From Terriglobia bacterium (GTDB lineage Bacteria > Acidobacteriota > Terriglobia > Acidiferrales > UBA7541): a DNA stretch of 37,970 nt. Of the stretch, positions 1 to 37,970 are shown one piece after another. The stretch is from contig JAIQEV010000057.1 in NCBI GenBank assembly GCA_020073585.1, positions 1 through 37,970 of the forward strand, in the 5' to 3' direction. The notes beneath the pieces are model-generated. The model did not search any database. It was not told the DNA's origin and was given only the letters and a program-made list of their open reading frames with translations. Numbering within the stretch: the first letter of the stretch is position 1; every line of letters starts with the position of its first letter. Position numbers and translations under genes: made by a program.

Positions 1-290
1 ATAAGATTGCGCGCGGGGTGATCGAGAAGGCCGGCTACGGCAAATATTTCTTTCACCGCACGGGGCACAGCATCGGAGAAGCGGTGCACGGCAACGGCGC
101 GAACCTGGACGGCTGGGAGACGCACGACGTCCGGCACCTGATCCCGCGCACCTGCTTCTCGGTCGAGCCGGGAATCTACCTTCCGGAGTTCGGGATACGC
201 AGCGAAATCAACGTCTACGTGACGGAGCACGAGGCGCGCATCACCGGCGCGGTGCAGACGGAACTGACAGCGCTGCTGGCGGAGCGATGA
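1..290 (+). CDS. Xaa-Pro aminopeptidase/prolidase (M24 family), C-terminal part
   Basis: This is the 3' end of a gene whose start lies outside the window; the frame is open from base 3. The visible ~95 residues are the C-terminal half of a pita-bread (M24) metallopeptidase, which removes N-terminal residues preceding proline or splits X-Pro dipeptides. The metal-site motifs are present in order: HRTGHSIG (metal His), then FSVEPGIYLP (metal Glu), then IRSEINVYV (metal Glu). The substrate cannot be set from this half. The stop overlaps the next start as ATGA, so the two genes are probably translationally coupled. Family call is firm; exact enzyme (PepP, PepQ or Ypd-like) is open. Confidence 0.9.
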   Translation, partial: KIARGVIEKAGYGKYFFHRTGHSIGEAVHGNGANLDGWETHDVRHLIPRTCFSVEPGIYLPEFGIRSEINVYVTEHEARITGAVQTELTALLAER

Positions 291-706
291 GCGAAATCAA
301 GATGGCGAGCAACGAAAATCTCCCCGCCGATTCGAAGCGCGAAGCCTACGCCCTAGCCGTGGCCGTGGCCGGGTGGGCCGTGCCGGGGCTGGGCCATGCC
401 CTGCAGCGCATGTGGGGCCGCGCGCTGACCTTTTTCCTTTGCGTGGGGCTGCTGGTGGTGGTGGGCGCGCGCGCGCGCGGCAACGTCTTCCGGGCCGGGC
501 CTGGCGACGCCTTCGACACCCTCGGCTACATCGCGGACCTGGGCACCGGCAGCTTCTATCTGCTGGCGCGGGACATCGAAACGGACGGTTCGGATGTTTC
601 GCACGCGCGGGGCGATTACGGCACGCGTTTTCTGGCCACTGCGGGCGTGCTGAACTTGCTGGCGGCGCTGCACGCCTACGAAACGGCGCGCGGACGAAAG
701 GCCTGA
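287..706 (+). CDS. Small integral membrane protein, DUF6677-like
   Basis: A 139-residue protein that starts inside the stop codon of the upstream peptidase (ATGA overlap). After a polar N-terminus, WAVPGLGHALQRMWGRAL is a short amphipathic/glycine-rich segment of the kind seen in TM2/DUF6677 proteins. It is followed by a hydrophobic helix (about residues 46-60) and a second near the C-terminus (about 115-130). Between them is a polar loop with YIADLGTGSFYLLAR and a conserved-looking RGDYGTRFLATAGVLN. No catalytic motif is seen and no function can be assigned. I recall the family as common in Acidobacteriota; that match is from memory and unverified. Confidence 0.75.
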   Translation: MSEIKMASNENLPADSKREAYALAVAVAGWAVPGLGHALQRMWGRALTFFLCVGLLVVVGARARGNVFRAGPGDAFDTLGYIADLGTGSFYLLARDIETDGSDVSHARGDYGTRFLATAGVLNLLAALHAYETARGRKA

Positions 707-716
707 CGGGTTCCCC

Positions 717-893
717 ATGACCCTCACCCATCTGCACGGCATGCTGCTCTACGCGCTGGTCGTTTCGGTAGCCTTCGGATTCCTCAGCCGGCGGCGGCCG
801 CTGGAGCGCGTGAAGTACATCGCGTGGTCGCTCTTCCTGTTTCTGCTGGTGGGCATCGGTATCGGCTGGGCCATGTATCCCTTCTCAAAGTGA
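717..893 (+). CDS. 58-residue membrane protein of unknown function
   Basis: A short frame starting at ATG 717, ten bases after the stop of the previous gene. It encodes two hydrophobic helices (about residues 8-22 and 35-53) joined by the basic loop SRRRPLERVKY, a plausible two-pass membrane protein with a cytoplasmic loop. Close spacing and the same strand suggest it ends the peptidase/DUF6677 operon. No SD sequence is convincing. No known family is recognised. Confidence 0.6.
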   Translation: MTLTHLHGMLLYALVVSVAFGFLSRRRPLERVKYIAWSLFLFLLVGIGIGWAMYPFSK

Positions 894-954
894 GTCGCCG
901 CGGCAGCCGCGGGAACCAAGGAATTGCGCGTGGCGGCCTGTGTGGCGGCGCGAA

Positions 955-984
955 TTGACAGAAATTTTGCGCGGATGCTACAGT
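955..984 (+). promoter_or_regulatory. Candidate sigma-70 promoter of the tRNA-Thr gene
   Basis: A perfect -35 box TTGACA (955-960) and a weaker -10 box TACAGT (979-984) are separated by 18 bp. The predicted start falls about five bases before the mature tRNA. The remaining 894-954 stretch has no gene. Confidence 0.55.
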
Positions 985-995
985 GGATTGATTCA

Positions 996-1070
996 GCCGA
1001 GGTAGCTCAGTGGTAGAGCAGCCGATTCGTAATCGGCAGGTCCGGGGTTCAAATCCCCGCCTCGGCTCCA
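996..1070 (+). tRNA. tRNA-Thr, anticodon CGT
   Basis: A complete cloverleaf can be folded by eye. The acceptor stem is GCCGAGG pairing with CCTCGGC. The D arm is GCTC/GAGC and the anticodon stem GCCGA/TCGGC has loop TTCGTAA (anticodon CGT at 1028-1030, reading ACG). The T arm is CGGGG-TTCAAAT-CCCCG. The discriminator is T and the CCA end is encoded at 1068-1070. Its last 40 bases are duplicated at 14892-14931, marking it as the integration site of the adjoining island. The island supplies the present 3' end, so the tRNA stays functional. Confidence 0.95.
1031..1070 (+). repeat. Attachment-site repeat attL (40 bp, within the tRNA-Thr gene)
   Basis: These bases run from the anticodon loop to the CCA end and are identical to 14892-14931. 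The identity stops at both edges (T1030 versus C14891; C1071 versus G14932), as expected for crossover-site duplication rather than a duplicated tRNA gene. Confidence 0.88.
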
Positions 1071-1135
1071 CTCTTCTTGCAAGTCCCGCGATTTCAATTA
1101 GTTGACCTTTTCGTTTTCTGTAGCCACTGAAGTTT

Positions 1136-1159
1136 TGTGAACATTAGTGAACAAAACTT
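1136..1159 (+). repeat. Tandem GTGAACA motif near the left island end
   Basis: Two GTGAACA copies 11 bp apart, ending in GTGAACAAAACTT, lie within the 3' end of the integrase gene, 66 bp inside the left att repeat. A near copy is at 14791-14815, next to the right end. They may be integrase arm-type binding sites, or simply homologous integrase coding tails. Confidence 0.4.
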
Positions 1160-1978
1160 CAGCAATTTTGTCTGCCGCGCGCCGCTGTGCTTCAGGGATT
1201 GCGTGCGTGTAGACATTTAGGGTTGTCTCGAGATCCGAATGGCCAAGAAGTGCCTGAGCCGTTCGGATTGATCCGCCGACCTCAACAAGCTGCGTTGCAT
1301 ACGTATGCCTGAAGCTGTGCCACGAGATGTGGGGTAGCCCCAGCGCTTTGCAGGCAGGTCGCAGAGAGCGACGAAGCAGGTTCTTGGGATTGAGTGGTGT
1401 CTGTTTGCGGGTCGTGAAGACGAGGTCCTCAGGGCCTGCTTGTCGACGACAGGCAAACTGCGCCTGGAATGCCTCACGCACAGGTTGGCTGATCGGAATA
1501 TCCCGTCTGCTGCTCTTTGTTTTTGGCGAACCGAACTTGCCCTCTGAGACTGTCTCTCGCACTTGGATGACACCACGAACTAAATCGAGGTTCTTCCATC
1601 GCAGCGCTAGGATTTCACCGATTCTCATGCCCGTCAAAACTGCAACGAGCACAAGAGTACGGCAAGGCTCGGGAAGGGAAGTCAGCAGTAGCACAACTTG
1701 CTTCGGGTCCAGATATAGCCTCTCCGTTTTTGGCGCACGATCTCCGATGCGAATCCCTCTGGCTGCATTCTGTTCGAGAAGATTCCAATCGACGGCAGAC
1801 TGCAAGACTTTCGAGATTGCAGTCCGCATGCCGTGAACGCTTGAACCGGAAAAGCCGAGTTTTCGTTTTTCGGCGAGAAAGCATTGGACATCAACCCGCG
1901 TGAGGTCGCAAAGCCTCCTTGTGCCGAATGCGGGGAGAATGTGGCACCGGAGCTGAACATCGTAGTAGCGAGACGATC

Positions 1979-1982
1979 CGGA
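1979..1982 (+). repeat. Target-site duplication CGGA, left copy
   Basis: CGGA directly flanks the left IS end (TGTAATG...). The same four bases follow the right end at 3233-3236. Removing the IS plus one copy rejoins the two integrase parts in frame. Confidence 0.88.
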
Positions 1983-1995
1983 TGTAATGAACCCC

Positions 1996-2877
1996 TCAGA
2001 TTTGGACATGTGGGGCCTCGGAAAGTTGTATAGCTTGCCAAGCTAGGAACGCCTCGTGAGGCGTGCGGTTTCGTAGACTCTGGTGGGGCCGGTCGTGATT
2101 GTATTCGGCGATCCATTTTCCGATCGACGCCCGGGCCTCCTCCATGCTGCGGTACTCGTGAACCCAGACTTCTTCCTCCTTCAAGCTGCGATGAAACCGT
2201 TCGATGTAGCTGTTGCCTTCCGGATGATGATACGCCGTTCGGCGGTGTTTGATGCCCAACCGCGAAAGCGTTTCCAGGTAACGCGTCGAAGTGAACTGCG
2301 TTCCATTGTCCGTCGTCAACGTCAGCTCCGCCTCGCGGCTTCCCCTCGGCAAGCGCGCCAGTACCGACTGTTCGACGGCGTCGATGGCCTCTTCGCTCCG
2401 GCAGCGCAGCGAGAGATTCCACCCGGTGATTTCTCGCGTGCAGCAGTCGATCACGCTCACCAGGTATGCCCATCCCGCCGCCGGCCCCGCCCACACCTTG
2501 GTCATGTCCGACTGCCAGATCTGATTCGGCTCGGCGGCTTCCACGCGGCCCCACTCTTTTCTGCGCCGCGCTCGCAACCGCCGCGAAAGCACCAGCAGTC
2601 CGCGTTCCCGCATCACGCGCAACACACGTTTGTGATTCACCGCCAACCCTTCTTGCCGTTGCAACCGCAGCGTCACGCGACGATAACCAAACGTCGGCTT
2701 CTCCCCGCAGGCGGCGATGATTTGCTCGTCGTAGCTGCGGTCTGCTCGCGAGCAGCGAGCTTTTGGTCGATAGTAGAGGCGCGACCGGCTGATCATCAGC
2801 GTCGCGGCAACCAACGCCGCCTGGTATCCTTGCGTCAGCAGTTCGCGTGCGTGGGAGTGCGTCGCGCCGCAACTCAC
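1996..2877 (-). CDS. IS3-family transposase OrfB (DDE catalytic subunit)
   Basis: A 293-residue integrase-fold protein with an N-terminal HTH_21-type region (QIIAACGEKPTFGYRRVTL) and an rve domain. The DDE triad is visible: Asp in IWQSDMTKVW, Asp in LTTDNGTQFTSTRYLE, and Glu in SYIERFHRSLKEEEVW. GTG at 2877 overlaps the orfA stop (GTGA). The main product is expected to be the OrfAB fusion made by -1 frameshifting; OrfB alone may be made from the GTG. It catalyses strand cleavage and transfer at the IS ends. The stop lies 13 bases inside the IS edge. Confidence 0.93.
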   Translation of the reverse strand: MSCGATHSHARELLTQGYQAALVAATLMISRSRLYYRPKARCSRADRSYDEQIIAACGEKPTFGYRRVTLRLQRQEGLAVNHKRVLRVMRERGLLVLSRRLRARRRKEWGRVEAAEPNQIWQSDMTKVWAGPAAGWAYLVSVIDCCTREITGWNLSLRCRSEEAIDAVEQSVLARLPRGSREAELTLTTDNGTQFTSTRYLETLSRLGIKHRRTAYHHPEGNSYIERFHRSLKEEEVWVHEYRSMEEARASIGKWIAEYNHDRPHQSLRNRTPHEAFLAWQAIQLSEAPHVQI

Positions 2878-3164
2878 TCCCCCAGCACGTTTTTTAGGAT
2901 TTCGATCTCCAACTGCTTGCGGCCCAGCGCGCGTTCCAGTTGCTTCACGCGCTTGGACTGCTCTTCATCCGCGCCGCCCGCAGCGCTTCTCCCCCCAAGC
3001 GCTGCCTTTGCTCCCTGCTCAGCTTCATCTCTCCAGCGGTACCACAGGTTGGGAGCCACTCCGTGCTTGCGGCACGTCTCGGCGATGTTCCCGCTTTTCA
3101 ACCCTTCTTGCAGAATTTCCCACTTCTCTTCCGCACTGCGCTTTACCTGTTCTCTGCGACCCAT
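2874..3164 (-). CDS. IS3-family transposase OrfA (helix-turn-helix, leucine zipper)
   Basis: A 96-residue DNA-binding protein. Its N-terminal HTH_Tnp_1-type domain includes EILQEGLKSGNIAETCRKHG and LWYRWRDE. A C-terminal coiled coil (KRVKQLERALGRKQLEIEIL) serves multimerisation. Its 3' end carries the slippery sequence that feeds ribosomes into orfB. Alone it usually acts as a regulator of transposition by binding the IS ends. Confidence 0.92.
   Translation of the reverse strand: MGRREQVKRSAEEKWEILQEGLKSGNIAETCRKHGVAPNLWYRWRDEAEQGAKAALGGRSAAGGADEEQSKRVKQLERALGRKQLEIEILKNVLGE
2889..2895 (-). promoter_or_regulatory. Programmed -1 frameshift site A AAA AAC
   Basis: On the - strand the orfA codons CTA AAA AAC give the heptamer A AAA AAC in the X XXY YYZ phase, five codons before the orfA stop. 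A -1 slip enters the orfB frame and yields the OrfAB fusion. This is the classical IS3-family arrangement. Confidence 0.85.
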
Positions 3165-3232
3165 GTTGCCTCCTGATCGGAGGCCCCTATCCTACTCTTC
3201 GCAGGTGTCCAGTTTTAGAGGGGTTCATTACA

Positions 3233-3236
3233 CGGA
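3233..3236 (+). repeat. Target-site duplication CGGA, right copy
   Basis: Partner of 1979-1982. The four bases follow the right IS terminus (...CATTACA). Confidence 0.88.
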
Positions 3237-3599
3237 CCTTAGCGTCGGGATCACGCCAGGTTTCCATAGCTCGCTCACAAAGTGCTCCAGTGTCATCGTT
3301 GATTGTGGATGTTGGCGGCCTTGATTGATCGGTCTGAGCTTGGCTTGAAGGATATCCCTTGCTTCCTTCTTGCCCTTGATCTCGCTGGATGTCCCTAGCA
3401 CGGCGAAGCGAAGAACCCTCTTCACTGTGCCATTCGGTGCGATCACGTCTTCTCTCCAGCGTGCGGCCCAGACCTTTCGCTTCTTGCCGCGTCGAAGATA
3501 AATATGCCCTTCTTGGAAACGCGTGCGAATCGTAAACTCCTTTCCGATTCGCGCGCCCTTTTCCTCACCGTGCGCCAGTGTACTCCAAATCTCAAGCAT
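3233..3599 (-). pseudogene. Tyrosine integrase, N-terminal part (arm-binding and start of core-binding domain)
   Basis: Starting at ATG 3599, this codes for the arm-type DNA-binding domain (EGHIYLRRGKKRKVWAARWR, a beta-sheet fold rich in basic and aromatic residues). The first part of the SAM-like core-binding domain follows (TMTLEHFVSELWKPGV). The frame runs into the IS and stops at 3228. If the IS and one CGGA are deleted, codon 3237-3239 joins codon 1980-1982 in frame and restores a 415-residue integrase, the usual length. The start overlaps the stop of the upstream excisionase-like gene (ATGCTTGA, 3592-3599), so int and that gene were co-translated. Confidence 0.87.
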
Positions 3600-4011
3600 T
3601 TTCCCGGATTCCCAGCCGTTGACGCTGAATCCATGCAAGTACATCAGCTTCGTTGAAACGCCAGTACTTTCCAAGGCGGAATCCAGGTATGCGCTCTATG
3701 CATCGTTGGCGTGTGCGTCCGTACACCCAGGAGACAGGGACCTGCAACAACTCGGCTACTTCGTGGACATTAAGCAGTTGGCTTTCGCTTCTTTCTTTTC
3801 CTCCTGTGGCTGCGTTCGTGGGGCCGCTGAGGGCTAGGTCGAATGGTTCGACTGCCGGGGATGTAGAGGCCGACGATTGCTCCTCCCTATGCCCATTTAT
3901 TGATATCGTTCTGGACTGCAGAGGCGACGAAGTTACTACAAGGCGCGAGGCATGCTGTCTTGAGGACGCTGTATTCTCGCGCGTACCGAGTTGGGTTGGA
4001 CGGGGTTTCAT
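3592..4011 (-). CDS. Excisionase-like helix-turn-helix protein
   Basis: The last ~60 residues form a MerR/HTH_17-type domain (LLNVHEVAELLQVPVSWVYG, then RIPGFRLGKYWRFNEADVLAWI), as in excisionases encoded beside tyrosine integrases. It probably binds the att region and sets the direction of recombination. The first ~75 residues are Ser/Thr-rich and low in predicted structure; a shorter protein is possible, because ATG 4011 has no visible SD. The stop overlaps the integrase start by eight bases, which fits an xis-int unit. Confidence 0.72.
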   Translation of the reverse strand: MKPRPTQLGTRENTASSRQHASRLVVTSSPLQSRTISINGHREEQSSASTSPAVEPFDLALSGPTNAATGGKERSESQLLNVHEVAELLQVPVSWVYGRTRQRCIERIPGFRLGKYWRFNEADVLAWIQRQRLGIRENA

Positions 4012-4016
4012 GTTTG

Positions 4017-4310
4017 TTACGCAGTCTTGGAAAGGGCGTCTCCTTCGTTTTGTCCGGGATTGGAATCGTTTGTGTGTTGGACTGTCCAGCGATTGAGTCC
4101 TTCATTCCTTCTAAACAGGCGCTTAAGGGCCTCGCTGACGACGTAGGACGGGTTCGCTCGATGAACTCGGCGTACCTGTCCCGGTTGTGCCCGACTTCTT
4201 CCGCCAGGCGGACTTAAAGGGTTGTAGTTTTTAATTGTTTTGACGGTGCTTTCATAAGTGCTAAGTAGTTTTTCCTTCTCTCGTCGTCGGTGCTGCAATA
4301 CAGCCTGCAT
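4017..4310 (-). pseudogene. Ribbon-helix-helix-like protein, apparently frameshifted twice
   Basis: The open frame ends with NPSYVVSEALKRLFRRNEG (start of that segment near 4158), which looks like the second half of a small RHH (CopG/Arc-like) DNA-binding domain. The matching first half, VRLAEEVGHNRDRYAEFIE, lies immediately before it but in another frame (4213 down to 4157). Upstream, TVKTIKNYNPL returns to the first frame. Two compensating indels would explain this. The intact protein would have been a small regulator or antitoxin-like protein. The family reading is by eye only; an ATG at 4310 is the likeliest start. Confidence 0.4.
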
Positions 4311-4337
4311 TACAAATTGCTTGCTCCGACTCCCGCA

Positions 4338-4446
4338 CACGGGCAAAACACTGCCTCGAGTTGCTCGGGGCGGGCTGGAGCGACCGCCACGATTCCGGTG
4401 GCAACGAAGTGGGGTCGCTCCAGCCCAGCCGGGTGTTTTGCCCGTG
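4338..4446. repeat. Nested triple inverted repeat, 109 bp
   Basis: Three perfect stems lie inside one another. The outer stem is CACGGGCAAAACAC (4338-4351) with GTGTTTTGCCCGTG (4433-4446). The middle stem is GCTGGAGCGACC (4374-4385) with GGTCGCTCCAGC (4413-4424). The inner stem is GCCAC (4386-4390) with GTGGC (4398-4402). The bases between outer and middle stems do not pair. It could be a small non-autonomous element, a folded RNA, or a recombination or transfer site. No open frame uses it convincingly. Confidence 0.8.
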
Positions 4447-4465
4447 GTCAAAATCCACCGTCGCG

Positions 4466-4996
4466 TCATAGGCAACCTCTGTGTTCCGAAGAACTTCCAG
4501 GAATCTCGAGGTGACGCTGGAGGTCAAGGGATGGGTGATTACTATCTTTCATGTACCCGTCACCCGGTCCAGAATCCATGGCGCGCGGAGAGCCATGCCG
4601 ATGCAGGAGATACGTGTCGAAAAATATGCTTCGGTTCGGCGCGAGAGTGGACAGCTCCACTCGCAGCTCGTTGTCGCCAAGTCTGCCGAGACGCCAGGCG
4701 TGGAAGAGGGTGTCGAACCTGTCTCCGCGAAAGCGCTCCCGGGCCTCCTTCAGGAATTCAAAATCCTCGGTCACGGGGACAATGTACTGGTGGCTTTCCT
4801 ACTTCTTGCGGATTTGGAAGTAGCGCTGGATATCGCTGGAAACGTCGGTTTCAAGGGGCTGTTTTACCAGGGAGCGGAACTGCTCTTCGGCTCTGGGGAA
4901 ATAGGCCTGTCTTTCTGTGATGTAGAGAAAGCGGAAACGGTGGAGCTGCCGGAAGACCCGGGAGCCCCCAGTTGAGGGGGGTGCTTTATGAAATCC
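4466..4996 (-). pseudogene. Unrecognised protein, decayed (in-frame TAG, no start)
   Basis: One - strand frame reads as protein-like over about 175 codons. The upper part includes FRFLYITERQAYFPRAEEQF and ETDVSSDIQRYFQIRKK. A TAG follows at 4799-4801, then the frame continues as ESHQYIVPVTEDFEFLKEAR and FDTLFHAWRLGRLGDNELRV. Composition and helix pattern are similar on both sides of the stop, so the TAG probably replaces a sense codon. The frame is closed upstream by TAA (4997-4999) and has no good start. No family is recognised. Confidence 0.45.
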
Positions 4997-5114
4997 TTAT
5001 GACATCTTTGCGACTTTTTTACGCTTGACAGGTGATGCTTGGAGCCCGTGGGGATTTCTGCCAGGTGAACCGTGGACAAGGGCGGCCCCATCGAAAGAAA
5101 AGGATCAGAGGGCG

Positions 5115-5306
5115 ATGTGGATCTTCATAAGTCTCGTGAGCTTTGGTCTTGCGTTCATGCTGTACGCGTTGGTTCAGTTCTTCCGCGAGTCAAAGCGAAC
5201 GGATAGCACTCATCGGCAGGGTTCTAACTCGAAAATCCAAGGGACGCAGTCAGGGCGCTTGGTCACCATGATTCCGAAAGGCTCTCGCCAGCGTCGTGAG
5301 CCGTGA
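5115..5306 (+). CDS. 63-residue single-pass membrane protein
   Basis: ATG 5115 follows a purine-rich AGAGGGCG. Residues 1-22 form one hydrophobic helix (MWIFISLVSFGLAFMLYALV), followed by a basic, Ser/Gln-rich tail of about 40 residues. The stop lies 29 bases before the porin start, so it probably heads the kdp transcription unit. No known family is recognised. The stretch 4997-5114 before it should hold the kdp promoter, but I see no convincing boxes. Confidence 0.5.
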   Translation: MWIFISLVSFGLAFMLYALVQFFRESKRTDSTHRQGSNSKIQGTQSGRLVTMIPKGSRQRREP

Positions 5307-5335
5307 AGTGCACATCGTCAAATGGAGCTACGGTG

Positions 5336-6769
5336 ATGCGGAAAACCAGGACATTCGGATTACTCGCGGCTAGCATCATTTGGTCCGGAGCTGTGCGCGG
5401 GCAAACACAAGCTATACCTGCAGCGTCTTCGGGGAGCCAGGAGGCTCTGCAAAAACAGCTCGATGAGTTGCGGGGCCTCGTTATGCAGCTCTCCACTCGA
5501 ATCAACGGTCTCGAAGAGCAGTTGAAACAGAAACGCTCGCCAGAGGCGATTTCTGCTGCTGCGGAAACTGCGGAATTGAAGGTGGTGGTCCAGAGCGCTG
5601 GAGCGGGACCGGGCGCTCAGGCTGTGACTGCTGCGGAGCGCAGTTCCAACGATTTTCTCCAGGGGACTACGCTGAATCTCACCATCGACGGTTATTACGC
5701 CTACAATTTCAACCGGCCCGTGGGGCGCGTGAATCTGCTGCGCGCCTATGACGTCAGCAGCAACAGCTTCAGTTTGAATCAGGCGACGATGATTCTGGAG
5801 CGAGCGGCGGACCCGGCGGCCGGCAGGCGATTTGGAGCCCGGCTGGACCTGCAATATGGGCAAGCGACGGAGGCGTTGCAGGGAAGCGCCGCCAACGAAC
5901 CACGGCCTCAGGTCTACCGCCCTGTTTTTCAGGCTTACGGAACCTACGTGGCGCCCATCGGGAAGGGACTCACCATTGATTTTGGGAAGTTTGCCAGCGC
6001 GATGGGCTACGAAGGCAACTATACCAAGGATCAGTTCAACTACTCGCGAGCGTACTTCTTCAATTTCCTGCCGTTTTATCACATGGGCTTCCGAAATACG
6101 TATAGCGTCAACGACAAACTGACGCTGAGCTACTGGCTCATCAACGGAGTACAGCAAACGGAAGACTTCAATGGCTTCAAGTCGCACGTTGTTCAGGTGA
6201 TCGTCAAGCCCGCGAAAACCGTACAGTGGAACTTCATCTATCACGTCGGGAGGGAACAGCGGGACTTACAACCCGCGCTGAATCCAGGACTGCCTGCGCT
6301 CCCAACCCAGCCCGGCCTTTCCACGACGCCCATCGTGCCGGCGCCTGACGGCCGGTTCCACCTTCTGGATACCTATATCAGCTGGAATGCGTCGGCGAAG
6401 CTCACGCTCGCAGGCGAGGCGGATTACGTCATCAACCGGCAATTTAAAAATTCAGCGCCCGCGCATGTTTCCGGTGGTGCGGCGTACGCGCATTATCAGT
6501 TCACGCCGAAGTCGGCGGTCGCGGCTCGCGCCGAATATTTGTCGGATCGCGGCGGAATGTACAGTGGAGTCACCCAGGCCCTGAAAGAGGCGACGCTTAC
6601 CTACGAATACAAACTGGCCGACGGTTTCCTCACGCGATTCGAGTGGCGGCGGGATTTTTCGAACCAGCCATTCTTCCTGACAGAAACGCCCGGGCAACTA
6701 AAGAAGGAACAGAACACCGCGACCGTGGGCCTGGTCTGGTGGTGGGGACAGAAGCAGGGATCGTGGTAA
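5336..6769 (+). CDS. Outer-membrane beta-barrel porin (bbp2/OmpL-like)
   Basis: ATG 5336 is chosen over an earlier ATG at 5303 because GGAG lies eight bases upstream and a signal peptide follows (MRKTRTFGLLAASIIWSGAV, cut near VRG-QT). The 477-residue protein then has a coiled-coil stretch (EALQKQLDELRGLVMQLSTR), as in porins anchored to peptidoglycan. A long beta-rich region follows, with alternating aromatic strands (LTIDGYYAYNFNRPVG, KLTLSYWLINGVQQT) and a final strand ending TATVGLVWWWG. This matches the putative beta-barrel porin-2 family. Placed directly before kdpFABC, it may let K+ or other small solutes cross the outer membrane; that role is inferred. Confidence 0.8.
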   Translation: MRKTRTFGLLAASIIWSGAVRGQTQAIPAASSGSQEALQKQLDELRGLVMQLSTRINGLEEQLKQKRSPEAISAAAETAELKVVVQSAGAGPGAQAVTAAERSSNDFLQGTTLNLTIDGYYAYNFNRPVGRVNLLRAYDVSSNSFSLNQATMILERAADPAAGRRFGARLDLQYGQATEALQGSAANEPRPQVYRPVFQAYGTYVAPIGKGLTIDFGKFASAMGYEGNYTKDQFNYSRAYFFNFLPFYHMGFRNTYSVNDKLTLSYWLINGVQQTEDFNGFKSHVVQVIVKPAKTVQWNFIYHVGREQRDLQPALNPGLPALPTQPGLSTTPIVPAPDGRFHLLDTYISWNASAKLTLAGEADYVINRQFKNSAPAHVSGGAAYAHYQFTPKSAVAARAEYLSDRGGMYSGVTQALKEATLTYEYKLADGFLTRFEWRRDFSNQPFFLTETPGQLKKEQNTATVGLVWWWGQKQGSW

Positions 6770-6812
6770 GGCATCAGGTACGGAATGATTCAGCCGGAAG
6801 AGAGGAAGAATC

Positions 6813-6899
6813 ATGCTAGACGTCATTTTCATCGTGGCGACGGCGCTGTTTGTCGCTGTAGCCATTCTCTACGTTCGCGGGTGCGAACGGCTGAGGTAG
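6813..6899 (+). CDS. 28-residue membrane peptide upstream of kdpF
   Basis: ATG 6813 is preceded by GAGAGGAAGAATC. The product is a single hydrophobic helix (LDVIFIVATALFVAVAILY) ending in YVRGCERLR. It is ten bases before kdpF. I recall similar peptides ending in YVRGC(D/E)RL before kdpA in other phyla, but cannot check. It could be an accessory subunit of the Kdp complex. Confidence 0.6.
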   Translation: MLDVIFIVATALFVAVAILYVRGCERLR

Positions 6900-6909
6900 G
6901 AGCGAGCCA

Positions 6910-6999
6910 ATGAATACAGGGAATGCGGTGTTGCTGATCATTTGCGCCTTTCTCTTCGGGTATTTGCTCTACGCCCTCCTGAAGGCGGAGGAGTTCTGA
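6910..6999 (+). CDS. kdpF: KdpF, small subunit of the potassium-transporting ATPase
   Basis: A 29-residue single-helix protein ending [14 protein letters not shown]. It has the KdpF pattern: one transmembrane helix followed by YALL-x-xE-x-F, the family's usual 25-30 residues, and a position two bases before kdpA. KdpF stabilises the KdpABC complex in the inner membrane. GGAGG in its last codons is the SD for kdpA. Confidence 0.88.
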
Positions 7000-7001
7000 T
7001 C

Positions 7002-8774
7002 ATGACGGCAAATGGCTGGTTGCAAATTGTGTTTTATCTTCTAGTGATTTTTTTGCTCACCAAGCCGCTGGGCATTTACATGACGCGGGTATTCAGCCGG
7101 GAAAAGACGTTTCTCGATCCGGTCCTGCGGCCGGTCGAAAGAATCGTATACCGCCTGACCGGCGTGGACGAGAAGCATGAGATGCGCTGGACGGAGTACG
7201 CCATCGCCATGCTCCTGTTCAGCGGCGTCTCCATGGCGCTCCTGTATCTCATCGAGCGCACGCAGAAGTGGCTGCCGCTCAACCCGCAGAAATTTCCCAA
7301 TGTGGAGCCCGGGCTGGCGTTTGGCACGGCGGCTTCGTTCACGACCAATACGAACTGGCAGGCCTACAGCGGCGAGTCCACGATGAGCTATCTCACGCAG
7401 ATGGCGGGGCTGGCGTACCACAACTTCGCCTCCGCGGCTGTGGGCATCGTGCTGGCCATCGTGGTCATTCGCGGCATCGCACGCAAGGAAACGGACAAGC
7501 TCGGAAATTTCTGGATGGACACCACGCGGTGTCTGCTGTGGGTTCTGCTGCCCATTTGCATAGTGGGCTCGCTCGTGTTCGTGTCTCAGGGCGTCGTCCA
7601 GAATCTGAAGCCCTACACCACGGTGCAACTGATCGAACCGCAGACCGTGCAGGTGACCGGCGCGGACGGCAAGGCCACGACACAAACGGTGACGCAGCAG
7701 GTAATTGCCCAGGGCCCGGTGGCCTCGCAGGAGGCCATCAAGGAATTCGGCACGAATGGCGGCGGCTTTTTCAACGCCAACAGCGCGCACCCATTCGAAA
7801 ACCCCACGCCCCTCTCGAACTTTTTCCAGATCGTGCTGATTTTCGCGATTCCCTCGGGTCTCACCTACACCCTGGGCCGCATGACGGGTTCGCAGCGGCA
7901 TGGCTGGGCGGTGTGGGCCGCGATGGCGTTCTTGTTCTTTGCCGGGGTGACGACACTGTACTGGGCGGAGGCCAGAGGGAATCCACTCCTGGCCGGCACG
8001 GATCAGCGGGCAAGCGCGCTGCAATCCGGCGGAAACATGGAAGGGAAAGAGGTGCGCTTCGGGATTGCGAACTCCGCGCTGTTCGCGACGGTGACGACCG
8101 ACGCGAGCTGCGGCGCAGTGAACGGCATGCACGATTCGTTCACGCCACTTGGCGGCATGGTTCCGTTGATCAACATCATGCTGGGAGAGGTGGTGTTCGG
8201 CGGCGTCGGCGCCGGACTCTACGGCATTGTGGTGTTCGTGATCCTCGCGGTGTTCATCGCCGGACTGATGGTGGGCCGAACTCCGGAGTACCTGGGGAAG
8301 AAGATCGAGTCGTATGACGTGAAGATGGCCATGCTGGCGATTCTGGTTCTGACGTTTACCATTCTGGGCTTCTCGGCAGTCGCCGTGGTAAGGCCTTTTG
8401 GCACCTCGAGCATTTCGAATCCGGGACCGCACGGGCTGTCGCAGGTGCTCTACGCATACGTCTCGTCCGCCGGGAACAACGGCTCGGCGTTCGCCGGCCT
8501 GAACGCCAATACCATGTGGTACAACACCTCCACGGCCGCCGCCCAATTGCTCGGGCGGTTCTTCATGATCATTCCGGTGCTGGCGATTGCCGGAAGCCTA
8601 GCCAAAAAGAAAACTCTTCCGGAGTCGGCCGGGACATTCCCCGTAACAGGCGGCCTGTTCGCGAGCTTGCTCGTTTCCACGATTGTGATCGTGGGTGCGC
8701 TCACCTTTTTTCCGGCTCTGAGTCTGGGGCCGATTCTCGAACACCTGCTGATGCTCGCAGGAAAGTCTTTCTGA
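7002..8774 (+). CDS. kdpA: KdpA, potassium-translocating subunit of the Kdp ATPase
   Basis: The ATG at 7002 has GGAGG eight bases upstream; an earlier frame extension overlaps kdpF and is rejected. The 590-residue polytopic membrane protein carries the four selectivity-filter loops of the KdpA/SKT fold: [52 protein letters not shown] and [17 protein letters not shown]. It selects K+ at the periplasmic side and passes it toward KdpB. There is a periplasmic insertion rich in Val/Thr/Gln ([19 protein letters not shown]). Length is near the family norm. Seven bases separate its stop from kdpB. Confidence 0.97.
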
Positions 8775-8781
8775 GGTGTCT

Positions 8782-10830
8782 ATGGATCCCGTCGGTAAGA
8801 TCAGGAAAAAGTCGTTCGGAGACAGGAAGATTCTCGTTCGGGCAGTGGCGGACTCCTTTGGCAAGTTGGACCCCCGGACGATCATCAAGAACCCCGTTAT
8901 GTTCGTGGTCGAGGTGGGCGCGGTACTGACTACGGTCCAACTGGTGTGGAATGCCGTCCATCATGCGGGAGAGATCGGATTCGGCCTGCAGATTAGCCTG
9001 TGGCTGTGGTTTACGGTGCTGTTCGCGAATTTCGCGGAAGCCATGGCGGAGGGGCGCGGCAAGGCGCAGGCGGATACCCTGCGCAAAGCGCGCGCGGAGA
9101 CGGAAGCGCGGCGTCTGCGGCCGGATGGTTCCACGGAGGTGGTGGTGAGTTCGGCGCTGCGCGCGGGAGACGAGGTTCTGGTGTGCGCCGGAGAATTCAT
9201 TCCGGGAGACGGGGAGGTAATCGAGGGCGTGGCCTCGGTGGACGAATCCGCGATTACCGGGGAGTCCGCGCCGGTGATCCGCGAATCCGGGGGAGACCGC
9301 TCGGCGGTTACCGGGGGCACGCGGGTGCTCTCGGATGAGATCAAGGTGCGCATCACTTCGAATCCCGGGGAGACGTTCCTCGACCGCATGATCCATCTTG
9401 TCGAGGGCGCATCCCGGCAGAAGACACCCAACGAGATCGCGCTCAATATCCTTCTGGCGGGGTTGACCATCATCTTCCTGCTGGCCGTGGTGACCCTGCA
9501 GCCGTTTGCCATCTATGCCGGGGCGCCGCAGAGCATCTTTGTCCTGGTTTCTCTGCTGGTCTGTCTGATTCCGACGACGATCGGCGGGCTGCTCTCCGCG
9601 ATTGGCATCGCGGGCATGGACCGGCTGATTCAGAGAAATGTCATCGCGATGTCCGGACGCGCCGTCGAGGCGTCGGGAGACGTGGACGTACTTCTGCTGG
9701 ATAAAACCGGGACGATAACGCTGGGCAACCGTCAGGCGACGGCGTTGCACACTTGCCCGAATGTCACGGAGGTAGAGCTGGCCAGCGCGGCGCAACTGGC
9801 GTCCTTGGCGGATGAAACACCGGAGGGGCGTTCCATTGTGGTGCTGGTCAAGGAAAAATACGGGCTGCGCGGCCGGGAGCTGGCGTCGCACAGTCCCACG
9901 TTCATTCCCTTTTCGGCGCAGACGCGCATGTCCGGCGTAGACCTGGACGTGCACGAAATTCGCAAAGGAGCGCCGGAAGCCATTGCGAAATACGCGCGGG
10001 AGGAGGGCCAGGAGGTGCCCGCCGAGATCCTGGAGATCGTCAAGGAAGTCTCCAATGCCGGGGGGACTCCGCTGCTGGTGGCACAGAACCGCCGGGTGCT
10101 GGGGGCCATCGCGCTGACGGATGTGGTTAAAGGCGGGATGCGCGAACGATTCGATCATCTGCGGGCCATGGGCATTCGGACGATGATGATCACCGGGGAC
10201 AATCCGTTAACCGCGGCGGCGATCGCCCGGGAAGCCGGAGTGGACGATTTTCTCGCGGAAGCCAAGCCGGAAGACAAGATGGCGCTCATTCGCAAAGAGC
10301 AAGCGAAGGGAAAACTGGTGGCCATGACCGGGGACGGCACCAACGACGCTCCGGCGCTGGCGCAGGCCGACGTGGGAGTGGCCATGAATACCGGGACGCA
10401 GGCCGCGAAAGAGGCCGGGAACATGGTGGACCTGGACTCCAACCCGACGAAGCTGATCGAAATCGTGGAAATCGGCAAGCAACTCCTGATTACGCGCGGG
10501 GCGCTGACCACGTTTTCGGTGGCCAATGACGTGGCCAAGTACTTCGCCATTATTCCCGCGATGTTCGCCGGGGCATTCCCGGTGCTGGGAATCCTGAACA
10601 TCATGCGGCTGCGCACTCCGGAGTCGGCCATTCTGTCCGCGGTTATCTTCAACGCGCTGATCATCATTGCGCTGATTCCGCTGGCGCTGCGCGGGGTGCG
10701 CTACCGGCCGGTGGGGGCGGCGGCGCTGCTGCGCCGCAATCTGCTGCTGTATGGCGCCGGGGGAATCATCGCCCCGTTCATCGGGATCAAGCTCATCGAT
10801 GTGCTGCTCACGTACATCGGGATTGTCTGA
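8782..10830 (+). CDS. kdpB: KdpB, P-type ATPase subunit of the Kdp complex
   Basis: ATG 8782 has GAGG five bases upstream. With this start the phosphorylated Asp of [11 protein letters not shown] is residue 307, the same number as in E. coli KdpB, which supports the choice over GTG 8776. The 682-residue protein shows the TGES actuator motif ([15 protein letters not shown]), the KdpB-type [12 protein letters not shown] region, [14 protein letters not shown] and the [17 protein letters not shown] hinge. The C-terminal helices include [15 protein letters not shown]. It hydrolyses ATP to drive K+ uptake into the cytoplasm. The gene is complete. Confidence 0.97.
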
Positions 10831-10839
10831 GAGGAACGT

Positions 10840-11412
10840 ATGAAGAAGAACCTGCTCATCGCCGTGTGGTTCACGCTGGTGACCACCGTGATCTTCGGTG
10901 TCCTGTACCCGCTGGGAATCACCGGTCTCGCCCAGCTTTTTTTTCGCGACCGGGCGAACGGACAACTGGTCGAAAAGAGCGGCCAACTCGTAGGCTCGGG
11001 AATCATCGGCCAGGCCTTCAGCGGCCCCGGCTACTTTCATCCGCGGCCGTCCTCAGCCGGAACCGGATATGATCCCACGGCCAGCGGCGGCTCGAATCTG
11101 AGTCCCACGAACAAGACGCTGCTGGAGCGGGTGAAAGGCGACGTGCAAAAGCTGCAAAGCGAGAATGCCAGCGCGGCGATTCCGGTGGACCTGGTGACCA
11201 CATCGGGATCCGGTCTGGACCCGGACATCTCTCCCGCGGCCGCGGAGTTCCAGATTGCGCGCGTGGCCCGGGCCCGCGGTGTGCAAGAGGATGAGGTGCG
11301 GGGTTTCGTGAAGAAGTACACCAAAGACCGCGATCTCGGATTTCTTGGTGAGCCGCGCGTCAATGTGCTGGAGCTGAATCTCGAGCTGGATCGGAGCCAT
11401 CCGCTGCGCTAA
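10840..11412 (+). CDS. kdpC: KdpC, periplasmic subunit of the Kdp ATPase
   Basis: A 190-residue protein nine bases after kdpB with AGAGGA upstream. It has one N-terminal transmembrane helix (LIAVWFTLVTTVIFGVLYPL). A periplasmic domain follows with the KdpC signatures GSGIIGQAFSGPGYFHPRPS, PVDLVTTSGSGLDPDISP and VNVLELNLELD. KdpC is needed for assembly and high-affinity K+ binding. It ends 12 bases from the convergent stop of kdpE, with no room for a separate terminator. Confidence 0.96.
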   Translation: MKKNLLIAVWFTLVTTVIFGVLYPLGITGLAQLFFRDRANGQLVEKSGQLVGSGIIGQAFSGPGYFHPRPSSAGTGYDPTASGGSNLSPTNKTLLERVKGDVQKLQSENASAAIPVDLVTTSGSGLDPDISPAAAEFQIARVARARGVQEDEVRGFVKKYTKDRDLGFLGEPRVNVLELNLELDRSHPLR

Positions 11413-11424
11413 GGGGCCTTGCGG

Positions 11425-12135
11425 TCAACGGCGAGTTTTTGCGGAGGCGGCCCGGGGGAATTCGAAGCGGTAGCCGACCCAGGGTTCGGTGCAAATATAG
11501 CGAGGGTGGCGGGGATCCGGCTCGATTTTCTTGCGAAGCTGATTGATGAACACGCGAAGGTATTCGGTTTCCTCTCCGTAGTCCGGTCCCCAGACGGCTT
11601 GCAGCAAAGTGCGGTGCGAAACGGGCTTGCCCGGATTGGCGGCAAGCTGCCGCAGCAGGCCAAATTCCTTGGGTGTCAGGCGGACCGGCCGGCCCTGGAC
11701 GAGGACCTTGCGGCTCTCGAAATCAACGTGAAGATCGGGCGAATCGAGCGGAGCCATCAGCTCGGCGGCAGAGGTCCGGCGGAGGGCGGCGCGGATGCGG
11801 GCGAGAAGCTCCTCGATCCCGAAAGGCTTCACGACATAGTCGTCGGCTCCGGCGTCGAGCGCCTGCACTATGTCCTTTTCCGCATTGCGGACCGTGAGGA
11901 TGATGATGGGGACATCGGAGCGTTCGCGGATTTCCCGGCAGGCCGCCAGCCCGCCCATTCCGGGCATATTCACGTCGAGGAGCACCAGATCGGGCTGCTC
12001 GCTTCCGAGCATTTCCAGGGCTTCTTCGCCGCTGCGCGCTTCCTTGATGGTGTAACCCTGGCTCGTCAGGGTGGTGCGCATCACGCGGCGAATCTGCGGC
12101 TCGTCGTCCACCACCAGAATGTTCGCGGAGCTCAT
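11425..12135 (-). CDS. kdpE: KdpE-type response regulator
   Basis: An OmpR/PhoB-family regulator of 236 residues. The receiver domain has acidic residues DD (10-11), the phosphorylated Asp54 in LVLLDVNMPGMGG, Thr in IIILTVRNAEKD and Lys in YVVKPFGIEELL. The winged-helix domain occupies about residues 130-228 (RLTPKEFGLLRQLAANPGKP; YLRVFINQLRKKIE). Its start overlaps the stop of the histidine kinase gene by four bases, so the pair is an operon. It should activate the kdp structural genes under K+ limitation, reading across the convergent junction. Confidence 0.94.
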   Translation of the reverse strand: MSSANILVVDDEPQIRRVMRTTLTSQGYTIKEARSGEEALEMLGSEQPDLVLLDVNMPGMGGLAACREIRERSDVPIIILTVRNAEKDIVQALDAGADDYVVKPFGIEELLARIRAALRRTSAAELMAPLDSPDLHVDFESRKVLVQGRPVRLTPKEFGLLRQLAANPGKPVSHRTLLQAVWGPDYGEETEYLRVFINQLRKKIEPDPRHPRYICTEPWVGYRFEFPRAASAKTRR

Positions 12136-13592
12136 TGCCGCCTGCTCTGGCCGCGCTCGACGGGCAGGGTGAAGGAGAACACGGAGCCGTGTCCCAACTG
12201 GCTGACGACGCTGATGGCGCCGCCATGGGCTTCCACGATGGCCTTCGCGATGGGCAGGCCCATCCCCGTTCCGTGCACGCGGTAGCGCTGGTCTTTGCCA
12301 CGGTAAAACTTGTCGAAGATCAGGCCGAGCTCTATCTCTTCGATTCCGGGCCCGCGGTCGGCGACACTGGTCAGGACAAAGTTGCCGTTGGCCTCCGCAG
12401 TGATGGTGATGGGAAGATCGGGCGGCGAATAGTTATGGGCGTTCGACAGCAGTTGGACCAGAATCTGCTTCGCGCTGTTCAGGTCCGCGCGCACGGCAGG
12501 GAGGTTCTCCGGCAGTTGCACCTGCACGAGCCGGTTGCCGAGCAAACCCTTGCACTGTTCGAGAGCGGCGGAGACCAGCTCGGAAATGGAGTGGGGTTGC
12601 AAGTCCAGCTTAAGTTCCCCCGCCTCCAGGCGGGCCATCTCGGCCGCTTCGCCAATCAAGGTATTCAGGCGGTTGGTCTCTTCATCGATGATCGTGAGCA
12701 GTTCCGCGCGGTGCTGCGCATCCAGGCGGGAGTCCGAGAGCAGGCTGGTCACCGAAGCCTTGATGGAAGTCAGAGGAGTCCGGAAGTCGTGGGTAATGGA
12801 GTCCAGCAAGGCCGACTTCAAGCGCTCTCCCTCGCGGGAGGCTTCGGTCTTGCCGAGTTGCTCGATGGCCCGCGCCCTCTCGATGGCCACGGCGATGAGT
12901 GTGCCCAGCGCTTCCAGGGACTGCCGGGAAAGGATTTGGCCGGAAATCCCCAGACAGCCGATGACGCGCACCCCCAGACGGACGGGGACGAAACACAGGC
13001 TTTGCGCTTCATCCACCTGCAACTCTTCGCGGGCCACCACGGCTTTCAGCTTCTCCGCGTCCAGTTGAGGAATCAGCAAGCCCGAGCGATATACCTTTTG
13101 CTTTTCCGTCAGGAACAGGGCGGCGGCGCCCACTTCGAAGGAATCCACGACCTGGCGCGGGATGGCATTCATGAGTTCAATGACGTTTCCGGCGCTGAGC
13201 AAGTGCTGGCTGAATTCGTAGAGCTTTTCGATCTCGCGCCGGCGGCGGTCGGCTTCCTCGGCCTGGTCCCGGGCCCTGGAGGAAAGATGGCTGCCGATGA
13301 CGGCGGTGACCAGAAAGGCAAACAGGGCCACCCAGTTCTGCGGGTCGGTAATCGTGAGCGTCAGGACGGGAGGCAAGAAGAAGAAGTTGAAGGCGAAGAC
13401 CGCCGCCAGAGACATCACCACGGAAACCAGGATGCCCCAAACGGTGGAGACTGCTAAAATAGCCAAGAGAAAGATAAGCGCGACGGTCGTCGCGTTAACG
13501 TGAATGGTCCTGTAGCAGAGGAAGGTGATCGCTGCCACGGTCCCCAGGGCGACGATCAAACCGGGAAGACGGCGGGTAAGGAAACCGCGCAT
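12132..13592 (-). CDS. kdpD: KdpD histidine-kinase half (DUF4118-GAF-HisKA-HATPase)
   Basis: A 486-residue sensor kinase equal to the C-terminal half of classical KdpD. The four-helix DUF4118 membrane domain is about residues 8-102 (VALIFLLAILAVSTVWGILV; FAFNFFFLPPVLTLTI). Then come a GAF-like domain (about 125-245), the phospho-acceptor His268 in SITHDFRTPLTSIKAS, the N box QLLSNAHNYSPPD, and DRGPGIEE and GTGMGLPIAKAIVEAHGG. The N-terminal KdpD/USP domains are absent here and lie on the divergent gene 50 bp away. On the - strand TACAAT (13604-13599) is six bases before ATG and there is no SD, so it may be leaderless. Confidence 0.92.
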   Translation of the reverse strand: MRGFLTRRLPGLIVALGTVAAITFLCYRTIHVNATTVALIFLLAILAVSTVWGILVSVVMSLAAVFAFNFFFLPPVLTLTITDPQNWVALFAFLVTAVIGSHLSSRARDQAEEADRRRREIEKLYEFSQHLLSAGNVIELMNAIPRQVVDSFEVGAAALFLTEKQKVYRSGLLIPQLDAEKLKAVVAREELQVDEAQSLCFVPVRLGVRVIGCLGISGQILSRQSLEALGTLIAVAIERARAIEQLGKTEASREGERLKSALLDSITHDFRTPLTSIKASVTSLLSDSRLDAQHRAELLTIIDEETNRLNTLIGEAAEMARLEAGELKLDLQPHSISELVSAALEQCKGLLGNRLVQVQLPENLPAVRADLNSAKQILVQLLSNAHNYSPPDLPITITAEANGNFVLTSVADRGPGIEEIELGLIFDKFYRGKDQRYRVHGTGMGLPIAKAIVEAHGGAISVVSQLGHGSVFSFTLPVERGQSRRQ

Positions 13593-13642
13593 GGCTACAT
13601 TGTAACTTAGCTTTTGCGTGTTCCGCCGGCGAGAAGAGAGTT

Positions 13643-14767
13643 ATGCCCAAGACACCGGAGCAGTGGCTGGAAGTGGCGTCGCCGCCGAAGAAGGTGCGCG
13701 GCAGCTTCAAGGTTTTTTTGGGGTATGCCCCCGGCGTGGGCAAGACGTTCACGATGCTGAGCGAGGCGATTCGCCGCCACACCCGGGGCGAAGATGTTGT
13801 GGTGGGAGTTGTGGAAACGCACGGCCGCAAGGCCATCGGGGAACTGGCCGCGCAACTGGTTACCATCCCGCGCAAGAAAATCGAATACAAAGGCACCCTC
13901 TTCGAGGAGATGGACACCGATGCCATCCTCAGCCGGAAGCCGCACGTCGTCGTTGTGGATGAATTGGCGCACACCAATGTTCCGGGCAGCAAACACCGCA
14001 AGCGGTACGAGGACGTGCTGGAGATCATCGCGGCGGGAATCGACGTTCTTTCGACCGTCAATATTCAGCATCTGGAAAACATCGCCCCCACGGTGGGAGC
14101 GATTACCGGAATCAAGGTACGGGAGACCGTGCCGGACTGGGTGGTGCAGTCGGCGGAAGAAGCGGTGATGGTGGACCTGACGCCGGAAGCGCTGCAGAAC
14201 CGCATGAAACGCGGCGATGTTTATGCCACGGAGAAAGTGGATCAAGCGCTCAGGAATTTTTTCCGGCGCGGCAACCTGATCGCTCTCCGCGAGCTGGCCT
14301 TGCGGCAAGTGGCCGAGCAGGTGGACCGCACTCTTGAAACGTACATGGAGCAGAAGGAGATTCAGGAGACCTGGCCCGTCCGGGAACGAATTGCCGTGTG
14401 TATCAGCCCGCACCCGAGAACCCAATACCTGATCGCGCGGGCGGCACGCATGGCCCGGCGCATCGACGCGGAGCTTTATGCCGTGTATGTGGACCTTGGC
14501 CATGATGCGGACGAGGAAGATCAGAAGACGCTGGAAGCCAATGTGCAGTTTGCGGTGAGCTTGGGCGCCACCATGGTGCGCCTGAAAGGCGACAACGTGG
14601 CCGATCCGGTTGCGGCTTTCGCGCGCGATAAGCACATCACCCAAGTGATCTTTGGCAGGTCCGCAGTCGACGGCTGGAGGAAATTCCTGTACATGAACGC
14701 CATCAATCGTTTTCTCCGCCAAGCTCCCGCCGTGGACGTCCACATCGTCACGCAAGAACCCGATTGA
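13643..14767 (+). CDS. kdpD: KdpD N-terminal sensor half (KdpD/Walker domain plus USP domain), stand-alone
   Basis: A 374-residue soluble protein equal to the cytoplasmic N-terminal part of KdpD. Residues ~20-230 are the KdpD domain, with Walker A GYAPGVGKTFTML (27-39), Walker B-like HVVVVDELAHTNVPGS and the family block STVNIQHLENIAPTVGAITG. From about 250 a universal-stress-protein domain follows (RIAVCISPHPRTQYLIARAA; ITQVIFGRSAVDGWR). It has no transmembrane or kinase part. It presumably binds nucleotide or c-di-AMP and signals to the separate kinase encoded divergently. AGAAGAGAG precedes ATG 13643. Stand-alone KdpD N-termini are known in cyanobacteria; the divergent pairing is unusual. 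Confidence 0.93.
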   Translation: MPKTPEQWLEVASPPKKVRGSFKVFLGYAPGVGKTFTMLSEAIRRHTRGEDVVVGVVETHGRKAIGELAAQLVTIPRKKIEYKGTLFEEMDTDAILSRKPHVVVVDELAHTNVPGSKHRKRYEDVLEIIAAGIDVLSTVNIQHLENIAPTVGAITGIKVRETVPDWVVQSAEEAVMVDLTPEALQNRMKRGDVYATEKVDQALRNFFRRGNLIALRELALRQVAEQVDRTLETYMEQKEIQETWPVRERIAVCISPHPRTQYLIARAARMARRIDAELYAVYVDLGHDADEEDQKTLEANVQFAVSLGATMVRLKGDNVADPVAAFARDKHITQVIFGRSAVDGWRKFLYMNAINRFLRQAPAVDVHIVTQEPD

Positions 14768-14790
14768 GAATGGGGTTCACCCCAACGAGT

Positions 14791-14815
14791 TGTGAACAAC
14801 TTGTGAACAAAACTT
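14791..14815 (+). repeat. Tandem GTGAACA motif near the right island end
   Basis: GTGAACAA and GTGAACAAAACTT are 10 bp apart, 77 bp inside the right att repeat. This closely copies 1136-1159 at the left end. Nothing else is recognised in 14768-14891 except a small TGGGG-TTCA-CCCCA hairpin at 14771-14784. Confidence 0.4.
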
Positions 14816-14891
14816 GCCGAATACCATGCAGAACCATACGGTGTGGTGAGGAATAAAGCGCGCGAATCCAACAGAATGGTATCGGTGGAGC

Positions 14892-14931
14892 AATCGGCAG
14901 GTCCGGGGTTCAAATCCCCGCCTCGGCTCCA
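14892..14931 (+). repeat. Attachment-site repeat attR (40 bp, detached tRNA-Thr 3' end)
   Basis: Identical to 1031-1070. The upstream bases do not continue the tRNA (no D arm or anticodon 5' strand), so this is a displaced 3' end and not a second tRNA gene. It marks the right edge of the kdp island. Confidence 0.88.
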
Positions 14932-15053
14932 GAATTTTCTAACCTACTTCCTTTCAAGCAGGTAACTTGTCTATTTTCTATGCCCGTTGAAAACTCGGGA
15001 ACACCAGGGAACGCCAAGCCAGCCGCCTTCCCTACCGCACGCTGGCGTTCTTC
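14910..15053 (-). pseudogene. C-terminal tail of a second tRNA-associated integrase
   Basis: On the - strand, 47 codons read EERQRAVGKAAGLAFPGVPE, then FSTGIENRQVT, and run on into the att repeat, stopping at 14910-14912. The pattern matches the end of the island integrase at 1098 (EAQRRAADKIAEVLFTNV, then TSVATENEKVN): E-x-QR, Ala-rich helix, F-x-x-V, and x-EN near the end. TAA (15054-15056) closes the frame upstream and the catalytic part is gone. Orientation and distance to the tRNA-like sequence are the same as for the first integrase. It is probably the remnant of an earlier element at this tRNA. Confidence 0.6.
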
Positions 15054-15074
15054 TTAGCGGCCTTCGCTGGCCGG

Positions 15075-16268
15075 TCATCGAAGGTTGTTTTCGAGCGTTC
15101 GGGTGTCGAGATACGATCGATTTAGTCCGGCGATTGATGAACAACCCAGCAGCCGGAGAGTGCGCTCGACATCGTCTTTCAAAATCTCCAAAGAGCGCGC
15201 GACGCCGGCTTCTCCGGCTGCGGCAAGTCCGTATGCATACGCACGCCCCACCAGAACGGCACGCGCACCCAGGCAAAGGGCCTTGATGATGTCGCTGCCG
15301 CGGCGAATACCGCCGTCCATCAGCACTTCCACTTGACCTCCTGCCGCAGCAACCACTTCAGGAAGCGCCCGCAGAGAAGGGGAGACGCCATCCAATTGGC
15401 GCCCTCCGTGATTCGAAACCACTACCGCGGCTGCGCCTTCGTCCGCGGCGCGCCTGGCGTCATCTCCGGTCAGGATGCCTTTCACGACGATCGGGCCGCG
15501 CCAGATTTCGCGAATCCACCGGAGGTCTTTCCAGGTAACGACAGCATGCGACAGGGCCGCCACCACGTCGATGAGTTTCATCGGCCCCTGGCCAGGAATG
15601 ACGATGTTCTCCAATTTGGGAACGCCGCCATCCCAGAGAAAGGAGATGAGCCAGCGGGGATGGGCCAGGATGCCGGGCAGGTAGGGAAGTTTTGCGAACA
15701 GCGAAGCGCCCAGCAGCTCCTTCATGCCGTTGCGCGGATCGCGTTCGCGCATGCCGGCGACGGGAGTGTCGACAGTGATGACCAACGCGGTGAAACCCGC
15801 GCGGTGAGCGCGCTCGATGGCAGCCTCCGCGGCTTCGCGGCCGCCGACGAGATACAGTTGATACCACGCGGGTCCTTTCGTCGCGGCTTTGACGCGCTCC
15901 AATTTGTGGCCGGAAATGGTGGAGAGGATATAGCCCGTTCCGGCTTCGCCGGCGGCGCGCGCGGCGGCCACTTCGCCGCCGGGATGGATCAGCCTGCTGT
16001 AGCCGACCGGAGCGAGCAGTGCGGGGAAAGAGAGTTCCTCGCCCAGGACCTGGGTTTTCAAATTACAAGCGCCGATAGCGACGGCATTGCGCGGACGGAA
16101 TGTCACGTCCTGGAAAACGCGCAGATTCTCCGCCAGCGTGATTTCCGCCTCGGCACCGCCGTCGAGGTAGTCGAACACGCCGCGTGGCAAACGGCGGCGC
16201 GCCAAACGACGCAAGTCGCCGATGTTCACGACCCGGGGGGAACGCACGGCATTGGCTGAGGATTTCAT
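15075..16268 (-). CDS. FMN-dependent alpha-hydroxy-acid oxidase/dehydrogenase
   Basis: A 397-residue TIM-barrel flavoprotein of the glycolate oxidase/L-lactate dehydrogenase (LldD)/lactate oxidase family. It oxidises an L-2-hydroxy acid to the 2-oxo acid. Visible features are the N-terminal FDYLDGGAEAEITLAEN (substrate Tyr34), PALLAPVGYSRLIHP, YQLY, FMN Lys263 in PIVVKGILTGDDA, catalytic His287 and Arg290 in VVSNHGGRQLDG, and the FMN phosphate loop MDGGIRRGSDIIKALCLGAR. Two ATGs lie side by side; 16268 is preferred because GGAG is seven bases upstream. The substrate cannot be told. It lies between the att remnant structures, so it may be old island cargo. Confidence 0.9.
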   Translation of the reverse strand: MKSSANAVRSPRVVNIGDLRRLARRRLPRGVFDYLDGGAEAEITLAENLRVFQDVTFRPRNAVAIGACNLKTQVLGEELSFPALLAPVGYSRLIHPGGEVAAARAAGEAGTGYILSTISGHKLERVKAATKGPAWYQLYLVGGREAAEAAIERAHRAGFTALVITVDTPVAGMRERDPRNGMKELLGASLFAKLPYLPGILAHPRWLISFLWDGGVPKLENIVIPGQGPMKLIDVVAALSHAVVTWKDLRWIREIWRGPIVVKGILTGDDARRAADEGAAAVVVSNHGGRQLDGVSPSLRALPEVVAAAGGQVEVLMDGGIRRGSDIIKALCLGARAVLVGRAYAYGLAAAGEAGVARSLEILKDDVERTLRLLGCSSIAGLNRSYLDTRTLENNLR

Positions 16269-16442
16269 CATTTCACTCCCAAAGGGAGATGCACCCGAAT
16301 CAGTGCGGAGACGCCGCACCCAGATAATTCCCGTACCCCGCAAATAGCGAACTGGCGTGAGCGGAGAGTTTTGCACCGGCGGGAGTGAGAGAAAACCCAC
16401 TCTTGCCGGACGCATGCACTCCGGTCAGGTCAAACTCTGCCG

Positions 16443-18269
16443 CTAAAACCCCTTGGGTCTCGCCTCCGCCACTCCGAAACCCCTCTCCAGCGCCAAACCC
16501 GCTTCGCCCAGCGTCCCTTCCTCAAACAATCTCCCGATCAGCGTCACCCCGTGCGGCACGCGCCGGGGCGGCGCAAATTTCGGCAGCGGATGCGCGGGAT
16601 CCGGCGCCCAATCGCTCCGCGCCTCCGCCACGTCCACAAATCCCGCGCGCAGGGTCAGCGAGGGGTGCCCCGTGAAATTGGTAATCGTCAACATCTCGTC
16701 GCGCAGCGACGGCACCAGCAGCAAATCCACTTCCGAGAATATCCGCCCCATCTCTTCCGCCACTTTCCTCCGCATGCGGTCCGCCTGCACAAAATCCACC
16801 GCCGAGAGAAAGCGCGCCTGCCGGAACAGGTTGGGCCACGAGTCATACGTCTGCATCGCCAGCTGATCCACTCCGTGATTCAGCGTCAACTCCTCGAACG
16901 CCGCCGCGCCCTCGGCAAACAGAATCAGCTGCAGCGAATCGTACGGCCAATCCGGTAGCGTCACCTCCACCGGCGCCATCCCCGCTTTCTTCACCGTTTC
17001 CAGCGCCGCCCGGTCCACTTCCGTCGCCGGATTCTGCTTCATCCAGGCAGGAAAGTAGCCCACGCGCAATCCCTTCACGCTCGCGCCGGCGACAAAATCC
17101 AGTTTGCTCGGCACGCTGTTCACATCTCCCGGGTCCGGCCCGGAAATCGCCTGCAACACCAGCAGCGCGTCTTCCACGCTCCGGGTCATGGCGCCCAGCT
17201 TATCCAGCGACCAGCACAGCGTCATCGCCCCTGTCCGCGCCACCCGCCCGTAGGTTGGCCGCAGCCCGGTGATCCCGCAGCGCATGCTCGGTGACACAAT
17301 GCTTCCGCCCGTCTCGCTGCCGATCGAAAATCCCACCAGACCCGCCGCCGTCGCCGCTCCCGGTCCCGCGCTCGATCCCGACGCGCCCTCCTCCAACAGC
17401 CACGGATTCATCGTCTGGCCGCCGAACCAAATATCGTTCAGCGCCAGCGCGCCCAGGCTCAGCTTGGCCACCAGCACCGCGCCCGCCTCGTTCAGTTTCC
17501 TCACCACCGCCGCATCTTTTTTCGGCACGCGATTCCGGAACGGCTCCGCTCCATAGGTGGTCGCAATCCCCGCGGTGTCCAGCAAATCTTTCGCGCCCCA
17601 CGGAATTCCATGCAGCGGCCCCCGGTATTTTCCCGCGGCAATCTCCGCGTCCGCTTTCTTCGCCTGCGCCAGCGCATGTTCCCGCGTCAGGGTGATCACG
17701 CAACGCAGCTTGGGATTGAACTCCTCCAGCCGCTTCAGGTAGATATTCGTCAGCCGCTCGGAACTCAGCTTCTTCGTCTCCAGCCATCGCGACAATTGCG
17801 TTACGGTGGCAAACGCAATGTCCGCATCGTTCGCGGGCAGCGGCCCGGCCTCCGCGCCGCTTCTCACGAACCGATCGCGCTCCGGCCCAGCCTTTTTCCC
17901 CGGCAACACCGGATCCCAGCGCGACCACGGCGCCAGTCCCTCCTGCAATTCCGCCTTTCGCGGCCCCACGCGCCTCTCGTACAGCGGCGCCATGTTCACT
18001 CGCCAACTCCCCGCCGCCTGTTCCCGGTCGCGCTTGTTCCACTCCACCTGCACCAGCTTTTGCGCCTCTACAAACGTGCCCACGGACACTTCCGGCCCCG
18101 CCGGTTGCGCCGTTCCAAACGCCGGCGGCATTCCCGCTGGCGCCGGCTCCTGTCCAGGCTGTGCTGCGGCCGCGCCGTCGGTGTGCGCGGTCGCCGCACT
18201 TTGCGCGGCGACCGCCGCCCCCGCCAACCCCATCCCCGTCGCCGCCAAAAATTCCCGCCTCGTTTTCAC
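16443..18269 (-). CDS. Tat-exported amidase (amidase signature family)
   Basis: GTG 18269 is chosen: GGAGG lies seven bases upstream and it begins a twin-arginine signal (KTRREFLAATGMGLAGAAVA). The 608-residue protein is an amidase-signature enzyme with the Ser-Ser-Lys triad: Lys in LHGIPWGAKDLLDTAG, Gly/Ser-rich GASGSSAGPGAATAAG and the nucleophile region GSETGGSIVSPS. It hydrolyses an amide outside the cytoplasmic membrane; the substrate is unknown. A ~100-residue Ala/Pro- and charge-rich segment separates signal and catalytic domain. An upstream extension to 18410 runs through the att-like remnant and is rejected. The 16269-16442 gap holds nothing clear. Confidence 0.9.
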   Translation of the reverse strand: MKTRREFLAATGMGLAGAAVAAQSAATAHTDGAAAAQPGQEPAPAGMPPAFGTAQPAGPEVSVGTFVEAQKLVQVEWNKRDREQAAGSWRVNMAPLYERRVGPRKAELQEGLAPWSRWDPVLPGKKAGPERDRFVRSGAEAGPLPANDADIAFATVTQLSRWLETKKLSSERLTNIYLKRLEEFNPKLRCVITLTREHALAQAKKADAEIAAGKYRGPLHGIPWGAKDLLDTAGIATTYGAEPFRNRVPKKDAAVVRKLNEAGAVLVAKLSLGALALNDIWFGGQTMNPWLLEEGASGSSAGPGAATAAGLVGFSIGSETGGSIVSPSMRCGITGLRPTYGRVARTGAMTLCWSLDKLGAMTRSVEDALLVLQAISGPDPGDVNSVPSKLDFVAGASVKGLRVGYFPAWMKQNPATEVDRAALETVKKAGMAPVEVTLPDWPYDSLQLILFAEGAAAFEELTLNHGVDQLAMQTYDSWPNLFRQARFLSAVDFVQADRMRRKVAEEMGRIFSEVDLLLVPSLRDEMLTITNFTGHPSLTLRAGFVDVAEARSDWAPDPAHPLPKFAPPRRVPHGVTLIGRLFEEGTLGEAGLALERGFGVAEARPKGF

Positions 18270-18340
18270 GATGTCGCCTCCGGCCCCGTAGTATACCGCC
18301 ACCCGGAAAATTCCTGCGCTGCGCAGCAAAGCATGCGCAC

Positions 18341-18404
18341 ACAACAACATTGGTTTGGTGGAGTAATCGGGAGGTCGCGGGTGCAGGTGCCGTGCACGGC
18401 TCCG
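18341..18404 (+). repeat. Decayed att/tRNA-3'-like sequence
   Basis: Without gaps this aligns to 14868-14931 at 44 of 64 positions. It includes GGTGGAG-T-AATCGG against GGTGGAG-C-AATCGG and the terminal CGGCTCC. The match covers both the 40-bp att repeat (28 of 40) and the sequence to its left, which the intact tRNA lacks. The T-stem pairing is partly lost. It may be the right end of an older element whose integrase tail is at 14910-15053. Confidence 0.5.
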
Positions 18405-18448
18405 CTGCAATTCATTTCCGCCGAAGCCGGCGGCGATTACCCGTCCAT

Positions 18449-19579
18449 TTAACTGCGCGGATTCCAGCTGGCGTAAAAGTCGTTGGAGTCGATGGGCTTG
18501 CTGTTGATGCCGAGCTGCAGGATCTGCATCTGGCTGGCGCGGTCGAAGACCTTGCCGGGGAAGAAGAGCTTGGTGAGGACGCGCAGGCCGCCGAAGGCCA
18601 CCCCGAAGACAATGGCCACGACCAGGATGACGCCGGTGCCCAGGATGGTGTTGACGACCATGACCGGCCAGGGCGCGTCGGTCAGCGTCTGCGATTTTTC
18701 GTTCCAGGTCACATTGGTTTCATAGCGCACCCCGTCGAGCAGGGCTTGCGAGCCGCGCGGGGCGCCCGCTGCCGGGGCCAGAACCAGCGAGAGCAAGGAG
18801 CCCTTGCGCCGCAGAGGCAGTTCCGCCGGCGGCGCCACGGAGCTTAGGGCGGCTTCGATGTGCTTCTGGTGGAGTCCCGCGGCCTGGGGCGTGGGGTACT
18901 CGAACAGCAGCACCACAGACTCTTCGCGGCCGATGCGGTAGCGGGCCAACATCACCTCCGCGCCGGAAGCGAACCCGGCCTTGTCCGCGAGCGCCGCGAT
19001 CTCGGGTTTCCCGAGGGCCGCGGCTTCGGCGCGGAGCCCCGCCGGGCCAAGAAGATACTTTTCCGTGCCGCCGAGCTTGCCGCGCAACGGCAGATAGCCG
19101 CGGATCGGGGGCAGCGGGGTCTTGTCGGCGGTGCGCGCCAGGGCGGCCACCAGTTCGCGCAGATCGGCGAGCGAGGCGCCAGCGAGCCCGCGGGCTTCCA
19201 CCAGCGAAGCGCCGGAAAGGATCAGCGCCGTGTCGCGCCCTACCGCGGCGTACTCCGCCAGGTCGGAATCGGCCATCTCCGGGGTGCGCAGATAGGTGAA
19301 GGCGGCGTAAGCGCCGCTGGGGTCGCGCAGTTGGTAAAGGGTCAGCGTCAGCGTGCTTCCGCTGCTGGCGTAGGCCCGGCGGGTCACGCCGTCCAGCCCG
19401 GCTTCCTGCAAGACAGCGACGGCCTCGCCGGAGGGCTTGCCAGGCACTTCCGGGGCGGTCTTTGCCGCGGGCGCCGAGGCGCTCCAGCTCCCGAAATGGT
19501 CGGGCAGGGACTGCTGGGCGCGGAGAGCCGGGGCCAGGCAGAGGCCGAGAAGAGACGCGAAGATAAGAGTGCGGCGCAT
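18449..19579 (-). CDS. Exported membrane-anchored protein, DUF6599-like
   Basis: A 376-residue protein starting at ATG 19579 with a signal peptide (MRRTLIFASLLGLCLAPALR, cut near RAQ-QS). A ~270-residue periplasmic domain of mixed alpha/beta type follows, then a C-terminal transmembrane helix (VVNTILGTGVILVVAIVFGV) and a short basic tail. It resembles the DUF6599 family; no enzyme motif is seen. It lies 28 bases after the cell-wall amidase gene on the same strand. TATAAC (19592-19587) is seven bases before ATG and there is no SD, so a leaderless transcript of its own is also possible. Confidence 0.78.
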   Translation of the reverse strand: MRRTLIFASLLGLCLAPALRAQQSLPDHFGSWSASAPAAKTAPEVPGKPSGEAVAVLQEAGLDGVTRRAYASSGSTLTLTLYQLRDPSGAYAAFTYLRTPEMADSDLAEYAAVGRDTALILSGASLVEARGLAGASLADLRELVAALARTADKTPLPPIRGYLPLRGKLGGTEKYLLGPAGLRAEAAALGKPEIAALADKAGFASGAEVMLARYRIGREESVVLLFEYPTPQAAGLHQKHIEAALSSVAPPAELPLRRKGSLLSLVLAPAAGAPRGSQALLDGVRYETNVTWNEKSQTLTDAPWPVMVVNTILGTGVILVVAIVFGVAFGGLRVLTKLFFPGKVFDRASQMQILQLGINSKPIDSNDFYASWNPRS

Positions 19580-19607
19580 GGGTACAGTTATATTAGACAC
19601 TAACAGA

Positions 19608-21767
19608 CTACTGTTGGTTGCGTGATTGTTCAACCGCAGCGGCCGGGGCATGCGGGCGGGCGGCGGCGCCCCGTGCCGGGAGGTTGTAGGTCACGCTGTT
19701 GAGGCTCTTGAGGTAGATGGCGACGCCCTGGTAGAGGCCGTCGGCCACGCCCTGCCGGTAATCGGGCTTCTTGAGCAGCTTTTCGTCCGCTGGGTTGCTG
19801 AGGAAGGAGATCTCCGTGAGGATCGAGGGCATATCCGCCCCGATCAGCACCACGAAGGGCGCCTTGCGCACGCCGCGGTTCTTCACCCGGCGGCTGGTCT
19901 TCTGGATGCGCGGGGCCAGCGAATCCTGGATGTCCGAGGCCAGTTCCCGCGACTCTTCGATCTTTTCCGTGCGCGCGATCTTCTTGACCAGGTCCTGCAG
20001 CTCGTGCACGCCGCCGCTGGCCATGGCGTTTTCGCGCGCGGCCACGTCCATGGCTTCGGCCGAGCCCCGCAGGTTCAGGTAGTAGGTTTCCACGCCGCGC
20101 GCGGCCTGATCGTGGCTGGAATTGGCGTGGATGGAGATAAAGAGGTCGGCCTTGACCTCGTTGGCGATCTCCGTGCGCCGCTCCAGGGGCACAAAGGTGT
20201 CGTCCGGGCGCGTGAAGATCACTTCCGCGCCGGGCAGCTTCTGTTCGATGACCTTGCCGAGGCGCAGGGCGATATCCAGGCAGAGATCCTTCTCCAGCAG
20301 GCCGGTGGGGCCGATGGTGCCGGTGTCGTGGCCGCCGTGTCCGGCGTCAATCACGATGCGCCCGATCTTCAAGCCCAGGGTGCGGGTGAGGGTGGCCTGG
20401 CCGTCGCGTGTAGGCAGCGGGGCGCTCGGCGGGACGGCGGCGCGTTCCGGCCCGATGGCTCCGTCCTTGTGGCTGTGGGTCAGGGAACTGTTGTTCACCG
20501 CCGGGGAATCGTGCGCCGCGCCGCGAATCCTGGAATCCGCTGGTTCGGCGGAGCGGGCCGCGGCGGTTTCCGCGGGCTCTGCCGGAATCTTCTTGGCCAC
20601 GGCGGGCTGCAGCGCGGGCTTTCCGGCAGTTTTTTCGGTGGCGCGCGCTTCCGCGCGGACGCCGGCGTCGCCGGTCTCTTTCACTTTTTCGGCGGCGCCT
20701 TCCTTTGGATGCGTGACCGCGAAGCGGTCAACGCTGGTTTTGCGCGCGGCGCGCAGCGCCGCGGCGGAGGCATACAGGTCCACCGTCAGACGCGGGGGAT
20801 TATCGCTGACCGCCGCGGTGTAGCCGCGCACGCCCGCGACGTCCAGAACCATGCGCACGATGCCCGCGTGATTCTGGGCCAGGCGCACGGCCTTGAGCAT
20901 CTCCCCGCTCAGCGTGATCGTGCGGCGGGCCATTTCCGGGGTCAGCCGCGCGGCTTGCATGTCGAAATAGATGCGCTCCGGATTGCGGATGCGCGCCGAG
21001 GTGTAGGTGACCTTCTCCTCGAGGTCCACGACCACCCGCGCGGAGTTGGCGGTGATCGTCGTGGAGATGCCCTTGACCCGGGGAATTTCTCCGGAAGCGG
21101 AGGAGGAGGGCGCCGCCGGTGCGGGCTCGGGCGCCGCCGGCTTTTCCTTCATCTTGGCGGAGAGCGCGGGGGCTTCCTGCGGCGTGCCGGGAGGCGCGGG
21201 CAATTCGCCGCGCTGCAGCAGGGCCAGCTCGGCCAGGGCTTCCTGGGCTTCGCGGCGCCGCGGCGAACGGCGGTAGCGCTTCAGAAACTCTTCATAAGTT
21301 TTCGCCGCCAGAGCGGGATCACCGAGCTGGTCTTTCTGCAGGCGGGCCATGTGCAACATGGCGTCGTGGCAGTAGTGGTTCGCCGGATATTCGTGCAGCA
21401 GAAACTGGTAGGTGTCCACGGCGGCCTGGAAATATCTGCGCCCGAAGCGGTCGCCCATCTCGGCATTCAGTTCGGCCACGGCCAGCAGCGCATCCGGCAC
21501 TTCGGTGGCGTGCGGGGTGATCAGATAGACGCGACGATAGGCCGAAACGGCCCGCTGGTATTCGGCCAGCGTGCGCTCGGGGAGCGGTTTGCTGTTCAGC
21601 GCGGCGCGCTGCTCTTCGGCGCGGGAAAACTGGGACTGCGCGGCCTGCCGCCGGACGGCGGTGGTGTGCGTGGCGAGGGCGGGAAGGAACGGGACAAAAG
21701 ACAGCGAAGCGGCGGCGAAAGCCGTGCGCAGCCTGCGGCGGGTAAGCAACTTGAGCACGCCTGACAT
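19608..21767 (-). CDS. N-acetylmuramoyl-L-alanine amidase with TPR and AMIN domains
   Basis: A 719-residue exported enzyme that cuts the MurNAc-L-Ala bond of peptidoglycan. Start ATG 21767 precedes a signal peptide (LRTAFAAASLSFVPFLPALA). Then come a TPR-like helical region (about 45-190), an AMIN domain (about 225-330; RVKGISTTITANSARVVVDL), a long Ala/Pro/Glu linker, and an Amidase_3 domain. Zn/catalytic residues: His in IVIDAGHGGHDTGT, Glu in LLEKDLCLDI, His in LFISIHANSS, Glu in SILTEISFLSNP. The linker includes the 17-bp palindrome at 20714-20730. It is 13 bases after the lytic transglycosylase gene: a cell-wall operon. Confidence 0.93.
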   Translation of the reverse strand: MSGVLKLLTRRRLRTAFAAASLSFVPFLPALATHTTAVRRQAAQSQFSRAEEQRAALNSKPLPERTLAEYQRAVSAYRRVYLITPHATEVPDALLAVAELNAEMGDRFGRRYFQAAVDTYQFLLHEYPANHYCHDAMLHMARLQKDQLGDPALAAKTYEEFLKRYRRSPRRREAQEALAELALLQRGELPAPPGTPQEAPALSAKMKEKPAAPEPAPAAPSSSASGEIPRVKGISTTITANSARVVVDLEEKVTYTSARIRNPERIYFDMQAARLTPEMARRTITLSGEMLKAVRLAQNHAGIVRMVLDVAGVRGYTAAVSDNPPRLTVDLYASAAALRAARKTSVDRFAVTHPKEGAAEKVKETGDAGVRAEARATEKTAGKPALQPAVAKKIPAEPAETAAARSAEPADSRIRGAAHDSPAVNNSSLTHSHKDGAIGPERAAVPPSAPLPTRDGQATLTRTLGLKIGRIVIDAGHGGHDTGTIGPTGLLEKDLCLDIALRLGKVIEQKLPGAEVIFTRPDDTFVPLERRTEIANEVKADLFISIHANSSHDQAARGVETYYLNLRGSAEAMDVAARENAMASGGVHELQDLVKKIARTEKIEESRELASDIQDSLAPRIQKTSRRVKNRGVRKAPFVVLIGADMPSILTEISFLSNPADEKLLKKPDYRQGVADGLYQGVAIYLKSLNSVTYNLPARGAAARPHAPAAAVEQSRNQQ
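20714..20730. repeat. 17-bp palindrome TGACCGC-N3-GCGGTCA inside the amidase gene
   Basis: TGACCGC-GAA-GCGGTCA is a perfect 7-bp dyad. On the coding (-) strand it is read as VDRFAVT. The same palindrome in the same frame occurs three times at 36418-36488, where the third copy also encodes VDRFAVTH. Confidence 0.85.
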
Positions 21768-21780
21768 CTTCCCCCAACCC

Positions 21781-22485
21781 CTAATCGTTCCTGAAGACGA
21801 TGCGGCCCTGGGCGTCCGTCTCCTTGTGGATGGCGCGCGAAGAAGTCCACCCGGAAGCAAGGCGGCCAGAGCCCGGCCGGAAATACGCATTCTGCACTTT
21901 CTGGACGTAATTCCGCGTTTCGCGGAACGGGGGAATTCCACCGTGGCGATCCACGGCCCCCTCACCCGCATTGTACGCCGCCAGGGCCAAATCCAGGTTG
22001 CCTTTGTAGCGTTGCAGCAACCTCTTCAGATAGCGTACCCCGGCGTCCACATTTTCCTGCGGGTTGAACACGTCGTCCACTCCAAATCGTTGTGCCGTCA
22101 CCGGATGCAATTGCATCAGCCCCGCCGCTCCCCGCCGCGACACCGCCGCGGGATTCCAGCCGGACTCGGTTTCGATCACCGCGCGGACCAATGCCGGGTC
22201 CACGTTGTGCCGGTCGGCGGCTTCCCGCACGATGCGTTCCGCCCCGTCGCGGTCGAGATGCACCGCCTGCCGGGAATGCCCGGTAAACGAGGGTGCCGCT
22301 GGCAGGTAGATGGCCGATCGCGGCTTTGCGGGCGCGCCCTTGACGAGGGCTGGGGCGTTGTCGTTGATGAACAATCGCCGGCCGCTCTCATCATGGACCG
22401 CAGCGATCTGGGCGCTCCCCGGAACAGCAAACAAGAGCTGTATTCCCAGATAGATAGAGCCCGCAATGGTTGTGCGATGTGCCAT
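21781..22485 (-). CDS. Soluble lytic murein transglycosylase (SLT family)
   Basis: A 234-residue exported protein that cleaves the MurNAc-GlcNAc bond. An N-terminal signal peptide (IAGSIYLGIQLLFAVPGSAQ) is followed by a ~50-residue spacer and a goose-lysozyme-like SLT domain from about residue 80. Catalytic Glu107 lies in VIETESGWNPAAVS, followed by GAAGLMQLHPVTAQRFGV, ALAAYNAGEGAV and PPFRETRNYVQKV. It precedes the N-acetylmuramoyl amidase in the same transcript, so the two hydrolases probably act together in wall remodelling. Confidence 0.94.
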   Translation of the reverse strand: MAHRTTIAGSIYLGIQLLFAVPGSAQIAAVHDESGRRLFINDNAPALVKGAPAKPRSAIYLPAAPSFTGHSRQAVHLDRDGAERIVREAADRHNVDPALVRAVIETESGWNPAAVSRRGAAGLMQLHPVTAQRFGVDDVFNPQENVDAGVRYLKRLLQRYKGNLDLALAAYNAGEGAVDRHGGIPPFRETRNYVQKVQNAYFRPGSGRLASGWTSSRAIHKETDAQGRIVFRND

Positions 22486-22584
22486 CGAACCCTGGGGAAG
22501 GCAATACGATTTCGGTTTCCGTGGCTCCGTAGAGACCCGTGCCCGATGGCAGGGGTGTGTCTCCTGCCGGACACGTTTCCAGCG

Positions 22585-22612
22585 CTAGACAAAATTATAA
22601 CAATGTGTCTAG
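22585..22612 (-). promoter_or_regulatory. Extended -10 promoter within a CTAGACA/TGTCTAG dyad, before the transglycosylase gene
   Basis: On the - strand TGTTATAAT (22602-22594) is a perfect extended -10. It overlaps the alaS stop codon and is framed by a 7-bp inverted repeat, CTAGACA (22585-22591) and TGTCTAG (22606-22612). The dyad could be an operator or a weak alaS terminator. No clear -35 box is present. The ~100-nt leader to ATG 22485 contains a GGCAGG/CCTGCC hairpin. Confidence 0.45.
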
Positions 22613-25240
22613 GAGGGAGGGGAGGGTCTGCAAGGTACTTTTTAGGGCCGATGTGTCCTTTCCGCCAGCCTCGGCCAGGTCGGGCCGGCCACCCCCGCTG
22701 CCGCCAACCAGCTTGGCCAGGGCCTGGACCAGCTTTCCGGCATGGACGCGATTGGTCAGGTCCTTTGTAACTCCAACAATCAACGAGACTTTTCCGTCGT
22801 CTATGGTGCCCAGGGCGACCACGCCGGAGCCCAGCTTCTGGCGCAGGCTATCCACCAGTTGCCGGAAGCTTTCCCGATCCACCCCGGTCACTTCCTCGGC
22901 TATGACCTTGACGCCCTTGACCAGCCGGACCCGGCTGGCCAGCTCGTCCATCTGCCCGAGAGCCCCCTTGCGCTTCTGGGCCTCCAGCTCCTTTTCCAGC
23001 TGCCGGGCGGTATGGGCCAGCTTCTCCACCGTGGCCTGGAGAGCCTCCTCGCCCACGTTCAGGGCGCTGGCGATTTGCGTCAGGAGCTGGGCCTGCTGCT
23101 GGTAGTGCTCCAGGGCTCCGCCTCCGGTGATCGCTTCGATGCGGCGGACGCCCGCGGCGACGGACTGCTCGCTGACAATCTTCAGGACGCCGATGTCGCC
23201 GATGCGCCGCACGTGCGTGCCGCCGCACAGCTCCTTGCTGTAGAAGCCGCGGGGGGAGCGCGGATCGGGAATGGTCACCACGCGGACGTTGTGCTCGGGA
23301 TACTTGTCGCCGAAAAAGGCCAGGGCGCCGGAGGCCAGGGCGTCTTCGAGCGAGGTGACGGCGGTCTCGATCTCGGCGTTCTGGCGGATCTCCTCGTTGA
23401 CCTGCTGCTCGATGTCGCGCAGTTCTTCGGGGGCCACATGCGTAAAGTGCGAAAAGTCGAAGCGCAGGCGTTCCGGAGCATTCAGCGAGCCGGCCTGCTT
23501 GACGTGCGCGCCGAGGATGTTGCGCAGGGCCGCGTGCACCAGGTGCGTGCCGGTGTGGTTGCGCTTGATCTGCTCGCGGCGCGCCGCGTCGGCGACCACC
23601 GCCACGCGGTCCCCGGTGCGCAGCGTCTCCTTGGCCACGACTTTGTGCGCGATCAAGCCGGTGACCGGGTAGAGCACAATCTCTGCGGTTTCTCCGGCCT
23701 GGATTTCGTGCACCACGCCGCGCTTGGTCACGATCGCTTCGATGCGGCAGTCGCGCGTGTTCGTGCTCTGATAAAAGTCGGCCTCGGTGCGGAAAGTCTC
23801 GGCCAGCTTGGCGTAGGCCGGGTTGGCAGCTTCCTTCGCCCCGCCCTTCCAGGAGGCGCGCGCCCGCGTGCGCTGCTCGTTCATGGCGCGCTCGAAGCCC
23901 GTTTCGTCGAACTGGATGCCCAGGTCGCGCGCGGCGTCGACAATGAAATCCATGGGCAGGCCGTAGGTGTCATAGAGCCGGAAAGCGCTCTCACCGGTGT
24001 AGATGGCTGGGGCGGCGGTTTTCTGCGCCGCCAGCGGCTTCAATTCGTCTTCGAGCTTGCGCAGTCCGATGTCCAGGGTGTGGCTGAAGCGCTTCTCTTC
24101 GCTGAGGACGATCTCCGGCACGCGCGCCGCAGCCGCTTCCCGCAGCTCGGGATAGGCATCGCCCATCAACTGGCGCACCGCATGCACCATTTCGAAGAGA
24201 AACGGCTGGGTCACCCCCAGCAGCCGCCCGTGACGGATGGCCCGGCGGATGATCTTGCGCAGGACGTAACCGCGCCCTTCGTTGGAGGGCAGCACGCCGT
24301 CGGTGATGAGAAACGTCGTGGCCCGCGCATGGTCCGCGATGATGCGCAGCGAAGCCGCGCCGCCCTTCCCGGCCTCCAGGTTTATTTCCTTCTCGAAGTT
24401 CACGCCGCAGAGTTCCGCGGCGCGCTGCATCAGCGGCACAAAGAGGTCGGTGTCAAAGTTCGAAAGCTTGCCCTGCACCACCGCGGCCAGGCGCTCGAGG
24501 CCCGCGCCGGTGTCGACTGACGGCTTAGGCAACGGCGTGAAATTGCCGGTAGCGTCGCGATTCCATTGCATGAAGACGAGATTCCAGATTTCGACATAGC
24601 GGCCGCAATCACAAGGAAACTTACAATCGGTGTGGCCTTGCTCAGATGCCGCTGGCCCCATGTCATAATGAATCTCACTGCACGAGCCGCACGGACCTGT
24701 ATCGCCCATGCTCCAGAAGAGTTCTTTGATTCCCTGCGCATCTGCGAGCTGAATGATTCTTTCTGATGGGGCACCTGCGCTTGCCCATGACTGCACGGCG
24801 ATGAAGTCGTGGCCGACTTGGTTGTTCGGCGGTATCAGGGCACCGCCGAATACTGTGAAGTACAGCTTGTCGACGGGGATGTTGAACCATTTGGGCGAAG
24901 TGAGTAGTTCCCAAGCGTAGGCGATGGCATCTTCTTTGTAGTAATCGCCGAAGGAGAAGTTCCCGAGCATCTCGAAAAAGGTGTGGTGGCGCTTGGTAAA
25001 GCCGACGTTTTCCAGGTCGTTGTGCTTGCCTCCGGCGCGCACGCATTTCTGGGCGGTGGTGGCGCGCTTGTAGTCGCGCTGCTCCAGGCCCAGGAAAACG
25101 TCCTTGAACTGGTTCATCCCCGCGTTGGTGAACAGCAGCGTGGGGTCGCCGATGGGCACCAGCGAGGAGCTGCGCACCCTGCGGTGGCCTTTGCTCTCGA
25201 AGTAGCTCAGAAACTTTTCGCGGATCTCGTTGCCGGTCAC
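22595..25240 (-). CDS. alaS: Alanyl-tRNA synthetase
   Basis: An 881-residue class II synthetase that charges tRNA-Ala. GTG 25240 is chosen because GAGG lies five bases upstream and the family's N-terminus (GNEIREKFLSYFESKGHRR) begins there. Motifs: LFTNAGMNQFKDVFLG, HHTFFEMLGNFSFGDYYK (motif 2), GRGYVLRKIIRRAIRHG (motif 3). The editing domain includes HTGTHLVHAALR and CGGTHV, which contribute Zn/editing ligands. A C-terminal coiled coil and DHHA1 domain end in GGSGGGRPDLAEAGG. Length matches the family. Confidence 0.97.
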   Translation of the reverse strand: MTGNEIREKFLSYFESKGHRRVRSSSLVPIGDPTLLFTNAGMNQFKDVFLGLEQRDYKRATTAQKCVRAGGKHNDLENVGFTKRHHTFFEMLGNFSFGDYYKEDAIAYAWELLTSPKWFNIPVDKLYFTVFGGALIPPNNQVGHDFIAVQSWASAGAPSERIIQLADAQGIKELFWSMGDTGPCGSCSEIHYDMGPAASEQGHTDCKFPCDCGRYVEIWNLVFMQWNRDATGNFTPLPKPSVDTGAGLERLAAVVQGKLSNFDTDLFVPLMQRAAELCGVNFEKEINLEAGKGGAASLRIIADHARATTFLITDGVLPSNEGRGYVLRKIIRRAIRHGRLLGVTQPFLFEMVHAVRQLMGDAYPELREAAAARVPEIVLSEEKRFSHTLDIGLRKLEDELKPLAAQKTAAPAIYTGESAFRLYDTYGLPMDFIVDAARDLGIQFDETGFERAMNEQRTRARASWKGGAKEAANPAYAKLAETFRTEADFYQSTNTRDCRIEAIVTKRGVVHEIQAGETAEIVLYPVTGLIAHKVVAKETLRTGDRVAVVADAARREQIKRNHTGTHLVHAALRNILGAHVKQAGSLNAPERLRFDFSHFTHVAPEELRDIEQQVNEEIRQNAEIETAVTSLEDALASGALAFFGDKYPEHNVRVVTIPDPRSPRGFYSKELCGGTHVRRIGDIGVLKIVSEQSVAAGVRRIEAITGGGALEHYQQQAQLLTQIASALNVGEEALQATVEKLAHTARQLEKELEAQKRKGALGQMDELASRVRLVKGVKVIAEEVTGVDRESFRQLVDSLRQKLGSGVVALGTIDDGKVSLIVGVTKDLTNRVHAGKLVQALAKLVGGSGGGRPDLAEAGGKDTSALKSTLQTLPSLLDTLL

Positions 25241-25425
25241 GGATACCTCAGTGGAAATCCACCAACAATTCATTATGGCAGAGGGGGAAGAGATGCCGCA
25301 ATTGGAAGACGAAGCGCCAGGAGGCCCGGTGGGACTTATGTCACAGCGGGGGTTGCCAGCGGGCCGTAAGCTTTCCGTGGAAGCCGTGCAGGGGCCGCCG
25401 AAGCCCGGCGCCACAAGGAGAGACG

Positions 25426-26787
25426 ATGGCCAGCGCATCCGTAACTACCACGGGCCAGCCGCAGTGGCTCGACGCGAAGACGCAATCCCTGATGGACCGC
25501 AGCATCGCGCGCGAGAAGGCACTCTCCACGATCCTGATGACCTACATCCTGACCGGGCTGGCCTTCATGCTCCTGCCGGGGACCTTTCTCGGCGTCTGGA
25601 ACCTGATTTTCATCAGCAAACTGCAGGCCGCCCAGTCGGTGGCGCCCGGCTGGATTCAGGCGCACGGTCACGCGCAGATCTTCGGCTGGGTGGCGACGTT
25701 CATCCTGGGCATCGGCTTCTATTCCATCCCCAAGCTGCGCAAGATGCAGCCCTTTCCGCTCTGGCGCGCCTGGGCTTGCTGGGCCCTGTGGACGACGGGC
25801 GTCCTGCTCCGCTGGGGCGTGACCATCCAGCCCTGGCACTGGCGCGCGCTCCTGCCTCTATCCGCGGTGCTGGAACTGGCGGCCTTCGCCCTGTTTTTCT
25901 TCACCATCGGCCCCGCGCACGCCTCCCTCAAAAACGAAAAAATGGCCTGGGACACCTGGGTGTACGTGGTCATTGCGGCCACGGCCGGGCTGCTGCTCAC
26001 CTTGCTTCTCCAGGTTCTGGAAACGTTCTCGCTCGCGCTGAGTGGCGCCTCTCCCGCCTTCCCGCATCTCTTCGACCAGCGCTATCTCGTCGTCGCCACC
26101 TGGGGATTCCTCGTGCCCATGGTCTGGGGATTCAGCGCCCGCTGGGTGACCGTGTTTCTCGGCCTGCGGCCGCTGCGTTCGAGCCTGCTGGCCCTGGCCG
26201 CCGCGGCGAATTCTCTCGGCGTCCTGGCCGCGCTTTTCGGAGCGTTCGCCCTGGCCGCCGATGCGCTCCTCGCCGGCGCCATCTGCGCGGGAACGGCGCT
26301 CCGCATCTTCGAACCATCGGTGAAGATGCCCAAGGTGGTCCGGGTGCATTCCAGCTTTCCGTACTTCGTGCGCGCCGCCTTCGTCTGGCTGGCCATCGCC
26401 GCGCTGCTGGGTATCTGGGCCTCGCGGAATCTTGCCGGGAGCGCCGGGATTCTGGGGGCTTCGCGGCACGCCCTGACGGTCGGCTTCGTGGCGGCCATGG
26501 TGTTCGGCGTGGGGCAGAGAATTCTGCCGTCGTTCTGCGGCATGCGCGTGCTGGCCAGCCCGCGGCTGATGTTCGCCGGGCTGGCACTGTTGATGGCCGG
26601 CTGCACGCTGCGCGTCGGCTCGGAAATTCTGGCCTATCAGAACTTCGCAGCCTGGGCCTGGAAGCTCCTGCCCGTCTCCGCCGTCGTCGAAATGACTGCG
26701 GTGACGCTCTTCGCGCTCAATCTGGCGTGGACGTTTCTGCGCCCGCCCGTCGTGGCGCCCAGCCCCCTCACCCAATTTGTGGAGTGA
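25426..26787 (+). CDS. NnrS-like polytopic membrane protein
   Basis: A 453-residue protein with about 12 hydrophobic helices and almost no soluble domain; start ATG 25426 follows AAGGAGAG. The second helix region carries HGHAQIFGWVATFILGIGFY and later helices have conserved-looking His and Arg (LLRWGVTIQPWHW; VGQRILPSFCGMR), the pattern of the NnrS family of haem/copper membrane proteins linked to nitric-oxide stress. The call is from motif pattern and topology. No nitrogen-oxide genes are nearby to confirm it. It diverges from alaS; the 185-bp gap holds both promoters but none is clear. Confidence 0.72.
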   Translation: MASASVTTTGQPQWLDAKTQSLMDRSIAREKALSTILMTYILTGLAFMLLPGTFLGVWNLIFISKLQAAQSVAPGWIQAHGHAQIFGWVATFILGIGFYSIPKLRKMQPFPLWRAWACWALWTTGVLLRWGVTIQPWHWRALLPLSAVLELAAFALFFFTIGPAHASLKNEKMAWDTWVYVVIAATAGLLLTLLLQVLETFSLALSGASPAFPHLFDQRYLVVATWGFLVPMVWGFSARWVTVFLGLRPLRSSLLALAAAANSLGVLAALFGAFALAADALLAGAICAGTALRIFEPSVKMPKVVRVHSSFPYFVRAAFVWLAIAALLGIWASRNLAGSAGILGASRHALTVGFVAAMVFGVGQRILPSFCGMRVLASPRLMFAGLALLMAGCTLRVGSEILAYQNFAAWAWKLLPVSAVVEMTAVTLFALNLAWTFLRPPVVAPSPLTQFVE

Positions 26788-26812
26788 TCCTGATCCGCAG
26801 GGGCGCCCTGCG

Positions 26813-27331
26813 CTACAACTCGACAGAGGCGTCGGGTATGTCCGGGACCTCTTCGCGGGTCATGGCGCGCAGCTCGCGGCGGATGATGTCGGTGGGGAAG
26901 CCGGCGCGGAGCAGGCTGCGGTAGAGGGAAGCGATCTTGGGCTGGTCGATCTCCCCGCGCAGCAGCTTGAGCTTGCGCGCGATGCGCTGGCGCACCACGG
27001 CGGCCTCGTCGCTCACCTGGGCGATCTCTTCGAGGGCGGCTGCGATGTGCCGGTCGGGCACGCCGCGGGTGCGCAGGTCGCGGGCGATGCGGAACTTGCC
27101 CTGGCGCCGGATTTCGCTGCGCTGGCGCACGAACTGTTTGGCGTAGCGTGCGTCGTCGAGCAGCCCCGCGCGCTTTAGGCGCTCGATGATTGGCGGCACC
27201 AGGGCCTTATCCTCGGCGCGGCGCTCCAGCGCCTGCTTCATTTCGTGCACGGAGTGGGCGCGGCGCACCAGCGCGCGCAGCGCGGATTCGTAGAGGTCGG
27301 ATTCCGAATGGAGTTGGCGTGGGCGGCGCAC
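26813..27331 (-). CDS. recX: Regulatory protein RecX
   Basis: A 172-residue, highly charged all-helical protein built of three-helix repeats. Matching blocks are YESALRALVRRAHSVHEMKQ, LLDDARYAKQFVRQRSEIRR, GKFRIARDLRTRGV and FPTDIIRRELRA. RecX binds RecA filaments and limits recombinase and SOS activity. The best start is GTG 27331; no in-frame ATG is closer to the conserved region. recA is not in the window, which is common outside Proteobacteria. It converges with the NnrS-like gene with 25 bases between stops. Confidence 0.88.
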   Translation of the reverse strand: MRRPRQLHSESDLYESALRALVRRAHSVHEMKQALERRAEDKALVPPIIERLKRAGLLDDARYAKQFVRQRSEIRRQGKFRIARDLRTRGVPDRHIAAALEEIAQVSDEAAVVRQRIARKLKLLRGEIDQPKIASLYRSLLRAGFPTDIIRRELRAMTREEVPDIPDASVEL

Positions 27332-27412
27332 CGGGGAAGGATAGAAGCAGGAGAGTCAGGAAGCAAGGCGGGAAAGAAGGGTAGGCAGTTGCCGGGCCGG
27401 ACCGTTCAAAGG

Positions 27413-27436
27413 TTGAAGAGGTCCGCGCCTCTTCAA
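27413..27436. terminator. Hairpin in the recX-pilT gap
   Basis: TTGAAGAGG-TCCGCG-CCTCTTCAA is a perfect 9-bp stem with a 6-nt loop. It sits between pilT and recX, both on the - strand, so it may terminate pilT transcription. No T-run follows directly, so intrinsic termination is uncertain. Confidence 0.45.
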
Positions 27437-27483
27437 GTACGCATCTTTGCTTGAACTTTTAACCTGCCACGGTTCCGCTTCTT

Positions 27484-28629
27484 TTATTTCTTCGAGAAGC
27501 GTTCGAAATCCGCCATCTGCTTTTCCATCTCTTCGCGCGCGGTGTCGGAGGTGGAGCGGATGCCCTGCAGGCGCAGCTTGAATTCGTCGGGGTTGGTGGC
27601 GCGCGTGAGGGCTTCGTCCATGGTGATGAGCTGCTTGGTGTAAAGGTCGAAGAGCGACTGGTCGAAAGTCTGCATGCCGTACTGGCTGGTACCGGCGGAG
27701 ATGGCGTCGTGGATCATGCGCGTCTTGTCCGGATTGATGACGCAGTCGCGGATGTAGGCGGTGGCGATCATGACTTCCACGGCCGGGACGCGGCCCTTGT
27801 CGTCGGCGCGGCGCACCAGGCGCTGGCTGATCACGGCCTTGAGCGTGGATGCGAGCTGCAGGCGGATCTGCTTCTGCTCGGGCGGCGGAAAGACGGCGAT
27901 AATACGCTGGATGGTTTCCGTGGCGTCCAGGGTGTGCAAGGTGGAGAAAACCAGGTGGCCGGTTTCCGCGGCCAGCAGCGCGGTGGAGATGGTTTCCAGG
28001 TCGCGCATTTCGCCGACCAGGATCACGTCGGGGTCCTGACGGAGGGCGGCGCGCAGCGCGGAGGCGAAATTGGCGGTGTCCACTTCGACTTCGCGCTGAT
28101 TGATGAAGCTGCGCTTGTCGCGGTGCAGGAACTCGATGGGGTCTTCGATGGTGATGAGGTGGTCGGCGCGATCGGCGTTGATGCGGTCGATCATCGCCGC
28201 CAGGGTGGTGGATTTACCGGAACCCGTGGTGCCCGTGACCAGCACCAGCCCGCGCTGCTCCTCGCAGATCCTGTTGATGACCGCCGGCAGGTTCAGCTCT
28301 TCGATGGTGCGGATCTTGGTGGGAATGACGCGCAGCACCATGCCCACGTTGCCGCGCTGCTGGAAAACGTTGACGCGGAAACGCCCCAGCCCCGCCACGC
28401 CATAGGCCATATCCAGTTCCGCGGTTTCCTTGAATTTCTGCTTCTGGCGGTTGGTCATCATGCTGAACGCCATGGAGAGCATCTCTTCCGGCGTGATGCG
28501 GGGTACGTCGCTGATGGGCGCGAGCAGGCCGTCCACGCGCAGATAGGGATGGTTTCCGACCTTCAGGTGCAAGTCGGAGGCTTTTCTTTCGACGGCGCGG
28601 CGGAGAAGATCGTCGATGCTCAGTGCCAT
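27484..28629 (-). CDS. pilT: PilT-type retraction ATPase of type IV pili
   Basis: A 381-residue hexameric GspE-superfamily ATPase; start ATG 28629. The N-terminal PAS-like domain has SDLHLKVGNHPYLRVDG. Walker A is GTTGSGKS (133-140); the Asp box is IEDPIEFLH; the Walker B/His region is ILVGEMRDLETISTALLAAE and LVFSTLHT. The C-terminal AIRNRE-type helix of classical PilT is not evident. It would pull pilin subunits back into the membrane for twitching or DNA uptake. No other pilus gene adjoins, as is usual for pilT paralogues. Confidence 0.9.
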   Translation of the reverse strand: MALSIDDLLRRAVERKASDLHLKVGNHPYLRVDGLLAPISDVPRITPEEMLSMAFSMMTNRQKQKFKETAELDMAYGVAGLGRFRVNVFQQRGNVGMVLRVIPTKIRTIEELNLPAVINRICEEQRGLVLVTGTTGSGKSTTLAAMIDRINADRADHLITIEDPIEFLHRDKRSFINQREVEVDTANFASALRAALRQDPDVILVGEMRDLETISTALLAAETGHLVFSTLHTLDATETIQRIIAVFPPPEQKQIRLQLASTLKAVISQRLVRRADDKGRVPAVEVMIATAYIRDCVINPDKTRMIHDAISAGTSQYGMQTFDQSLFDLYTKQLITMDEALTRATNPDEFKLRLQGIRSTSDTAREEMEKQMADFERFSKK

Positions 28630-28770
28630 GTCGTGTAAACCCCACAAAGGCCCGCGGAAACGGGTCCATGGCCGACACTAGCACCCGCCCCCGGCGGCGG
28701 CAAGGCGCATGCCGCGCGGAGTTGCTCGACAGTAACCCGCGGACAGGCGGGGCCCCGGGAATGGGGGGAT

Positions 28771-29457
28771 TCAGCTTTTCTTCAGGAATAGCGAATCATA
28801 GAGCAAGCCGGCAAGGAAGCCTCCGGCCAGCGGCCCGATCCAGTAGACGCCGTGATTGGACCAGTGTCCGGAGGCCAGCGCGGGACCGAAGGCCCGCGCT
28901 GGGTTCATGGCCGCGCCGGTCAGCGGGCCGCCCATGAGAATGTCCATGGTGATGGTCAGGCCGATGCCGAAGCCGGCGATCTTGTTGAACGCGCCCTTCT
29001 CATCCACCGCGGTGGCGAAGACCACCAGCACCAGGAAGAAGGTCATGACACCCTCGAGGATCATGCCGTTGCCGCGCGTGAAGTCCCGCGCCAGATCCGG
29101 CGTGCCCAGGGCCACGGCGCGCCACGTGTCTTCGGGAACCACCATCTTCAGCAGAAAGGCGGCCGCCACCCCGCCCGCCAGTTGCGCCACCCAGTAGCCC
29201 AGGGCCTCCAGGGTGCTGAGGCGCTTGGTCACCCAGAAGCCAATGGTCACCGCGGGATTGAAGTGTCCCCCGCAGATGTGGCCCAGCGCCGAGATCATGA
29301 TGGCGATGGCCAAGCCGTGGGCGATGGCAATCCCCAGAAGTCCCGGCCCGCCCGTGCCGTGCAGGAACTGATCCGCACAGATGGACCCGGCTCCGATGAA
29401 AATCAAGGTGAACGTGCCGATGAATTCGGCGACCAGTTTCTGCGGCGTGCTGTACAT
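28771..29457 (-). CDS. Aquaporin / MIP-family channel
   Basis: A 228-residue six-helix channel with both half-helix NPA motifs: GGHFNPAVTIGFW (NPA at 67-69) and LTGAAMNPARAFGPAL (NPA at 185-187, selectivity-filter Arg188). The stretch MDILMGGPLTGAAMNPAR is like glycerol-facilitator and TIP-type channels, while the Asp that follows NPAR in GlpF is absent. Water versus glycerol (or another solute) cannot be decided. It is monocistronic on the - strand with about 190 bases before the next gene. Confidence 0.9.
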   Translation of the reverse strand: MYSTPQKLVAEFIGTFTLIFIGAGSICADQFLHGTGGPGLLGIAIAHGLAIAIMISALGHICGGHFNPAVTIGFWVTKRLSTLEALGYWVAQLAGGVAAAFLLKMVVPEDTWRAVALGTPDLARDFTRGNGMILEGVMTFFLVLVVFATAVDEKGAFNKIAGFGIGLTITMDILMGGPLTGAAMNPARAFGPALASGHWSNHGVYWIGPLAGGFLAGLLYDSLFLKKS

Positions 29458-29648
29458 CGAGGTAGCCTCCGGCCGGATCAGGAAGGCGGGCAGTCTCCGG
29501 CTGTGCCCATCGCGCGGATTCTACTCAAACCCGCGCGAGCAGTCAAAACAACTGTTGAAAGATGGGGAAGCGCGGCGGAACGTAGCTTCGCGCAACCATT
29601 CCTGTTCCTGGCGCAAGCGCCGCCAGAAACGGGAATTCGCCCCGTGGG

Positions 29649-30593
29649 CTACCTGGAGGCGCTGACGGCCGCGCCGCACGGCGTGAGCCAGTTGTGGCGG
29701 TCGGGCTTGCTGCCGCTGGTCAGCGCGAAGAACTCTTCCTGCAGGCGCCGGGTGACCGGCCCGGCCACGCCCTGGCCCACCTGGATGTGGTCCACGGAAC
29801 GGATGGGGGTGACCTCCACGGCCGTGCCCACGAAGAAAACCTCGTCCACGATGTACAGCATCTCGCGCGGAATGATCTGCTCCTTCACCGGGATCTTCAG
29901 GTCCGCGCACAGTGTGAGCACCGCGTCGCGGGTGATGCCGGGGAGCACGCTGGCGCCCAGCGGCGGCGTGTACAGCGTGCCGTTGTGCACCAGGAAGACG
30001 TTCATCCCCGAGCCTTCGCTCACGTAGCCCGCGGTGTCCAGCGCGATGCCTTCGGCGAAGCCGTTGGTGGCCGCTTCCATGCGGATGAGCTGCGAATTCA
30101 TGTAATTGCCCGCAGCCTTGGACATCGCCGGCAGGGTGTTCGGCGCGATGCGCGTCCACGAGCTGACGCATACGTCCACGCCCTTGGCCAGCGCTTCCGG
30201 CCCCAGGTAGGCGCCCCACGACCAGCAGGCCATGTAGCACTCCACCGGCGAGTTCATGGGGTTCACTCCGACGTCGCCGTAGCCGCGCAGCGCCAGGGGC
30301 TTGACGTAGCACGACTTCAGGTTGTTGCGGGGCACCAGCTCGGTGGCCACCTTGCAGAATTCATCCACCGAGTAGGGCAGCTCCATGCGGTAGATCTTGG
30401 CGGAGTTGATCAGCCGCTGCATGTGCTCTCGCAGGCGGAAGATCGCCGGGCCCTGCTTGGTCTCGTAGCAGCGGATGCCCTCGAAGACCGCGGAGCCGTA
30501 GCTCACCACGTGCGAAAGCACGTGCAGGTTCGCGTCGTCCCAGTTGATCCACTTCCCGTTGTGCCAGATCTTCTCGGTCTTCTGAATGGCCAT
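29649..30593 (-). CDS. ilvE: Branched-chain amino acid aminotransferase
   Basis: A 314-residue fold-type IV PLP enzyme that transfers the amino group between Glu and Ile/Leu/Val. It begins with EKIWHNGKWINWDDANLHVL and has VVSYGSAVFEGIRCYETKQG, PLP Lys in SCYVKPLALRGYGDVGVN, YVSEGSGMNVFLVHNG and FFVGTAVEVTPIRSVD. Length and motifs fit class I IlvE. GGAGAGAGC precedes the ATG. The upstream gap 30594-30821 holds a 10-bp direct repeat at 30767-30792 but no gene. Confidence 0.95.
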   Translation of the reverse strand: MAIQKTEKIWHNGKWINWDDANLHVLSHVVSYGSAVFEGIRCYETKQGPAIFRLREHMQRLINSAKIYRMELPYSVDEFCKVATELVPRNNLKSCYVKPLALRGYGDVGVNPMNSPVECYMACWSWGAYLGPEALAKGVDVCVSSWTRIAPNTLPAMSKAAGNYMNSQLIRMEAATNGFAEGIALDTAGYVSEGSGMNVFLVHNGTLYTPPLGASVLPGITRDAVLTLCADLKIPVKEQIIPREMLYIVDEVFFVGTAVEVTPIRSVDHIQVGQGVAGPVTRRLQEEFFALTSGSKPDRHNWLTPCGAAVSASR

Positions 30594-30766
30594 GTGCTCT
30601 CTCCGGTGGCTGACTCTCGGCCGGCGCGGTGGCGCGGCGCGTGCAACGGCGTGTGCTCATTTCCGCCGCGCAGGTGCGAAAAGTTCCCGCTCCTGCTCCC
30701 GGCAGAATACGGCAGGGGTGGGGGAGCGTCAATGCGCCGCGCGGTTCTGCTGCGCGGCCGCCGCAA

Positions 30767-30792
30767 CCAATTTGGCGCGCGGCCAATTTGGC
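30767..30792 (+). repeat. Direct repeat CCAATTTGGC x2, 16-bp period
   Basis: CCAATTTGGC at 30767-30776 and again at 30783-30792, separated by GCGCGG. Each copy is itself nearly palindromic. It lies 174 bp upstream of ilvE and 30 bp past the ABC permease stop. A regulatory role for ilvE is possible but unsupported. Confidence 0.35.
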
Positions 30793-30821
30793 AGCGTGCG
30801 CCGCGCGGACTCGCCCACGGC

Positions 30822-31733
30822 TCAGCGCGGGCGCTTGGCGGGTTCCGCGGGCGGCCCCGGCGCCGCCTCCGGCGCGGTCACCGACTGGTACGCCGACTTG
30901 GCCTGCCCCTGGATGTGCCCGTACTTGCTCTCCCACGCGCCCAGCAGCAGGAAGGGCAGAATCGTGGCCACGGCCCACAGCTTGCCGCGGCTGGACACTT
31001 TTTCTCCCGGCTCCCAGCGGAACAGTTGCGTCGAAATGAAAAACGCCAGGATCGCCCAGCCGGCCAGCGCGGTGATCTCCACGCGCAGCATCCAGGGGCC
31101 GGCCCCGAACAGCATGGCCTTCTGCAAGCCAATCACCAGGTAGGTCGCGGGCAGGAAGACCGCCAGGTGCTGCACCACGCGCGGCAGCATGGGCAGCGGA
31201 AACGTGGCGCCGGAGAAAAACAGCAGCGCGAACCAGACGATCTGGCAGATCACCTGGGTCTCCTGCATGGAGTTGGTCACGCTGGCCACGATCAGCCCCA
31301 GGGCCGCGAAGGAGATGGTGGCCACGCTCACCAGAATCGCCAGCGAGAGCAGGCTGCCGGTCTGCGTCACGTGGAACAGCCAGCGCGCCAGCAGCATCTC
31401 GATGATCACCGTGGGCATGGTCAGGATGTAGTTGGCGGCGATGCTCGACGCCAGCATGTCCGCGGCCGTGACCGGAGCCAGCCGGAAGCGCCGCAGGATG
31501 CCCTGCTCGCGGTACATCACCAGGTTGGCGCTCAGGCCCCAGAAGCTGCCCATCACCGTCAGCGAGATGATCGGGCCGAGCAGGTACGTCACCATGCGCG
31601 GCTCGCCCTTGGCGAAGATCCCCGCAAACAAAAAGAACAGCCCCAGCGGCATGAGCAGCGTGAAGAACAGGAAAATCTTGTTGCGCATCGTCAAGCGGAT
31701 GCGGTTGCTGGCCAGTGTAACGAAGTGCTTCAA
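30822..31733 (-). CDS. ABC-2 type transporter permease
   Basis: A 303-residue permease beginning at TTG 31733, which overlaps the stop of the ATPase gene as TTGA; GGAG is nine bases upstream. Six hydrophobic helices are visible, starting with NKIFLFFTLLMPLGLFFLFA. A cytoplasmic segment YREQGILRRFRLAPVTAADM is typical of ABC-2 (DrrB/ABC2_membrane) proteins. The C-terminus is a Pro/Ala-rich tail. With the ATPase it forms an exporter for an unknown substrate (drug, lipid or polysaccharide). Confidence 0.9.
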   Translation of the reverse strand: MKHFVTLASNRIRLTMRNKIFLFFTLLMPLGLFFLFAGIFAKGEPRMVTYLLGPIISLTVMGSFWGLSANLVMYREQGILRRFRLAPVTAADMLASSIAANYILTMPTVIIEMLLARWLFHVTQTGSLLSLAILVSVATISFAALGLIVASVTNSMQETQVICQIVWFALLFFSGATFPLPMLPRVVQHLAVFLPATYLVIGLQKAMLFGAGPWMLRVEITALAGWAILAFFISTQLFRWEPGEKVSSRGKLWAVATILPFLLLGAWESKYGHIQGQAKSAYQSVTAPEAAPGPPAEPAKRPR

Positions 31734-32650
31734 TCCCGGAGTCTCCTTCCGGTCAGCTCGATGAACACGTCCTCCAGCGAGGGCGTGGAAATCTCCAAAT
31801 TGACCAGCTCGTTGCCTTCCGCTTCCAGGTGCTTCACCAGGGACACGATGGCCTGCGGCGGCCGCTGGCAGTGCAGGATGAACGCGCCGTCCAGGGCATG
31901 GCAATCCGTCACCCCGTCCAGGCCCTTGAGCGTCGCTTCCGAGGCCGGCTTCGCCAGGCGCACCTCGATTCGCGTGGTATCCCCGGAGCGCTGTTTGAGT
32001 TCGCGCGGCGTGCCCTGCGCGATCACCTTGCCGTGGTCCACGATGGCCACGCGGTCGCACAGCCGCTCCGCTTCCTCGATATAGTGCGTCGTCAGCACGA
32101 TGGTCTTCTTTTCCCGCCGCAGCTCTTCGATGACGTCGTAGATCTCCCGGCGCACCTGGGGATCCAGCCCCGCCGTGGGCTCGTCGAAAAACAGCACCCG
32201 CGGGTCGTTCACCAGGGCCATCGCCAGCGCCAGGCGCTGCTTCTGCCCGCCGGAGAGCGTGCTGTAGAAGGCGTTGCGCTTTTCGGCCAGCCCGAAGCGC
32301 TTCAGCAGCTCTTCCGGGCTGCGCCGCCGCTCGTAGAACGTCGCGAACAGCTTCAGCGCTTCCAGCACGCGCATCTTGTCCGGCAGGGAAGTGGCCTGCA
32401 GGGTGGCCCCGATCTCGCGCTTCAGCTCTTCGGGGTTGCGCTGCGGGTCCAGCCCGCAGACCGACACCCGCCCGCCGTCCGGCGTGCGCAGCCCTTCCAG
32501 GATCTCGATGGTGCTGGTCTTGCCCGCCCCGTTCGGCCCCAGCAGGCCAAAGACCTCGCCTTCCTGGACTTCGAAGCTCACGCCGCGAATCGCTTCGACG
32601 TTGCCGTAGCGCTTGGTCAGGTTTTCGACTTGCAGGACTGTTTTCGCCAT
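31730..32650 (-). CDS. ABC transporter ATP-binding protein (DrrA/CcmA type)
   Basis: A 306-residue ATPase: Walker A LLGPNGAGKTSTIEI, Q-loop GATLQATSLPDKM, signature LSGGQKQRLALAMAL, Walker B VLFFDEPTAGLDP, switch His in TIVLTTHYIEEAERL. The C-terminal ~80 residues (DUF4162-like; TRIEVRLAKPA, then SLEDVFIELTGRRLRD) are typical of ABC-2 exporters. The gene is translationally coupled to the permease. Confidence 0.94.
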   Translation of the reverse strand: MAKTVLQVENLTKRYGNVEAIRGVSFEVQEGEVFGLLGPNGAGKTSTIEILEGLRTPDGGRVSVCGLDPQRNPEELKREIGATLQATSLPDKMRVLEALKLFATFYERRRSPEELLKRFGLAEKRNAFYSTLSGGQKQRLALAMALVNDPRVLFFDEPTAGLDPQVRREIYDVIEELRREKKTIVLTTHYIEEAERLCDRVAIVDHGKVIAQGTPRELKQRSGDTTRIEVRLAKPASEATLKGLDGVTDCHALDGAFILHCQRPPQAIVSLVKHLEAEGNELVNLEISTPSLEDVFIELTGRRLRD

Positions 32651-32951
32651 GGTTTGAAGAACTTATAGCATACCTCAGATCGGCGCCTGCGCCTGCATCG
32701 TCCCGAGAATGCGCGATAAATGCTTTTTTTTCATATTCCGCGCGAACGCTCGCTCGTTCGTTTCCTGGCGCTTCCGCGCGGCCTTTCCGGCGGAGTCCGG
32801 AGGAAGAGACGTCCTGCCTCGAGGTGCCTCCTGTATCCTGAAGCCCGCGGCTTGTTCCTTGATCGTCCCCTCCGTGCGTTATGCGAAATATAGTCAGGGG
32901 CGTACTAGTCCCCGCTCTCTTCTTTTGTTCTGGTTTAGGCATGTTTATTAC

Positions 32952-32981
32952 TTGACGGATTCGTACCCCGAGGCGTATGAG
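32952..32981 (+). promoter_or_regulatory. Candidate promoter of the beta-helix gene
   Basis: TTGACG (32952-32957) and TATGAG (32976-32981) are 18 bp apart, 90 bp before ATG 33072. The rest of the 421-bp gap 32651-33071 holds no gene I can support. Confidence 0.35.
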
Positions 32982-33071
32982 AGACGCAAGGGAAAGACAT
33001 GTGACCCCACTGTCTCGCCCAAACGCACAATCGTCCCCATAGTCAATACGTTTACTTCAGGAGGATTTTGC

Positions 33072-34094
33072 ATGAACACCCTGGGTAAGTACGTCTTTCT
33101 CGCTTTGGCGCTATTCTTGATTCCCGTGGTGTGCACCGCAACCGTTTGTACCCCGACCGGTTTTTTTCGCGACGGGATCAACATGACTGCGGTGCTCATT
33201 AATCCCGCCAGTCCGGTCACGGGACCTGTGGATGCCGCCGGCTGCAACGTCGGCGTGTACTTCGACAACGGCAAGGGCGCCGTGCAGAACGCGGAAATTT
33301 ATGGCGCCAACTTCTTCGGCGTGCTGGTCAATGGTGACGTCAATTCCGTCTCTGTGGACGTCACCGGCAGTTCCATCCACGATATCGGCGATAGTCCGCT
33401 CGGTGGCGCCCAGCATGGCGTCGCGATCTACTACCGCGCCTATTTCCTGGCCGGAAATGCCAGCGGCACGATTTCCGGCAATACCATCTCCAACTATCAA
33501 AAGGGCGGAATTGTCGCCAACGGCCAGGGCACCAGCGCCCTGATTACCGACAACATCGTGATCGGCCAGGGACACATCAGCTACATCGCCCAGAATGGCA
33601 TTCAGATCGGATTTGGCGCGAATGCCTCTGTCATGCGCAACACTGTGTCCGGAAACTCGTACACGGGAACCACAACTGTCGGCAGTGGAATCGTTGTGGT
33701 TGGCGGACCGTTCTATACCTTGTATGGCTTTTGCCCGGACGGGATCGATTGTCCCTACACGGTGGGCACACGCATCGTAGGGAATACGGTCGTCAACAAC
33801 GATGTCGGTATTTTTCTGACCAACCTGGCGGCGGACGAGAGCGCGCCCACCACGGCCACCAACGTCAAAGCGGTCAACAACATCATTAGCAACGATGGTG
33901 TGTACAACAACTATAGCGGCTTCGGATATCAGGCGGGCGTTTCCGACGTCGGGAACAACGACAAAATCATCAACAACAACATTTCCGGCGCCGGTTATAC
34001 CCCTGCTACCAGTTTGACGGCCTATCTCGTGGCCATTGACGCGGACCTTTCCTTCACAAATCGCCCCAAGGTCCACGCCAACACAACGCCCTAA
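33072..34094 (+). CDS. Secreted right-handed parallel beta-helix protein
   Basis: ATG 33072 follows a perfect AGGAGG seven bases upstream. The 340-residue product has a signal peptide (GKYVFLALALFLIPVVCTAT). A beta-helix made of short repeated rungs with Asn ladders follows (SGTISGNTISNYQKGGIVAN; ALITDNIVIGQG; ASVMRNTVSGNSYTG; TRIVGNTVVNND; NNDKIINNNISGAG), as in pectate-lyase/NosD-like folds. Catalytic residues cannot be placed. Its Asn/Thr/Gly-rich composition differs from its neighbours. It may be a polysaccharide-active enzyme or a surface protein. Confidence 0.78.
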   Translation: MNTLGKYVFLALALFLIPVVCTATVCTPTGFFRDGINMTAVLINPASPVTGPVDAAGCNVGVYFDNGKGAVQNAEIYGANFFGVLVNGDVNSVSVDVTGSSIHDIGDSPLGGAQHGVAIYYRAYFLAGNASGTISGNTISNYQKGGIVANGQGTSALITDNIVIGQGHISYIAQNGIQIGFGANASVMRNTVSGNSYTGTTTVGSGIVVVGGPFYTLYGFCPDGIDCPYTVGTRIVGNTVVNNDVGIFLTNLAADESAPTTATNVKAVNNIISNDGVYNNYSGFGYQAGVSDVGNNDKIINNNISGAGYTPATSLTAYLVAIDADLSFTNRPKVHANTTP

Positions 34095-34139
34095 GGGCCC
34101 TAAGGGTTAATCACTTCCGGGAATCCTCTCGCTCTGTGA

Positions 34140-34162
34140 GGGGGCTGGCTCCTCCAGCCCCC
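34140..34162. terminator. GC-rich hairpin between convergent genes
   Basis: GGGGGCTGG-CTCCT-CCAGCCCCC is a perfect 9-bp stem with a 5-nt loop between the beta-helix stop (+) and the alkyltransferase-like stop (-). There is no T-run on either side, so it may need a factor or only protect RNA ends. Confidence 0.5.
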
Positions 34163-34186
34163 TCCAGCGCGCGCGGGAGGGCTGCC

Positions 34187-34540
34187 TCACCTGGCTCTAC
34201 CCGGCCGCCTCGCTACCTGTTTCCGGGGTCTTCGGCGCGCTCTCCCCGGCCCTGCCCAGAGATGCCGCTTCAAGTCCACGCGCGATTCCACGACCAGCAC
34301 GCCCTCCGTCTCCAGCAGTTTGCGCTGCAGCCCGGCGTAGGGCTCGCGGATGAGGATGCGCCCGCCGGCGCCGAGCACCCGGTGCCAGGGGATGCCCTGC
34401 CCGGAAGGGCTCGCGGCCATGGCCCGCCCCGCAGCGCGCGCGCCGCCGCGCAGGCGCACGGCTCGCGCCAGCGCCCCATAGGTTAAAACCCGTCCGCGCG
34501 GAATCTGTTTCACCAACTCATAGACCGGAGCCCAGCTCAT
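34187..34540 (-). CDS. Alkyltransferase-like (ATL) DNA-repair protein, MGMT family
   Basis: A 117-residue protein with the DNA-binding domain of O6-alkylguanine-DNA methyltransferase: IPRGRVLTYGALARAVRL (recognition helix), AAGRAMAASP (Arg finger region), then GIPWHRVLGAGG and REPYAGLQRKLLETEGV. The acceptor motif PCHRV is PWHRV here (Trp52), the mark of ATL proteins, which bind alkylated guanine without repairing it and hand it to nucleotide-excision repair. The C-terminal ~25 residues are basic and Arg/Pro-rich. Confidence 0.88.
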   Translation of the reverse strand: MSWAPVYELVKQIPRGRVLTYGALARAVRLRGGARAAGRAMAASPSGQGIPWHRVLGAGGRILIREPYAGLQRKLLETEGVLVVESRVDLKRHLWAGPGRARRRPRKQVARRPGRAR

Positions 34541-34573
34541 AGGGAATCAGCCTTTTCTCACAAGGAAACCGTG

Positions 34574-34738
34574 ATGCTAGGCGCGCCCCCCGCTTCCGCG
34601 CAAGAGAAAAAGAACCTGGCCGGGTTTACTGCCGTGTACTCCGGCGGACACCAGCGCTACCGGGCGCGGCACCTGAAGTATTGGGAGCTTCTGCCGATAA
34701 ACCGAATAAGTAAGTCTGTTATGCTTTATTCACGCTAA
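34574..34738 (+). CDS. Possible 54-residue protein, unrecognised
   Basis: ATG 34574 has AAGGA nine bases upstream. The frame encodes a basic peptide with FTAVYSGGHQRYRARHLKYW and ends VMLYSR. It diverges from the ATL gene. No family is recognised and the frame may be chance, though nothing else occupies 34541-34738. Confidence 0.25.
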   Translation: MLGAPPASAQEKKNLAGFTAVYSGGHQRYRARHLKYWELLPINRISKSVMLYSR

Positions 34739-34794
34739 GGCACCTTCCTGCGGCCTCTTGCGCCCCGCAAAACACCTTTTCAGGCTAGGCAGCA

Positions 34795-34851
34795 TGTTTC
34801 AGTCTCTCTCACTTTGCACTGCCATGAAACAGTTTCTCACGGCATGAGACA
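34795..34851 (+). promoter_or_regulatory. Repeated TGAAACA-type dyads upstream of the AAA+ gene (possible activator sites)
   Basis: CATGAAACA (ending 34831) and CATGAGACA (ending 34851) are direct repeats exactly 20 bp apart, two helical turns. An inverted copy TGTTTCA is at 34795-34801. They lie 74-130 bp upstream of a -24/-12 candidate, the normal distance for sigma-54 activator sites. Confidence 0.4.
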
Positions 34852-34923
34852 AACCCCATGTTGGTGAAATTTACATCTTATTGAATATAAGGATGTTGTG
34901 TGAATTTGTGGTTCTAGTACCGT

Positions 34924-34940
34924 TTGGCATCCCTCATGCT
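34924..34940 (+). promoter_or_regulatory. Candidate sigma-54 (-24/-12) promoter
   Basis: TTGGCATCCCTCATGCT has GG (34926-34927) and GC (34938-34939) separated by exactly ten bases. It matches TTGGCA and TGCT of the consensus TTGGCAC-N5-TTGCW. A start near 34951 would give a ~65-nt leader to ATG 35017. Confidence 0.5.
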
Positions 34941-35016
34941 CTTTTCTCGGGGTGGAGGCGTCACTGAGACGCGCATGGAGTGCCGCTCAAGCGGGCTCGA
35001 AGAAGGGGTAATGACC

Positions 35017-36180
35017 ATGAGAGCCGCCGTTCGACAGCAACTGGATCCGACGGTCCGCAGCAACGAGACGCGGGATTTTGCCGGCGCGCTGCGGGCGAAG
35101 ATCGTGGGGCAGGAAGAGGGAGTGCAGGCCCTGGTGGACCTGTATCAGGTCTTTTGCGCGGGCTTGAACTCGCCGGGACGCCCAGTGGGCAATCTGCTCT
35201 TTCTGGGGCCGACAGGTTCGGGGAAGACGCGCATCGTGGAAGCGGCGGCGGAGATTCTGTTCAATGACCCGCACGCGGTGATCAAGGTGGACTGCGCGGA
35301 GTTCCAGCACTCGCACGAGATCGCCAAGCTGATCGGCTCGCCTCCAGGCTACCTGGGGCACCGCGAGACCCATCCGTTGATTACCCAGGAAGCGCTGGCG
35401 CAGTTTCACACCGAAAAACTGAAGCTGAGTCTTTTGCTGTTCGACGAGATCGAGAAGGCCAGCGATGCCCTGTGGCAGTTGCTGCTGGGGATTCTGGATA
35501 AGGCCACGCTGACGCTGGGCGACAACCGGCGGGTGGACCTGTCGCAGACGATGATCTTCCTGACGTCGAACCTGGGCGGCGGAGAGATTTCGGAGATGAT
35601 GGGCGGGGGGTACGGGTTCATCAAGGCGGAGGATAAGCCGAAAGCCAAGCTGAACGAGAAGGTGGAGCGGACGGCGGTGGAAGCGGCGCGGCGGAAGTTT
35701 TCGCCGGAGTTCATGAACCGGCTGGACAAGATCGTGGTGTTTCATCCGCTGCAGCGCAAGGAACTGGAGGAAGTGCTGGAGATCGAGCTGGGACAGGTGC
35801 AGCGGCGCGTGCTAGAAACGGCCAAGGGGCAGTTTCTGTTCCGGGTAACGGCATCGGGACGCGAGTTCTTGCTGCAGGAAGGGACGGACCAGCGCTACGG
35901 GGCCCGGCATCTGAAACGGGCCATCGAGCGCCACGTGGTCTACCCGCTGGCCAATCTGCTGGCCACCGAACAGGTGCAGCTCGGCGACTTGGTGTGCATT
36001 GACTGGGACAAGCGGCGCAATCAACTCTCTTTTGCCCGCGAAGGCGAAAATATCGCTCTTCCGCCGCGCAAGATCGAGTCGCCCGCCCTGGTGCGCACGG
36101 CACAGGCACGCAGCGGCAAGGCTGTGGAAACTCCCGCGGCTATCCTGCCGCTGGAACCCGCACCGCGACTGGCGCGGTAG
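35017..36180 (+). CDS. Single-ring AAA+ ATPase of the ClpA/ClpB type
   Basis: ATG 35017 is favoured over 35011 because AAGGGG is eight bases upstream. The 387-residue protein corresponds to the second AAA+ module (D2 plus D2-small) of ClpA/B chaperones: KIVGQEEGVQALVDLYQ, Walker A GPTGSGKT (64-71), the pore-loop region SPPGYLGHRETHP (Gly-Tyr-Leu loop), Walker B LLLFDEIEKAS, sensor 1 FLTSNLGGG, Arg finger FMNRLDKIVVF and sensor 2 RYGARHLKRAIER. There is no N domain, no D1 and no coiled-coil middle domain. It probably unfolds or remodels proteins; the partner is unknown. A sigma-54-like promoter suggests stress or signal control. Confidence 0.85.
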   Translation: MRAAVRQQLDPTVRSNETRDFAGALRAKIVGQEEGVQALVDLYQVFCAGLNSPGRPVGNLLFLGPTGSGKTRIVEAAAEILFNDPHAVIKVDCAEFQHSHEIAKLIGSPPGYLGHRETHPLITQEALAQFHTEKLKLSLLLFDEIEKASDALWQLLLGILDKATLTLGDNRRVDLSQTMIFLTSNLGGGEISEMMGGGYGFIKAEDKPKAKLNEKVERTAVEAARRKFSPEFMNRLDKIVVFHPLQRKELEEVLEIELGQVQRRVLETAKGQFLFRVTASGREFLLQEGTDQRYGARHLKRAIERHVVYPLANLLATEQVQLGDLVCIDWDKRRNQLSFAREGENIALPPRKIESPALVRTAQARSGKAVETPAAILPLEPAPRLAR

Positions 36181-36221
36181 AACGGCGCGACGCTTCGGAA
36201 TAAAGCAACCCTCTCTGATCG

Positions 36222-36260
36222 GCCCGGGCAGCCCAAGTACATTGGGCGCCCGGGCTTTTT
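36222..36260 (+). terminator. Intrinsic terminator after the AAA+ gene
   Basis: GCCCGGGC-A-GCCCAA-GTACA-TTGGGC-GCCCGGGC forms a 14-bp stem with one bulge, followed by TTTTT. It lies 41 bases past the AAA+ stop. Confidence 0.85.
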
Positions 36261-36406
36261 CGTTTCTCTCGGTGTAAAGTAGCAATATGCGTGGAACGCT
36301 GGCGGCGTACGCTTTCCCTAACGGTAACCCCGCGGCGGCTACTATCATCCAACGAACCAGGGCAGGGCCCACGCGCCCGCCCGGTGCGCAACTTTCGGAG
36401 GCTGGC

Positions 36407-37924
36407 ATGGTGCATGTTGACCGCTCTGCGGTCACACCTATCGTTGACCGCTCTGCGGTCACACAAGTAGTTGACCGCTTTGCGGTCACCCATATAAAAG
36501 TCCAGGAAAGGCGCAGCCTGCGTCTGCCGCGCAGGTCCGGCGTACAGCATTTCTTCGCCGTGGCCCTGGCCGCAGCGCTGCTCCTGGCCGGCGCTCCCGG
36601 CGCGCACGCGCAGCAGGGGCAGCGCACCCAGTTCCGCCCCGGCTGGAACATCTTCTCGCCGCAGCAGGACGTGCAGGTCGGACAAAAGGCCGCGCAGGAC
36701 GCCGAGAAGAAGCTGCCGCTGTGCCACGATCCCAAGGTGGACGCCTATCTGACGCAACTCGGCAAGCGTCTGGCCGCCAAAGCCCCGACCGGCGGCGTGC
36801 AGTATCCCTACGAATTCCACTGCGTCAACGACAAGGCTATCAACGCCTTCGCCCTGCCCGGCGGCTACGTTTTCGTCAATCGCGGCACCATCGAGGCCGC
36901 CGACAACGAAGCCCAGCTCGCCGCGGTCATGGCCCACGAGCTTTCCCACGTGGCGCTGCGCCACGGCACCAGCCAGGCCAGCAAAGCCCAGGCGGCGTCG
37001 CTGCCCATCGCCATTCTCGGCGGCATCCTGGGCGGCAGCGCCATGGGCTCGCTGGTTACCCAGCTCGGGGCCTTCAGCGTCGGCTCCGTGCTGCTGAAGT
37101 ATTCGCGCACCGCGGAGACCCAGGCGGACGTGATGGGCACGCAAATCCTCTACGATGCCGGCTACGACCCGCGGGCCATGGCCCAGTTCTTCGAGAAGCT
37201 GGAGGCCGAGAGCAAGGGCAAGAATCCCCCGGAATTTTTCTCCGACCACCCCAGCCCCGAGCATCGCGTCGAGCGCGTGGACGAGGAGATCGACCGCCTT
37301 GGCGGCCCGCCCCCCAGCGCCCGCCGCGATTCCGCGGAGTTTCAAGCCATCCGCCACGAAGTGCTGGCCCTGCCGGTTGCTCCCGCGGCCAAGGACAAGC
37401 GTGGCGCGCCCGGCGGCGCAGCGGGAAAACCCGCTGCTCCCTCCGGCCGCTATGCGGATTATCAGGGCAGCGCCTTCAGCCTCAAGTATCCTGACAACTG
37501 GAAGAAGTACGGCGAGGGCCACGCCGTCTCCTTGGCCCCGGACGGCGGCGTGGTGCAGGACCGCAACGGCCAGGACAGCCTGGCCTACGGCATGATCATC
37601 AGTGTCGCCGACCCGCACGGCGATCCCAATGCCGCGAACGCCCTGGAAGAGTCCACCGGCCGGCTGCTCGACGAGCTGCAGCACGCCAATTCCGGCATGC
37701 GCATTGCCCGCCAGCCGCAGCGCGTGCGATTGAACGGCCAGCGCGCCCTCTCCACCTATCTGAGCAACGATTCTCCCCTCGGCGGACAGGAGACCGATTG
37801 GATCATCACCGTGCTGCGCCCCGAGGGGCTGCTCTATTTCATCTGCGTCGCCCCCGAGCGCGACTACGCCAACTACGACAGCGCGTTCGTCGGCGTCCTC
37901 GATTCCGTGCGCTTCCCGCGCTGA
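36407..37924 (+). CDS. Exported M48-family zinc metalloprotease (BepA/Oma1-like)
   Basis: ATG 36407 has GGAGG five bases upstream. The 505-residue protein has an unusually long N-region: three 9-residue repeats (VDRSAVTPI, VDRSAVTQV, VDRFAVTHI) precede a signal-peptide core (VALAAALLLAGAPGAHAQ, about 52-69). The M48 domain carries HExxH in MAHELSHVALRHG (His177, Glu178, His181) and the third ligand Glu in SRTAETQADVMG. It would degrade misfolded periplasmic or outer-membrane proteins. A C-terminal ~120-residue domain (SAFSLKYPDNWKKYG to VLDSVRFP) resembles PsbP/DUF1795-like modules. No start between the repeats and the hydrophobic core looks better. Confidence 0.9.
   Translation: MVHVDRSAVTPIVDRSAVTQVVDRFAVTHIKVQERRSLRLPRRSGVQHFFAVALAAALLLAGAPGAHAQQGQRTQFRPGWNIFSPQQDVQVGQKAAQDAEKKLPLCHDPKVDAYLTQLGKRLAAKAPTGGVQYPYEFHCVNDKAINAFALPGGYVFVNRGTIEAADNEAQLAAVMAHELSHVALRHGTSQASKAQAASLPIAILGGILGGSAMGSLVTQLGAFSVGSVLLKYSRTAETQADVMGTQILYDAGYDPRAMAQFFEKLEAESKGKNPPEFFSDHPSPEHRVERVDEEIDRLGGPPPSARRDSAEFQAIRHEVLALPVAPAAKDKRGAPGGAAGKPAAPSGRYADYQGSAFSLKYPDNWKKYGEGHAVSLAPDGGVVQDRNGQDSLAYGMIISVADPHGDPNAANALEESTGRLLDELQHANSGMRIARQPQRVRLNGQRALSTYLSNDSPLGGQETDWIITVLRPEGLLYFICVAPERDYANYDSAFVGVLDSVRFPR
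36417..36497 (+). repeat. Three tandem 27-bp repeats, each with a 17-bp palindrome
   Basis: Units begin at 36417, 36444 and 36471. The palindromes are TGACCGCTCTGCGGTCA (36418-36434 and 36445-36461) and TGACCGCTTTGCGGTCA (36472-36488). Only the last ~8 bases of each unit vary. The period is nine codons, so reading frame is kept. A fourth copy of the palindrome is at 20714-20730. Confidence 0.92.
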
Positions 37925-37942
37925 GCGCCGTCCCAAAATAGA

Positions 37943-37970
37943 AAAGGGCGCAGCCGCGGCTGCGCCCTTT
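37943..37970. terminator. Intrinsic terminator after the M48 gene
   Basis: The last 28 bases of the window are a perfect palindrome: AAAGGGCGCAGCC and its complement GGCTGCGCCCTTT around a central GC. They lie 19 bases past the M48 stop. The T-run may continue beyond the window; the A/T ends could make it bidirectional. Confidence 0.8.

Follow-up and report, generated by a model that had tools for sequence, protein, structure and literature searches.

In a soil-dwelling member of the Acidobacteria, the kdp potassium-uptake genes lie beside a gene for tRNA-Thr(CGT), raising the question of whether they were inherited in place or brought to this tRNA as the cargo of a genomic island. The DNA analysed (the window) is a stretch of 37,970 nucleotides, one contig of a 113-contig draft assembly with an estimated contamination of 3.34%. 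G000 is the window's own genome, the other G-numbers are genomes of its genus (n = 36 including G000) and C-numbers are G000 contigs. The closest relative is G028 (rpoB 99.5%), with its tRNA-Thr locus at L065. It is highly probable that the kdp set entered as a non-conjugative integrative genomic island at tRNA-Thr(CGT), the integrase of which was later split by an insertion sequence.

Limits of the island and the empty site

The ends of the island are defined by the following features.

996-1070, forward strand: intact tRNA-Thr(CGT), the integration target (ARAGORN; Rfam tRNA in own genome)
1031-1070, forward strand: attL, the anticodon-loop-to-3′-end half of tRNA-Thr(CGT), exact 40-bp direct repeat
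1135-1154, forward strand: left arm-type repeat pair (TTGTGAACAT, TAGTGAACAA), within the 3′ end of the integrase gene
14790-14810, forward strand: right arm-type repeat pair (TTGTGAACAA twice, 11-bp lag)
14892-14931, forward strand: attR, the displaced tRNA-Thr(CGT) 3′ half, exact 40-bp direct repeat

The 13.9-kb island proposed in the preliminary description is borne out by these two identical 40-bp stretches, with the intact tRNA and the displaced fragment forming direct repeats at its two ends. The remaining three direct-repeat families in positions 1-18000 reach only 19-22 nt, and a search of the own genome with the att 40-mer gave no further exact copy, the four other matches being 73-82% identical. 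A search with TTGTGAACAA allowing at most one mismatch gave four matches in the whole window, two inside each island end and none elsewhere, a count that is weak taken alone as four were reached in 4/100 shuffles. The left and right sites resemble each other, with the right pair sitting just beyond kdpD.

A relative lacking the island was the check suggested at the outset, and G028 provides it, having tRNA-Thr(CGT) without the island and being colinear on both sides. Window 3-1070 matches L065 566-1622 at 89% and window 14892-14999 matches L065 1583-1690 at 84%, the two L065 matches overlapping in the 40 bp only, while island positions 1071-14891 have no match in this locus. Likewise KdpA, B, C and D gave no match in any of 29 tRNA-Thr-site loci in 27 other genus genomes (the tRNA being intact in 21, the rest consisting of flank only or a contig end). 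The expected shift in composition is modest (GC 54-62% in the island against 65% in the flanks), with the integrase and excisionase-like genes, the stretch after the latter and the porin at 54-57% and kdp at 61-62%.

A split integrase

Adjacent to the tRNA lie the recombination genes and an insertion sequence.

1098-1982, reverse strand: tyrosine integrase, C-terminal (catalytic) part, Pfam Phage_integrase 6e-32; the ORF continues to 2009 within the insertion sequence
1983-3232, reverse strand: IS3-family insertion sequence splitting the integrase gene, 15-bp perfect terminal inverted repeats, Pfam rve and HTH_Tnp_1
2874-3164 and 1996-2877, reverse strand: IS3-family orfA and orfB
3233-3695, reverse strand: severed N-terminal part of the integrase, HMM of genus integrases, E 4.8e-29, open frame 3231-3695, no Pfam match
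3592-4011, reverse strand: excisionase-like HTH protein, 139 aa, Pfam HTH_17 6e-11

The hallmarks of the IS3 family are orfA and orfB with an rve domain, TG..CA inverted repeats and a short target duplication. All of these were found at 1983-3232, with the target duplication being the 4-bp CGGA at 1979-1982 and 3233-3236. The integrase gene thus lies inside the island near one end, as in tRNA-targeted islands, though split, and because of the IS3-family element the island is now probably a fossil that only another integrase, acting on its ends, could move. The preliminary description contained neither the IS3-family element within the integrase gene nor the arm-type repeats or the decayed third att copy described below.

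Whether an integrase supplied in trans by the same genome could keep the island mobile depends on the relatives of the split gene. Such relatives occur in 29/36 genus genomes, G000 included, with several adjoining tRNAs by coordinates (for example G000:C28 and C9), and intact ones exist among the genus genomes. The island ends look intact and G000 has four matches to the family including the island's own C-terminal part, but the other three are 61% identical over about one third of the query or only 28-29% identical, making their recognition of the arm sites doubtful. With its own integrase split, continued mobility in trans is unlikely.

A Pfam scan of 23 island ORFs, few of the overlapping and antisense ones among them, gave neither a relaxase nor a secretion gene, whereas an integrative and conjugative element would have relaxase and type IV secretion genes.

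The kdp cargo

The gene content claimed for the island (tyrosine integrase, excisionase-like gene, porin, kdpFABC, kdpE and both kdpD halves) was confirmed with Pfam, the cargo being as follows.

4984-5306, forward strand: cargo leader with a 63-aa small ORF (5115-5306), the start of 9.83-kb colinearity with the G029 kdp locus
5303-6769, forward strand: BBP2 beta-barrel porin (Pfam 5e-72)
6813-6899, forward strand: small membrane ORF, 28 aa, from sequence, no Pfam match
6910-6999, forward strand: kdpF (Pfam Potass_KdpF, 21.5 bits against a cut-off of 21.2)
7002-8774, forward strand: kdpA (Pfam KdpA 2e-243)
8776-10830, forward strand: kdpB, P-type ATPase (Pfam E1-E2_ATPase, Hydrolase)
10840-11412, forward strand: kdpC (Pfam KdpC 8e-73)
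11425-12135, reverse strand: kdpE response regulator (Pfam Response_reg, Trans_reg_C)
12132-13592, reverse strand: kdpD C-half (DUF4118-HisKA-HATPase, Pfam)
13643-14767, forward strand: kdpD N-half (KdpD-Usp), divergent from the C-half (Pfam KdpD 3e-92, Usp)

KdpF, A, B and C together with KdpD and KdpE are all present in open frames, with KdpD as two genes, and the cargo would give a predicted high-affinity potassium uptake under the control of a K+ sensor. The split of kdpD is shared, the N-half frame being shorter than 450 aa in 18/18 genus loci and in 38/38 of loci L191-L229 with a complete frame. Window 4984-14810 is colinear with the G029 kdp locus without a break at 90% identity, and the kdpB product has 95% amino acid identity to those of G028 and G029. 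The leader is present too in G028 and on G000:C52.

Origin of the cargo

Pooled four-fold differences for kdp were 0.239 (G000-G028), 0.243 (G000-G029) and 0.251 (G028-G029), against 0.117, 0.374 and 0.409 for four core genes, with rpoB of G029 compared over 1,449 bases only (Fisher P 6e-13, 2e-6 and 2e-8, respectively). Since the kdp distances between these three genomes are equal while the core distances differ threefold, the divergence of kdp is not vertical, which supports a cargo that would have come from a pool common to related species; the direction of kdp transfer is one that we infer. A tree incongruent with core genes had been proposed as a further check, and topology does not provide it. 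The kdpA, kdpB and KdpD-N trees place G000, G028 and G029 together, and rpoB likewise groups G029 with G000 and G028 (SH-aLRT 89; rpoB rows were short for G005 and G029, the latter filling 38% of columns), so that tree shape does not demand transfer. The kdp trees were accordingly rejected as proof of transfer, with only the distances discriminating.

The kdp set might instead be the genome's own vertical copy relocated into an existing tRNA island. KdpA occurs in 29/36 genus genomes, G000 included, lying elsewhere than at this tRNA in the relatives examined, and the kdp DNA identity of 91.4% between G000 and G028 falls within the 89-96% of the other compared stretches of at least 400 bases. 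Against this, the four-fold distance of kdp between these genomes is twice that of the core genes, and G000:C52 holds a separate kdpA start at a position orthologous to that in G028. The first 2,119 bp of C52 are identical to G028 before identity drops to about 95%, and its kdpA, within which the contig breaks, is 95% identical to that of the island. Furthermore, the BBP2 porin adjoins kdp in the island as in G029, with no match in the G028 and C52 stretches. Relocation is accordingly improbable. The kdpA stub at the end of C52 hints at a second kdp locus in G000. Two kdp operons have been described in one Synechocystis strain (PMC4060947).

The assembly is a draft, and the break in C52 inside kdpA and its change from identity with G028 to about 95% could be taken to indicate that assembly or binning had fused a tRNA island with a kdp contig. 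Such an artefact is very improbable, as the arm-type sites match between the two ends with the right pair just past kdpD, both flanks are colinear with G028 and the cargo is colinear with G029 with no break.

A putative older island and the proposed order of events

To the right of attR lies further sequence that differs from G028.

14932-18356, no strand assigned: older tandem segment (Pfam), with other sequence here in G028
15075-16415, reverse strand: FMN-dependent dehydrogenase (Pfam)
16443-18410, reverse strand: ORF encoding an amidase (Pfam)
18357-18404, forward strand: decayed third copy of the tRNA-Thr 3′ half (old attR), 35/48 identities to attR

Between 15000 and 18397 the window has no match in the G028 locus, and synteny picks up again at 18398. 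The score of the third att copy (35/48) compares with 29 for the best of 60 shuffles, and this copy marks a putative older tandem island, within which no integrase gene was found.

In the proposed course of events, the island's own attachment site would have recombined with the anticodon-loop-to-3′-end half of tRNA-Thr(CGT) through a phage-type tyrosine integrase with the excisionase-like helper alongside. This would have rebuilt the tRNA on the left side, with the displaced 40-bp half ending up on the right, and brought in roughly 9.8 kb of cargo (leader, porin, kdpFABC, kdpE and the split kdpD). The kdp island would have landed between the tRNA and the older island at the same tRNA before the IS3-family element split the integrase gene, probably fixing the island. 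The preliminary description had taken kdp for site-specific mobile cargo. That it is cargo of a tRNA island holds, on the empty site, the arm sites, the 0/29 loci and the distances; the split integrase speaks against present mobility.

Similar right-hand kdp ends beside two tRNA fragments

In G028, kdp lies between 3′ fragments of tRNA-Pro(TGG). In both G000 and G028 an arm-type pair with an 11-bp lag follows kdpD at the same offset, 24-26 nt counted from the stop codon's first base, with the sequence of the pair differing (TTGTGAACAA in G000 and ACTTGGGTCCAA in G028). At 128 or 131 nt past the last kdpD codon there follows the 3′ half of the Thr(CGT) tRNA in G000 or of the Pro(TGG) tRNA in G028. 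Tentatively, porin and kdp may move as one unit that keeps its own right-hand end for attachment and is re-targeted between tRNA genes. If so, kdp would have been carried for a long time by a lineage of small islands, the integrases of which change tRNA target as the cargo remains. How island integrases come to use another tRNA could be studied on these paired right ends from two species.

Relation to known elements

The serine recombinases encoded by ccr genes set the staphylococcal elements apart from the island described here. ACME IV/V, as reported in PMC7029136, and SCCmec-type elements of staphylococci likewise carry a kdp operon and occupy a specific site in the chromosome, but this site is orfX and they have ccr genes. 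Tn4371-like ICEs with kdpFABC-like genes as accessory cargo were reported in Pseudomonas aeruginosa PA7 and Thioalkalivibrio (PMC2789088); these integrative elements, unlike the present island, are conjugative, with no tRNA target stated for them. In Acidithiobacillus caldus, kdpABCE is carried on ICEAcaTY.1 and ICEAcaSM.1, which belong to a set of elements with direct repeats on both sides, as a rule involving tRNA genes, with excision of ICE-1 demonstrated by PCR (PMC3826726). This host is a non-acidobacterial acidophile and most of the elements described there have conjugation genes, whereas the present island has a broken integrase and no conjugation gene was found in it. The Islander-type tRNA islands of PMC4383910 share with this locus the intact tRNA with an equally oriented, displaced 3′ fragment, a tyrosine integrase near the tRNA and tandem islands at one tRNA, but differ from it in that here the integrase is interrupted by an insertion sequence and no integrase gene was found for the older tandem island.

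The suggestion that an element of this type carrying kdp is something unusual is not supported, as the A. caldus ICE.1, ACME and Tn4371-like elements already carry it; kdp on tRNA-targeted elements has been published and the acidobacterial island is a further example. Beyond the well-studied groups, it clearly illustrates how soil bacteria exchange potassium scavenging through site-specific insertion, and it combines the empty site and the arm sites with an inferred sequence of events in which an old island was followed by the kdp island and then by the insertion sequence. In these organisms, the presence or absence of kdp cannot simply be taken as a lineage trait.

tRNA genes and integrases near other kdp loci

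Integrase HMM matches near kdp were found at 1/29 genus loci and at 1/40 and 0/40 other loci, compared with 2/18 control loci (other G000/G028 sequence) and 6/29 tRNA-Thr-site loci; kdp is not generally beside integrases. In 39 GTDB loci (L191-L229), the 500 bp next to the kdp cluster hold six intact tRNAs, where the tRNA density of G000 predicts 0.375. All six are in L199-L229 (6/31), the complete loci of which differ in gene order, with 0/8 in L191-L198. The flanking tRNAs of L191-L229 point their 3′ end toward kdp in 15/17 cases, and four of the 17, all tRNA-Met, resemble one shared site. In the genus set (28 loci, leaving out the window and L106), two intact tRNAs lie within 250 bp of kdp (G015 and G007) against 0.14 expected (P 0.009). 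The kdp/tRNA-Pro locus of G015 has no synteny with the G000 tRNA-Pro locus (C31) beyond the tRNA itself.

With 10 duplicates dropped from 51 loci, neither the 31 additional ones from other genera of the window's family nor 10 more genus loci had a tRNA within 1 kb of kdp, though in these 48.6 kb only about 0.5 tRNA is expected at the plain tRNA density, so the absence is modest evidence. No tRNA enrichment was found at 40 distant kdp loci. For the window's family, the idea that kdp is linked to tRNAs throughout the lineage was rejected as unproven. At the other tRNA-adjacent kdp loci (21 tRNAs, stretches of up to about 21 kb), no same-strand match of at least 18/22 to the tRNA 3′ end was found as an att repeat. 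At the distant locus L248, a 24-nt tRNA-Lys 3′ fragment lies next to its tRNA-Lys, upstream of kdp and not spanning it.

Structure of the island

The tRNA-Thr(CGT) gene of the window is followed by an island (1071-14891) that runs up to a second exact copy of the last 40 bases of the tRNA, located by repeat search.

996-1070, tRNA-Thr(CGT), with attL at 1031-1070
1101-2042, integrase C-terminal part
1983-1997 and 3218-3232, 15-bp perfect terminal inverted repeats of an IS element
3231-3695 (-), integrase N-terminal part
12132-14767, KdpD as two genes
14892-14931, attR, the second copy of the 40 bases

From left to right the island holds the integrase C-terminal part, the IS, the integrase N-terminal part, an excisionase-like gene (HTH_17), a stretch of about 1 kb with six scanned ORFs, none of them matching a Pfam family, and a cargo assigned by Pfam as a BBP2 porin, kdpF, kdpA, kdpB, kdpC, kdpE and kdpD as two divergent genes. 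This anatomy, a complete Kdp system with porin, integrase and excisionase-like gene between exact tRNA-Thr repeats, bears out the preliminary description.

The island integrase is broken, split by the IS. The ORF with the Phage_integrase domain reads into this element, which has IS3-type orfA and orfB (Pfam) and CGGA on both flanks. An HMM made from 29 genus integrases, the C-terminal part from the window included, matched the N-terminal part at 4.8e-29, a segment absent from the HMM input, and the C-terminal part at 9e-124, but the latter was itself among the input sequences. The four best integrase matches in other genomes are open frames of 451-466 aa.

Insertion at the tRNA gene

The closest relative, G028 (rpoB 99.5% identical to that of the window genome), has the empty site that had been proposed as a check. 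On its tRNA-Thr locus L065, window 3-1070 matches 566-1622 (89%) and window 14892-14999 matches 1583-1690 (84%), the two flanks meeting and sharing only the 40-bp repeat, with no match to island 1071-14891 within this 19.9-kb stretch. Judged from the alignments, the island is an insertion.

At up to one mismatch TTGTGAACAA occurs four times in the window, at 1135, 1145, 14790 and 14801; the chance expectation has a mean of 1.2 with 4 of 100 shuffles giving four, and the count is weak alone, the argument being placement, with two inside each island end. These are the places where, after the lambda paradigm, we presume arm-type integrase sites to lie (candidate sites). The right pair lies beyond kdpD, starting 23 bp after its stop codon, and kdp thereby falls within the element. 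With the island-free locus, the 40-bp overlap and these repeat pairs, the earlier proposal of a tRNA island stands.

Relation to known kdp elements

ICE.1 elements of Acidithiobacillus caldus carry kdpABCE and belong to a set whose flanking direct repeats in general involve tRNA genes; for ICE-1, excision was demonstrated by PCR (PMC3826726). The kdp operon is found on ACME IV and V (PMC7029136) and kdpFABC-like genes on Tn4371-like ICEs (PMC2789088). In Leptospirillum a BBP2 porin lies downstream of kdp, for which horizontal acquisition was proposed (PMC7231039); this porin-kdp neighborhood resembles that of the window island. No prior account of a kdp tRNA island in Acidobacteria was found in titles and abstract openings among the matches listed, a search with subscription journals mostly outside its scope. 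The window island is a further example of a kind already known, kdp on an integrative element, here probably immobilised.

kdp in related genomes

KdpA is present in 29 of 36 genus genomes, that of the window counted. At the tRNA-Thr site, 29 loci (21 with the intact tRNA) from 27 other genus genomes gave no match to KdpA, B, C or D; two of these loci have weak response-regulator matches to KdpE (30-35%). The G028 kdp operon lies at another location, bracketed by 33-bp direct repeats of the tRNA-Pro(TGG) 3′ part, one of them 131 nt beyond the last kdpD codon, the tRNA-Thr copy of the window being at 128 nt. Both loci carry a motif in two copies downstream of kdpD, TTGTGAACAA in the window and ACTTGGGTCCAA in G028; the copies are offset by 11 bp, and the pair begins 24-26 nt from the initial base of the kdpD stop codon. 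In G029, a relative whose porin-kdp locus is colinear with window 4984-14810 (90%), a weaker pair (9/12) follows kdpD, and no tRNA fragment was found at this right end with an incomplete library of 73 tRNAs. From the right-end pairs of these three sequences (n=3) it is conceivable, if rather doubtful, that kdp cargo and its end remain joined while integrase specificity changes.

A second kdpA start lies at the end of contig C52 of the window genome, where the porin is absent, as in G028. Over positions 1-2119 (L114), a stretch that takes in the kdpA start and a 3′ fragment of tRNA-Pro, identity to G028 is 100%; it falls to about 95% thereafter, which would reflect either a chimeric contig or a recent exchange together with a contig break. 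Further tRNA-Pro fragments lie on contigs C111 (two) and C7 of the same genome; C111 has the sequence that adjoins the kdpD end in G028, but runs on without kdp.

The comparison of kdp with core genes, suggested in the preliminary description, gave a divided answer. Four-fold-site differences pooled over six kdp genes are 0.239 (window genome-G028), 0.243 (window genome-G029) and 0.251 (G028-G029), while the core (rpoB and three genes left of tRNA-Thr(CGT)) gives 0.117, 0.374 and 0.409. As kdp distances are equal and core distances unequal, the three kdp copies did not follow their genomes, in disagreement with vertical descent; the rpoB tree still joins the same three genomes, so that the case against vertical descent depends on the distances of four core genes. 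In four further genus loci (L094, L095, L096, L097) kdpA is 88-92% identical to that of the window, with kdpE and kdpD at 58-72% or without a good match, and genus kdp operons look mosaic in sequence. The G008 locus has 23 nt from the tRNA-Pro(TGG) 5′ part (L111 13917-13939) directly after kdpC, the expected place of kdpE and kdpD.

Split KdpD was surveyed in the window, L085-L113 and L191-L269. The N-half frame is below 450 aa in 18/18 genus loci, 38/38 GTDB loci (L191-L229) and 35/38 distant loci, one of these 35 being a 2-aa frame glitch; two-gene KdpD is usual in these bacteria and no island feature.

tRNAs beside kdp as a general rule were rejected, the GTDB enrichment being limited to L199-L229 and absent in 31 further loci of the family to which the window genome belongs. 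Within L199-L229 (acidobacterial), where complete loci have another gene order (kdpD-C, kdpD-N, kdpE ... kdpA), 6 of 31 have an intact tRNA no more than 500 bp from the kdp cluster, with its 3′ end towards kdp in five of the six (Lys, Asn, Leu-TAG, Val, Thr-CGT). Within the stretches compared, these tRNA-adjacent loci showed no att repeats on the same strand. In the genus, an intact tRNA lies 250 bp or less from kdp in 2 of 28 loci.

Probable repeated use of the tRNA site

The window and G028 have 68 bp in common beyond attR, synteny then resuming only at 18398, and G028 has other sequence at the place corresponding to 14932-18356. A decayed attR copy lies at 18357-18404 (35/48 identities; best among 60 shuffled 10-kb sequences, 29). 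In G028, L065 4167-4211 matches window 1040-1089 (51 bp, 78%), extending 19 bases into the island edge, and is a decayed tRNA-Thr 3′ end where synteny resumes. On our reading, 14932-18356 would be an older island, or remains of one, at the same tRNA-Thr(CGT).

Among 29 tRNA-Thr-site loci from relatives, six have an integrase match, each no more than about 0.5 kb from the tRNA; among 18 control loci two have one, both adjoining other tRNAs. This fits tRNA genes, tRNA-Thr(CGT) included, as recurrent targets of such integrases, 6/29 and 2/18 not being clearly different. In G024 and G020 the site resembles islands of opposite polarity, with a 5′ fragment left, the intact tRNA about 8.5 or 14 kb off and an integrase match near the intact gene. 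The tRNA-Thr(CGT) pieces are:

G024, L074 7365-7403 and 15888-15962
G020, L080 4338-4412 and 18528-18554
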